Assembly (NCBI GenBank): GCA_964017155.1 | Contig: OZ024865.1 | Span: 16,994,399-17,058,398 of the forward strand | Direction of reading: 5' to 3' | Length of the DNA: 64,000 bases | Origin: Oasisia sp. SBJ-2009 | Lineage: Eukaryota; Annelida; Polychaeta; Sabellida; Siboglinidae | Shown here: positions 1-64,000 of the stretch, in pieces | How positions within the stretch are numbered: the first letter of the stretch is position 1 | Layout of the letters: the number at the start of each line of letters is the position of its first letter | Notes under the pieces: generated by a model | Seen by the model: the letters and a program-made list of their open reading frames with translations, nothing else | The model's database searches: none | Told to the model about the DNA's origin: nothing | Made by a program: the position numbers and the translations under genes

Positions 1-31
1 GTACTCATAATTAACGGGTGCACGACACATA

Positions 32-180
32 CACACATGGGTACACACAAACGAGTACACACGCACATGCACGGGTACAGGCACGCATGCACGCACACAC
101 GCACGCAAACACACACACACAACACACACACACACAACACACACAACACACACACACTCACACAACACACACACACACAC

Positions 181-242
<62 letters not shown>

Positions 243-346
243 TCTGTGTACTGTGTACTGTATGTGTGTGTAATCATTTAAAATAATTATGTACAATGTT
301 ACTGCACAATAACGTCATACATGGGCGCACACAGACATGATGTATG

Positions 347-378
<32 letters not shown>

Positions 379-409
379 TGTATTTATGCGTGTGTGAGTG
401 TGTGTTGTG

Positions 410-461
<52 letters not shown>

Positions 462-665
462 GTGGGTGGGTGTGTGTGTGCGTGTGGGTGGGTGTATATG
501 TGTGCCTGCGGGTATACTCATATACAAGGGGGCACGAAACATACACACATGGGTACACACAAACGAGTATACACACGGGTACACGCGCGGCGCACGCACG
601 CACACACCACACACACACACACACACGCGCGCGCACGCACACACACACACACACACACACGTGCA
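32..665. repeat. Microsatellite cluster (CA)n / (GT)n / (TATG)n
   Basis: This block is simple sequence: a CA run at about 110-240, TATG repeats at 337-384, a GT run at about 410-455 and a second CA run at about 600-660. A short complex segment (acacatgggtacacacaaac) occurs at both 46 and 546 in the same orientation, so the cluster partly arose by duplication. The open frames here are only dipeptide repeats (THTH, VCVC) and are not genes. Confidence 0.95.
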
Positions 666-689
666 TGTTTCGTGGGTTATGATCAGGGC

Positions 690-1279
690 TAGATTACGTC
701 TAGTAGTTGGTTGTAGCAAGATTAGACCTGGTGGTTAAAGGGTTGCATTGCATGTATGGTGGCAATAGAGAACACAAAATCAGGCAGAAGAATGTCGTGT
801 AGTATGTAGATGTTGCAGTAATATAGAGTAAGGTACAATTAATGACCGACTAAAGTCACGGATTGTGTTTGCACATAAAATCAGGCAGAAGAATATGTTT
901 TTCCGACAGTCGGACGAACATTGATTGTCAACGCATATGTAGTGAAGGGAATTTTTGGCTTGATGTTCTTACAAGTACTGAATGTTGGCATGTGTGCTGT
1001 TGTGAATTAAACTTCTCTCCCACGCTGTGTGGCCTGGATCTTCTGAGTTGTGTCTATGTGGACTGCACTACGCTGGATAGCTGAACATGCACAGGTTCGA
1101 AGCACTGTGGTCAAATAGATAAGGCAGATCGATTACAATCTGGCCGATGTCGGCCCGACGGTAGTGCCAAGCTAATGCTGTTTTATTATTTTTTTAAACT
1201 ATTTAAAATTGAACTTTTATTAACACAAATATATATACAAAATACAAATTTGCAATGGTTTATAAAAAAAATAGGATTA
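690..1279. other. Unassigned spacer
   Basis: I see no supported gene here. A short segment, aaaatcaggcagaagaat, occurs twice (about 775 and 878), which suggests a small local duplication. No domain, splice-bounded exon or terminal repeat is recognisable. Confidence 0.5.
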
Positions 1280-2225
1280 AGATCTGGACTGTGAAGGGGA
1301 AAACTTACGGAATACAGAGATAAAGTGGAAGAGGAATGCCAGCTGGAGGCAGACACTAATGCAGAAGAAAGTTGGACATTATTTAAAAAAGTCGTTTTGG
1401 GTGCAGCAGAAAAGAGATGTGGAGCCACCAAAGGAGGGAGACACCTGGAGGAGGCATATAAGAATATGAAGAGGGAAGCAAAAGCTGCAGTAGCCAAAGT
1501 TAAAAACGAGGCATACAAAGAGTGGCATGACAAGATGGGAACAAAGGAGGGTGAGCGGATGATCTACAAAGTGGCACAACAAAGGGCAAGATCAAGAAGA
1601 GACATTGTGGAAGTGAATGTGGTTAAAGACCAAATAGGGGAGATGCTAACAGATGAGGTAAAGATCAAAGAGAGGTGGAGAGAGTTTTTTAGCAACCTAC
1701 TAAATATAGAAAACGCCAGGGAACAGCTTGGAGAAGTATTGGCAGTAGAAGGACCAGTCCAGGAAATATAAAGGGAAGCTATACAGAGTATGAAGAAGGG
1801 AAAAGCCGCAGGATGCTCAGGCCTCCCGATAGACTTTATCAAACACCTAGGGAGAGTGGAGTGGACGTGATGCATGAAATACTGAAGAAAGTTTGGGAAG
1901 AGGAACAGATGCCAAAAGAGTGGGAGAAACGCGAGATCGTCCCGATATATAAGCAAAAGAGGGACCCACTAGAATGTAAGAAGTTTAGAGGCATTAAGCT
2001 GCTGGAAGATGTTTGAGAAGATAATAGAGTACAGACTCAGAAAACTGATCACAGTCAACAACATGCAATTTGGATTTGCTTCATGGAAATTACAACAGAT
2101 GCAGTATTTATCATACAATAACTGCAAGAAAAACATCTAGAAGTGCACAAGGATCTGTTCTTTACCATTGTAGATTTGGAAAAAGCGTATGACACGGTGC
2201 CCAGGGATCTGGTGTATTGGTATGT
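1280..2225 (+). mobile_element. Decayed LINE fragment, RTE-like reverse transcriptase part
   Basis: Plus-strand frames at 1325-1771, 1813-2016 and 2143-2220 read as consecutive pieces of one non-LTR retrotransposon polyprotein: the linker between endonuclease and RT (KERWREFFSNLLN), then RT motifs (PKEWEKREIVPIYKQK; LFFTIVDLEKAYDTVPRDLV, which is the RT A-box with its Asp). Frameshifts and stops separate the pieces, and the endonuclease and the YxDD box are missing, so this is a dead fragment. RTE or a related clade is the best guess from the linker and A-box; the exact clade is uncertain. Confidence 0.75.
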
Positions 2226-2580
2226 CATATCACGTTGTGATTCATTTAACCCAAGCATTATTCATCAATTCATATACATTGTAAAAGTGCATATAGAAAG
2301 AATAGTAAAAACATTACTGGCACTATGTCATATCACGTTGTGATACATTGAACCCATGCATTATTCACAAATTCCTATACATTGTAAAAGTGCATATAGA
2401 AAGAATAGTAAAAATATTACTGGCACTATGTCATATCACGTTGTGATACATTGAACCCATGCATTATTCACAAATTCCTATACATTATAAAAGTGCATAT
2501 AGAAAGAATAGTAAAAATATTACTGGCACTATGTCATATCACGTTGTGATACATTGAACCCATGCATTATTCACAAACTC
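2221..2580. repeat. Tandem repeat, 103-bp unit, about 3.5 copies
   Basis: The segment beginning tatcacgttgtgat recurs at 2228, 2331, 2434 and 2537, exactly 103 bp apart each time, with few differences between copies. The array begins inside the RT A-box region of the upstream LINE fragment and stops just before the next LINE fragment, so it arose after the LINE had lost function. Confidence 0.9.
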
Positions 2581-2619
2581 ACAAACTCTTCCCACACTTT
2601 GCAATCACAGTGACGATTA

Positions 2620-3268
2620 CGGCCGCTCTATATATAAAGAAAGATGGCAAAGCAGCTGGGGGAGATGGAATTCCTGCTGAAGTATGGAAGCACGGAGGAG
2701 ACAGACTGCACCAACTAATCACCAATGCCTTGGAGGTGGGTTCTGTACCATAAGCATGGAAGGATGCCAGCATTGTAACCATCTACAAGAAAGGTGATCG
2801 AACAGACTGTGGGAACTATAGAGGAATCTCTCTTCTTTCCATAGCAGGCAATATCTTTGCCAAGATCCTCCTCAACAGATTATCTACCCACATAACACCA
2901 GAGTTAGTTCCTGAGACACAATGTGGCTTCAGAGGTAACTGGAGCACCGTGGATATGATATTTTGTCTCTGACAGCTGTAAGACAAGTGCATACAGAGGA
3001 GGATGGCCAAGGCTAGTGTATCTTTCAGCTGACTACGCCAGAGACTCTGGAACAACCACCATGTGTCCATGCGGGTTTAAGGCAAGATATACCGTGCAAT
3101 CGTGCTGTCCACCCTACTATATGGAGCCGAGGCCTGGACAGTGTGCAGACGACAGTTGAAAAAGGTGCATGCCTTCATGATGCGACATCTGCGTTCGATC
3201 ATAAGGACAACCTGGATGGACAAAGTAAAAACCAAGTAAATACTCGAATGGACAGGGCTGCCATCTAT
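2620..3268 (+). mobile_element. Second LINE fragment, upstream half (split by a DNA transposon)
   Basis: The plus strand reads DGKAAGGDGIPAEVWKHGGD, then VTIYKKGDRTDCGNYRGISL, then ETQCGFRGNWSTVDMIF, a typical RT N-terminal half of a LINE. A deletion joins this to the end of the polyprotein (TLLYGAEAWTVCRRQL, then MMRHLRSIIRTTWMDKVK). The reading breaks at GLPSI (3268), where the 4.08-kb TIR element begins. It resumes at EDLIRKNLR (7352). Stops and frameshifts show it is inactive. Confidence 0.8.
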
Positions 3269-6200
3269 TAGTGGACCAGCCAAACATTGAAAAGTGCTCT
3301 AGAATTATTTTCATCGGCATTGTTTGTTAATAGCGGGCATCCATGCTAGATGAGTCACCCATGGTATGCGGGAAATGACTAGGGTGGATACCACGCTCGA
3401 CTTTGAATTTAAAGGTCCTTTTGAAGGTCACAAAGTCAACTGCGGTCAAAATGTCGGGTTTTATTTTCGTGATGATTTGAACTCTATATGAGTAGATCTT
3501 TAGAAATCAGTAAAGTTTTTAGGGTTATACCAAGTATTGGCTGAAATATAAGGTGGTAAACTTTGCATTTACACAGAGATGTATAGGATAATTCAACACA
3601 AAAATGTGATTATCTCGAAATGTTGTTTTCTTGTATGTAAAAGTTGTTTGCATACCCATTAATGCAAAGTGATCTTGTATTCAAAACCAATCACGTATTG
3701 TGTGTATGTCAGTATACATAACATCGTTCCTTGGCATGATTTGAGATTAATCAAACTTGCCAATATGTGGGGAAATTGTTTAAGGAGTGAGGTGACAACC
3801 GCAGAATAGAACTCTGCTTCGCAAGTGGCCAACTATGCCATGTTCTATCGATCGATCGTGTTCAAATCAACACAAACAAATTCTTGCTACGTTGGTCGTT
3901 CGTAAGATAACAAAACCGTGTGCGGTGTTGTCATCCATTATTTTGAACATGAAGGTAATTTTGAAGGTCATAAAACCAACTTCAGTCAAAATATGGTTTT
4001 CCATTATTTTACATCCACTTGACCATCTTTGCACACCACATATTTTATGATTTACAGTTGTATCGTTTGTGTTATAATGTGCTGATTATTGAATTTACAC
4101 ACGAATGTATGGATTAATTGTAACCGCTCGTCAGGAGCGGTATAGCGTGTATGGTGAGCTTCAGCAGATGGAAAAGCAAGAACAAGGACTGTTGGTGATC
4201 AACGAAGGAAACTTCGTGATACCACCTACTTGGATGTGCTAGATCGACTCGAGATCCTGTTACAAGAAGACTTCGATCCACTTGAAGTCAAATGGCACAA
4301 ATCATGCTATGGTACGTTCAGCTCTGAAAGCAAGTTGGATAGATTAAGAAAATAACGCCAGGCATCATCACAGGAAGGCCCCGGCACTAGCCCCGATCAA
4401 TGCTCTAGCATCCCTTCTGCGCCTACCAAACGCAGTGCCCAGAAAGCAATAGACTGGACGCTATGCATGCTTTGTCAATCACAGAACAAAAGAAAGATTC
4501 ACAGAGAACAAACTTTAGAAACGTCTGCAGACGTGATTGAGCGTGCTAAGAGCGATCCTGTGATGAGTTAACGACTGTCAGGAGTCAACGACTTGATTGC
4601 TGCTGAAGGCTGCTATCATCTTGCATGTTTGATAACATTCGAAAGGCGATCTGTGAAGCCGCCGGCGTCATCGATGGATCATCAGGAGGACGAGTGCATA
4701 ATGGAGCTGTGCAGACTTTGAAGTGCAGGTCTATCGCGTGGTAGAGTGTATGACATGGGGGACGTTTGGGACAGATACCAGCAGCGAATTTGGTACTTCT
4801 ATGCCGCAGAGATACCAATAAAGGAGAACGACTTTCTACGAGGTGGTCCAGCAGTTAATTGGACCAAAAGCCAGCTACGTAAGACCTCTTTCAAACGGAG
4901 CACTGCTAATGCATCCTGCAGAGCAATCTGATTTCATAAATTCCAAAACTCTGACAAGGTCTTGTCAACGTGGAATGTTGTCATCAGAATCAGACACAAA
5001 CGAAGACGATGATTACAGCGACACTCAGTTTGCACAAGCCAGCGTCCTTCAGGAATTGATACACGTGGCACTCAAGGTGAGGCGAGACTTGCTTGACACC
5101 ACAGGACATATCAGCAGATGGCAAGGAATTGATCAATACCCTGTAGATCATGTGATTCCAAACAGCCTCTACCTGTTCCTGTGTTTGCTCTTTGGAGGTA
5201 TTGATATGGTGCACGAGGGGATTGAGGAAGACAACAACGCTGTGAAACCGACTATGTGCAGTATTGCCCAGGACATTGTGTATGCAGTGTCCAACAGACG
5301 CAAATTGACACCAAAACACATTGGTTTAGGCCTTGCTCTCCACCAGGCGACACGCTCTGAGGCGATAAGTGGCGACATACCCTTGGTATCTTTGGCCTCC
5401 AAAGATTCTGCCCCGACTGACGTGGTCAGTGATCTCCTAAGAGCTGAAGAACGGGGGAAACTGCATGTTATCACCAACGTGAAGCAACGCCTAATTGAGA
5501 AAACTGTGGGGGTTCATGATGTGCTTAAGAAGCATCGCTCGAAAACCTTTGCCACTCTGTACAAAGCAACCGTGTCTACCAAACACAATGCACAGAAGAC
5601 TGTCAAAGCCGACAGAAAGTTTCTGCAGCGATTACTCAATGTTGTCACCGTGGGTCGAACAGTTGAAATGGGGAGTATCCTGAAGCATGAGCTGTCCCCA
5701 GTCCCACTGTCTCTGGCCAAGCATGGAGGCGACATGAACTCGACACAAAATCAGAGCTAATCAATGTCCTGGCGGATGGCATTCCTATACCATCGGCAAT
5801 TCCAGAAGCCAACACGAAGACGTGTGTGATGATTGATGGTCATGGCCTGATCCAAGCTCTTGGAAAACCGCATGGGTGTCAGACGTTTGGCGACTATGCC
5901 GACGTATTCTTGAACAATGTCACAAGTCACTTCAGATGTCACACAACAAGAGTTGATGTAGTGTTTTACCGCTACATCGGGCAACAATCGATCAAGGCAG
6001 TGACAAGGTCAAAGCGAGTGGGGAAGAGGCCAATTCGCAAGGTCATCATTGGACGAAATGTCCCACTTCCACAGGTATGGAGCAACTTTATTGCATCTGA
6101 TGAGAACAAGGCCGATCTCGCCAGGTTCTTGACCGAGATCATCGTGACAAAGGGTACTGATCTACCACAACAATGTGAGCTTGTAACAGGAGGCAGATTC

Positions 6201-7348
6201 TCTTGTGCTACACATGCGAGATCAACAAGCAGGAGCGAAGTCAAACTTCAAGGAAACCATGAAGAGGCGGATACCAGGCTGGTACTCCATTCGTGTGAGG
6301 CAGTCAACCAGGGATACAAAAGAGTGTTGGTCATCTGCAGTGATACTGATGCCATGCTGCTTCTAGTCCACTTTATACCAGCACAAACAGCAGAAGTGTG
6401 GATGATCTCTGGAACAGCAAAGAAGAGGAAATGCTATCCAATACATGCACTGTCTGAGAGACTTGCAAAACCTCTGAGGGATAACCTGCTGAGCTTCCAC
6501 GCGTTCACAGGTTGTGACACGTCAGCATTTAGTGCCCATGGCAAGCGGTCTTGCTGGAAAACGTCTCAGAATCATCCGCATCTCGTGCAGGGAATTGGTC
6601 GTGAGACGCCCTGGAACTTCACACCGCACGCGCTATCAAGCAAAGATCTGGCTGCAGGCAGACCAGGAGCATATAGACATCCCTTCTCCCACCGACATCT
6701 CTGCATGGATGATAGAGTCAGACTGCTTGAAAGCTGTATGGACAAGACTGCCTCCTATTCCAGATGCGTGTCTAGAGCTGGTCACTTGTGGATGCAAGGG
6801 TAAGTGCAGAACGGCCCGATGCAGTTGCTTCAAAACGAACCTCAGCTGCACGTATGCTTGCGGGTGTGATGGGGTGGACTGCTGCAACCCAGCTGGCCAA
6901 TAGACTTGGGAGGAAGTGAATGTGACACGTTATTGGACATCTTAGTGCATATGGGAACATTAGAGTAAAACGACCAAGTGTTCAACACAGTTCTTAATTA
7001 AAAACAAGGTTTTTGATAAAAACGTACTTTTGTGTTTCGTTATCCTATACTTTAACATTGTAAAGTGAATGTTTACTTGTCAATTACACTGGTTAGATGC
7101 AAGTATGTGAACATAAAAGTTATTTCATTGGATAGATCTATTGATTGTGGTCCAAATAAGTACAAAAAAAACAAAATACCAATTTGGACCTTTCTCGTCC
7201 TTGAAAATTGACCTTCAAATTCAAAAGCAATGGTGGCATCCACCCACACCTTTTTCCACATGCTGTAAGTGATCTATCTACCATAGTTTCATGCTATTAA
7301 CAAACAATGCCGATGAATGTTTTATATCACATATTGGCTGGTCCACTA
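3269..7348 (+). mobile_element. Academ-like TIR DNA transposon, 4080 bp, inserted in a LINE
   Basis: The boundaries are exact: the interrupted LINE gives the empty-site reading, TAT (3266-3268 and 7349-7351) is duplicated, and the ends begin TAGTGGACCAGCC and finish with its reverse complement. Similarity between the ends continues inward for roughly 160 bp (shared tcatcggcattgtttgttaa). A subterminal block near 3400-3620 (gaaggtcac..., cattttacac...) is repeated near 3950-4110. Inside is a broken plus-strand coding region (4140-6903) with FEN/XPG-nuclease-like motifs and a Cys-rich C-terminus. A 3-bp target duplication, an XPG-like nuclease and a terminal Cys cluster are features reported for Academ transposons; the assignment is by analogy. 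Confidence 0.7.
4140..6903 (+). pseudogene. Broken transposon protein: FEN/XPG-like nuclease plus Cys-rich tail
   Basis: I recognise this as a protein type abundant in invertebrate repeats, not as a host gene. Pieces in order: a start segment with HKSCYGTFSSESKLDRLRK (about 4280-4350); a CMLCQ...DLIAAEGCYHLAC segment (about 4465-4630); a long middle part (4843-5760); then, after a 1-base frameshift near 5740, a segment (5790-6560) with MIDGHGLIQAL, HEEADTRLVLHSCEA, VICSDTDAMLLL and SFHAFTGCDT. The acidic residues in these motifs line up in order with the N-terminal, EAxA, DxD and GxDY motifs of FEN1/XPG nucleases, which is my inference. A further frameshift near 6560-6640 leads to the tail ending at 6903, with CGCKGKCRTARCSC and further Cys pairs, like a tesmin/CXC zinc-binding module. 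At least two stops (near 4352 and 4569) and two frameshifts make the copy inactive. Confidence 0.75.
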
Positions 7349-7625
7349 TATTGAAGACCTGATCAGAAAGAATCTCCGATGAACTAGACCCCTCATGAGG
7401 ATGTCACCAGACAGGCTACCAAAGGTTCTCTACTCTCAACTGTCTTCTGGTCACAGAAAGAGAGGGCGCCCTCATCTCCGGTTCAAGGATACCATCAAGA
7501 GAAACCTGAAGCTGAGAGACATAAAGACCGACTCATGGACATCTCTCTCACAGCAGAGAGATAAATGGAGAGCAATAGTCAAGTGATGGAAGCAGTCTTT
7601 GTCACATCGTGACCGACAGCACAAT
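7349..7625 (+). mobile_element. Second LINE fragment, 3' end
   Basis: This continues the LINE interrupted at 3268: EDLIRKNLR, then RMSPDRLPKVLYSQL, GHRKRGRPHLRFKDTIKRN and WRAIVK, the usual C-terminus of this polyprotein class, followed by a short tail with gatgatgat near 7625. The TAT at 7349-7351 is the second copy of the target duplication of the inserted transposon. Confidence 0.8.
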
Positions 7626-7639
7626 GATGATGATATACA

Positions 7640-8200
7640 GCTGGAGTGTAATAAAATAAAAGTGTTGGGCTACAAGATACAAGAAGCTTTATTTAACGTC
7701 GGTTTACATGATAATTTGCTAACATTAGCTCATCTGAGCTATTTTCCGGCAAACGAGTGTAAAGCATAAAACCATAACAAGCATAAAACCATAACAAGCA
7801 TACAGAATATTTTTAATGACAGCATTAATACATATAAAATAGGGTAATGAGTACAAAATAAATATAATAATACATGCATGTATAATATATTTTTTTTTAT
7901 GGATACATTAAAAATGCAAAGTTTATTGGTTAAAATAGATTGAATATATAATTTAAGACATTGGCATAAATATAAATTAAAATGTAGAGATGTATATTGA
8001 CTAAACTTATTAAAAATAATAAATACTTTAAAACATTAAAATAAATAGATCTAAAGAAAAAATTAAGGATTAACAATATTTTACACATATCCATATTGCA
8101 TCTATACAATGAAAGCTATATTGATATTGGCATGGCGACAAACATGTTAGCTGTTTACCTACATATAGAGCAATTGCATGATGGGCCATCCCAGTTCCGG
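7640..8200. other. AT-rich spacer
   Basis: No gene is visible. The sequence is very AT-rich, with a duplicated aagcataaaaccataac (7766-7800) and several A/T runs. It probably contains the 3' untranslated end of the minus-strand LINE that follows. Confidence 0.5.
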
Positions 8201-9095
8201 ATCAGTCTGCGAAACTCGCTCGCATTTCATTTGGCAGGCTGTTCCAGATCCCGGGCCCATCATGGACAAATGATTTAAGTCCATATTTAGATGTGTTTGC
8301 CTTAGGGACAACTGCAGTGTTTTCCTTTCGCATTGAATACTGGGAACATTTTAGAATGATGAGATTTTGAATAAAACTTGGAGCAATATCATTTACAATT
8401 TTGAATACTTCGCATACCATTTCTTTTATCCGTTTAACGTGGAGGTGCTCGGTGTTAGTAGTCTTCAAAAGGTCATGATGCGTGAATGAATAATCATTGT
8501 AAATAAAGCGAAGTGCTCTCTCCTGAATTTTTTTTCAAGTTTGTTGATGCTAGATTGGCTACAAAAGTGCCAGATCAAAGGACAGTAGTTGAAGTTTGAT
8601 GTTATGAATGATTTAAAAATTGCAAGTTTCCCTTGTCGAGTAAGGAAATGACCGAGACGTTTTAAGACCGCTAACTGTCTAGCTGCCTTTTTGCAGATGT
8701 TCGTGATATGTGTGTTAAAAGTTAACGAATGATCAATTTCAATGCAGAGAAGGACAACAGAGTTTTCACAGTGAATGGTAGTGTTTTCAAAAGTAAAATT
8801 TGTTATGTCCCTTGTTCCCCTCTTGCCGAAGCTAATTGCTTGGAATTTGTATGGGTTAGCCTTCATGTGGTTGATATTGAACCATTGTAATGTAGAAGTA
8901 CAGTCTTGTTGCAAGGTGTGAATGAGAGTGTCAGAATTTGAATGAGCATAAGACAGGGTGTTATCATCAGCATAAGAGAGAGGATTTATCCAAAAAGTGA
9001 AAAATATCATTAATAAAAACATTGAAAAGAAGAGGCCCAAGAATAGAGCCTTGGGGTACACCTCTGACGATGTCAGCCCACTCACTATAGTGAGG
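8201..9095 (-). mobile_element. CR1/Jockey-like LINE, 3' half (host of a nested LINE)
   Basis: Read on the minus strand, this holds the RT B-box ([20 protein letters not shown]) ending in frame near 9000, then after a frameshift [16 protein letters not shown] with the catalytic YADD, then the thumb and C-terminal region (LDHSLTFN-like, RHFALRF-like; 8202-8960). The 5' half of the same element resumes at about 10945-11866, so it was split by a second LINE. Frameshifts show it is inactive. Confidence 0.8.
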
Positions 9096-10944
9096 TCCTA
9101 ATTATAATAATAATAATAATAATTAGTTAACTTCTATTGCGCCTATATCCTTAGAAGCCAAGCTCAGAGGCGCATCAAAACAAAAAGGATTAATCGATCT
9201 CATAATCGGTAAACAAATCAAGTTGTCATCATATTGATTGATGCGCCAGGGAGCTATGGTGGATAGGCCAGATTGTACAGATATGTTTTTAAATGACGAC
9301 GGAATTTAGCAATATTTTCAACTGATTTCACGCTAGAAGGAAGCATATTCCATAGAGTAGGCGCACCCACAGCAAAAGCCCTGGTCCCCATATTAGTATT
9401 GACCTTTGGTACAAAGAGTAAATCAGAAGTAGATGACCGAAGTTGAATAGGTTTTCTTATAGGAGTAAGCAAAGTATGTAAATACGATGGCTGCTTAGAA
9501 GAAAGTGCCTGGTAAGTAATGGTACACATCTTAAACATTATACGATATTGGACAGGCAGCCAATGCAGAGACTTTAGAAGCGGCTTAGAAGGAGTAAAGC
9601 GTGGAGACCTAGTCACCACCCTTGCTAAGCAATTTTGAACACGTTGTAGTTTTGTGATATCCTTAATAGCAATATTATAAAAAAGTGAATTACAATAGTC
9701 TAATCTACTAGTAACTAATGCAGTTGCAATAGTCTTTGCAACAGAAGCAGGCAAATATCGACGAATACGCCGCAAATCACGAATGTGGTAAAAACATGTT
9801 CGACAAATTTGAGAAATGTGTTCTCTAAAATTTAATTTATCATCAAAGATTACTCCCAAATTCCTAGTCGAAACTGCAGGCATAACATGCTGATTAAGTA
9901 AGGTTATAGGAAAAAGAGTCTTAATTTTGTCACGCTGCCGGTGAGTACCAATAATAAGAAACTCAGTTTTATCAGCATTCAGCTTCAATCTACTCTCAGT
10001 CATCCAGCAAAAAATGTCATCAATACAAGTTCTAAGCTGCTGTAAAGAACTACTTGCATCTGAAGTGGATAATGATATATAAATTTGAGTATCATCTGCA
10101 TAAAGATGATGGCTCAAATGATGCCTATTAATCACTAGACTCAATGGAGTAGTATACAGTGTAAAAAGTAATGATCCCAAAACTGACCCCTGAGGAACAC
10201 CACACGAAATATTAAGTGGTGACGAAAAACAATCCCCAATCTTAACTCTCTGGTGTCTACCACTCAGATATGATCTAAACCAGCTTAACGCTATACCAGA
10301 CACACCATACCACACAGACAAACGATCCATTAGAATAGAATGATTAATCGTATCAAAAGCAGCTGACAAATCAAGTAAGGTGAGTGCAGTAACTCTACCA
10401 TTGTCCATATTTAGAGTGATGTCGTTATGCACTTTTAAGAGAGCAGTCTCTGTAGAATGAAGTTTCTTATATGCAGATTGGAATACATTTGACAAATTAT
10501 TTGAAGTAATGTGAGATCCAAGGCGTTTTGCTACAACCTTTTCAAGAATTTTAGATATGAAGCTCAAATTAGAAACAGGTCTATAATTTTTCAAGTTATC
10601 TTTCGACAAAGTTGTCTTTTTAAGTAATGGATTTACATGCGCCTGTTTAAAATCATCAGGAAAAATACCTGTCCTCAGTGACACATTTACAATATTTGTT
10701 ATAGTACCAAGTAAGGTGTCAATGCATGCTTTCAACAATACAGTTGGCATTGGATCTAGATAGATCACAAAATTTATTTGGAGAAGACATAATAATTTGC
10801 CTTACTTCCTCAGCAGTAGCTGGAGTAAAAGAAGAAAGTAGAGAACTTATCGGTGGAGGCTGAACTTCTACTTTGTTTAACATATGAACAGGAAAGGAAG
10901 ACTGTATACGGGTAATTTTATCCTTAAAATAACCTGCTGTTTCC
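9096..10944 (-). mobile_element. CR1/L2-like LINE, 5'-truncated, inserted into the older LINE
   Basis: This minus-strand insertion begins in the linker region (YFKDKITRIQ, about 10930) and ends in a 3' untranslated tail with an ATT repeat (9103-9122), the microsatellite-like tail usual for CR1/L2 LINEs. It lacks the endonuclease, so it is a 5'-truncated copy. It separates NRKQQ of the host LINE from [10 protein letters not shown], residues that should be close together in the RT, which dates it as younger than its host. Confidence 0.82.
9254..10768 (-). CDS. LINE reverse transcriptase (5'-truncated ORF2)
   Basis: The 504-codon open frame is an RT of a CR1/L2-type non-LTR retrotransposon. In order from its N-terminus: fingers (NYRPVSNLSFISKILEKVVA), A-box LTLLDLSAAFDTINHS (catalytic Asp), B-box SCGVPQGSVLGSLLFTLY, C-box HLYADDTQIYI (YADD), then thumb and C-terminal domain ending GAPTLWNMLPSSVKSVEN. 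No stop interrupts it, but a frameshift near 10760 separates it from the upstream linker and there is no endonuclease, so it cannot be a complete ORF2. A related 3' fragment lies in NGLY1 intron 3. Expression from this copy is unlikely without an external promoter. Confidence 0.85.
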   Translation of the reverse strand: MIYLDPMPTVLLKACIDTLLGTITNIVNVSLRTGIFPDDFKQAHVNPLLKKTTLSKDNLKNYRPVSNLSFISKILEKVVAKRLGSHITSNNLSNVFQSAYKKLHSTETALLKVHNDITLNMDNGRVTALTLLDLSAAFDTINHSILMDRLSVWYGVSGIALSWFRSYLSGRHQRVKIGDCFSSPLNISCGVPQGSVLGSLLFTLYTTPLSLVINRHHLSHHLYADDTQIYISLSTSDASSSLQQLRTCIDDIFCWMTESRLKLNADKTEFLIIGTHRQRDKIKTLFPITLLNQHVMPAVSTRNLGVIFDDKLNFREHISQICRTCFYHIRDLRRIRRYLPASVAKTIATALVTSRLDYCNSLFYNIAIKDITKLQRVQNCLARVVTRSPRFTPSKPLLKSLHWLPVQYRIMFKMCTITYQALSSKQPSYLHTLLTPIRKPIQLRSSTSDLLFVPKVNTNMGTRAFAVGAPTLWNMLPSSVKSVENIAKFRRHLKTYLYNLAYPP

Positions 10945-11866
10945 TGTTGCTGAGATAATTACTAACTAAACTGCATGATTGATCAAAAAGCCCATAAGCA
11001 CTGAGTTTACCTAAGAGCAGGCTGTGAGGGAGGCAATCAAAGGCCTTTGTCAAGTCCATGAGAATGGCTGTGACATACTTGTGGTTGTCAAGTGCCTTGC
11101 GCTAATCCTCTACTAGTCTCAATAGAGTGGAGTAACACCCCATGCCTGGAAAAGGGTTGAACAAATTCTCAAAATGAGTGCTTAATTGGGAGTTGATGGC
11201 GTTTTCAAACAGCTTAGAGATGAACGGGAGAATGCTAATCGGTCTGTAGTTTTGCTTGTCTAAAGGATCTTTTTTCTTATACACCAGGATAACTTGTGCT
11301 TCTTTACGTCTGTTTGGGAAGGCTGAGGTCGCAAATGAGTGGTTTATTAATTTTGCAAGTGGTTCCGAAATTGATTTACTGCAATATTTTATGACTTTTG
11401 CAGGGATGCCATCGACTCCAGTAGCTTTTTGGGGTTAGATTTAGAGATGAAAGTATATGTGCTTTCAGAGGTGACAGGACTAAAATCAAAACCAGTAGGA
11501 GCAGGGATGTGGGTTGTTATTTTTTTGATGCTGAGGTGATTTAATATCTTCCGGGATAGGTACAGATGATATGTCTTGGGCGGCATTTACAAAGAACTCA
11601 TTTAGAGTACTCGCAACAGAGATTTGGTTTGATATGATACTATCGTTTTCTGAGAGTATTATTACAGGGTCTTTTAGGAGCCCTTTGTTTGACAAAAATG
11701 GTTTTACGGTGGGCCAGAAGTCTTTTGACTTGGGTCCACCGGCACACCTCTCAGAAAAATAATGTCTTATTGACTGCCGTTTTAGTTTTGTACAGAGATT
11801 TCTTTGCATACGGTAAGCTTCCCAGTTGGCCAGAGTACGCCATATTTTGTATTTGTTGAAAAACAC
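10945..11866 (-). mobile_element. CR1/Jockey-like LINE, 5' part of the split element
   Basis: The minus strand contains, from right to left, the linker after the endonuclease (YFSERCAGGPKSKDFWPTVK, then LNEFFVNAAQDI), RT fingers (DPLDKQNYRPISILPFISKL) and the A-box (MDLTKAFDCLPHSLLLGKLS) up to NYLSNRKQQ. Several frameshifts separate these pieces. It joins logically to the fragment at 8201-9095. The endonuclease is missing, so this older element was also 5'-truncated. Confidence 0.8.
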
Positions 11867-11869
11867 ACT

Positions 11870-12128
11870 CCCAGACTAACTGCCTAATTGCTGGGTGTGA
11901 GTACTGACGAGACTGGCTCTGCGCTCAATGTGTTGTTTTATGTACTGGTAACATCTCCCTTCATCAGCTGGTCTTCCCTGTTGTTTTCTGCTGTTTCCTC
12001 TTCCTCGTCGGCCTACTCCCCTTCCTCGTTTGTTCCCTATTGTTGTTGCCTTCAGCCAGCCTACAGAGAAGTCAACAAAACCCACATATTTACACATGCC
12101 AGGGATGGCATACACTGGGGTTGACTTA
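11870..12128. other. Unassigned segment upstream of the LINE
   Basis: The minus strand has an open stretch rich in Gly/Arg/Gln (GVGRRGRGNSRKQQGR). I do not recognise it as a known family. It may be transduced or host sequence beside the LINE 5' end. Confidence 0.35.
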
Positions 12129-12478
12129 AAGAGGCACTGTATGGAATTGAACCTTCCACGCGAAACGGCAAAATTTGGCCCACCCGCTATGAGGCAGCAC
12201 CGTCAGTACCTAAAAATATCTTGTTGATGTTGACGATGTTGCGCAGCGGAGCGGGAGACACAACTGCGAGAACTTACAAGAAAAGTTATGGCTTTTAAAA
12301 GTGATCCTGGAGAGTGCAGTTGTGGAAACATCTGTAATAGATTGGAAAAGAGAGGCGCATGTCCGTGCTTGATTCAACGTCAACAAGATATTTTTAGGTA
12401 CTGACGGTGCTGCCTCCTCGTGGGTCGTCCAAATTTTGCCGTTACACGTGGAAGGTTCAATCACATACAGTGCCTCTT
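12129..12478. mobile_element. Foldback MITE, about 350 bp
   Basis: Two inverted arms of about 105 bp (12129-12233 and about 12372-12478) match closely; both contain gcagcaccgtcagtacctaa and its complement, and the ends read AAGAGGCACTGTATG. The loop is about 140 bp. No coding capacity is visible. The target duplication is not clear. Confidence 0.8.
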
Positions 12479-13309
12479 CAGCTACGCTTTAATAAAGTGT
12501 TGATATATTATTTTATTGGTCTTTTCGCCTCTGCTAGATCGACCACAGATTAAAGTTTGTTTTAAAACTTAGAAATGACACCATTGACTGTCTTCAGAAT
12601 TCATATAACACACGGTAAGGTAGATGGTGAACTGATGGATTACAAGAATGTTTCGCAGAGACAATTTTAATTTGCTTCACTTGTGACCTTATGGAGTCAT
12701 GTCCTACTTACCCTTTTAATTCTTGTTCCACCTCAGGTTCTTCCATTTCTGCATTATTCCCTGCAATCACGACAACTGGTATTACCATCACACGACCAAA
12801 CAGACCAGTTAGTTGGTTGCAATGGTTGGTCTAACTGCCAATTTAAGGTTCAGCATAAAATCCTGCAGTAAAGGTAATTTGGTATATATTGGTATATATA
12901 ATTTACAAGATGTTGACAGCCAGGTAATGTTAAGCATGTGTTTCTGTTGAGGTTGAACTAATTCAAGGGTGCTAGTAGATCGTGTTTACTTGTGTCATAC
13001 AACTTCTAGAGTTGGTTCTGGTAGCCAGGATAAGAAAGGTTATGATAAGTGGTAAATGAGTACACCCTATGTCATACGTGACCCCATCTTGGAGGTAGGT
13101 GTCCTCACTTTGTACGAATACGACCATACATGGTAAGGGTGTTACTTCACCAGGTAGAAATGTTACCTCACCCGGGAGGAAGGGTCCTTATTTGGGGTGT
13201 ATCTGATCTCACTATGAAGGAACACGACCTCATGGGGTGATCTCATCGCATAGGAATATTCCCTCCCATGAGAGGATTGTTACATCACCTGGTAGTAATG
13301 TGATCTTAC
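12479..13309. other. 3' flank of the Ig-domain gene
   Basis: No further exon could be supported here, although the cytoplasmic tail and 3' end of the Ig gene should lie in or beyond this stretch. From about 13085 to 13310 the sequence is a degenerate array of elements resembling gttacctcacc and gatcttacctgg, apparently derived from the region around the last donor site. Confidence 0.45.
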
Positions 13310-13414
13310 CTGGTATGGGTTTCCAGTAGGTGAGGATGTAGACAGTGATACCAAGGACAGGCAGTAGGAGCACCAGACCAAGTGCTAGAGCTAGGTGAAG
13401 CAGGTCCAGAGGGG
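13310..13414 (-). CDS. Ig gene: second transmembrane exon (alternative?)
   Basis: The exon is 105 bp, phase 1 at both ends. The acceptor is ...gtggttgcag and the donor is GTAAGA. It encodes a hydrophobic helix (ALALGLVLLLPVLGITVYIL) followed by TYWKPIPG. The other transmembrane exon (13920-14033) also ends its helix with a WKP motif. Because both exons keep the frame, they could be mutually exclusive, giving two receptor forms, or this one could belong to a neighbouring paralogue. Confidence 0.6.
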
Positions 13415-16400
13415 CTGCAACCACAAGACAGGGACTACTAACTAGAGCCAGCAGAATTGTTAACAAGATTAAAGTAATGGATGTGATTCAATAAACAAGT
13501 ACTTATTTTACTACTTAAACGATCCATTCCTACTTCTAAGTGTACACATGATTATCACTTAGCACTTCTTTACAAGGACACATATTAATTTGCTGATGTT
13601 TTACAATGTAACACCACACAAGAGTGAACAAGGAACAGATAGATTGGTAGTCTGATGTGTTGGAGGCTTGGAGTGTGCATTTAATCACCCCTCCTTGATG
13701 GTTGTTATTTCTTCACGGATTAATCTAAGATGGGTATATTTAGAAATTGCGTTTTAATTTTCATCATTTCTATTCATACATAATGTGCACAAACATTCAA
13801 AAAGCCCGTAACACATGAGAAATGCAATGCACTTTATGATAAATTAACTGTACAACGGTCCTATTAAACAGAACCTTTATAGCTGCTTGAGCAGATGTTC
13901 AGCGATAAATTGCACGTACCAGCTGTGTTGTCTTTCTTTGCCGGTTTCCAGATAAAGAGAACAATCGCCACACTAATGAGCGAGATAATCACCAGGATCA
14001 CCACCACTACTGTCACCAACGGCCTGGAGTATGCTGCAAAATGACACCTCACCAATATATTGTGATATCCTATAAACATGTCAACGAGATAATATGATAT
14101 TTAATCAAATCATTCAAATGAGGATGTCACATAAATTATGTGACATCCTATTAAATCAGACAGGTCACATACGTGATATCCTACCAACTAAATGAGACAT
14201 ATAGTAATGTTACCCACAGATTGCGATACCCTGCAACAATTACAACTCACCAAACCAGTTTATATTCATCCATCTGTTATCCACATGATTGCAAGATGTG
14301 TTGGTGGTGGTCAGACATGGGGTCAAATACATTGAAATGTATTTAAATACAAATATTTTTGAGGGATTCAAATACAAATACTTTTAAATGCAAATGTATT
14401 TAAATACAAATACTTTTGAAAAGTATTTCAAATACTTTTTCAAATACTTTTCATTTTCAGGATATATTACTATATAGGTAAAAGAAACAAAACGATATAT
14501 CAAGCAGTTCATCTAGTTTATTGCTATTGTCTAAGTTGTCTGGTTACATTCAGTGGTCTAGTATCTATCTGGCTACTGCCCAGTGTTCAGTGTTCACTCT
14601 TGCCGAGTTCACTATTTCCCAGAGTTACACCGCAGAAACATCAGCTGCTAGAAAGTGTTGTCTGTGAGGTGGCAAGCCACCAACTTCTCTTAAGCCACAG
14701 GCTACAGGTGATGTTACAAGAAATCATAGCAAGAAACTAAAAGTAAAAAATCATTAAAACATGGCATCAAATATCGAAATATGTTATCATAAAAATACAG
14801 ATACTTATAATAAAAAATATTTATAATAATAATAAAACATATTAAATTATTATGAATGTAAAAGTACTAAAAGCAGCTCAGAATAATAAATAAATAAGTA
14901 AATTCTAAAACTTAAAACGTCCGTCAATGTTCGTGAGTAAAAAGCTCTTTTGAATAAATAAGTTTTAAGGACTCTTTTGAACTGGTATAATGAATCACAT
15001 GTTCACATATTGCGTGGTAGATCGTTCCATAAGTGAGGAGCAGTGATGTAGAATGCATGATCACCGAACTGGCGGAGATTTGCCCTGTTTACAATCAGTA
15101 GGGACTCTGATGACGATCGCAATGTTCTGATTGGCTGGTAGAACTCGAGCAGATCGGAGAGGTAGCTAGGCGCAAGTAGATGATTGGCTTTGTAAGTTGT
15201 TAGTATTATCTTGTACTGAATTGAATATCGCACGGGGAGCCAATGGAGAGTCTCTAAAAGTGGTATTACGTGGTCGTAACGACTAGCTTTCACCACAACT
15301 CGAGCTGCTGCATTTTGTGCTCTCTGCAGTTTGTCTAATAAGACGTCCGGTAAGCCGTAGAGACAGCTGTTTCCGTAGTCGAGTCATGATATAACAAGAG
15401 CGTGGACCAAAAGTGTCAGGCTTTTATCACGTTTCAAACATACACATGTTAGAAATAATGGTGGTGGTTGACAGGCTGCTGAAGTGTTCTCCATAGTCAG
15501 CTACAGAAAAGTTCATGTTTGCATGCATTTCATGCTTTCAAAAATATAAATATTAATGAATTTGAGATAAACTTTATAAATTATTCACAAAGGCACTCCG
15601 GTAAACCACTTCATAAACAAGTGACAAGTTAAAGTGCACCAATAACATTGCTAATCAATGAAAGGGAAAACTTAATTGTTGAGTTATCCTAACTTTTTGT
15701 CTTCGTTTTTCTTAGGATGCCACTCTCTGGTGTCGAGTGGCTAGCGTTATAGGACACGAGCTCAGGAAATATCATGCTCAAAGCCAAACATGCTCTGCAA
15801 CTAAAAAAGACGAGAAGCAACGTAAAGAAACAAGAAACTGCTTCATGTATTTGCTCCAAAGAAGCCGCAGCAAAAGACAAGATGCTGTAAGGAAATGTGT
15901 AGCTCCCCATCATCATTGTCAGGAAGAATCCGCCAAAGAAAAAGCAAGGCATGTACCATTTTACAGCAGTATTAGTTTTGCTAAAGTAGCTACTAAGGTG
16001 AGGATAGCTCTACTTTCAACTCCTCGCCACAAAAATGATACCTGTAGAAGTTTGTACACCACTGAGTGTGATGAAGTTCCGTATATTGTGTGGTGTTGTA
16101 GGATATAAATATTCACAAGTCACTGTATGCCTTAATGTTTTAGACTGGTCAATAATATTTTGAGACATGATGTGCTGAAAGACTAAAAACAGTAACATGA
16201 ATGACGATGGAATTGCCCATACGTACCGTGAGGCACAATCACCACACATGCTTTCTGGCTGGCTATGACAGTCCTGTTGTCATTGAAGTGGGTGACACAT
16301 GTCACTCGCACCAAATCCTTCAGGTCCTTCAGGACAATGGTCGCATTGCCTACGCATGTCACAATGCCATTCACTGCAGTCTTGCACTTGGCTGCGGTCG

Positions 16401-18359
16401 ACTGATTCACCACCAGGGCTGGGGTTGCCGGGTCGACTGTCCACGACAAACGTGAACTTGGCTTTGAGGAAGCGGAACCATATATTGTGAGGACAGCGTC
16501 TGTTGACTCTGATAAATACACCTCCTCACAATCCTGGTAGTGCCGGCCGTTCAGTCGAATTGCCTCGTTAAATGGCTTCGCTGAAAGGCAAAAAGGCACA
16601 GTTGCAGGGTTAAATCAAATCAGCGTCACTGTTAATTAATGCCTGCGTTAGCGGTGCATCCAAATTTGAGAATACCATACGTAACAGTCAGTATAACACA
16701 GCAGATCAGTTATTAGCAGCAGCATCACACACTAGCTAGAGATGTGTTAGTTAAGCAAAATCAATCAACCATTTGATCGTGTTGCAGGTGGAATGTTTCA
16801 AATTGCAAACATTGTTCCAAGCTTAGTAAAGTAACTACTAAACATAAACTGGCAGACAGTAAACCTCCAAGAACGTAATATTACATAAAAAAATAAACAT
16901 AGAAGCTGGCACCTTTGCTTTGAAGTGTCCGGTAGATGGACTATCAAACAATAGGCACATTTACCCTAATCTATTCCAATCCAAGTCAGAAATATGAATG
17001 AATGCTTTCTGATATAATATAATCTACACATGGCCTTGGAGTGTGATTTATTTCAGCCGTACAAATGTCCGTGTGCATCCTGCACATATATACCAGATAT
17101 ATGATCCTATTCAAATGTGCATCTGACGTGGAGACGGGTCTCTAGATAAAGGAGTTACTTACCGTTGACTGTAAGTGTTGTGAAGTGTCTGAACGGAAGG
17201 AAGTGTTTGTCTGCAAACACCATACACTTGTAGTACCATGGGTCATCAGTAGCGTCCTGCAGGGAGACGTTTGAGAACTTGAGGGTTGGGGGGAAGACCT
17301 CCGCACTGGCTCGACCTGCCATGGGGCCATAGAAGGACACACGAGGGTCATCAGCAATGTCATACTCCGCCATTAACGTGTCTTCTCCACCAACTTTCGT
17401 CCAGGCGACTGACAGGAGGCTTGTCTTGTTGAACGGGTGCTCACAGGGTAGGGTAACAGTGTCTGACTGATAGGCCACTATGTGTGTGTGTTTTGTTGAC
17501 ACCTGGGCTACAGTGGGGAAATACAGTCAACAGTGTAAGATGTCATAGACAATTTGCATTGTACAGATACAAGACAGTGATGTAATGTATACATAGATGC
17601 ACATGTGTATATTTTATACACAGGCAGTCGCACCTCATTGTAAATGGAGCGCATCACAGAACATAGTAAAAATCTTACTTTTGCTATGTACTGTTTGTAG
17701 TGTATAGATTCCCCCTACTGAACTATGTGTAAGAAATATACACTTGGACATGTGGTACTCTAGAAATGTGCATGTGCACCATGTATATTGCAAGGAGTGT
17801 CTGGTAACAAAATATGTAGTGCACATAAACCTGTATTTTATTTGTTTCACATTCAGTCGAATATTGTTATTGGTCTTCACCCTCTGATTCATAAGCAATA
17901 TATTTGCAATTTACAAGTCGGCCAAGGCACCCATTCACTGGTAGGATATAAACACAATTTTGAGAGATCATCACAAAAACCAAGCACTAGTTACACAATA
18001 GAGAGGTGTCAAAATGATCAGATTGGTGCTGTGTTTCCAAAGGCAGAGCAGAAGCCAGAGTATACAACAATGAATTCAATTGTGCAGTTGTAAATTTAGT
18101 TAAATTTCTTATTTGTCAAAAAAATGTAAGACACACCTATAAAAGACAACCACAAGGAGAACTTCATAAAACAAGTGACAATAATTACAGAGTTACTAGT
18201 ATTATACATACATTACTAGTGCACATTCCCCTGGCCACAGAAATTCAGTGTCCATGACTAACTGCGTTATATCTGATTCGTGTTATGGCGCAACTATATC
18301 GTACCTTGGGCAGCACATGTGACGAACAGGCAGATGAATAAAGTCTTCATACTTGGCAT
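13310..18359 (-). CDS. Two-Ig-domain type I membrane protein (spliced gene, partial 3' end)
   Basis: This minus-strand gene is reconstructed from five exon candidates: 18359-18305 (signal peptide), 17507-17163 (Ig V-like), 16580-16227 (second Ig-like), 14033-13920 (transmembrane) and 13414-13310 (alternative or second transmembrane). All joins are GT-AG and phase 1, the usual phase of extracellular Ig modules. The product up to the first transmembrane exon is about 289 residues, with several N-glycosylation sequons (NKT, NVS, NQS, NAT, NRT), so a cell-surface receptor or ligand is likely. Such proteins in invertebrates often act in adhesion or immunity; which one this is cannot be told. The cytoplasmic end was not found. 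Confidence 0.75.
13920..14033 (-). CDS. Ig gene: transmembrane exon
   Basis: The exon is 114 bp, phase 1 at both ends, acceptor ...cattttgcag, donor GTACGT. It encodes a short stalk (AYSRPL), a helix of about 24 hydrophobic residues (VTVVVVILVIISLISVAIVL) and a basic stop-transfer segment (FIWKPAKKDN), as expected for a type I membrane protein. Confidence 0.7.
14121..14149. repeat. 29-bp near-perfect palindrome
   Basis: aggatgtcacataa is followed after one base by its exact reverse complement. It lies in an Ig-gene intron, among loose repeats of gtgatatccta (about 14068, 14175). Confidence 0.85.
14313..14460. repeat. Partial copy of the agacatggggtcaaatac MITE
   Basis: The segment starts with cagacatggggtcaaatac, the same terminus as the hairpin MITE at 20878-21021, and continues with caaatac/gtatttaaa repeats, but no opposite end is present. 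It is a truncated or rearranged copy. Confidence 0.65.
14461..14930. other. AT-rich intron sequence
   Basis: Intron of the Ig gene. No exon or element is recognised; from 14750 it is A/T-rich and probably contains the 3' tail of the adjacent LINE fragment. Confidence 0.45.
14931..15445 (-). mobile_element. CR1-like LINE 3' fragment in an Ig-gene intron
   Basis: The minus strand reads LQRAQNAAARVVVKASRYDH, LETLHWLPVRYSIQYKIILT and APHLWNDLPRNM, the C-terminal domain of CR1/Jockey-like ORF2. It carries a frameshift near 15300 and no RT core. It lies in the same orientation as the host gene. Confidence 0.8.
15446..15685. other. Intron sequence, nothing recognised
   Basis: AT-rich intron sequence between the LINE fragment and the unidentified open frame. 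No repeat ends or exon signals stand out. Confidence 0.4.
15716..16108 (+). other. Unidentified plus-strand open frame antisense to the Ig gene
   Basis: About 130 codons are open in one frame, from an acceptor-like site (cgtttttcttag, ends about 15715) to a stop at 16106. The product is Lys/Arg- and Cys-rich (KKDEKQRKETRNCFMYLLQR, then KCVAPHHHC). I recognise no family. It may be a transposon or pseudogene fragment; chance openness cannot be excluded. Confidence 0.25.
16227..16580 (-). CDS. Ig gene: second Ig-like domain exon
   Basis: The exon is 354 bp, phase 1 at both ends, acceptor ...tgcctttcag, donor GTACGT. It encodes 118 residues: an early Cys in YQDCEEVYLS, a Trp in SSRLSWTVD and a later Cys in LVRVTCVTHFND, the C-W-C core of an Ig fold. 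Extra Cys residues (CKTAVNGIVTC) may form a second disulphide. Three sequons (NQS, NAT, NRT) suggest glycosylation. It follows the V-like domain and precedes the transmembrane exon. Confidence 0.72.
16600..17160. other. Ig-gene intron
   Basis: Intron between the two Ig-domain exons. I see no repeat with defined ends and no further exon. Confidence 0.5.
17163..17507 (-). CDS. Ig gene: V-like Ig domain exon
   Basis: The exon is 345 bp, phase 1 at both ends, acceptor ...ccccactgtag, donor GTAAGT. It encodes 115 residues with the V-set pattern: first Cys in VTLPCEHPFN, Trp in VAWTKVGGED, an F-strand region with LQDATDDPWYYKCMVFAD (YxC) and a G-strand TTLTVNG. The domain follows the signal peptide directly. 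The arrangement resembles B7/butyrophilin-like or invertebrate variable-type Ig proteins by layout only. Confidence 0.8.
17520..18300. other. Ig-gene intron 1
   Basis: Intron between the signal-peptide and V-like exons. Open frames on both strands near 17640-18090 have no recognisable domain and no bounding splice logic; nothing is called. Confidence 0.5.
18305..18359 (-). CDS. Ig gene: signal-peptide exon with start codon
   Basis: The exon encodes MPSMKTLFICLFVTCAAQ, a short basic start and a hydrophobic core ending in small residues, as in a cleavable signal peptide. It ends in phase 1 before a GTAC donor, matching the V-like exon. An acceptor-like tttcag lies just upstream of the ATG, so there may be a 5' untranslated exon further right. 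A (TAAAG)n stretch (18370-18395) lies beyond. Confidence 0.72.
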
Positions 18360-18399
18360 TCTGAAAGTAAAATAAAGTAAAGTAAAGTAAAGATAAGTC

Positions 18400-18963
18400 C
18401 TAAACAGTCCAGTATCCAGATCCCAGTGGTCATCAAGGCAGACTTGTTCAATCGAACGTCATCTCACCACAGTTGTCAACCTTTCTAGTTACTAGGGTTG
18501 TCATCAGATGCCACCGCTAATTCAGTCAGAAAAAATCCATTAAGATTTTACCGCTTTTAAAGGATATAAAACACCTTTTAATATACAGCCTACAGGTGAT
18601 AATCTACACCAATAAGCACACTTAGCAAACAGATACTGAATTCAGTTTCAGAAAGAAACACTATATAGTCCATTATATTGACAGATGTAAGAGCAGTTAT
18701 ACAATTTAATATAAGTTTAAATCAGGCCTCAAGAGAGTGGCTCACGGAATTTGTCGACTGTTAACATTTCTGATATGTAGAAGAGCATAGTGGATATGGT
18801 AAATCTAATTAACTATCTCTGTTTTTTAAATGCATTGCAAGTTGTTGGCGAATGGTTTAAGAAAACGAATGAAAGTAGAAAGAGGCATGTGGACCTTAAC
18901 GCTTCAAAAGTAATACTACCACTCTACCCAAATTTTTTTTTAGCGAGTTATATACAGAATAAT
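18400..18963. other. Intergenic spacer
   Basis: Region upstream of the Ig gene and left of the TTAA element. No gene, repeat with defined ends or clear core promoter is seen. Confidence 0.45.
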
Positions 18964-19099
18964 TTAAAGGAACGCAAAACCGAAAAGTTACATGCTATGC
19001 ACGTGAAAGAGTAAATAAAAACAAACTATTTTGAACGGTAATCACATTTTTAATGTCAATGGTTTATTAGTAAAAAAAATCTGAACACCTTTTCTATCA

Positions 19100-20839
19100 A
19101 AGTTTGTAAGTTGCGCCATTTTGACTGATGTGTGACGTCAATAATGCTCGCAGTCTGGCAATTCTGTATTTAAAAATAATCGCTAGGTGGCGCTGTGTAC
19201 ATCCGATTCGTGTAGGCGAACCGACCTGATTTTCGTTCAGAAATAGCTGAATTTCGATTGCAACGATAAGGGCCAACATTTTCAAGATAGAACTGAACGC
19301 GCTGGTAAACCTGGTAAAGAAGACCCGCCGGAAGCCGAAATGCAGAGGCGAGTAACAAGCCGAGGCGACATTGAGTGATCGACAAGTGGTCGAAACTCGC
19401 CGAAACTTCGAAAGGCGAATGTATGCTGTTACTGTGGATACCCGTTACTGTAACTGTATTGTTAGGAGGAAGACTCAAAAATCTGTCGGTGAAGGTAAGC
19501 ATTTATGTGTCTAATATGAGAAATGTTGCCCTAAATGTTCATTATGAAATCTGGGCTGGATGTTAATTTAAGTAATTAAAATATCAACGCCAACGGAGTC
19601 GATGGTGGGTCAGTGACACTGTCACTGACAGATATGCTGATGGCCACCTCGCATTCGGTGCCATGTATTATTCTCCAAGTCAGTGGTGTAGTGTCGGATA
19701 TGTTATACCCAACTTGAAGTTACCCAATTTGAAACACATCATATCACATATGGGGTCATGGCTCTCCGATTTATCTCAGCCTGACACAGACTGACAGAGT
19801 GACAGGCTCGGTCCTTCGCCCATGTTTTCAGGAATCAATTTCCAAATTGCCCACAAATCATTGAAATGTGGAAAAAATGCAGATTAATTGTTGTTTTTTC
19901 AAATACTGGACATTATTATATTAACAGCAGCGACTGTGGCATGTTTTTTGTATTATTGACATAGCATGACCTGTGCGACTAAAAAACAGATGTGTGTCAA
20001 TATTGATTGTTCTTTTAATAGGCGTGGTATATTTAAAGCGAGGGTTTGGAGCCTAATTCTGGAGGGCTAAATAAAGAAAGAAAATCACCACCCATGTTCT
20101 TTATGAAATCAACTTCATGCTGAATAATAAAGTTGTTTTTAGCTGAATATATGTCTCTATTAAAAATAACCATTTTGAACTGGGTAAAAGTAACACAACT
20201 AGCAGAACAAATATTCTAAACTATAACATATGTGGATATATTTATGTATATTCTGTGGTGGTCTTAATTGCAATGTAACTTTGTTGTCGTGTCAAGGTAA
20301 CCATAATAGTAGCTGTGATGTTCTATATTGTGCTAATAATATTTCTTATTCATGAAAAACTCATTTATACATCTGGTTCTGTTTCAGATGTGCCATGATA
20401 TATTACAAATGGCCATGGATTTTATAGTCTGTGTTTGGAGCAGACAGTGCTTCCAAATGTCACATATATCTGCCAACAAAGATGTAAGTATAATATTATG
20501 TTCATGTATTTATAACAACAGTGAAATGTGTTGCTCACAATTTATTGACAATGAAAATAACATTAGAGTAACCAGAACACCAAACATTTTATATAATACA
20601 AATGACATTTCATACAATGAAAACACCACATATTATTCCATAGTAGAAATATACCCAAAAAATTAGGTTTAACAGTAAATGATGTAGGATCATTCTAGAA
20701 CATTTCGAGTAGCATGGCCAGTTGTCCACTATGTGAGAATTGAAAAAAGTTCCAGTGATTTTATAAAAACAGAACATGTATTCTATTGTATTTTCTACAA
20801 TGATAATGGATTGAGTTACCTCCATTTTCATATGTCACC
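19100..20839. other. Interior of the TTAA element, left part
   Basis: No convincing coding region. Around 19340-19495 a GC-richer stretch ends in a donor-like GTAAGC, with a Cys-containing frame that could be a worn 5' exon, but I cannot identify it. Confidence 0.4.
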
Positions 20840-21330
20840 TGTCAACACAGTTCTTATATAGTGCAGTATCCAATCCTCAGACATGGGGTCAAATACATTT
20901 GTATTTGAAAGTATTTAAATAGTTTTAAGTAACGTAATTGATGTTTAGTAATTAAATGTATTTGGATTCCTCAAGAGTATTTGTATTTAAATAAATGTCA
21001 ACGTATTTGACCCCATGTCTGCTCGGCATTGTCCAAAGTGCTTTACACTTTACTCCCTGGCATACCTATTCAGTTAAAACCATCTCATGACTGTGGGAAG
21101 CATCCAGCCAAGCTGTAATTAATGAATCAAGACGGTTCGTGTTACAAATATCCACCACTGTCAATAGCCAGTTACTTGTTTACACAGCCGAGTGAATTGG
21201 AGCAATGACGGGTGAACAGACTTGCCCAAGGTTCGACACAGCAGCACATGGTTTCGTTCTCGTAGTTGAGAGTCTGAAGCCAAGTCCAAAGCTTTAAACC
21301 ACTGTGCCACTATACATAGTTGATATATTT
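20840..21330 (+). mobile_element. L2/MIR-like LINE or SINE 3' tail, split by a hairpin MITE
   Basis: After removing the MITE at 20878-21021, the sequence reads ttcttatatagtgcagtatc ... gtgctttacactttactc ... agacttgcccaaggttcgac ... taaaccactgtgccac. The ACTTGCCCAAGG...CACAGCA and ACCACTGTGCCAC blocks are the conserved 3' pattern of L2-type LINEs and of the SINEs that use their machinery. A second, shorter copy lies inverted at 62285-62375. Confidence 0.65.
20878..21021. mobile_element. 144-bp hairpin MITE
   Basis: The ends are perfect inverted repeats (CAGACATGGGGTCAAATAC at the left, its complement at the right), and the interior is further self-complementary with caaatac/gtattt words. The related tail at 62285-62375 lacks the insert, which supports an insertion. 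A truncated copy is at 14313. Confidence 0.8.
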
Positions 21331-21339
21331 ATTTAAGCC

Positions 21340-21880
21340 TTATTTTATTTCAGGAGTCCAAGTCGGCCATATACAGAGAATTTTACCCGGTGGATCCATG
21401 ACAGGCTTGGTCGAAGGGTACAGAGAGTCATACCAGTGTATACCGGCCATAAGATCGAACTTCTGTGCTCTCAGCAGAGAACAAGATCTAGGATAACACT
21501 TGGCACTTGTTGACTGCTGCCCTTGCGAATTATCAGTTGATTTGTGAATAAGCAGTTGGATTGTCAATGAACAAATCAACTGACTCTTGACACCAGCAGA
21601 CCTTCTTTCATTAGCTAGGGCATATCTGAACCAAGGATTGCAATTCTGACATGGACAGTCGTTGTGGGCAGCGGCCAGAGTTCTGACAAAGATGTAATTC
21701 ACCATTCACTCATTCTTCCCACCACAGTGTGGTGGATCTGCAGGTAAACATACAGCTGTAGTGTCTTCTGCAGCTCCAATTACTTGCGTCTTGACCAGAA
21801 AACAGCCATGTTGTCAAGGTTCACTAGGACGTGGCCGGACGTTCTTGCTAGAGCCATGGTTCCATCCTATAAATAAACAG
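21340..21880 (-). pseudogene. Unidentified minus-strand coding segments inside the TTAA element
   Basis: Two minus-strand stretches look exonic. One (about 21869-21786) reads DGTMALARTSGHVLVNLDNM and is preceded by an acceptor-like tttatttatag. The other (21705-21340, 121 codons) has NDCPCQNCNPWFRYALANER and later DLMAGIHWYDSLYP. I do not recognise the family. The position inside the transposon, downstream of the CpG-rich right end, suggests remains of the element's own gene or of a captured host gene. Confidence 0.4.
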
Positions 21881-21889
21881 GACATGCTG

Positions 21890-23400
21890 TACTGCTAAAT
21901 ATTTGTGTCATGTTGTATCTTATATACAGTGGCTTGTTATCAAGTGTGGTTGTCTTTAATAAAAAAAATTGTTATAATGACATTTAAGTGCTTCAGATTC
22001 TATTATCCAATAAACACAAACGTTGGCACCTCAAAATATCAATCGAACAGGAATATCTATGACAATGTATATTTTAACTGGCAAAATGTCATATTGACAC
22101 ATCACGCCAATGTGCATGGTGGATCATCTGACTTACTTGCTAAACTATTGGATTAAATTATTATTGAATTAGGTTAGTGATTTGCACTCTTATTGTGGGG
22201 AAGAAACTGGTACCAAATGTTTACCGACTGATCTTGTGGGATATCTACAAATCCTCGTTGACTCGTTCCATCTAGTATATTATGCTAGTCTGTTATTGGG
22301 GTGTGTTAACGTTTCTTCTTGTTTGCTGAGTGTGTCCCAATATTTCAAGAAACTCTACCTACCAATAAAGGCAATATTGCAAATTTGCAAAGTAATTTTT
22401 ACAGTACATAAGTTATGTCTCATCATAGCTAATTATTCATCCTTTACTGTAAGCCTGTAACATGTCCTAGTATCAATGTATTAGTATCTGAACTGACACA
22501 GCACACAGAATTTGTAATTGTGTGTCTCGCTGAACGAATAACATGATTGAAAACAACATTCGCAATGCCAGTTTGTGATGTTTGAATAATATATTTACTG
22601 AAAAATATTGCAGGCATGCTGGCACATTCACAGTGGTCAACCTGACAATAGGAACTGCGTAACTATGAAAGGCAGTATTTTTGAAAACTTATTTAGTGAA
22701 TATTGTAAAACCTTAATTTATTCTTTAGACCTATTTATTTTAATGTTTTAAAGTATTTATTAAAATATTTTATTAAAGTAATTTTTAAGTTTATTCAAAT
22801 AATCAAAGAAAATATGTTTTAATGTCTTAACATATTTAATTTACCTTTATAGATACATTTCAAATAAATTATTCTCTACTTTTTTAATTCATTTTTTATT
22901 TATGCTAATGTTTTAAATTATATATTATTTCAATCTATTTTAACAAATATATTTTGCATGTTTTATGTACCTATTTCAATCTGTATTGATTGCCCAGAGA
23001 ATGAAATAAACCAACCAAAATCTAGGTGCTATATTATCGTTCATGCGAATTGATGGGGACATCTATGATCTGGCTTGCATTCAGCTGTGTTTTAATGTTA
23101 CGGTCATGTTTAACACATGTAGCTTTACCTTATTTATATGCCTCTGTTCATGCAAACGTGATACCATTCAATGTAGGATAAAATAAAACTAATAATAATG
23201 AATAACAATATCGAACGGTTTAACTCGCTTGGACTTGGTCCTAGACCTAGTTAGCGGCTCCATGATCCCATGTCATGTACATACCTTCTAGAACGTTAAC
23301 TGTGGTGGATGTTTATAAAATATATCAGTATGTACATAAGTCATAACGACAGACATCGCAATGTGTCTAATGGTACAAGATTTAAATAATTTAGACACAG
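21890..23400. other. Interior of the TTAA element, right part
   Basis: Very AT-rich and without a supported gene. From about 23425 the base composition changes to CpG-rich, consistent with the 5' end of a minus-strand transcription unit inside the element. Confidence 0.45.
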
Positions 23401-23949
23401 AAGACTTAATATTTACTAACCTTCTTGCGCGCGCTGACTTGGCTACGGCGATGGAAGGTTTCGACCGGTAACCCGTTTCAACGACTATCGTTGGTGATTA
23501 AATATCGCGCCAATATCGTTTGCACTGCTCTAAATTTCAAAACTCGACGTCGCCAACGTTTCTGCGGATCTTGACCCACTATATACGATGAGAAACATCC
23601 CATTTGAAGCAAGGTTCTTCGAACGGATGTTCTTCTTCGAAGTTCGGGTATCTGACAACATTGTGTTTACAACGGCGATAAGCATTATTATGCGTCATCG
23701 GACACGTGACTTTAAGGCCGGTTCTGCGTGCTGAATGGTTATACAACAGGAAGAGGCGGACCGGGGCGCGTTAATGGCCGCCTCTACGGAGCCGAGGATT
23801 TCAGTGAAATTATCCACTTTGAAATTATTTTACTAATAAACCACTGTCGTTAAAAATGTGATTACCGTTCAGAATGGTTGCTTTGTATTAGCTCTTTCAC
23901 GTGCATATCACGTAATATTTCCCTTTTGGCTTCCTTTAACGTATGTTGT

Positions 23950-24608
23950 GCTACCAGATATGGGTGTGGGCTACTAGAAATTTCAAGCTGGTAGCCCTGA
24001 TGGCTACCTAGATTTTGGAATTATTTCTACCTCTCATATAAGTACCAAGTACTTCGGCCCCATATGATGTCAGCTTCAAAAATTAAATGATACTTTTTTA
24101 TATTTCCATCAAGCGAAATGCATTTCTAATTGTACGATTGTTAAGATGTTACATCAACAAATATTAAATAACTACAAATAATTTCAACCATTCACACTTA
24201 TTTCTGAAGTATATTATAGTAAACTTCATCACTCTCTCTGTATGCTGTATCTAGTAGGGAAATGAAAACGCCCACGTATATTACAGGGGTAGATCTGTCC
24301 ACTAGTCTGTGCACTAGTAAATATAAGGGTGGACTAGTAAACCTGCCTAATAACTATTCCGGTTGTCTAGTAAAGGTCAATATGTCATCCACCACATGCT
24401 ACAGTAGTCAATCAAGCTTTTGTTGTCACAATAACCTTGCCTTTTTGGCTTAACCAATCCAAAGGCCGGGATGTAACGGAATCACAAGTCATTAAAACAT
24501 TGATAAATTGCTGCCAGTCAACCAAGGTGTGATGAATATTTGAATCAAAATGTCTAATATTCGAACCTTTTCCCGCTATTCGATTAGAAAATTCTCAGCT
24601 ATATAAAC
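23950..24608. other. Spacer with partial MITE
   Basis: At 23960-24035 ctggtagccctgatggctac and ttatttctacctct resemble the MITE at 49091-49322 (actaccag ... ttatttctaccc), probably an eroded copy. The rest (24040-24608) shows no gene. Confidence 0.4.
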
Positions 24609-24920
24609 CAGGGTTTAAATTTAGCGGGGGCTCAGGGTGGCCCCTACATTTACTGGGTCCCCATATGTGCAACTTTGTGGGCCCGGCTGGCCTCCAGATC
24701 AAACATATCGGACCACAGACAATTATTTATAAATAATGGCCTGACAACTTCCTATCTCAGAGGCCAAGGCAAAGAAAATGTCATTATTCACTTTATCAGT
24801 AAATGATGCTGGCTGCTGCCTGTGGTGGGGTTGGGGGGGGGGGGGGGGGGCAGAAGGTTGCTGCCCTTGTCCGGGTTACAATTGATTGACAAGGGTTTGC
24901 TGAGGTGGACAAACCTGTTG
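24609..24920. mobile_element. Partial copy of the CAGGGTT transposon family
   Basis: It starts cagggtttaaatttagcggg, the terminus of the complete element at 54715-55849, and ends in ggcagaaggttgctgccctt ... acaaacctgttg, which matches that element's interior on the opposite strand. A G homopolymer (about 24834-24850) lies within. It is internally deleted and lacks the second end. Confidence 0.65.
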
Positions 24921-25130
24921 ATTAGAGAGTGGATCGTAGGAGAAAGAGATATGTCATTTTCACGAATTTTACACATGACATGTGTCGATGGAGACTAATT
25001 AATGTCTGAAATTGCCAATACCATGAATACATAATCCTAGCGGGAAATCAAAGAAACATTATAATGGCCGCCTATGGAAAATCAATTGGTGGTATCTACC
25101 CTAATTGAAATACGCCCCGCCCCGTTTTAC
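24913..25130. repeat. Dispersed repeat copy 1 (partner at 37225-37430)
   Basis: About 200 bp here match 37225-37430 in the same orientation, sharing cataatcctag, gggaaatcaaagaaacatta and taatggccgcct. The copies lie on either side of the Gypsy element and differ by small indels. Confidence 0.75.
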
Positions 25131-25291
25131 CATAAGAGGCACCAAAATGTGATCCGAGCGATGTGTGATATGTTATTTGTTGCATTTGAAGTCGCTGTTG
25201 ACCGGAATACCGTGCAGCTATTATTTTCTGTTAACTTTGCATCTAAAATTGTTTGAAGCAGTAATTATTAAGCCAGTTATCATGTCATATG

Positions 25292-25527
25292 TGTGGTGTA
25301 TGTAATGATACAGACACGTCGATTGAGTTCGATTAGATTTATTCAGTCAAGTACAGGTCTCCGCTCTAACACGCCATAGTTGCAAGCTCCCGCGCGCATG
25401 CTCCCAGTCTCCGGCATCACGCGTCTTTCTGCATATTCATCAGCATGCATATTCATATACAGTGTCCCACATCTAGTGTCACAACTGTGTAGCTCAACAT
25501 AGCGAACATACCCGTAAATACATCACA
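25292..25527 (-). repeat. Gypsy LTR (3' LTR of the element)
   Basis: 236 bp, starting TGTGGTGTATG and ending ACATCACA on the plus strand. As the element is on the minus strand, this is its 3' LTR. Confidence 0.95.
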
Positions 25528-25545
25528 ACTTCTCCTCCCTACAGA
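25528..25545 (-). other. Polypurine tract of the Gypsy element
   Basis: On the minus strand, gtagggaggagaagt directly precedes the LTR. This purine run is where plus-strand DNA synthesis would be primed. Confidence 0.75.
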
Positions 25546-25589
25546 GAAATGATAAGCGTGTTATTTTGTTGATTAGCCACGCAGCCTCG

Positions 25590-28451
25590 TTACAGGTTTA
25601 AATGGGTTGGTGGATGCCTATCTCTGGTGGGATATCTACGATTTATTTCCCCAGACTTTTCTTTCCCATTTACATCTGCTGGCTCGTCGATGGAGGGTGC
25701 ATTTGCACTGATTATGTGGTCGACATGGACATAGCGACGAGCTCCCGCCACATTCACCACATATGTGCGAGGACCGCACACCTTAGTGACTGTGCCCCTC
25801 AACCACTTTTCCTTGCTTCGCCTGAAGCTTCTGACTCTCACACATTCTCCCTGATAGAAGATACGAGTCTCCTGAGAAGGTGTGTTATCATGTTGTTGTC
25901 GTTGTTTCTCCTGTTTGTTTTCTACTGATTGGTCTAACCCAGGCTTCAGAAGTGAAAACCTAGTTCGCAGCTGGCGTTTCAAAAACAACTCAGCTGGTGT
26001 CCTCCCAGTAGTACAATGAGGAGTGCTACGGTAGAGGAGCAGGAAGTTAGCCAATCTCTTGTTCAAGGAACCATGTTTCCCCTCGAACACCTGTTTCTCC
26101 AAACTACGTTTCAGAATTTGCACTGAGCGTTCTGCAGCGCCATTAGAACTCGGATGGTATGCTGGAACAAGCGTGTGTTTGATACCGTTTGTATCAACGA
26201 ACTGCTTGAACTCGTCCGACGTAAACTGAGGGCCATTATCAGAAACAAGTTGTTCTGGAATCCCATATGCGGCGAAACAAGACCGAAGACATTCGATTGT
26301 CTTTGTGGAAGTTGTGGACGCCATTGGAAACACTTCCACCCATTTTGAGTGTGCATCTATCATCACTAGAAACATCTGTTTGTCCTTTTCTGCAAAATCG
26401 ACATGCACACGTTGCCAGACTCGAGTGGGCCATACCCATGGATGCAAGGGTGCCTCTGCCGGCAGGTTGCGCACTGACTGACATGTCTCACAATCTCTGA
26501 TTGTTTCCTCGATGTCAGCATCTAGCCCTGGCCACCACAGGTAACACCTAGCCAACCCTTTCGTTCGCACAATGCCATGATGTTCATCGTGGAGTTCATT
26601 GAGCAAACGTTTACGGAAGCGTAGTGGTATTACCACGCGCAAACCCCACAACAGACAACCCTGATCTGCAGAAAGTTCACTTCTGCGCCTGTAGAAAGGC
26701 ATGTACTGGTCCTCTGTCACCTTGCTAGGCCATCCATTTTGTGTGTATTCGACCACCTTCGACAAAATGGGGTCCTTCCTGGTAGCCTCGCTGATATCTT
26801 TGGCTAGCACCGGCAATTCATCTACAACTGATACCTGGTGTATCGGAAAATCATGCATCTCGTCACCTGGTTGTGACGAAGCATCTGGCAGTCTCGACAA
26901 TGCATCCGCATTGGCATGATCCGTTGATTTGCGATACTCTATGTTGTAGTCATACGCTGACAAGATCAAACTCCATCGTTGCATTCTAGCAGCGGCGAGT
27001 GTTGGAATCCCTGTCTTAGCTCCGAACAACATCATCAGAGGTTTGTGATCTGTCACCAGTGTGAAAGATTTGCCATATAGATACATATGGAACTTCTTCA
27101 CCCCATAGATCAAGGATAGTGCCTCCCTCTCTATTTGTGCGTAGCCTCTCTCTGCTTTACTCAGAGTGCGAGACGCCATGGCTATGGGACGTTCACTGCC
27201 ATCTGCCATGACATGTGATAAGACCGCCCCTATCCCATAGGAAGAAGCATCACAAGCCAGTCGTATCGGCTTCTTTACATCAAAGTGTGTCAAACAACTC
27301 TCCTCTGAGATACCATGCTTGCATGCCTCATAGGCGGACTGACACTCTTCCGTCCACTTCCATGTGGCGTCCTTTCTCAACAAAGCATTCAGTGGGCTTA
27401 GGATGGTTGATAGATTTCTGAAAAATCTCCCATAGTAATTCACAAACCCCAGGAATGACTGCAACTCTGTCACATTGGTTGGTACAGGTGCATGCAGCAA
27501 CGCTTCTATCTTGTCCTGTGTAGGGTGAACTCCCTCACAGTCAATCGTGTGTCCCAGGTAGTCAATGCTACTCTGTAGGAAACAACACTTGTTCAGGCGT
27601 GCACGAACATTGTGTTTCTGAAGTCTCAGGAACACCTGTCGGAGAACGTCATAATGTTCTGCTTCCGTTTTGGTGCAGATCATTATGTCATCGATGTAAC
27701 ACATCACACCGTCAACACCCTTTAGCATCTCATCCATAACCCTCTGGAAGATTTGTGGGGCTGTTTTGATGCCAAAAGGCAGCCTTTCACACTCCAACAA
27801 ACCCACCAAAGTGTTGAGTGTGAGTAGAGCTTTGGATCGCTCACTCAACTTGAGTTGCTGGAAAGCATCAGTCAAATCTATTTTCGAAAAATACCTTGCC
27901 CCACTTAACTGCGCAAACAAGTCTTGTGCAGAAGGAAGAGGATACTGATCACTGTCTAGAACCTGATTTACAGTGACTTTATAGTCGCCACACAACCTGA
28001 AATCACCTGACTGTTTCACAACTGTGACCTGTGGACTAGCCCATTCACTCGATTTCACTGGTGAAAACAAGCCCTTGTCAATGCCAGCCTGCAACTGGGC
28101 CTTGACTTTGTCCCTAATTGCGAAGGGAACTTGATATGCCTTCCTAAAGATAGGCTGGGCATCGTCCGCTACTTGGATGGTTGCTTCGAAACCCTTAATT
28201 TCCCCAGGATTATCTGAGAAAATTGTCGCAAACTCCGTCAACAAACTGTCGAGTGCAGGGTTTGTTTTAACGGCAAAGATCCTTCCCCAGTCTAGCCTAA
28301 TCGTTCCGAGCCAGTTCCTCCCAAACAAAGCTGGTTTATCGCCCCTAACCACAATGAGTGGTAACGTTACTCTCCGACCGGCATACAACACTGGGACCTG
28401 GATTTCTCCCAGTAAACTAATGTTTTCCCCGTTGTATGCTCGCAGGGTCAC
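25590..28451 (-). CDS. pol: Gypsy pol: protease end, RT, RNase H, integrase
   Basis: The open frame is about 954 codons of Gypsy origin, with a few extra codons contributed by the inserted transposon at its upstream edge. In order: the end of the protease (LFGRNWLGTIRLDW), RT with the A-box YFSKIDLTDAFQQLKL and catalytic YIDD in MCYIDDIM, RNase H (LACDASSYGIGAVLSHV), then integrase with the HHCC zinc module (HDEHHGIV ... CETC), the DDE core (VDFAEKD, SDNGPQFTSDEF, NGAAERSVQ) and a C-terminal basic domain. No stops or frameshifts occur in this part. Loss of the gag-protease join through the nested transposon prevents it from working alone. Confidence 0.93.
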   Translation of the reverse strand: MTLRAYNGENISLLGEIQVPVLYAGRRVTLPLIVVRGDKPALFGRNWLGTIRLDWGRIFAVKTNPALDSLLTEFATIFSDNPGEIKGFEATIQVADDAQPIFRKAYQVPFAIRDKVKAQLQAGIDKGLFSPVKSSEWASPQVTVVKQSGDFRLCGDYKVTVNQVLDSDQYPLPSAQDLFAQLSGARYFSKIDLTDAFQQLKLSERSKALLTLNTLVGLLECERLPFGIKTAPQIFQRVMDEMLKGVDGVMCYIDDIMICTKTEAEHYDVLRQVFLRLQKHNVRARLNKCCFLQSSIDYLGHTIDCEGVHPTQDKIEALLHAPVPTNVTELQSFLGFVNYYGRFFRNLSTILSPLNALLRKDATWKWTEECQSAYEACKHGISEESCLTHFDVKKPIRLACDASSYGIGAVLSHVMADGSERPIAMASRTLSKAERGYAQIEREALSLIYGVKKFHMYLYGKSFTLVTDHKPLMMLFGAKTGIPTLAAARMQRWSLILSAYDYNIEYRKSTDHANADALSRLPDASSQPGDEMHDFPIHQVSVVDELPVLAKDISEATRKDPILSKVVEYTQNGWPSKVTEDQYMPFYRRRSELSADQGCLLWGLRVVIPLRFRKRLLNELHDEHHGIVRTKGLARCYLWWPGLDADIEETIRDCETCQSVRNLPAEAPLHPWVWPTRVWQRVHVDFAEKDKQMFLVMIDAHSKWVEVFPMASTTSTKTIECLRSCFAAYGIPEQLVSDNGPQFTSDEFKQFVDTNGIKHTLVPAYHPSSNGAAERSVQILKRSLEKQVFEGKHGSLNKRLANFLLLYRSTPHCTTGRTPAELFLKRQLRTRFSLLKPGLDQSVENKQEKQRQQHDNTPSQETRIFYQGECVRVRSFRRSKEKWLRGTVTKVCGPRTYVVNVAGARRYVHVDHIISANAPSIDEPADVNGKEKSGEINRRYPTRDRHPPTHLNL

Positions 28452-28559
28452 CTTAGTATAGGTATGTGACAAAACTCTGGTTTCAAGCGCAGCGCACTTC
28501 GGCAGGAAGCCTCGTTTTCGTTGTTCTCAATGCCGAGTGCTGCTCAACGATAGCACTCC

Positions 28560-29771
28560 AAAAATCCGTTTTATTCGTGTTATTGACGTTCTTCCCATAT
28601 GTACACATACTTCAATGACGTTATACACACATCGCCATTTACAATTCTGTCAGTCTTTTGAAAAACGATCTTTGCAAATTTTCGCAGTTTCGTCCGCAAT
28701 TTTGCATTTTTTTCAACCATCAAAACGCTCGACGATTTTGCAGAAGGTGAGTAAAGTATCTATCTAAAGTTGGATAATATGTTTTATTAATTATTCATGA
28801 ATGATTCCCCAAAAAATGGTGGTAATTGACCGATTCCCATGGCCATTGTTGGTCCCCCTGTAATGGCTCTCAACACGACCGAGGGTCGATCTGTAGGATT
28901 TTCACCCTTCAAATATCGTCCAAAATATGTAATCTAGCCACGAAATACGAATCAAACTTGGATATAAAGATGAAATAAGATGTTTAAGAAGGCATCTAGG
29001 GTGATATTTTATCAGAATACGCTTTTTATAAGCAGATGATGGGCGATTTTGTAGGGCATATGTTCTGCTAAAAATAGATGCAGCAGGAGAATTTAGGTCA
29101 CGTGACCTGATTGGCGCCATCTGATTAGCTACTCGCCTGTGTTTTGTAAACATTGCCATGTGGTCTGTTCAGCTGATTTCTTTTAGACATGTATTTCACT
29201 GGTTTTTCCATGGTTTTTGCTCATAGTGAGTTGGAAAGGATATTTAATTTGATGTGACTGAGATCTTCTCTATTCACAAACTGTTCATTGATGATGAAAC
29301 TCAATGACAACAAATATTTTGCATTTTATTATAATTTCTTTTGTCATTCACCCTATCTTGATGTCTTTTTTGGATGATGTCAGGTTTAGGGCTCACAGTT
29401 TATCTAGACCAGTCTACTATTATAAAAAAACTTAAACAGAGGTGTGGTAGTGAGGGTTCCTACATGCCTATGGATGACTGATTGCCCTGTGGGCTGGGCT
29501 CCTGGGTGACTTCTCTTAGCAAAACAGCATGCTGTATTATGCAATTTTAAACTGTGGTAGTAATGTTTTTATTTAATGTAGGGATGAGGGTGTATGGGGG
29601 TCATTCTACTTGTTTTGTATTTATACTTTTGTGAGATTTTAATATTTCAATAATGCTTTTAATGTCTGTGTTTTAGTGTGATTTTATAAAACAAATTGGT
29701 GATATTTGCCTTTGCATTTTCGTACAAGCAGAACTGTAATTTCCCTGTGGTGATTAATAAAGTATTCTTAG

Positions 29772-29780
<9 letters not shown>
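28560..29780. other. Non-coding 5' region of the DNA transposon
   Basis: No coding region is supported. An open minus-strand frame at 28902-29159 has no known features. The region presumably holds the promoter and a 5' non-coding exon of the transposase gene. Confidence 0.45.

Positions 29781-29823
<43 letters not shown>
29775..29823. repeat. (TA)n microsatellite, target of the solo LTR
   Basis: About 24 TA units precede the solo LTR; a shorter TA run continues on the other side (30470-30482), so the LTR landed inside the repeat. Confidence 0.85.
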
Positions 29824-29827
<4 letters not shown>

Positions 29828-30469
29828 ACCGGTAGGGTTACTGCATATATTGTTAACTGTAGTATGTAACCGGTAGGGTTACTGAATATATTGTTAACTG
29901 AATAGATTGTTAACAGGACTATGTAACTGGTAGGATTACTGAAACTGTAGTTGGGGAGAACCCATAAATCACCTCCCCCTAGCTGTTTACCCCATGGTGC
30001 CATGTGTCATCAAGGCAGCCAACACAGAATGGAATCATATCCTGTTACCGCTGGGGTGCAAGGGTTGCACAATCAAGAAGGATGCAGATAACAGATTGCC
30101 TCCCTAGAAAAACTGCGTGTTGACATGTGTCATAACTGCCAGCAGGCCCAGACACATCCTGTTTACTACCATTGAGCAAGAGTTCTGCATTTAGCTTTCA
30201 TTCCTAGAAAAACCATGGACAGGATGTAATTCCTGTATAAAAGAGCCGTGTTTTGGACACTCTCTATCATCCCTTGTAAAACGCAAGAAAGACAACTTGT
30301 AGGAGAGAGAGAGTACACATAGTACGGCTACTACCAGTGGTAGTACTGAGCCGTATTCAGCTACGGTGTAGTGACTGCATTCCTAGTTGGGGTGAGCACA
30401 CATGACAATAAATGGTCTATTAATTTACGCGTGTGTGTTCTGTCTTCAATGGTAAATCCCCCGTTTACA
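29824..30469 (+). mobile_element. Probable solo LTR, 646 bp
   Basis: The segment starts TGTAAC and ends GTTTACA, as LTRs do (TG...CA), sits within a TA repeat, and contains a TATA box (tgtataaaag, about 30230) followed by AATAAA (about 30405). Near its start ccggtagggttactg is repeated about 60 bp apart. No internal retroelement sequence or second LTR is visible, so it would be a recombined remnant. An alternative is a MITE with accidental promoter-like words. Confidence 0.55.
30230..30410 (+). promoter_or_regulatory. TATA box and polyadenylation signal of the solo LTR
   Basis: tataaaag near 30233 and aataaa near 30404 are spaced as in an LTR R-region. Located about 275 bp upstream of the transposase ATG, this promoter could drive it. 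Confidence 0.45.
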
Positions 30470-30508
30470 TATATATATATATTTTTCAGTCATAGCGTGA
30501 TAGCCATC

Positions 30509-33433
30509 ATGAAGAAGAAAAGAACAGCTCCACTACCCGAGAAGCCAGGCGTCGTCCGCCAACATATACATGATAATTATGATTGCTCCAGTCTTGGGAA
30601 TTCCAACATGTTGAAGAATGGACACGTGCTGAAACTATTCATAGAGAATGTGAAGTCCATTGCAAAGACCATTCATGTCATTCATTCCCAATTCCCTGGC
30701 TACCATGTTGCTCCAAATGACTTGAAGCTGGTTGTTATTAAATTTGACAAATTCAAACATATGGACAGAGAAAGGGAAAAGGAGGATTTCATTGTGTTTT
30801 GTGAGACTCTTTTTAAAGTCAGTACCAGTGCTACTGCATTACCGGTAGTTGCTAATCCTATGCAAGTTGATGCAGTGCCAGATCCGCAGCCTGGTCCTTC
30901 AGATGCAGTGCCAGATCCGCAGCCTGGTCCTTCAGATGCAGTGCCAGATCCACAGCCTGGTCCTTCAGATGCAGTGCCAGATCCACAGCCTGGTCCTTCA
31001 GATTCGGTGCCACATCCGCACCGTGGTCCTTCATCTGGACAGGTTCTCACGCCACGTAAAGTATTACTTAGAAAGCGACTACATTTTGTGTCAAATCGAC
31101 GCAGGGCGGAAAAGAAAAGGTATCTAAAACGCGTCAGAAAACTTAGGGCAAATATTGATATACAAAGGGTGAATCAGATCAAATATCTCAATCAGGACAT
31201 TGCACGCAAGAAACTCTCTATGAAAACAAAGGATGCGACAATTACATTATTAAAACGACAAATTATGGGGGCGAAGAAGGACGCAAATCTTTCCTGTGAT
31301 GCAGAACTTTTCAAACGGCTTAAGCGTACACATAAACGTTTGAAGGACAACCGAAAAAAAAAACACATTGGTCCAAAGAAAACAGTTTCAAAGGGGTTTG
31401 CCAAGTTAAAACAAGAACTAAGTGCAAAGGATGAAATTATTCGAATTTATGAAAATGATATGTGTGCACTCAGGGATAAGCTTGAGGAAGTGGAAAAAGA
31501 CAAGAAGGAGAAGGAAACCAAGAGGGATGGCAAAACATACAGTAGTGCAATGCGCATGCAAGTGTACGATGCCATCGTCAATATGGTCCCTACCCAAAAC
31601 ATTCCAACGTTAATTGCAAGTTACGCAAAACGCACAGGGGACAAACTAAGTGCCATTCCTTGCCGAACAACTGTCGAACAGATGGCCAGGGAATTGGACT
31701 CCTTGGCGGATCTGAAAACCGCAGAAATGTCTATGAAGACCAGCAACCTCACTCTAGGATTCGATGCAACGACCCAGGAGCATGTTCATCTAAATAGCAT
31801 CCATTTCACCTCAAAATCAACATGTGAAGTAGTAGCTATTGATGAACTTGCCGGAGGCACAGCGGAGGATTATTGTGATCACGTGTGTTCATCGGTAGAT
31901 AATCTTGCGGACGTGTATGCCGACTACCACAAGGAGGATTATCAGTTCTGTCGTTCGACGATTATTGGTAACATAGCCAATACCATGACGGACAGAGTGG
32001 CTGCTAATCATGCAGCAATTTCGAAAGTCAGCGAGAAGTGGGGAAAAAGTTTAAACGAATTAAACTGCCATCTCCACCCGCTGGACACGATGGCAAGTTC
32101 CTGCAGGTCAGCATTGAAACAAATGGAGACGGGACGTGGAGAACTGTTTGGAAAAGATTGTCTTGCTGGAAATCTAGTCTTGTCCATAAACAAATTTCGT
32201 TACAAAGCAGGAAAAGGGGACCCAAAAGGGTTTGTTACGGTCTTGATCGACCAAAAGCTACCAAAGGGAATTCTCCCAAGGTATCGTGGAAATAGACTCC
32301 ACATTTTATACCATATCTGTGGGCAACTGCATCATAATTACAGTCTCTTCTTGGAGTTTTTCACGAAGGGTACAGTTTCATGTGGGAGGCTTCAGTCGTG
32401 TATAAGGACAGATTTCACCAATGAGATAGCAAAAATGCAAATCCAGTGTCTTGGGCTCATTGGCAAACTTCTGACGGGACCGTGGATGTCGATCTTCTAC
32501 GCAAGTTCCAGCTCCGCTACCATTGACCACATCGAAGGGATTGGCGTCGTTAAAAATGTCATCTCGGAACTGAAGAGGACAAGAGAGTCACCACAGCTTG
32601 CTCTGACTCGCAACTCTGATTTCTTCGGCCGACCCCTTAGTGAAGATCCCACCCTTGTAAGTCTCCAAGGACAGCCTTCCAACATGGACCTATTTGCCCG
32701 AATGATGTCTGCTTGCTTTGAGGCCATCATTGCTGTACTTGAAAGGCAGTATCAACGATACTTCAGTATGACCATGACGGATATTCTGAAGGAGGAGACC
32801 AGTTCTGCCCGCCTACATAACATTGATGCAGAGGAGGTTATGGGCATGTTTGGGGCCATGCAGGAGCGAGCGAAACATGCTAGCATGGACTTCCTTGTAG
32901 CTAGGATGCGTGCCAAAAAAAATGCTGTTGTACCCTATTTGGATGAAATGTATGAGGATGAGAGGGAGCGTGCTGTGAGCTGGGCCATAGGGCGGGGCAG
33001 AAAGAAGAGACGGGTCGCAAGACAGAAACAGTCTGAAGTCCGGGTAGAACTTTCACGAAGGGCAGCACTCAAGCAACAGAAGAAGAATGAGAAGGAGAGG
33101 AAGGAAACAGAGAAGAAGTTGCATTCGGTGGATATTGGCAAATTGCGGACGGAATTCCCCAATATTTCGGATGAGACTCATCAATCTTTGCTTCAAATTC
33201 TGAACGGTACCATTGTGGGACTTGACATCTGCCACACATGGTATGATGGAGACACAAATGAGCAGGTTGTTTATTCAGGGAGGGTTGAAAAACTGAAAAA
33301 GACCAAACTGAAGAAATGCTATGTAATTGCATACTGGTTGGACAATGAAAGTTATGAAGATGCAACAGACTATGAGATGACTCCGTGGGCCCTTGGGGCA
33401 GATCTTCTGTATGAGGACTTGGTTTTGTGCTGA
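30509..33433 (+). CDS. Intact DDE/RNase H-like transposase, 974 aa, unclassified family
   Basis: I choose the ATG at 30509 because upstream codons lie in the solo LTR and TA repeat and because a tttttcag acceptor lies just before it. Layout: an N-terminal domain (residues 1-115), a repeat of DAVPDPQPGPS (about 120-175), a Lys/Arg-rich coiled-coil region (about 185-350), then a catalytic-type core with Asp419 in LGFDATTQEHVHLNSIHF, Asp495 in NIANTMTDRVAANHA, and Cys520-His522 in NCHLHPLD. The order Asp, Asp, then C.LH is like that of hAT transposases, which is inference. A basic segment (GRGRKKRRVARQKQ) could be a nuclear signal. Similar proteins occur widely in invertebrate genomes as uncharacterised repeats. 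No stops or frameshifts, so it may still be active. Confidence 0.85.
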   Translation: MKKKRTAPLPEKPGVVRQHIHDNYDCSSLGNSNMLKNGHVLKLFIENVKSIAKTIHVIHSQFPGYHVAPNDLKLVVIKFDKFKHMDREREKEDFIVFCETLFKVSTSATALPVVANPMQVDAVPDPQPGPSDAVPDPQPGPSDAVPDPQPGPSDAVPDPQPGPSDSVPHPHRGPSSGQVLTPRKVLLRKRLHFVSNRRRAEKKRYLKRVRKLRANIDIQRVNQIKYLNQDIARKKLSMKTKDATITLLKRQIMGAKKDANLSCDAELFKRLKRTHKRLKDNRKKKHIGPKKTVSKGFAKLKQELSAKDEIIRIYENDMCALRDKLEEVEKDKKEKETKRDGKTYSSAMRMQVYDAIVNMVPTQNIPTLIASYAKRTGDKLSAIPCRTTVEQMARELDSLADLKTAEMSMKTSNLTLGFDATTQEHVHLNSIHFTSKSTCEVVAIDELAGGTAEDYCDHVCSSVDNLADVYADYHKEDYQFCRSTIIGNIANTMTDRVAANHAAISKVSEKWGKSLNELNCHLHPLDTMASSCRSALKQMETGRGELFGKDCLAGNLVLSINKFRYKAGKGDPKGFVTVLIDQKLPKGILPRYRGNRLHILYHICGQLHHNYSLFLEFFTKGTVSCGRLQSCIRTDFTNEIAKMQIQCLGLIGKLLTGPWMSIFYASSSSATIDHIEGIGVVKNVISELKRTRESPQLALTRNSDFFGRPLSEDPTLVSLQGQPSNMDLFARMMSACFEAIIAVLERQYQRYFSMTMTDILKEETSSARLHNIDAEEVMGMFGAMQERAKHASMDFLVARMRAKKNAVVPYLDEMYEDERERAVSWAIGRGRKKRRVARQKQSEVRVELSRRAALKQQKKNEKERKETEKKLHSVDIGKLRTEFPNISDETHQSLLQILNGTIVGLDICHTWYDGDTNEQVVYSGRVEKLKKTKLKKCYVIAYWLDNESYEDATDYEMTPWALGADLLYEDLVLC
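30870..31035 (+). repeat. 33-bp coding tandem repeat (DAVPDPQPGPS)5
   Basis: Five in-frame copies of a 33-bp unit encode a Pro-rich linker. The first copies are nearly identical and the last is diverged (SVPHPHRGPS), which indicates recent slippage within the transposase gene. Confidence 0.9.
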
Positions 33434-33498
33434 TGTGGAAATAGAGACTATGATGACATGCCGACTGGAGTAGAGAACTAATTGTGAGTGTTTCTTGC

Positions 33499-34110
33499 TA
33501 AGAATTTTCCAATGAATACCAACTTGGTAGGATTTCGGTATAGTAATTTTTTAAGTTTTTGTTCAATTTTTTTATTTTACCAGAACTCGGTTTAGGGTCC
33601 AAGGTATTAAAACAACTAAATCTTATAATTATGTCTGGGATGTTGGTATTCATTGAAAAGCTCTTGCTGAGAACTTTCCAATGAATACCAACTTGGCAGG
33701 ATTTTTTTTTTAAAGGATTTTTCAAATATTTTGATTTTAGCAGAAGTCGGTTAAGGGTCTAAAGGGTAACAATTAAATCTTAATTATCTCTGGGAATATT
33801 CATTTTCTTTAACATATATAGGAATTTGCATTCCATAAGCTTTAAAATGATACCTAGTTTGCTGAAATTGACCAAGGAACAAGGGAAATATCCCTCCTCC
33901 AATTATACCACAAAATGACAAAACGGGTCACAAAGTCTAAGTTGTTTCTCTATTGTTTATCATTATTTAGATTGACCGGAAACAAGCTAATTTGGATCCT
34001 TTAATTGGCTTCCATTTGCTTATTATTTGTCCTATGAAGCTGATCTTAGTATCATGGGAAAGGTCTTTTAAAGCTCTTTCCAATGATATCAAAGTTGGGG
34101 TGATACTGTG
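33499..34110. repeat. Subterminal direct repeats of the DNA transposon
   Basis: ttccaatgaataccaacttgg occurs near 33507 and 33676 (169 bp apart), together with the following sequence (cagaactcggtttagggtc / cagaagtcggttaagggtc). A third weaker copy (ctctttccaatgatatcaaa) is near 34074. Such repeats may be transposase binding sites. Confidence 0.7.
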
Positions 34111-34137
34111 AGTTTGATTTTTTTTGTCACATACCTA

Positions 34138-35193
34138 CTTAGTAGGCCTTAAGGGGAATTTGGCGAGTTGACTGCGATAAATACGCTCGCCAACCACGGA
34201 CAGTGAGGCTGCTGTGTCTATCTCGAAAATAACACGCTTACCGTCAATGTCCACTGAAACATCAAATTGTTTTCTCCCGTCCAGTTTGTCACTTGTCGCC
34301 CGAATGCGACCAGTCTTATCAGCGTCGTCGTTGCCCGACGAAACGTCCACGTGATTGATGACGTACGGCCGCCCGTCGTCTTCACCCGCTGTCCGGTCAC
34401 GAACCCGGTGCACTGCCGACTTGCCCGTGGAGTTGGTCTTGGACGATTTCGCTCGATCGGCCGCTCTTCTCCACTCCGCTACGGCGTCGCATCGCTTCTT
34501 GATGTGTCCGATCCGTTTGCATTGGTGACACACCACTGTCCGGAAACGACAGTTGTCCGGACTGTGTCCACTGTTCCCGCATCGCCAACACAGTTTGCTG
34601 GGGCTTTGCGCCTTCCCGCGCCCCTTCGAAAACACTCGGTGGACTGTTCCATCTTCCGTGCTACCCCCGCCGCGCATCGCGTCGATGTTCGCGCATGAGG
34701 CAACCGCCGATGATTCCGCGATAGCAATTTTCACTGCATCGTCGAATGCAAGAGTCCTTTCTTGCATGAGCCTGCTTTGCACTTTAGGCATGTTCAGTCC
34801 CACAACAAATTGCATGCACAGTGCTTGATCTAAAAAGGCATCGAATTTGCACGTAGAACTCAGCCTTTTTAGATCGACCGCAAAGTCCGCCACTTTTTCT
34901 TCATGTTTTCGCGTTCGCTTACCGAAAATGTAGCGTTCGTATATCAGAAGCGGCTCAGGCGTGTAATGTGTCGTGAGCTTCTGGATAATCTCACTGAACG
35001 ACACATCCTTGACTTCACTCGGTAGACACAAGTTCTTCAGTGTTTCGTAGGTCGACGCTCCGCACGTGGCCAGGAAGACGGCCTTTTGCTTCACCACCGC
35101 AATCGCGTTCGCTTCAAAGAACTGTTCGACGCGTTCAACGTAGTTCGTGAACGATTCTTTTTCTGCCACGTATTCGTCGAGTTTACCCAACAT
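34138..35193 (-). CDS. gag: Gypsy gag and protease N-terminus
   Basis: The frame begins at 35193, 16 bases inside the 5' LTR, and runs about 350 codons. It starts MLGKLDEYVAEKESFTNYVE, a Gypsy capsid-type domain with FGKRTRKHEEKVADFAVDLK, then two CCHC zinc knuckles (CWRCGNSGHSPDNC and CHQCKRIGHIKKRC) for RNA binding. It ends in the aspartic protease with IFEIDTAASLSVVGERIY; DTAAS replaces the common DTGAS. The frame is cut by the inserted transposon right after this and would otherwise continue into pol. Confidence 0.9.
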
Positions 35194-35208
35194 CTTCGTC
35201 GCCAGTTT
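35194..35208 (-). other. Gypsy primer binding site region
   Basis: Directly inside the 5' LTR the minus strand reads aaactggcgacgaag, with tggcgacgaag a candidate primer binding site. Which tRNA it would match cannot be settled by eye. Confidence 0.45.
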
Positions 35209-35444
35209 TGTGGTGTATGTAATGATACAGACACGTCGATTGAGTTCGATTAGATTTATTCAGTCAAGTACAGGTCTCCGCTCTAACACGCCATAGTTGC
35301 AAGCTCCCGCGCGCATGCTCCCAGTCTCCGGCATCACGCGTCTTTCTGCATATTCATCAGCATGCATATTCATATACAGTGTCCCACATCTAGTGTCACA
35401 ACTGTGTAGCTCAACATAGCGAACATACCCGTAAATACATCACA
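35209..35444 (-). repeat. Gypsy LTR (5' LTR of the element)
   Basis: 236 bp, matching the LTR at 25292-25527 throughout as far as I can read. ATATG follows at 35445-35449. Confidence 0.95.
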
Positions 35445-35449
35445 ATATG

Positions 35450-37220
35450 CATGGAAAATAGTGATAATTTTGATTGTATCAGAGTTACAAGCTGCATTAC
35501 ACACATTCTCTATGTATAATATCCAGCTATGAAGACACTGATAGCTTGTGCTATGAATGTTTCAATAAAATAACATGGGTTTGTTATAGATCTGTGCCAT
35601 ACGCAACATAAGTGACACCCTTCCAGTGTGACATTTGTCGCAGCCATTACGTTAACAATATTTTGTGTGCGAGATATATAAATGCGTGTTTCTTAACCCC
35701 AATACTAACATGCATGTTTATTCTTTTTCTCTGTAGTCAACAGTATTTATATAGTTCCTGTCTGTATCATATTTGAAACCCAGAATAAGCAACAACGGGC
35801 AAGCAGGGAACATGTTCTTCCACCCCGACCCCCTAAACGAAGCCTCTATTTTAGTTACTAGTTGGCCACTACACGAAGCAGACTGACCACGGGCTTCTAA
35901 AAATCATCTGCTTATTGTAGCAACATGTATAAAGAATCATGCAGCGACTGTAGTTATTCGTAAAAGTTCATTTATGCTCATATAATGTAAAATTGGATAT
36001 ATAAAAGTAGCGTCAATGTGTTGAAACAGTCTACAATAACTGGCATGTCATCTCTGTCGACAGACGTGTAATTTTCCGCTATAACATAATCGAATTATGC
36101 AAAGATTGCACATGACATGTCACCTTAAAGTAATCATATACATAGGTGATCTGGTCTGATAAGAAACTGCATTAATCACTGGCATTTTGCATCGTATATC
36201 CGAATTTTAACATCTAAAATGTTTTTTCGTGCATTTAAGACAATCTGGATATGGTCTACTAACGAAATGATTCCTATAATGAACGTGCTTATAATGATCA
36301 AGTTGCGGCAGAGGGTGCCGCAACTGTCTACAATATTTGCCACTTGTGTCGGATGTCGCTGTCCGACATTTCTTTCTGATTTAACTATTATACCAGCAGT
36401 AGTCCCCTATGTTATTTTCAATAAAATATATGTACACCAGAGAAATATTTTGTGAAAAAAATAAATGACGTGTGGCGATTTTGTGATGACTATTCCTACC
36501 AATGGGTTTCGCCCGTGTAAAATGCAGCTTGTTGCAAGGGGGTAGAGTGAAATTTTTCTTGGCGCTAGAGATATATTCTACTGTGTATCACATATGGTAT
36601 TGTAATATATATGGCGCACAGTTCATAACTGCACCATACAATTGAGCATAGTATATGAGCATTATGATATATCTAAATTCGTGAAGATTATCAGTTTGCG
36701 TGCCTAAAATGATGATTTTTGTAAACAAAAATGGTCAAAAATTAAATTTCTTCATTATTCTATGTTACTATCGGATCGTTAAGACACTGTGGTGGACTAT
36801 TTGTAATGCTCAGCCCTACGTATTTCAGATGAACGTCGTATATGATATAAGTTACTGAACAAATGTGTTTCAACCAATACAGGGTGCTTTTTATCTTGTA
36901 GGTGTACAAAGTTTGAAGACGCATATTATAATAATCATCGAGACAGTGTCATTTTCCCTAGACAGTTAATCTAGTTATATGTCATTCTGGATTTCTGACT
37001 AACTTTCGTGAAGATTTGCTCTAATCGGGGAATCTATTGGGTGACATACCACCAAATGGAGTCTTTATACGCCATTACCCATAGTGATATCACAGCTGCG
37101 AAATAATGATATTTGTCAGACAGTGAATATAATTATGCGTATGCATACATGTGTAATTTCGCCTAGAGGTGTCAACATTGGCAATCGGCCGCTGATTGAA
37201 GCAAAAATGAAGGAGTGTCA
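35450..37220. other. Intergenic spacer with two small hairpins
   Basis: No gene is supported. At 36299-36323 agttgcggca and tgccgcaact form a 10-bp stem with a 5-base loop, and at about 36346-36367 tgtcgga/tccgaca form a second. The rest is AT-rich sequence. Confidence 0.5.
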
Positions 37221-37224
37221 GGTT

Positions 37225-37430
37225 AGTCTTAGAGAGTGGATTAATTGTAGGAGAATGAGATGTCACTTTCACGAATTTTATACATGACATGTGTCGATGG
37301 AGCCTATAATTAATGTCTGAAATTCCCAATACCATGGAATCATAATCCTAGTGGGAAATCAAAGAAACATTATAATGGCCGCCTAGGCTATGGAAAATCA
37401 ATTGGTGGTACATCTACCCTGCTCGGCCTC
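37225..37430. repeat. Dispersed repeat copy 2 (partner at 24913-25130)
   Basis: Direct match to the copy at 24913-25130, including tgacatgtgtcgatggag and taatggccgcct. This copy has insertions such as ggctatgg before aaaatcaattggtggt. Confidence 0.75.
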
Positions 37431-38230
37431 GGCCACGTAACAACGTCAACGTCCAATAAATCATTTAAATGCCATAATTAATGGGCCTATAATAAGGCTA
37501 TATCCTTCAAAGGAATATTATAGGTACTTTGCCTTTGGGGAGTTTTGCAGTTTAGCCTTAACTTTAGGCCCGCACCTCGAAAAATTACAGAAACATAACC
37601 AATCGACTTAAATATAACGTACATTCACCATCGGTATATTGGTTGACATTTTCATGGTCAAAACGCAAACATTACATGTAAAATATTTAGAATAAAAAAC
37701 ATAGCCAGAGACGACGCCAAGTTTCTTAGTTTGACAGCTAACCGGACCTCATGAGAAGGCTCCAATTCACTCGATAGGCGTCGCTGCGGACCAGAATGTC
37801 GTTCCCGCGTTACAACTTATGGCGGGAAAGAAAATGTACTTAGTTTTGCAGTTTATGCCCGTACCTCGAACAAACGATCAACATGATCACCTACGCATGG
37901 TTATCTACTACACCTGTATTACGCGTACCACTGTACCACTTGTGACAACCCCCACGATTTGAAAATAATAATTAATACCTGAAATCGTTCGAAATTCGGG
38001 GTTACTGTGTTTGGCAACAAAGCGAAGTAGGTCGCGCATGCGCAGGGTCGCGTAGGGCAGAAAAACGTAAACAACAGCGCCGCTAAGCCGGGGAGTGCTA
38101 TGTTAATATGTCGGTTAGTCGTTCGTTTTGTGGCTGTTATAACTGTTATTAATCAGTTCTTTTTGTGCATGGACATATGTGAGTAATGGCACACTTGGCT
38201 GACCAAATAAATCATCTTGACTTGACAGTG
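37431..38230. other. Spacer with an internal direct repeat
   Basis: A short motif (agttttgcagttta ... gcccg.acctcga) occurs near 37540-37580 and 37842-37870. A GC-richer stretch at 38020-38100 lies just before the protein relic below. No gene is supported. Confidence 0.4.
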
Positions 38231-38234
38231 TGTC

Positions 38235-38525
38235 GTTGAATCGCTATAGCGCAGAAACTGTCATTATTGGGATAGATGTCCCAGACCCGTACAGCTTGGA
38301 ATGGCAAGGCTTGGTCTTGGACACTTGGAGGCTTGACACTGACAAGACGGAATGGGTAGATGATGTGTCAAAGTTGGCCTCTGTAGATTATGGCTGCATT
38401 TACACATAGTTCATAAACACTCCGGGTATGTACACTGCAGAAGCCCTGAAGTCATTCAGAAGTCACGATTCGTTCGCACCATATCTCGCGGCATATGTGC
38501 AGACTGTGGAGTGTGGTGTATCATG
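38235..38525 (+). pseudogene. Relic of a transposon-borne protein (YqaJ-associated type)
   Basis: One plus-strand frame reads YSAETVIIGIDVPDPYSLEW, then SKLASVDYGCIYT, a stop (near 38408), then FINTPGMYTAEALKSFRSHD and YLAAYVQTVECGVS. The second part resembles a segment (DIYNYLI.TPS.YT.EELKAYKSLEAY) that I know from large repeated invertebrate proteins bearing SWIM zinc fingers and a YqaJ-type nuclease. Only this fragment is present. The identification is from memory of the motif. Confidence 0.45.
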
Positions 38526-38529
38526 CATG

Positions 38530-39090
38530 CATGTGGTGTTTCGTACATGTTACTGCTGATATTTTTAATATCCCATAACATTTATAGACATTGATCTAAA
38601 TATTTTATCTTGCCTTATTTTTATATATAAAAATTATGTATTGTTTTTGTCGGTATTTAATTATTTATTTGTGCGAATGTTTAGTATGTGCTTCACATGT
38701 AAATAGTGTAATAATTAGTTTAAATTTTGTTAGTCATCGACTTTACTTATTTACTGTTTAATAAATTATTAACAGTTTTAATATGATTAATTTAATGTGT
38801 ATACTTATTTATGTGAACATAATTTTGACGGTTATATTTATTATTATTTTATAACACATAATGAGTAATTTGATATGTTATGATACAACACTTTGAACAT
38901 GCTGGGTATTGTGCTTTATAAATAATAAATATTAACAGAGCCCTGTTTTTGTACTGAGAGCGAAAGTCACAAAGTCATGATAAGTGTTAGATCATTCTGT
39001 GATTTTAATCATGCATGGTTTATATGAATCAACATGTCCGATACGTAATCTGGTTCATGACAATGTGAAGAAGTAAACGTCAATATACAG
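38530..39090. other. AT-rich spacer
   Basis: No gene or repeat with defined ends is visible. Confidence 0.4.
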
Positions 39091-39094
39091 TCAA

Positions 39095-39315
39095 TATAAT
39101 ATTTTCTATAGTTTTCTAAAGACGTTTTTAACAATTCTATAGAAAATGTTCTGTAGGATATTCCCTGTAGGAAGTATTCCATAGAAAACTACGAAATATC
39201 CAATGGTTTTCTATAGAATATTATTTTCTATAGGCAATATCCTATGGTTTTCTATAGTAAATATCCTATAGACTATTCCGTATAATTCTATGGAAAACTA
39301 AATGCAAACATCCTA
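39095..39315. repeat. Degenerate ctatagaaaa / ttttctatag repeat
   Basis: The words ttttctatag, ctatagaaaa, tatcctatag and variants recur many times in both orientations, giving a block that can fold extensively on itself. Confidence 0.8.
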
Positions 39316-39319
39316 TAAC

Positions 39320-39985
39320 ATATTGTATTATCAAAACACTATTATGGCTGCATTATGATTGCAAAACTATAAACTAAAATCACTATGTGTGGATGTGTTG
39401 TGGTGTAAATATACTGTATATAACAACAATAATTTACAAACATGTGCAGAAACGATGCAACAAATCCTGGTGTGCTCTTTGACTTTGGGCATCCATGCAG
39501 TGCATACGATGGATAGCTGCCTAGTTGACACAAACGACTTCATGCAATGACCCTTAGGCTTATCTGCCCCAATATTCCGGCCTATGGGAAGTATCCACAC
39601 TGACAGCCGGACAGGCCATCTACATTTTCTGATAAAGTATAACAAGTGAAAAATTGCATTTTCATGGGCATGACCACCAGGTGTGAACTTGTGGACAACG
39701 ACACACCGCCCTGTTTACATGTGAGCGCCTGCTGCAGCAGCGGCTTTCTGCCCGACAAACAAACCGCCATGTGCGTTTAATTTATTCATGACGTCAAAAC
39801 GCAACCCCGAATAACGGTTTTTTCTCGGGGGTCCGTTTCATTAACTTGTGTCAGTAGGATATTGTACCCAGTGATCAAGCAAGTATAAAAAGTCCTCACC
39901 AGAATACTTTCACAGAAATGTTACCCATGAAAGATCTGTAATTTCACAATACATTTTTTCTTCAAATATTGATTATGTATTATTG
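39320..39985. other. Spacer, nothing recognised
   Basis: Short open frames on both strands (39342-39770) have no recognisable features. No repeat ends are seen. Confidence 0.4.
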
Positions 39986-39990
39986 TATGA

Positions 39991-40057
39991 TTTGACATAC
40001 TTTGGAGCAAAAATATGTCGTACTCATCGAAAAAGTTTTGCTCCAAAGTAAGTCAAA
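39991..40057. repeat. 67-bp hairpin with 22-nt arms
   Basis: tttgacatactttggagcaa... at the left pairs with ...ttgctccaaagtaagtcaaa at the right with one mismatch over 22 bp and a loop of about 23 bases. This could be a small MITE remnant or a miRNA-precursor-like hairpin. Confidence 0.7.
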
Positions 40058-40543
40058 TGATAAACGATTCTTGGAGCCATAAACAAAAATAAATGTTTCA
40101 ATAATTTCATGATGTCTATTTTGAGGTTTATGAGCTAGATAAGACAAGATAAGACAAAATTAAAATTCATGGTAATTTCAAATATTATTATTTTGAATTT
40201 GTTGCCAGTGAGTGGTGATGTAGAGGGTAGCTATCTTCAAAGAGCTCTTAATATATTTCAAAATGTGTGTGGCGAATTCTATGTATGTTGAACTATATAC
40301 TAGCTGGCCAAGAACAAGTTCAAATGTAATTTTGGTATGACAATGCAGAAATAAGTAGTATGACATATCGTCAAAGCTAGGTACATCCTTAGACCTGGAA
40401 GTCGGACTGTTGTATGGTGCATGATGACCTAGAACTGTAGAGACGAGGTCAATCTCAGTTTTGTCAGTACTGGAGAAAGTCCAGGGTATGTTTGGGTGGA
40501 TATCATGGGCAGTGGCAGTGGCAGTGGCAGCACAGAAGACAGC
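40058..40543. other. Spacer left of the minisatellite
   Basis: No gene is supported. A cagtgg triplet-like run (40509-40530) borders the first minisatellite unit. Confidence 0.4.
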
Positions 40544-43500
40544 CAACAGGATGGAGGTGTGGGGTTTTGTACATACCTTATGTGGCACATGACACCCAAC
40601 AAGATGGAAGAATTGGGTTTTGTACATACCCTATGTGGCACATGCACCCAACAAGCTGGAAGCATGGGGTTTTGTACATACCTTATGTGGCACATGCACC
40701 CAACAGGATGGAGGCGTGAGGTTTTGTACATACCTTATGTGGCACATGCACCCAACAGGATGGAGGCGTGAGGTTTTTGTACATACCTTATGTGGCACAT
40801 GCACCCAACAGGATGGAGGCATGGGGTTTTGTACATACCCTATGTGGCACATAGCACCCAACATGATGGAAGCATGGGGTTTTGTACATACCCTATATGG
40901 CACATAGCACCCAACAGGATGGAAGCATGGGGTTTTGTACATACCCTATATGGCACATAGCACCCAACAGGATGGAAGCATGGGGTTTTGTACGTACCCT
41001 ATATGGCACATAGCACCCAAGAGGATGGAGGCATGGGGTTTTGTACATACTCTATGTGGTACATGACACCCAACAGGATGGAGGCATGGGGTTTTGTACA
41101 TACTCTATGTGGTACATGACACCCAACAGGATGGAGGCATGGGGTTTTGTACATACTCTATGTGGTACATGACACCCAACAGGATGGAGGCATGGGGTTT
41201 TGTACATACCCTATGTGGTACATGACACCCAACAGGATGGAGGCATGGGGTTTTGTACATACTCTATGTGGTACATGACACCCAACAGGATGGAGGCATG
41301 GGGTTTTGTACATACTCTATGTGGTACATGACACCCAACAGGATGGAGGCATGGGGTTTTGTACATACTCTATGTGGTACATGACACCCAACAGGATGGA
41401 GGCATGGGGTTTTGTACATACTCTATGTGGTACATGACACCCAACAGGATGGAGGCATGGGGTTTTGTACATACTCTATGTGGTACATGACACCCAACAG
41501 GATGGAGGCATGGGGTTTTGTACATACTCTATGTGGTACATGACACCCAACAGGATGGAGGCATGGGATTTTGCACATACTCTATGCAGCACATGACACC
41601 CAACAGGATGGAGGCATGGGGTTTTGTACATACTCTATGTGGTACATGACACCCAACAGGATGGAGGCATGGGGTTTTGTACATACTCTATGTGGTACAT
41701 GACACCCAACAGGATGGAGGCATGGGGTTTTGTACATACTCTATGTGGTACATGACACCCAACAGGATGGAGGCATGGGGTTTTGTACATACTCTATGTG
41801 GTACATGACACCCAACAGGATGGAGGCATGGGGTTTTGTACATACTCTATGTGGTACATGACACCCAACAGGATGGAGGCATGGGGTTTTGTACATACTC
41901 TATGTGGTACATGACACCCAACAGGATGGAGGCATGGGGTTTTGTACATACTCTATGTGGTACATGGCACCCAACAGGATGGAGGCGTGGGGTTTTGTAC
42001 ATACTCTATGCAGCACATGGCACCCAACAGGATGGAGGCATGGGGTTTTGTACATACTCTATGTGGTACATGGCACCCAACAGGATGGAGGCGTGGGGTT
42101 TTGTACATACTCTATGCAGCACATGGCACCCAACAGGATGGAGGCATGGGGTTTTGTACATACTCTATGTGGTACATGACACCCAACAGGATGGAGGCAT
42201 GGGGTTTTGTACATACTCTATGTGGTACATGACACCCAACAGGATGGAGGCATGGGGTTTTGTACATACTCTATGTGGTACATGACACCCAACAGGATGG
42301 AGGCATGGGGTTTTGTACATACTCTATGTGGTACATGACACCCAACAGGATGGAGGCATGGGGTTTTGTACATACTCTATGTGGTACATGACACCCAACA
42401 GGATGGAGGCATGGGGTTTTGTACATACTCTATGTGGTACATGACACCCAACAGGATGGAGGCATGGGGTTTTGTACATACTCTATGTGGTACATGACAC
42501 CCAACAGGATGGAGGCATGGGGTTTTGTACATACTCTATGTGGTACATGACACCCAACAGGATGGAGGCATGGGGTTTTGTACATACTCTATGTGGTACA
42601 TGACACCCAACAGGATGGAGGCATGGGGTTTTGTACATACTCTATGTGGTACATGACACCCAACAGGATGGAGGCATGGTTTTTTTTACATACTCTATGT
42701 GGTACATGACACCCAACAGGATGGAGGCATGGGGTTTTGTACATACTCTATGTGGTACATGACACCCAACAGGATGGAGGCGTGGGGTTTTGTACATACT
42801 CTATGCAGCACATGGCACCCAACAGGATGGAGGCATGGGGTTTTGTACATACTCTATGTGGTACATGACACCCAACAGGATGGAGGCATGGGGTTTTGTA
42901 CATACTCTATGCAGCACATGGCACCCAACAGGATGGAGGCATGGGGTTTTGTACATACTCTATGTGGTACATGACACCCAACAGGATGGAGGCATGGGGT
43001 TTTGTACATACTCTATGTGGTACATGACACCCAACAGGATGGAGGCATGGGGTTTTGTACATACTCTATGTGGTACATGACACCCAACAGGATGGAGGCA
43101 TGGGGTTTTGTACATACTCTATGTGGTACATGACACCCAACAGGATGGAGGCATGGGGTTTTGTACATACTCTATGTGGTACATGACACCCAACAGGATG
43201 GAGGCATGGGGTTTTGTACATACTCTATGTGGTACATGACACCCAACAGGATGGAGGCATGGGGTTTTGTACATACTCTATGTGGTACATGACACCCAAC
43301 AGGATGGAAGCATGGGGTTTTGTACATACTCTATGTGGTACATGACACCCAACAGGATGGAGGCATGGGGTTTTGTACATACTCTATGTGGTACATGACA
43401 CCCAACAGGATGGAGGCATGGGGTTTTGTACATACTCTATGTGGTACATGACACCCAACAGGATGGAGGCATGGGGTTTTGTACATACTCTATGTGGTAC

Positions 43501-43879
43501 ATGACACCCAACAGGATGGAGGCATGGGGTTTTGTACATACTCTATGTGGTACATGACACCCAACAGGATGGAGGCGTGGGGTTTTGTACATACTCTATG
43601 CAGCACATGGCACCCAACAGGATGGAGGCATGGGGTTTTGTACATACTCTATGTGGTACATGACACCCAACAGGATGGAGGCATGGGGTTTTGTACATAC
43701 TCTATGCGGCACATGGCACCCAACAGGATGGAGGCATGGGGTTTTGTACATACTCTATGTGGTACATGACACCCAACAGGATGGAGGCATGGGGTTTTGT
43801 ACATACTCTATGTGGTACATGACACCCAACAGGATGGAGGCATGGGGTTTTGTACATACTCTATGCAGCACATGACACC
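40544..43879. repeat. Minisatellite, 53-bp unit, about 63 copies
   Basis: The unit caacaggatggaggcatggg + gttttgtacatactctatgt + ggtacatgacacc (53 bp) is repeated head to tail for 3.3 kb. The first eight or nine units (to about 41030) are the most diverse (ccttatgtggcacatgcacc, ccctatatggcacatagcac); later units are nearly identical, with a recurrent variant (tctatgcagcacatggcacc) at about 41580, 42010, 42115, 42800, 42910, 43600, 43705 and 43865. Frames that stay open through it are by-products of the repeat: 53 is not a multiple of 3, so three units cycle through all frames. Confidence 0.97.
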
Positions 43880-44415
43880 CCTGTTATTTGATCATTTAAT
43901 GTTAAACTGAAGAGGCACCTTCACTTAAAAGACAGCAGTATGTTTAACAGTAAGTAGCAAGCAATTAGACGTTTTACAAAGAGAAAACAAGACTAATGTT
44001 TTGCATGTAAACTTTAATTCATCCACAACACAAAATCACATAAAACAACACAGGTCACAATTATATGTTCATGTTATGAACAAAAGGAAGCACATTCACC
44101 GGTACAGAGGCAAGCAACAGTGGTTTGTTGCATTGTATGGTTACATCAAACTTGTCTAAGGCTAATTGTATCAGTGCAATATCTGGTGCTTAGGACTGTT
44201 TAAAGTGAATTTATAATTCACCCCGGAAACACAATGTTCACTTGTTCTATTTATCACAAACACAGCCAATAAATGTTACTGAATTATCCTACACAGATGT
44301 ATCCTGTAGATTGGGACATTTTACAATTCACCATCTTAACAACAGTTACTTCGCATCAGTAACTTAAGGGGGTTGTTTATAGTATGTCATGCATTGGTGT
44401 CGGGGGCTATGGGCA
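43880..44415. other. Spacer right of the minisatellite
   Basis: AT-rich, with no supported gene or defined element. Confidence 0.45.
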
Positions 44416-44418
44416 TGC

Positions 44419-44687
44419 ATTATATACTACTCCAAATTTGATCACAATTTAGGGCGGTATTATATTTTTCGGCATAAAAACTAAAAATGGCATGTATTCG
44501 AGGACATGTTTATTTCCTGAATTTCATTGGTGTTACCTATTGTTAAAATTTGGTATACAGCAATGATATTCAGGAAATATACATGTCCTTGAATACATGC
44601 CATTTTCAGTTTTTGTGTGATAACCATGCCGAAAAATATAACACTGCCCTAAATAGTGATCCCTAGCAAATTTGTTGTAGTATATAT
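44419..44687. mobile_element. Foldback MITE, about 270 bp
   Basis: Inverted arms of about 110 bp (44419-44520 and 44570-44687) share acatgccattttcagttttt (right arm) with its near-complement in the left arm, and ttatatttttcggcat in the left with its near-complement in the right. The loop is about 50 bp. No coding capacity. Confidence 0.8.
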
Positions 44688-44689
44688 GA

Positions 44690-45915
44690 AGGTGAAGGCT
44701 GTGGGTGATATGTAACAAGTTGTTAAAAACTTGTTATTGTTGGTACATTTTGCTGTTTATACCGGACAGACAGCATTATTTGTTCATTGTTTGGGTTGAT
44801 TCCAACAGCATTCCAACAAATGTTCAACAGTGCATTGTTATTTTTATTATTAGACTTATTTTACATACTTCAACATTGAATTACTATGCACAGCAATGCA
44901 CATTCATAATTAGTTATAATAAACAATATTGTAGATGCAAATCAAATGGAATATGTGGGCAAACATGCTGACGTAAAGGATTGCGACAAAGGATCGGGAT
45001 GTCTTATATAGTCCAACAAATAACATGACATACTTTATAGAAGGACCGCTAACTTGTGGTGTATTATCACTTCTGAAAATAGTATTTTCTGACAAATTAA
45101 AACAAATTGTTTCAATGTTGATATATCATGTGGATTTGTTTAAAGTTGACATCAATACTACCACCTCCCATTTCAATGCTGATTCATTCAAATGTGAAAT
45201 CTGTGATAAAGTAAGCACACATTTTCTTATATTCGTCATCATACAAGTATAAACATGACAGAAACATAAACGTAACAAACACACAGAGTGGTCCCACAAA
45301 GTGAAGAATGGAAGAATAGTCTTAACTGATGACTATCAAAATACACATATACAAATAATGGAAAAATAATGTATAAGTTGCATGTCACAGGGTCTGGAGA
45401 CTTGTCTAAAATTGTTGTTTGCAATCACTATCGAGGGGCCATTATTAAAATATAATAACAGAACATCTTTGGCTAAGAGTGCAATGTACAGAGTGAATCC
45501 CTTAAAAGCGACATGGTCCATTCGTGGCTTTATATTTTTATTGCAAAATCATGTTATACGGTATAAATTATACCTATTATAGCGTAAAGACAGTCAAAAT
45601 ATGTTTTCATATACCATTTAGTGGTTGAAAAATAGTCGCAGTAAGGGTGCTTAACTCTGTTTACATATTGACCACGAGGCTTTTTCGAAACCGTTGTAGG
45701 TATGGCTAAAAGCCCAGAAGGAAATGCATGATCATGTGATGCAGTATCACGTGAACACAAGTTGACGCCACTAACGCCACACCCAGCCAGGTGCACGGCT
45801 CCCAGTTGGTAAAGGTCAAATGGTGGGTGTCACTTGCGGCAATTTCAGTGACAGAGTTGGGATTCTTATAAACATTCAACGTTTAACATTACCAAGGTCA
45901 GTTCTGTTTCGATAA
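44690..45915. other. Intergenic region downstream of NGLY1
   Basis: No gene is supported on either strand. The distal part may belong to the 3' region of NGLY1 beyond its poly(A) signal. Confidence 0.45.
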
Positions 45916-45919
45916 AACA

Positions 45920-45925
45920 TTTATT
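45920..45925 (-). terminator. NGLY1: Candidate NGLY1 polyadenylation signal
   Basis: AATAAA on the minus strand, 130 bp past the NGLY1 stop codon. Position and sequence fit a poly(A) signal. Confidence 0.6.
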
Positions 45926-46054
45926 GGCAGTCAGGACGCTACAATAGTTATAACTTATATACTGATTAACATGATTTTGCAATAAAAATAAAAAGCCACG
46001 AACTGATCATGTCGCTTTAACATGCCTGCAATATAGACTGAAACCCCCAGCATG

Positions 46055-46233
46055 TCATGCTGCTTCCTTGAAGGTGACCTTGATGTCGAGAGGGAAGGAG
46101 TCCCTGTCTCCCAAGGACTGGCGGAACAGCTGTGTGTGTTGCCAGGCAACGTCTCCCTTGCCTCGACGTAACTCAGCTGTCACCAATAGTTCGTGACTGC
46201 CGCCTAGGTCACTCGTGACGGTGCGTCGGCCAT
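46055..46233 (-). CDS. NGLY1: NGLY1 exon 5 (end of PAW domain, stop)
   Basis: Acceptor ...gttgtcactag, then 179 bp to the TGA at 46055. It encodes the end of the mannose-binding PAW domain with the strongly conserved GDVAWQHTQLFRQSL and ends in VTFKEAA. Confidence 0.95.
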
Positions 46234-46299
46234 CTAGTGACAACAATCATAACCTTTAAATCACACAGATCTACCAGATGGTGCTGTCTCCACACAGAC

Positions 46300-46383
<84 letters not shown>

Positions 46384-46387
46384 TGGT

Positions 46388-46431
<44 letters not shown>

Positions 46432-49400
46432 TGTGTGTGTATGTGTGTGTGTGTGTGTGTTTGTGTAAGTACATGAGTATCCCTGCATGTATGTGCACCC
46501 ACATGTGAGCATGAATGAAGAGACAAACATACAAGGTACAAACAGGACTGTACAGGTACAGACATTATAGACACATCTACAGACTCACCACTCCTAAATA
46601 ACTAAATGCTAAATAACAGTACATATGTGTAGGGAGGCAAATAGGTCAAATTAAATAATCACGTGATTACACAGGATGGCATAAAAAATAAATCGCATGA
46701 ACCCAGCTGCAGTTAGTTTGAACTTTTGACTTCTTGGCACAGCACATGGCGGCTATATTTGTGTATATGACAATAATGGTGTGTTAACTAATAATACACA
46801 ATACTGACCTCCCAAGAATTCAGTATCCTGACTGATTCACCTAATCAGGCAATAGAATTATGACGGTCAACACGGGATAAAAATCTGTAATTGTCTGAAG
46901 GGTGACTGTTGCTACAAACGATGCAAACTTATCTACAAGAGGGAGCCACATGATGCTCACCGAATAAAAAATTGCTTCAGGAATTAGTGACGAGAGAATG
47001 GTCACTCTCCTAAAATACGTTCTGATGATGAAAATGTCTCAAACAAATGGATAAACATACAGAACGTATAATGCCAATGATTGAATGAGGTGCAAATGGG
47101 CATTTTTCATTAAAAAACGCGAATCGGGACTTTTACTAGGTACACAAGAGTAAGCACAGCCAGACGGCATCAGTGGGGGCAACAACATGATAGTGCCACC
47201 TACCTGAGGGTAAGAGAGCACACTGTTCACCCCCACACAGTCTCCACAAGACTTGACCGTCCTCAAAGCATGTTGACAGAGCCTGAATGTCCACTTGGTC
47301 CACGGCTAGACCTGTGTCTGAGCAGAAACGTCACGCATCAGTGGTACAACTTTTACAGTTTCAACAAGATTTAATTTTTAGCAGTCTGGGCTCTCCAATA
47401 CGGAATTGCCCAGCTGTCACAGGCAGGCTGGAGAATAAACTAGTTCACCACAGATTATCACTATCAGTGATCACTTCTCTCACAAGTGACAGGTTTCTAA
47501 CCAATGTTAGCAATGTGTCATATGTGATATCATGCTGTGTGATCATTTATATTATAGGTGTTTATGCAGGTTAAAACTGTTGTCAGTCCAAAATTTTGTG
47601 GTAAAAGCATGCATGTTAATTGACAAAGATACAAGCCTGTCGAGATGTATTTTGACCTTAAATAAGTTATAGACATTAAACATGCATGACACTGTGACAC
47701 GCATTTTCAAAGCATAATCGACAATGTATGTATTTTATGGAGGATAAGCAAAGGTACAGGTATCTTTTTAAATGTTGGCAGAATCTGGAAATATTTTCAA
47801 CTGATCCAAAACTAGATGGAAGCATATTCCAAAGAATAGGTGCTGCTGTAGAAAAAAACCCTACTCGGTATATCATCATGTACCAACCTGAGAAATCAAA
47901 CTTCCACGTAATCGTAGCACTAGTAGCGCCCTCTGTACGTGCAAGGTAGCACATATTCCAATCTCGCTCCTCCTTCCGTTGTATTCCCGTAGCCTCATAC
48001 ACCAAGTGCTGCCATCCAGTGGTCGACTCTTCATTCGAAATGCGAACATAGCAGTCTTTGGCACAACTATACTTGACATGAAGCAACCGGTTTGCTTGTT
48101 CGTTCTCGGTCAAGCGAATCACTGTACTGGCCTTGACCTCCGCTGACCCAGTTTCACCTCTGCCCTGCCGCCAAGCCAGTGACCCTGAACTCCGTCCAAC
48201 ACATTCGTCTGTATCCGCCGTCTTCGCCGACATCATTTCGACAATTTCCGCCACAAGTCGGCGCTGCAACACATCTTTTCGACTGTCTGGTAGCGCCACC
48301 TGGTTTTCGTTGCGTAACCGCACAATCTGCCTGACAAGCCACGACTCGCGACAGTCGGAGCGACGCGCAAGAACCTCCGTCGCCTGCGTAGTGTAGCGCC
48401 ACGTCACGTCCTGAATGTCGTCGACGGCGAATGCGATGACGTATGTGAGTTTCTTGCCCCAGCCTGACTCATACACGAGTGGCTTGTCACATGCATTCTC
48501 ACACGAGTCACAATGCAGCCATCGCTGCTGGGCCTCAGAGAAAACTTCCGTCCACACATGGTCCGTCCAGTCAAGCACATATCGCGCCTCAAACCCCATT
48601 GCTCGGCAACACAGGGTGAAACAGTTCGCCCACTCACCACATCTCCCCCGCCTTGTCTCCAGCAACTTCTCCGGGTCATTGTAACGCGGGAATCGCATGT
48701 GGATGTTACACGTCGCACAGCGGTAGTTCTCGACGCGACTCGCTCCCCACCGAAGTTCGTCAGCGTCTGGTGGCGCCATCCCCACTGACTCGGTGCTGCC
48801 ACCACACTGGACACATGGCGGTGCATCGACCCAACGGAAGAAGTCGAACTTGAACCACGCTAACAACTCCAGGAGTTCGGCATCACGTAGCTCGGCACCT
48901 GCATCACCAGACGATGATGTCGCCTGGTGTTTCTCTTCTGCCTGTTTTTGTAGTTTGGTGACAGGGATGCATTGCCGTGCCTTCGCCTGGAGGTCTGCTC
49001 GTTCATACAACTTCACCAACTTGAGGCTGGAGTTGAGCTTCGCAAGGAATTGTGTCTCTTTTCTCTGCAACACAAAAAAAGATTGAATGTCAGGGGTCGA
49101 AATAGCGGTAGTCCGGTAGTCCGAGGACTACCAGAAACTTGGTCAGACTACCAAAGATGATGATAGCAGTAGTCTGACCACAACATTTGGGAAATTTTTT
49201 TTCGAATGTTTTTCATGTTATTTGGCTTAAATCTGGGCCACAGATATATCTGAGGACTACCAGATTTCCAAACTAAGTAGTCCTGCTGACTACCAGAACT
49301 GTTTGAGTTATTTCTACCCCTGAGAGATCTTGTATTTCACATATATATTTGTACTGTACTAATGTGATAAGCAGAATCTGTCAGTGCTAGGTCATGAGGT

Positions 49401-52237
49401 AAACACCAGGTCATCTAATAAACCCTGTGCCATAACATAAACACTACACAATATATTTAAAAATACATAATTTTCAATATGTAAACAAATTTAATCATAA
49501 GTGTTAATTACCATAATAACCAATACTTACATTTAAGTTACGTGTGATATGAGGTAAACTCAAGGTCATGATGAAAACACAAAGTCATGACATAAACACA
49601 GTACTATGATAACAATTATAAACATTCAGCCACAATGTAAGCATCAAATCGTGCTCGAGGTAAACATCAAGTCATGAAGAAAACATTTAGATCATTGGTT
49701 AATCATTCAGATATATATAAACACCTGACAAGCACAAAGAAAATCAATAGAAACTTACAAATATTTCTTGATCACTTTGTTGCTGTGCTGCGGTTCTGGT
49801 GGCCTCTGCTCCTGTGGCGCCACCTGGTGATTGTGCTGATGGTACCGAACTCATCAGACGTTGTCGGTGGTGCAGCAACTCATCTCGAACTTTGCGTGTT
49901 CTATCAAGCAGTGCGTGCTGAGGCAGGGTAAGATGTTCACCGTCCTGCAGCAAGTTATCATTCTATCACTTTTCAAAACAATCTTTTAACAAGCTCTTAT
50001 TTTATATCAGAAATAAAATTTGCAAGATTATTAATTCATATACCTGAACTTCTATGGCATCTGTTTGGGATACTTTATTTAAACAAGTGTAGTTTAAACC
50101 AGTTAACAGTACTACTGTCTAGACTACTGGTTAAGGCTCAAAGACAAAATTACTCAATTAATAAAATAATGATTTTTTTTAGGCTCAGGCTATTTCCCGA
50201 GCTGCTCGGTAAATAAGAAACAATCGAGTCCTTATTTCCCGAGCTGCTCGGTAAATAAGAAGCAGTCGAGTCCTTATTTGTCGAGCAGCTCGAGAAATAG
50301 CGGCGACTCGTCTCCTTATTTGTCGAGCAGATTTGTTGATGAATCTGTGGGCTCTTACAAAGGATTTTCGTGCACATACTAATTGTTAGTAGTAAATGCG
50401 ATGCTGTTGGGTCGTTTCCTGCTGGTATGTATCCGTTTTCATGAGAAACAACGAGTTTTCTTAGCCATCGATCTGCTCGAGAAATAGCGGCGACTCGTCT
50501 CCTTATTTGTCGAGCAGATGTTTTGATGAATCTGTGGGCTCTTACAAAGGATTTTCGTGCACATACTAATTGTTAGTAGTAAATGTGATGCTGTTGGGTC
50601 GTTTCCTGCTTGTGTTTATCCGTTTTCATGAGAAACAACGAGTTTTCTTAGCCATCGATCTGCTCGAGAAATAACGCCAACTCGACTCGCTATTTGTCGA
50701 GCTGCTCGAGAAATAGCGGCGACTCGTCTCCTTATTTGTCGAGCAGATGTTTTGATGAATCTGTGGGCTCTTACAAAGGATTTTCGTGCACATACTAATT
50801 GTTAGTAGTAAATGCGATGCTGTTGGGTCGTTTCCTGCTGGTATGTATCCGTTTTCACGAGAAACAACGAGTTTTCTTAGCCATCGATCTGCTCGAGAAA
50901 TAGCGGCGACTCGTCTCCTTATTTGTCGAGCAGATGTTTTGATGAATCTGTGGGCTCTTACAAAGGATTTTCGTGCACATACTAATTGTTAGTAGTAAAT
51001 GTGATACTGTTGGGTCGTTTCCTGCTTGTGTTTATCAGTTTTCATGAGAAACAACGAGTTTTCTTAGCCATCGATCTGCTCGAGAAATAACGCCAACTCG
51101 ACTCGCTATTTGTCGAGCTGCTCGAGAAATAGCGGCGACTCGTCTCCTTATTTGTCGAGCAGATTTGTTGATGAATCTGTGGGCTCTTACAAAGGATTTT
51201 CGTGCACATACTAATTGTTAGTAGTAAATGCGATGCTGTTGGGTCGTTTCCTGCTTGTATGTATCCGTTTTCATGAGAAACAACGAGTTTTCTTAGCCAT
51301 CGATCTGCTCGAGAAATAGCGGCGACTCGTCTCGTTATTTGTCGAGCAGATTTTTTGATGAAACTGTGGGCTCTTACAAAGGATTTTCTTGCACATACTA
51401 ATTGTTAATAGTAAATGCGATGCTGTTGGGTCGTTTCCTGCTTGTATGTATCCGTTTTCATGAGAAACAACGAGTTTTCTTAGCCATCGATCTGCTCGAG
51501 AAATAGCAGCGACTCGGCTCGTTATTTGTCGAGCAGATCTGGGCGTGCATGAATGGGGGCACACTAAAAGGCGGGCCACAATTGGCAGACCGCGCGGATA
51601 CGATTTGCGCGTGCGATCGTAAATATTGGAGACTTTTATTATTGTGTTGTACTAACAATTCTAAATGTAATACCGAAAGGTGTTACGTGTATTTATACAA
51701 TCTTAGAAATAAATTAAAATGTTAGGCCTTACTAATTCACTAGTTATTTTAGTATGTTCTCATTTACAGCTCAATGTGTGACCTTATTTTATTAAATATT
51801 CCACAATTCATGCATTGTTATGACCTATATGTTTACGTTAGTCATTTAAACTGATTTGTGAGTTTTGTTGCATGTTTTTGGCAGGCAAAAATGAACATAC
51901 GGATGTTGTATTCGCAACTTTGTAACTTTTAGGTGTGTTCAGGCACATACTTTTTAAGGGCTGTATGCTACATACTATAATTATATATATGTATATATAT
52001 ATATATATATATACTTTATATAATTATATTACTTTATTCTGTGTCATTTGCATAGCAGTTGATGCCGTTGATGTCTTAATTGTTGCGTGGTAGTACAGTA
52101 TCATAACGGAAAGACTGATTTGTGAGTTTAATTTGCCAATACTGTTGTTATATTTTATTTGCATGTGTTTGGTAAGGTAAGAATATGCATATTGTCACTT
52201 CTAAGGGGTGTTCATTTTGAACATGATATACATTTTA

Positions 52238-52317
<80 letters not shown>

Positions 52318-52362
52318 ACAACCAACATACACATACCACGTACATACATAAACACACCACAT

Positions 52363-52423
<61 letters not shown>

Positions 52424-55400
52424 ATGTAGACATATACAAATCTCATAAATATACACACACACATCTTACAAACACACCGCACACCACATAAACACACAAA
52501 CACAAATATAAGCACATAAACACACATGCATATAACAGATTCACACACACAGATCATTCCATAGACTCATTGCATGAAGCTGTTGGGACAATTCTTCCTA
52601 AGAGCACTCAATCTTTTTTCTGTGAAGTGGTTGCTGTAGTCTTCACCGAGCTATTCCTCATCCAGATCCTGTTGCAATCCTTGGTGTCATTTCTGCAATT
52701 ATAATTCAGGATGACAATGACTTTTACAATGAATTGTAAAATTATAGAATAGTGTTAATTTTGAATTTACCATGTAAAACAATCAACCACATAATAATGT
52801 TTATTATAATTCAGATAAGTTGTGTTTACCCCAATGAATGCTGCAGGGCCTACAACTAAACTGGATATTATTAGAAACAACTGGAATGTAGGAAAGATAT
52901 AACAAAGTCACTGTAATATAATATAATAAATTATTGAAACAGCATGTATAATTTCAAAATACAATGATCATGATACGTCAAGTACAAAACAAATTAGGCA
53001 GAAGATGGTCTTTGTGATTTAGTACTCAGGGTTACATAAACCTTACTTCTGACTATAATTTTTTTTATAGTCTTAATAAAAATTCAGTCACAGAGTAATA
53101 AATAGCAATTACCTGTAGAAGTTGCAAATTGTTAAATCAATGATCTCTTAATCCACACACCAAAGCCAGGAGCTGTCTTCCCTATCTAAGACACAGCTTG
53201 ATATGAGGTCTGAAAATTCAAACCCTATACACTTGTATAACTACAAGCCAGCAGCTGCCAAGCAGAAGCCTGAAACAATATACACTGTGTACTGCCCAAT
53301 TTGTTAGGGGTAATTATCCCACTAATTGCTCAACTCCAGGGGTAAAAATGTCCTCCTGGGACAACCCACTTAGACAGAGCCACAGCACTCATTTGATGTC
53401 AGCAGGGGAGCTTTTAAGCACATCAAACCAGCCTGTGCAATCTAGGATGTTGAAACTAGGCACAGAGTAGGGGGAAATAAATAAATAAGGAAGTAACTCT
53501 AACCAACTTAGGTAGTGCCACCAACTAAGTGTCAGAGGGGAAAGTCATGCAGTAATAATTTGCATTAGTCACTGGGTAACATAACTGGATTTTGGTTCTA
53601 TTAGAAGTTTACTATTATTTAAACATATACTCCAGATTTCAAGTTACATATTTCGAAATATTGAGCACAATATTGGCGATCAGCAGTCATAATTTATAAT
53701 AGAGTCGATGTAAGCACCGTATCTTCTCTGTTTATTGTTTGCCATGTTTTGACATCTGTCAGATATACAATATGTAAAATTAGAAAAATACTCTATTTCA
53801 TTTCCTCAAAAATACCTTATCCCTGTGAGACAGTGACAGTGTACATAATAATTGCAACCACATGTCAGAGAATGTATGTGCATAATTATTCTTTAAAAAG
53901 AGAGGGCTATTTCTTTGAGCAGATACATGTGTGAGGTTATTAATAGTTAATGGTAAACGTATACTTGATTCCTTTTTGGTAAATTTGGCACAATGTTGGT
54001 TTCGGGTGGTTGACCAACTTTGGTCTGTATAGTTATAAATGGATAACAAAATTAATGTCCATTCCTCAAAACTATATTACATATGTGACACAGTGATAAT
54101 GTAGTTCTATTAGAAGTTCACTATTATTTAAGCAGACACCCCAGATTTCAAGTTACATATTTCTAAATATTGAGCACAATATTGGTGATCAGCAGTTATA
54201 ATTATACAGTGTAAATAAATATATAAATATATATTTATAGTATATATATATATATACACTGTATATATACATATATGTGTGTGTATATATATGTATGTTA
54301 ATATTATATATGCCAGTATGTAATGTAAGTGGATGTAAGCACCATATGTTCTCTGTCTATTGTTCGCCATGTTTCGACATCTGTCAGATATTTCAATACA
54401 ATATGTTAAATTAGAAAAAAATACTCTATTTCATTTCCTCGAAAATACCTTATCTCTGTGAGACAGTGACAGTGTACATAATAATTGCAACCACATGTCA
54501 GAGAATGTACAATTACTCTTTAAAAAGAGAGGGCTATTTCTTTGAGTAGATACATGTGTGAGGTTATTAATGGTTAACTGTAAATGTATACTTGATTCCC
54601 TTTTGGTAAATTTGGCACAACGTTGGTTTAGGGTGGTTGACCAACTTGGGTCTGTATATAGTTATAAATGGATAAAAAAATTAATGTCCAATCCTCAAAA
54701 CTATATTACATATGCAGGGTTAGAATTTAGCCTAAAATGAGTGGGGGCCAGCAGGGCCCCCACTTTTCAAAATCTAGGGGCCCGATACAAAAAGTGGGGG
54801 CCATGCAACAAATGCACGTTTAAGTCGCATTGTAACTATAAGTTTATTCAACACATGCCACAAACAATGGCTGTAGCCTATGTAGCAGCTTAATTAGTTA
54901 ATGCTAATGATAATTTCAAGAGATCAATGGAGGGTTGTTAATTTTCCTCTGAATCGGAGCTGCTTGAAACCTGTAGATCTTCCTCTTTGGGCTGCCTGGG
55001 TTTGTAGATGGCAACACGAGGTCGCCTCTTCCTGCTCCCCCACCCACCCACAACAGCTTAATGGCCATAAACTGTTTAAACCAAGCATTGATGCCATAGC
55101 TTTATGTAGAGACCCGTCTACCCGTCATTAGGACGGGTAAAAACGAATATGGACAGGCAGTTATATGGGTGGACCGGTAAAAAAATGAAGGAGCAATAAA
55201 AAGGTTTCCAACACCATAGATATTGTTAGTTATGCCTTGAAAGTGAGTGTAAATGGTGTCATAGGTGTATTTGTAGCCCATTTCAGGTCATCAGGCACAT
55301 CTGAAAGTTCGCAAACTAGCTTAACAGTTAACATCCATGTGTCCACCAAAACATGTATGCCTGGCAATTTTTTTATCCTGCATAAAGCCCTGATTGATGC

Positions 55401-57775
55401 CTATGTACCTATATATCTATTGCCACAGCATTATGGGAAATGACAGTTTAGTTACATCGTAGAACTTCATAGTAGATTATGTCTAAGACCTGTCTATTTC
55501 TAGTAACACAATCCTAGGCTATTAACTCTTTTTCCCTGGCCTAGTCAACAGGTTTGTCCAACTCAGCAACCCCTTGTCAATAAATTTTAACCCTGACCAA
55601 GGGCAGCAACCTTCTGCCCCCCTTCCACCCCCACCCCAGGCAGCAGCCAGCATCATTTACTGGTAAAGTGAATAATGACATTTTCTTTGCCTTGGCCTCT
55701 GGGATAGGAAGTTGTCAGGCCATTATTTATCAATTTTACAGTTCTGTGACCTGGGGGCCAGTCGGGCTCACAGAGTTCAACATCTGGGGACCCGACAGTA
55801 AATGTGGGGGCCAGCGGGCCCCTGGGCCCCCGCTAAATTCGAACCCTGCATATGTGACACAATTATAGTGTATGAATAATTGTCATTATTTGCCAGTGTA
55901 TATTTGTTAAAAAGCAATATTTTACTTTGATTGACCTAATAAATGCATCCGGTTAATCTAATTGACATATGTCATAGTAATTGTACTTTAACTAACTGTA
56001 TATGTTAACTGCATCATGCTTTATATGAATTTTCTAGGGTAAAAAAAACAGAATTTTGTCAACATATTGCCCCAACGTTGGCCTAATATTGGCACTACGT
56101 TGATTTAGGGTTGTTTGCCCAATGTCAGTCCAACGTTGGTTGATATTTGTGTAAAAAATGGAATTGCATAATTACGAAAACGGATACATACAAGCAGGAA
56201 ACGACCCAACAGCATCGCATTTACTACTAACAATTAGTATGTGCAAGAAAATCCTTTGTAAGAGCTCACAGATTCATCAAAAAATCTGCTCGACAAATAA
56301 CGAGACGAGTCGCCGCTATTTCTCGAGCAGCTCGACAAATAGCGAGTCGAGTCGCCGCTATTTCTCGAGCAGATCGATGGCTAAGAAAACTCGTTGTTTC
56401 TCATGAAAACGGATACATACAAGCATGAAACGACCCAACAGCATCGCATTTACTACTAACAATTAGTATGTGCAAGAAAATCCTTTGTAAGAGCTCACAG
56501 ATTCATCAAAAAATCTGCTCGACAAATAACGAGACGAGTCGCCGCTATTTCTCGAGCAGATCGATGGCTAAGAAAACTCGTTGTTTCTCATGAAAACGGA
56601 TACATACAAGCAGGAAACGACCCAACAGCATCGCATTTACTATTAACAATTAGTATGTGCAAGAAAATCCTTTGTAAGAACTCACAGATTCATAAAAAAA
56701 TCTGCTCGACAAATAACGAGACGAGTCGCCGCTATTTCTCGAGCAGCTCGACAAATACCTAACGAATCTGGCGTTATATCTCGAACAGCTCGACAAATAA
56801 AAACTGTCGATTGTCACACGTTCTTTGCTTCGTCTGTTCAATAACTGTACATGAGAACGCTTTATGAAGTTCTTTATTTGTGATACAACTCCCAGACATA
56901 CACTGCGGCTTTCACGCGACCTCGCCATCAGCGGCCCATCAGCAGCACAACAACAAGCCAACACAGGGAGGGTTCATTAACTCAATGACGTTACATCGAT
57001 AGGGACCTATTTCTCATCAGAACGGATAAATACAGACAGGAAACTTTCCAGCAGCGTTACATTTACTACAAACAGTTAGTCTGTCAACTTACATGCCATA
57101 ACAATACTCCTAAGTGCACGAATACGCATATCCAGATCTGCTCGAGAAATAAGGCGAGGTCGGTCCCTTATTTCCCGAGCAGCTCGACAAATAAGGCGAC
57201 GTCGGGCTGCTATTTCCCGAGCAGCTCGCTAAATAGCCAGTCCCTTTTTTTTATTAAATTGTTAGATGATGATTGTTTAGGCAAAAATATACTCAACTAT
57301 ACCAGTACCAAGACGAGTACTTCTGCCTCAACTCAGCCGTCATGTAACTTACTAAACGTGTTAACTTTGTCTTTGTAGTAATGTATTGTAGTGACACGTG
57401 TAATCTATGTATTGTTAAAATACGGAATATTCTGTATTAATTATGAGATGAATATTACATCCTTCATAAAGGCAACGGAGCCCGTCCCTTATTTTTCGTC
57501 TGGCAGGCGGCAACTGTACGTAAGACTATTGATGTAACCCGTACCTCTTCAAATCCCATTTCGAAGAGACATTCCATAGCTCCATTGATGGGTAACAAAC
57601 GTTTCTCGACTATCGGATTTCCAACTCTTATTTGACGGTATTTTATATTTTCTGGGTCATTGAGGACATTGTTCGCAAACCTGAGTAACAAGTTTGTCAC
57701 ATCCAGAAAAACATCTCTAGGGTTTTCAAGAAGTTGTTGGATACCGGTCGATAAAACCTTTCCAGAAGAAGCCAT
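46055..57775 (-). CDS. NGLY1: Peptide:N-glycanase (complete gene, five coding exons)
   Basis: This enzyme removes N-glycans from misfolded glycoproteins in the cytosol by cleaving the glycan-asparagine amide bond, acting in ER-associated degradation. Coding exons, 5' to 3': 57775-57545, 49944-49759, 49064-47888, 47317-47204, 46233-46055. They join in phase to 1887 bases (628 residues; the human protein has 654). Domains: N-terminal PUB (residues 1-77 and on), zinc-binding and transglutaminase-like core (about 200-370) with Cys281, His308 and Asp325 as catalytic triad, and C-terminal PAW. Only five coding exons is few for this gene. Intron 1 is 7.6 kb because of a foldback element. It shares its promoter region with SETD6. 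Confidence 0.95.
46303..46470. repeat. (GT)n microsatellite in NGLY1 intron 4
   Basis: A GT run of about 70 bp followed by interrupted GT blocks (ggtgtgtg, tttgtg) to about 46470. Confidence 0.95.
46480..47200. other. NGLY1 intron 4, distal part
   Basis: No element with defined ends or extra exon is seen in the rest of this intron. Confidence 0.5.
47204..47317 (-). CDS. NGLY1: NGLY1 exon 4 (PAW domain)
   Basis: Acceptor ...gtttctgctcag, donor GTAGGT, 114 bp, phase 1 at both ends. It encodes TGLAVDQVDIQALSTCFEDG and VLWRLCGGEQCALLPS, matching the middle of the PAW domain between the SWKF region and the last exon. Confidence 0.88.
47715..47880 (-). mobile_element. CR1/L2 LINE 3' fragment next to an NGLY1 splice donor
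   Basis: The minus strand reads APILWNMLPSSFGSVENISR and FCQHLKRYLYL, the C-terminal end of the same LINE type as the copy at 9254-10768. It begins within about 20 bp of the exon 3 donor and is in frame with exon 3. Confidence 0.85.
47888..49064 (-). CDS. NGLY1: NGLY1 exon 3 (transglutaminase core and start of PAW)
   Basis: A single 1177-bp exon, acceptor ...tttgtgttgcag, donor GTTGGT. It carries zinc-binding pairs CVQC (Cys223, Cys226) and CATC (Cys255, Cys258), the nucleophile in [20 protein letters not shown] (Cys281), DHVWTEV (His308) and HCDSCE (Asp325); the spacing 27 and 17 between the three catalytic residues equals that in human NGLY1. It ends in SATITWKFDFS at the start of the PAW middle part. 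The GTTGGT donor is weak. If the intron is retained, the frame stays open for about 70 more codons through a LINE fragment. Confidence 0.95.
49091..49322. mobile_element. MITE in NGLY1 intron 2
   Basis: Ends are CAGGGGTCGAAATAG and, inverted, CAGGGGTAGAAATAA. The interior repeats the words ggactacc/ggtagtcc in both orientations. An eroded relative is near 23960-24035. Confidence 0.75.
49330..49755. other. NGLY1 intron 2, remainder
   Basis: AT-rich intron with short words such as aggtcatga/gtcatgacataaaca recurring between 49390 and 49680, a weak degenerate repeat. No gene. Confidence 0.5.
49759..49944 (-). CDS. NGLY1: NGLY1 exon 2 (end of PUB and linker)
   Basis: Acceptor ...acttgctgcag, donor GTAAGT, 186 bp, phase 0 at both ends. 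It starts DGEHLTLPQHALLDRTRKVR, which follows the MGFEE of exon 1 exactly as in other animal NGLY1 proteins, then a low-complexity linker (SPGGATGAEA). Confidence 0.92.
50182..51545. repeat. Left arm: tandem array with 187/229-bp alternating units
   Basis: The marker ttagccatcgatctgctcga starts at 50461, 50648, 50877, 51064, 51293 and 51480: spacings 187, 229, 187, 229, 187. The longer units carry an extra 42-bp block (aacgccaactcgactcgcta...). This makes a higher-order repeat of 416 bp. Each unit contains palindromic blocks such as tcgagctgctcga. Confidence 0.9.
51560..52235. other. Centre of the foldback element, left part
   Basis: AT-rich sequence with a (TA)n run (about 51982-52015) and repeated wording (actgatttgtgagtttt / ctgatttgtgagttta at 51850 and 52112) that indicates a rough internal duplication of about 265 bp. 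No gene. Confidence 0.5.
52239..52424. repeat. (CA)n microsatellite
   Basis: Two long CA runs (52239-52315 and about 52360-52422) separated by a short complex stretch. Confidence 0.95.
52560..53590. other. Centre of the foldback element, possible captured sequence
   Basis: No known coding domain is visible on either strand. The composition differs from the arms and may be captured host sequence. It ends where the 509-bp duplication starts. Confidence 0.4.
53596..54714. repeat. Direct duplication with 509-bp period
   Basis: The sequence from ttctattagaagttta (53596) is repeated from 54105, with high similarity through ccacatgtcagagaatgta, gagagggctatttctttgag and cctcaaaactatattacata. The second copy gained a TA/GT microsatellite (about 54215-54300) and then the CAGGGTT element at 54715. 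Confidence 0.88.
54715..55849. mobile_element. CAGGGTT-family transposon, 1135 bp, with exact empty site
   Basis: It runs from CAGGGTTAGAATTTAGCC to ...GCTAAATTCGAACCCTG, flanked by CATATG (54709-54714 and 55850-55855). The paralogous first repeat copy (about 54070) has the uninterrupted sequence ttacatatgtgacac, so the insertion is proven within the window. Subterminal regions are G/C-rich (gtgggggccagcagggcccc). No transposase. An alternative reading is ATAT with ends starting GCAGGG. Confidence 0.85.
55856..56159. other. Centre of the foldback element, right part
   Basis: Continues the 509-bp duplication briefly, then AT-rich sequence with loose repeats around caacgttgg (56070-56140). No gene. 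Confidence 0.45.
56160..57244. repeat. Right arm: inverted 187-bp tandem array
   Basis: Same repeat as the left arm in opposite orientation: gatcgatggctaagaaaact at 56372 and 56559 (187 bp apart). Distal to about 56800 the units are strongly diverged but keep the blocks ctgctcgagaaataa and ccgagcagctcg up to the end. Confidence 0.88.
57254..57540. other. NGLY1 intron 1, proximal part
   Basis: About 290 bp of intron between exon 1 and the foldback element. Nothing recognised. Confidence 0.5.
57545..57775 (-). CDS. NGLY1: NGLY1 exon 1 (PUB domain, start codon)
   Basis: ATG at 57775; 231 bp (77 codons), phase 0, donor GTACGG. It encodes the PUB domain that binds p97/VCP in the family: VFLDVTNLLLRFANNVLND, EKRLLPINGAMECLFEMGFE. 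The start gives a length and N-terminus like those of other NGLY1 proteins. Confidence 0.95.
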
Positions 57776-58257
57776 TTTTTTTAAATGGCAAAATGTATGC
57801 TGGCTGCTGTGAAATTGATGTTATTCCCAAATGTGAGGATCGTAGCGTTGCCATTGCAATATATGTGCTCGTTCCTTGACATAATTCCCCCGTATCTTGG
57901 TTGTATAAAGTTAACTGAATAACTGGCACTGAATCAGATAACGTTATACACCAAAATAAGACGTTTGATTTGTGCTACCCGTTATAGTGAAGGGACCAGA
58001 CCTGTATTTTTAGCCCACTTTTTAGGTACACACGCCAGTGATTTTATTTCGCTGCAGGTGATTACGTCAGTACCAGCTTTCACTACCCATGGCACATCCC
58101 TTTAAAAACACCTCCTTTAACGTCACGTAATGAAATCCCCCAGCGAAGAGTGTGGTCGGCAATTTAAGTCCTTAAAAAAGCAAGCGGAAGGAAACAAATT
58201 CAGGTCTGACCCCATTTGGTCGCGCCGTGCTACGGTTGTACATGTGCTCGTTTAACG
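57776..58257. promoter_or_regulatory. Bidirectional promoter region of NGLY1 and SETD6
   Basis: The two start codons face away from each other across 482 bp. No TATA box stands out on either side, as is common for head-to-head housekeeping gene pairs. Both promoters must lie here unless there are remote 5' exons. Confidence 0.7.
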
Positions 58258-58386
58258 ATGGAGCCGAACACAAGTTTAACTAGAGGCATCAAAAGAACCG
58301 CAGCAAGCCTGACAGAGTCAGACGAAGTTCGGATCAAGACTTTCTTGGATTGGTGTAAACGCGAATGTTTAGGTGTAAGTGAAAAG
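58258..58386 (+). CDS. SETD6: SETD6 exon 1
   Basis: The ATG at 58258 starts 43 codons with [19 protein letters not shown], as at the N-terminus of SETD6 (a CFLSWCRR-like helix). I prefer the donor after GAAAAG (GTGGGT), which makes the join VSEK-VKIG in frame; an upstream GTGTAA site is less consistent. Confidence 0.8.
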
Positions 58387-61300
58387 GTGGGTTATTTGTA
58401 ATTTGTTACATTTGAACGCTGACATAAATCATCAACACGCAAAGGCGCTGGAGTCAGACCACATTTGCATTTTCCATTGGCATAGGCGACCATTATAACG
58501 TTTCCTTAATTTCCTATTAATCTTGATGAGATCTGCTATTGGAAATTTCACAACATATTTACCCTCCATATACAGAGGTTCAGTGAAAAATTCGTTAACT
58601 TTTAATACCTCAGGCTCCCACAAACTTCTTTCAAACCTTACACCCCTCCATTTCGGATTGTCCCTGATTTAGTGATTACATCACCAAGCAAAATGACAAC
58701 TGTATTAATACGCAGAGATGCACCGACTGACAGCTGTAATAATTTGACAGCTCTGGTGCCACGCTGCAAAAAATACATTATTTCTACTCACCCCTGCAAA
58801 CAAGGACCCGTGATTTCACCAGTTCCGTAAGTGAATTCACGAGTTCAACTGGTTCAATTCACGTGAATTCACCAGATTCTGTTGACAAATTTGGTGTGTC
58901 AAATACGTGTTTCCCATGAAATCACGAGTTTTTTCACGTGATGACACGTACCAGTGAATCCGTGCCAGTTTTGACCCAGTACGACTCGTGTCAAACTCGT
59001 TCAAAACTCGTGACAACAGGCAGAACACGTGTATTCACGTCAATACACGTGAAAACACGTACTGGTGGAGCGGTACCAATTATGAACCAGTATGACACCT
59101 GCCAACTGGTTCAGAAATGGTTCCTTGTTTGCTGGGACAGCACACTACATAATGCATGTGCTCACAGAAATTCAGACAACCTGCATAATGCTGGATGAAC
59201 ACCTTATTCGGGTCTTACATCAGCTGGTACCGCAAAGTACCAAATGTAAGGAGTCGTTGTGATGCCGAAAGTTGGTAGATGGCGATGGTATATAGCGCTT
59301 TGCAAAAATTATGATTTCACACAGAACCCGGTTTGATAATAAATTAAGAAGACCATTCAAAGCTGTTCATGTCGTTAACGTAACGTGTTGACTAAATCTA
59401 AAATATTAATGAATTAAATAAGCCGACTTCCATCCAGCTAAACACCCCGCCTGATTGCCCTTGGCTCTGGCTATTCGCAGAGCAGTGACCTCATGCACTG
59501 CTCTGCGAATTAGGAAAATTGTTGCTTGTATTCGCAGAGCAGACCTGTAGGAAAGGGTGTTTATTGGATAATTACAACTCAGCAGTGCATAGGTTTTATT
59601 AGCTGTTTACTAAAAACAGTTGGTGTGTGTAAAGAATTTTTTCTAAATGCTATGGCATAGTATTTAGAATTTTTTGTTAGGACAGCATAGTCTATGCATG
59701 ACTATGCTGTCCTAACAATGCATGTCGAAGCGAGATATGTGAATAGTGTATCGACTCTAGCGAGAGGTGCGGATAGTCTAGTGGGTAGCATTTCTGCCTG
59801 TTATGCTGGAAAAATCTGAAATGTAAATAATTAGTAGCTCTTCATTATAGCCCTATTTTCTGTTACTTTCTTGGTTTGTTCAATAGCTGTTATTTTTTTA
59901 AGCCTCAGGACTGTATTATGACAATAACATTTCTGAGTTTGTTCTGCATTTTTTAAAGAGAAGCGTCTACACTGAGCCGACTGAGGTAGTGATTTGTGCA
60001 TAATACGAGTCACAAAATTATCGATTTTTTATTTTATACAGAGCTCTGCCTTTGGTTATCTGAGACTGCCCATTATAAAACTCCTCCTTCTTTTTGTACT
60101 TGATTAAGTAATGTCGCTGCTCTGCGAATAGTGGCAAGTGTGCCCTTAGCCCCTTACCTTCCCATATCCTTGCAAAACCTTGCAAAACACTTTAGTAAAG
60201 GATATAACCATTGGCACGACACTCCCTACAGTGGACGAACTCTACGAAACATATATGATGAAAAAACAAAGGACATCTTAAAGGACACTTCTCACCCATT
60301 GCACAAATTCTACTATGTTGCACAATCACGTTGTAGGTACATTTCCGAAAGAACACGCACAGGCCATTATCGAAACACATTTCTTCCAACTTCTGTTAGG
60401 CTACTAAACGCGAAATCGGGGAGGGGAAAATGATCGGGGAGGATGGGGGGATACAATGGAGTACACTACTTTCCTACAACTTTGCACTGTCACTACTAAT
60501 TATCACTACTAATGTTGTTGGGTTATGTTGTGTCATGTGAATATTTACCACAAGAATTTCCTCTTTGGGGACTATTAAAGGTTATTGTATTGTATTGTAT
60601 TGTATTGTATTGTATTGTATTGTATTGTATTGTATTGTATTGTATTGTATTGTATTGTATTGTATTGTATTGTATACACTTGAAATATCTGAATGCCAGA
60701 TCCCAAACATATTCCCTTCATACACCATGTTTCAGGTGAAGATTGGTTGTGAAGGTTCGTGCGCCCAGTTTGGTATGGTGGCGACAGCAGACATCTCGGA
60801 GGGTGAACACCTGTTTGAAATACCCCACCAGCTGCTCCTTACCCCAGATACCTCAGCTATAGCACAGCTGCTTCAGAAGGGTAAGTTTAGCCCTTGGTTA
60901 CCCTTCCAGGGCCCAGTTTCATAAGGCTGTGTAACTTTACGTGCAATTACGCGGTCTACTGGTTGCAGCTAACAGCGAATAGTCAATGCAGCTTACGGCC
61001 GGTTTCACGAGACCAATTTAGAATTTGCACCACTAAATCGACTTAGAATTTACCTAGAACTTTAGTTAGGTCGCTGTGGGGAATCCCTGTATTTGTGCTG
61101 TGTCTGAACAACCTTTTTCTTTCTAGCTGCCACCTTTATCATTTGCATAGCAAATGGGAAGCTATGATGAATGTAAAGGATATCCAGTGTAAACATTAAA
61201 AACAATTTTGTTGAGGGTGGGCGTATCGGGAGCATACCGTACATATTTCAACTTCGGGAGCATACCGTAAATATTTCAAATAGCGTAAAGTTATGCCTAC

Positions 61301-63147
61301 TAAATACATGGTGCAGCTAAGTACAATTATGGAGCAGACTCATGAAATGCAACTAGCGCAACTTTACGACGTTTTAGGCTTTCGACGGGTTATCGCCCGC
61401 TACGATGTCTTAAAGGACAAAAAAAGGCTACGGCTTCGTGTCATACACCTAATAGAGTTTATACAAAGTAACAATTTCCACATATACTCAATTTTTTAAC
61501 GTCAGCGGTTTACTCAGAATGTAACTTTAAAGTCTAAAATTCTAACGAAATCCACGATGGTCTAGACGCCGCCATAGGTGAAGGGTTAATTTGGCTTGGC
61601 CATTCAGCGCGCGGCATTCTATATCTCGGTCAGCTTCCGGCGACGTCGTTAAGGGTCAACAACTTCGAGTCTTCGACAGTTCGTTCAGTTGGTGTGACAT
61701 CTAGCAGCTGCTTATAGACGTATATCTAAATCTGTGGTTAAATCTATGGTAAACTTTAGTAATTATGCCTTCGTGTTCGGCATACGGTTGCAATAATAGT
61801 TGAAACAACCGGTAGTATTGAAGCAATGGATTCACGTTGGTGATTTGCGGGCGTACTGTTTGGCACTTTGCTCGGTCCATTTTGAGGAGAAATGCTTTGA
61901 TGTAGACATGTATCATCAGTTGATGGGATGATTTCAGCGATAACAATAATAGACAACTTTATATTTACCGTCATCAGCATGTTACGCGCGTTGCCGAGTT
62001 GCAGCCATTTCATGACAACAGCCAAACCCTATGCAGGGAATCTACGTGGAGAGCGCCTCGATCACCGTCGTGACGTCATTCTTCGTCTAAGATGGGGTAG
62101 CGCATAGAATTTGGATGGCTGGGTGTTAAAAAATATTTTTCTGATAAACCGCTGGCGTTAAAAAATTGAGTATATGTGGAAATTGTTACTTTATATTAAC
62201 TCTATTAGGTGTATGCCACGTAAAAGTTAACTTTGTTTGTCCTTTAAGTACGCTCCATGAAACTGGGCCCAGGTAATGAACAGGTCTGTCAGTGAGTAAA
62301 GTGTAAAGCACATTTGAGAACTCTTGAGGATTGGAATTGGATACTGCACTATATAAGAACTTACCTGTGCTTGTGCTTACATGATCTGTGAGGAGAAGTT
62401 TGGTGTAGGTGATCTGACCGTGGTCATTTTCATGGTTAGGTCAGAATCTGAAAGTTCGCTGTGCAGAATCCTGTCAGCCTATACGCATTTCACACCTCAG
62501 TGCGTGACAAATGTGTTTTGTTTAGACCACCCAAGGTGTTGGTGATAATGGACCTCAAGGAAGCGCGAGGGGAAGATTTAACAAAATAGTGACTCACTGG
62601 CTTATTTTGAATGCTGCCTAACAAACATTTCACTAAGAAACATATATTATGTAAGAATAAGTAATACTTATACATATACCCCGGGTATACACACACACGC
62701 ACACAATCCTAGAAATAATTAAATGGCAGTTATGGCACTCTTGGACATTGCTTGATTTTGTTACTTTGATTTAGTTTTGTCTTTTTAGCAGATGAATGGA
62801 TCCAAATACATGTAATTTAGCATCATTTTAGATGAAAGTCACAGTGATGCTAATGTATTTAGAGCTGCTGGAAAAGGTCAAAAAGGTCAAACTAAACTGA
62901 AGTAAGAAAATCAAGTAATTTTCAAGCATGTCAGTAGATTATTTCCAGGACTACACCTCTTAAAATCTGAGAATTATCTGACCGCGTATTCTGTTTCAGA
63001 GAAAGACAGCATTAAAAGTGGCAGTGGGTGGGTGCCCCTTCTGCTCGCCCTCATGTACGAGTACACCAACCCCTCCTCCAGGTGGCGCCCCTACACACAA
63101 CTCGTGCCCGACTTTGATGAGCTCGATCTACCAATGTTCTGGCCCAA
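58258..63147 (+). CDS. SETD6: SETD6-type protein lysine methyltransferase (5' part; continues past the window)
   Basis: Three exons are visible: 58258-58386, 60736-60880 and 63000-63147, joining in phases 0 and 1 to about 140 codons. SETD6 is a nuclear SET-domain enzyme that monomethylates lysines, including one in the NF-kappaB subunit RelA in mammals. The window covers its N-terminus and the first part of the SET domain ([20 protein letters not shown]) and start of the insert ([20 protein letters not shown] ... LDLPMFWPK). The catalytic end (NHxxxxN, GxxxxNxYG motifs) lies beyond 64000. Introns 1 and 2 are filled with transposons. Confidence 0.88.
58435..58675 (-). other. Unidentified minus-strand open frame in SETD6 intron 1
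   Basis: About 78 codons are open, reading [20 protein letters not shown], then [20 protein letters not shown], and a stop after SDSSAFAC. The composition looks protein-like, not random, but I do not recognise it. It may be a retrocopy or transposon fragment. Confidence 0.3.
58792..59135. mobile_element. Palindrome-rich MITE, about 344 bp
   Basis: The ends, ccctgcaaacaaggacc and its near-complement (ggttccttgtttgctggg), define a TIR element. The interior is packed with cacgtg, acgtgaa, ttcacg, actcgtg, accagt and actggt words in both orientations, so it can fold in many ways. Confidence 0.7.
59140..59455. other. SETD6 intron 1 spacer
   Basis: No gene or defined element is visible between the two small transposons. 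Confidence 0.45.
59676..59716. repeat. Perfect 16-bp hairpin
   Basis: gttaggacagcatagt and actatgctgtcctaac pair perfectly around a 9-base loop. Just upstream, tctaaatgctatggcatagt and following bases form another imperfect stem. Confidence 0.9.
59757..59815 (+). pseudogene. Possible tRNA-derived relic
   Basis: gtctagtgggtagcatttct and gcctgttatgctgg resemble the D-arm/A-box and anticodon arm of a tRNA of the Asp/Gly type. No B box or acceptor stem follows, so this would be a worn tRNA pseudogene or a SINE head. Confidence 0.3.
60150..60676 (+). mobile_element. LINE 3' end with (TATTG)n tail, 60 bp before SETD6 exon 2
   Basis: A plus-strand frame reads [20 protein letters not shown] and [18 protein letters not shown], the C-terminus of a LINE ORF2. 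It is followed by an untranslated tail and about 18 TATTG units (60585-60676), a repeat tail typical of some LINE clades. The copy is 5'-truncated and its tail ends 59 bp before the exon 2 acceptor. Confidence 0.8.
60736..60880 (+). CDS. SETD6: SETD6 exon 2 (start of SET domain)
   Basis: Acceptor ...ccatgtttcag, donor GTAAGT, 145 bp. It encodes [40 protein letters not shown], the first strands of the SET domain that contribute to cofactor binding. Confidence 0.9.
60909..62272. mobile_element. Outer TIR element in SETD6 intron 2
   Basis: GGGCCCAGTTTCAT near 60909 and its complement near 62272 face each other. The left subterminal part has a second similar block (ggccggtttcacgagacc, 60998). 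The TTAA element at 61414-62243 lies inside it near its right end. No coding capacity of its own is seen. Confidence 0.55.
61414..62243 (+). mobile_element. Small Kolobok-like TTAA element with THAP relic, 830 bp
   Basis: TTAA flanks both sides (61410-61413, 62244-62247). The TIRs of about 110 bp begin AGGACAAA and share catacacctaatagagtt and acaatttccacatatactca. Inside, a plus-strand relic starts [12 protein letters not shown] (61765) and, after a deletion, reads [20 protein letters not shown] (about 61860), the C2CH THAP DNA-binding pattern. THAP with TTAA targets points to Kolobok. Confidence 0.75.
62285..62375 (-). mobile_element. L2-like 3' tail fragment, inverted copy
   Basis: The minus strand reads gttcttatatagtgcagtat ... 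gtgctttacactttactc, as at 20840-21060 but without the hairpin MITE. Confidence 0.65.
62380..62995. other. SETD6 intron 2, distal part
   Basis: No element with defined ends. A polypyrimidine-poor but usable acceptor (tattctgtttcag) ends the intron. Confidence 0.5.
63000..63147 (+). CDS. SETD6: SETD6 exon 3
   Basis: Acceptor ...ttctgtttcag, donor GTAGGA, 148 bp, entered in phase 1. It encodes [40 protein letters not shown] and FWPK, a highly conserved SETD6 segment. Confidence 0.9.
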
Positions 63148-64000
63148 GTAGGACTTTTTATTTTACATCGAAATATATTGTCTCTTTTTGTATGGTACAC
63201 ATAACATTTTTATATGACTTCGAGTTTATTTTCTCAGTCAAACAAACGTTGACAATTTCCTTTTGCATTGATTTATCAATAAAAATAAAAATGGTGTCAA
63301 CAATCTCAGTCAAAGCCAGTAGATGGTCGGAAAAGACATCAACACAGTTGGCTGCATGGCACTTCTTTGCAAACCAGATGACCAATGCAACCAGCTCTGG
63401 CACTGAAAGGGTTAAATAATAAAGGACTTTCCTCGATTGTTAACGTGTGTTTTATCTGTCCAAATGATGGGTCTCGGCATAAACCTAGTAAGTTACATTA
63501 ACATTTGGAATAATCGTCATCTTTATTTTTGTCAGAACGATAACGTATTGCAGTTCACAAATATGTGTCTCAGGAGGTAAAAACAATAACTGAAAGTTCT
63601 TTTACACTGTATAGTGCTGACTGTCCAGTGCCCAGTCTTCACGATTGCTCATGAATGAAAGCTTTACTCACTGGCAGAACTATTCAGTAGAACGGGTGAA
63701 CGGGTCTCGGCATAAAACTATTCAGATGAGAGTCCTTAGCATTAGTCACTGGATCAATGTGATGATGAGAGGCAAAGCCAATAAAATAATTAATGACAAT
63801 ACACATATTCTATATAACCAGTACGTCCTTCTGCCCTTGACCAGATGGTTCAAAACAAATAGGAAGCGTACTTCATTCATTCCAATGTCTGCAGGACTTC
63901 ACTCTGACGTCACAATTATAATTTTAACTATACTTTTAAATTATATTATAGATTAGTCTTTTATTTTATTATGATTAATGTTTACATACTGTTTTAATAA
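63148..64000. other. SETD6 intron 3 to window end
   Basis: No further SETD6 exon is recognised before the edge. gggtctcggcataaa occurs twice (63470, 63705), a small repeat. An open frame around 63290-63420 has no known domain. Confidence 0.45.

Follow-up and report, generated by a model that had tools for sequence, protein, structure and literature searches.

A foldback element in NGLY1 intron 1

Positions 50182-57244 of the window (the whole 64,000-nucleotide stretch of Oasisia DNA analyzed here) are a foldback element of 7,063 bp, with fixed termini and inverted arms made of tandem 187- or 229-bp units. It belongs to a dispersed family of foldbacks, likely non-autonomous and of the Rehavkus/MuDR type, which were probably moved in trans by a Rehavkus-like transposase of the MULE superfamily; the best candidate source of that enzyme is a 40.7-kb copy on contig C11. 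The element lies in intron 1 of NGLY1, between two open frames on the minus strand. The gene-upstream frame (57464-57820) contains the PUB exon (PF09409, 65.6 bits) and the gene-downstream frame (47676-49127), which outruns its exon, contains the transglutaminase core and PAW exon. Among the best 120 of 2,552 NGLY1 relatives, those with a species name reach at most 58% identity and the others up to 94%. An exact target-site duplication (TSD), TTTTTTTTA, occupies 50173-50181 and 57245-57253; two random 9-mers of the window agree with a probability of 7e-5. The ends read GGCTCAGGCTATTTCCCGAG...CTCGCTAAATAGCCAGTCCC, with GGCTCAGGCTATTT and GGGACTGGCTATTT as the outermost letters. The location in NGLY1 intron 1, the coordinates, the termini and the TSD had all been given in a first-pass annotation and proved exact; its inverted tandem-unit arms were likewise recovered, with the unit step now refined.

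In the arm unit, a stretch of 145 bp is joined to either one or two dyad blocks of 42 bp, so that the repeat steps are ~187 bp (145 + 42) or ~229 bp (145 + 42 + 42); at its heart is a 23-bp near-palindrome symmetric at 20 of 23 positions. The left arm (50182-51538, plus strand; 1,357 bp) begins with a terminal domain (50182-50298, plus strand) bearing three such dyads, at 50192, 50234 and 50276, followed by six units at 187-229-bp steps. Of the 15 other loci that we read, 11 have the outer 100 bases of this domain at 97-100%. The right arm, on the minus strand and 1,069 bp long as bounded here, comprises two full units and a partial one (56176-56800) and a 444-bp terminal domain (56801-57244). 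The longest complementary pairs between the arms measure 618 nt (94%) and 582 nt (96%). Bases 17-235 of the right terminal domain are a diverged version (~70-72%) of the arm unit, and the array looks as if it had grown out of the end domain. Long frames spanning the arms are repeat read-through and were rejected as genes.

Between the arms lies a non-coding core with CA/TA microsatellites (51539-56175, plus strand), which contains a ~0.63-kb tandem duplication (53595-54085 and 54104-54714). Nested within the core is a DNA transposon (54715-55848) with the termini CAGGGTTAGAATTTAG..CTAAATTCGAACCCTG and the TSD CATATG (54709-54714 and 55849-55854), whose paralogous empty site survives at 54080-54085 in the core's internal duplicate. 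This nested transposon, whose termini begin with CAGGGTT, has a related piece (83%) at 24609-24925 of the window. Elsewhere, the window has a 53-bp minisatellite (40538-43880; 63 copies, 96% matches), and a 1,027-aa open frame (30350-33433) that lacks any Pfam match at 0.001 and contains in-frame repeats of 33 bp encoding DAVPDPQPGPS. Another open frame (25590-28526) encodes a reverse transcriptase, an RNase H and an integrase domain, and we take it from the domain order to be of the gypsy type.

Dispersed copies, target duplications and an empty site

The host assembly (764 Mb, 33 contigs) yielded 357 matches to the arm unit (40 of 149 candidates scored) and 411 to the 444-base right end (40 of 226 candidates scored). 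Among the best 40 right-end candidates are at least 31 good ends, the window's included, that match at 89-100% along most of their 444 bases, and at least nine older relatives at 84-93%, most of which stop near base 249. The termini are defined at many places outside the window, and the end-less satellite that the first-pass annotation had named as a refutation is rejected. The unit query listed 25 loci beyond the window, and 15 of them were read. With the window these make 16 loci, both ends being found at 13, to which the C11 copy adds a further case; a single end was seen within the stretch read at C6:46890000, C3:3116000 and C12:19852000. Two arrangements stand apart: at C4:54659537-54683845 two oppositely oriented family copies apparently stand back to back, with a right end on the plus strand, a left core on the minus, a left core on the plus and a right end on the minus strand, and at C3:4033358-4035013 a right end is followed by units on both strands within 1.7 kb, perhaps a short coreless copy.

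Across the 14 two-ended copies, exact 9-bp TSDs occur in nine, an 8/9 match in one and 7/9 matches in two, and two have none. The exact ones comprise eight among the 13 from the window and the loci read (TTTTTTTTA, TTCAATAAA, TTAATTATT, TTTTTTTAA, TTAATTAAT, TACATACAA, TTTCCTTAT and CTTATTTAA) and that of the C11 copy (TTTATTTTA). The 8/9 case is C1:54838000, with its left end set by eye, and those with 7/9 are C12:7204000 and C10:49717000. Simple insertion does not explain the two-ended copies lacking a TSD, C5:1662000 (4/9) and C8:37566000 (3/9). For the latter, a reciprocal exchange with C1:49537000 was considered and set aside: its exact pattern, which one changed base would hide, was not found. 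In a control on 12 copies, without C1:54838000 and C11, true flank pairs agreed in 8 of 12 cases and mispaired flanks in 0 of 132. Ten TSDs together have seven G or C in 90 bases.

An empty site is known for the copy on C7. When the flanks of this copy (C7:32366208-32376943) are joined with one TTCAATAAA, 13 further places match the query without a break across the joint, one of them at 83% and the rest at 96-100%, and at the C7 locus itself it splits into 1-150 and 142-291 around 10,436 bp. Therefore, the C7 copy is an insertion with a 9-bp duplication. The flanks themselves are part of a repeated gene-bearing element, present also at the 13 places, 12 of them 96-100% alike. The family thus displays the features of the foldback class, namely long inverted tandem-repeat arms flanking a centre, several loci, TSDs and an empty site, the last from the C7 copy and not from the window's. 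The mobile foldback family with 9-bp duplications that had been proposed from the window is borne out by the dispersed copies and the exact TSDs.

A large copy with a MULE-type transposase frame

The C11 copy spans 38491395-38532130 (40,736 bp). Its right end matches at 98% over 444 bases, and its left end at 91% across the outermost 150 bases, or at 98% across 180 after a shift of one 42-bp block; our reading covers the copy up to 38493573, from 38515900 to 38519901, from 38521599 to 38521950 and at the left end. Only one of the 86 matches to PF10551 in the genome (C11:38517402-38517689) falls inside a family copy of known span. The chance expectation of such a match is 0.005 for C11 and 0.02-0.04 for all copies, the latter figure assuming 11 kb per unmeasured copy. 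The match belongs to a 582-aa open frame with hits to PF21056 (89.7 bits), PF10551 (61.6) and Transposase_mut (27.3) and a sub-threshold one to SWIM, and the D-D-E triad (D, D225 and E337) is retained. By its sequence, this is a MULE-type transposase frame inside a TSD-flanked copy, and its link to the family, drawn from one copy, is likely.

Its top Pfam match is to ZSWIM1-3, a host-protein family. PF21056 groups host proteins of MULE descent, and a host-type gene must therefore be considered. Relatives of the frame above 40% identity in the same genome are all partial or broken, and only nine database proteins match it at 1e-10 in a search limited to similar-length proteins sharing exact words; together, these appear to fit a narrow transposon clade. 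The predicted structure (mean pLDDT 66) faintly suggests that the middle is RNase H-like.

Directly after the frame there is a GT, followed by a 232-bp tandem array (C11:38518910-38521630) of ~12 units by span, its middle being outside our reading. Each unit read contains an exon-like piece of 96 bp (VDKKPAKTQDQDVVVLDSSPLSSLPDEEVQLP), in phase and with AG/GT resembling splice sites. Its DVVVLDSS stretch resembles a SUMO-interaction motif, and a second place matching the array piece lies at C2:40193090 (94%). Past the array comes a frame with an RGRPKG motif like that preceding the C-terminal part of the relatives P0125 and P0129; P0126 has a looser version. A PHD finger is detected in P0129 by Pfam and in P0125 by eye only. 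With 150 of 1,191 candidates scored, PHD matches follow related transposase pieces on their own strand at a distance of ~1.1-2.3 kb at 10 loci, and one more lies inside a C5 cluster of transposase relatives, making 11 of about 32 loci. No PHD match was found in the C11 copy among these best 150 of 1,191, the reading there reaching the RGRPKG motif. The assignment to a MuDR/Rehavkus type, first suggested from the window, gains support from the 9-bp TSD, and the relatives with a PHD finger downstream have the Rehavkus layout.

Compared by eye, none of the older end-relatives adjoins another MULE match. The locus C3:46212392, with MULE fragments nearby, was dropped, its orientation being incompatible with one element spanning both. 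Among the left-core matches scored (the best 40 of 830) none lies inside the C11 copy, so the small copies may not descend from it. We nonetheless offer, as a speculation that is rather more likely wrong than right, that C11 is an autonomous master: a giant foldback MULE with a transposase gene carrying its own minisatellite of ~12 in-phase 96-bp exons. Its non-autonomous offspring would evolve mainly by the number of dyad-bearing arm units, arm length being a means of varying the set of sites that the transposase binds.

Proposed mobilization in trans and its alternatives

We propose, as the likely explanation, that the window element is a non-autonomous foldback DNA transposon that would be mobilized in trans like the other small copies. 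A Rehavkus-like transposase of the MULE superfamily, coming from elsewhere, would bind the terminal domains and probably also the many 23-bp arm dyads, by analogy with Galileo as portrayed in excerpts of PMC3688188 (all papers cited here are represented by such excerpts). It would excise the element and insert it into AT-rich DNA via a 9-bp staggered cut. The C11 copy, which ends like the small copies and has an open D-D-E frame, is the best candidate source, on the supposition that its gene is native to that element and works. The arms could lengthen and shorten by 187- and 42-bp steps through unequal exchange or replication slippage.

The strongest competing explanation is that the family is moved by another transposase, P/Galileo-like or from a different MULE, with the gene in C11 being a chance nested insertion. 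A single association of a transposase with a copy is known, an independent nested MULE is possible given that most of the ~35-kb C11 interior is outside our reading, and foldbacks have arisen in more than one superfamily, Galileo being described as a P element (PMC3688188). Against this, the 9-bp TSD fits MULE/Rehavkus elements, the excerpted text of PMC6446971 giving 8-11 bp as the TSD range of the MULE superfamily, and nine of 14 copies have exact duplications of this length; the low chance expectation of a MULE match in any copy also speaks against a coincidence. On balance, we regard a different transposase as unlikely, at odds of the order of one in a handful.

Still less probable is that the element is a vehicle that captures and transports DNA, as the first-pass annotation had supposed, in which case the centre should differ from copy to copy. 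In fact, one core of ~4.6 kb is common to 12 of the 13 two-ended copies compared, and the left core is present at at least 25 places at 97-100% (40 of 830 candidates scored). Therefore, the family mostly carries one cargo: the 9-bp duplications expected of several copies were found and their expected different centres mostly were not. The span of the nested CAGGG-element, moreover, falls within the core matched in all 12 core-bearing copies, and hence it was probably gained once and then carried along with the core. What can be said for capture comes from four loci at which the common core, or its left part, was not seen: the odd copy of the 13, C1:54838000, with a different core and LINE-like frames by eye; the 40.7-kb C11 copy; and C3:3116000 and C12:19852000, with one end seen each.

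A dispersed satellite array inverted here by accident, without any mobile element, has a negligible probability: the unit is tandem and much repeated, but many of its listed matches are paired inverted arms at one locus, and a satellite without ends is ruled out for one copy by the C7 empty site and for the family by its fixed termini, TSDs and flank control.

To return to trans-mobilization, the copies also bear on its timing. Outside microsatellites, the window core differs at one position in 3,915 bases from each of C1:64657500 and C1:25074500 and at two in 3,914 from C10:49717000; the other eight copies differ from it by 1.14-1.36%. Yet the window element is 7.1 kb long and these three are 9.6, 9.4 and 12.2 kb, respectively, a spread arising mainly from the arms. 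Near-identical cores with unequal arm lengths thus point to recent transposition and unstable arms. Full units across copies number 2-9 and 2-26 per arm. Between copies, mean unit identity is 0.974 for left-left, 0.975 for right-right and 0.958 for left-right comparisons (250 units, 13 copies), by which left- and right-arm units are distinct. Long inverted repeats in an intron and near-identical dispersed copies are a source of rearrangement. Because one genome harbours both near-identical copies with unequal arms and a copy with matching ends that bears a candidate transposase, arm function and trans-mobilization become directly testable.

Relationship to known foldback systems

P-superfamily elements such as Galileo have TSDs of 7-8 bp, and the exact TSDs here are 9 bp. 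The TIRs of Galileo are described as long and internally repeated, each with several sites for transposase binding (PMC3688188), as may hold for the arms here; Galileo differs in its P-type THAP transposase from the present family with its MULE-type candidate and 9-bp TSD.

A foldback element may lack a known transposase, as in the published example of Tetris from Drosophila virilis (PMC4079207). The excerpted account presents it as non-autonomous, with ~220-bp tandem units in long TIRs and 8-10-bp TSDs, its unit being thought to derive from the outer domain and no transposase source having been found. Our family resembles it, by description and not by sequence, in being non-autonomous with long TIRs of tandem units on the ~200-bp scale, and the diverged arm unit inside the right terminal 444 bp parallels the outer-domain origin argued for Tetris; it differs in having a candidate transposase source.

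Tm1, a Mutator/Foldback element of Meloidogyne, is reported to have composite TIRs built from a tandem motif, outer motifs that are asymmetric, TSDs mostly of 9 bp and a MULE-transposase copy beside non-autonomous copies (PMC3169594, as excerpted). It shares with our family the tandem-motif TIRs with unlike outer parts, the 9-bp TSDs and a copy with a transposase, in our case a candidate, alongside non-autonomous ones, and is set apart by its ~14-bp motif, Phantom-type transposase and copies of 1.1 and 2.6 kb.

Close parallels exist with Rehavkus, whose published hosts, in the excerpted literature, are arthropods and annelids and whose transposases combine a PHD finger with a minisatellite (PMC6446971). 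Rehavkus-1_TC of Tribolium is 9.5 kb long, and its inverted termini contain a 164-bp unit, mostly in runs of five and eight monomers (PMC10218199, as excerpted). The 9-bp TSD, the tandem units in inverted termini, the exon-like minisatellite after the C11 transposase frame and the PHD downstream in genomic relatives all recall this group; the 232-bp array and the arm units correspond to the minisatellites that it has near the transposase C-terminus or 3' TIR. Differences are the small copies without a transposase, the dyad-based units of 187/229 bp, the 40.7-kb size of the transposase-bearing copy and the lack of a PHD match in it among the 150 of 1,191 candidates scored. A Rehavkus/MuDR-type foldback family is thus likely, the Rehavkus likeness being one of layout and TSD and not of a tree. 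Although titles and abstract openings in the literature (with Repbase outside this scope) gave no published description of the present family, calling it an undescribed system, as was done at first, is too strong: its architecture is already known from foldback/Rehavkus elements, and the family is probably a variant of the Rehavkus/MuDR-type foldbacks.
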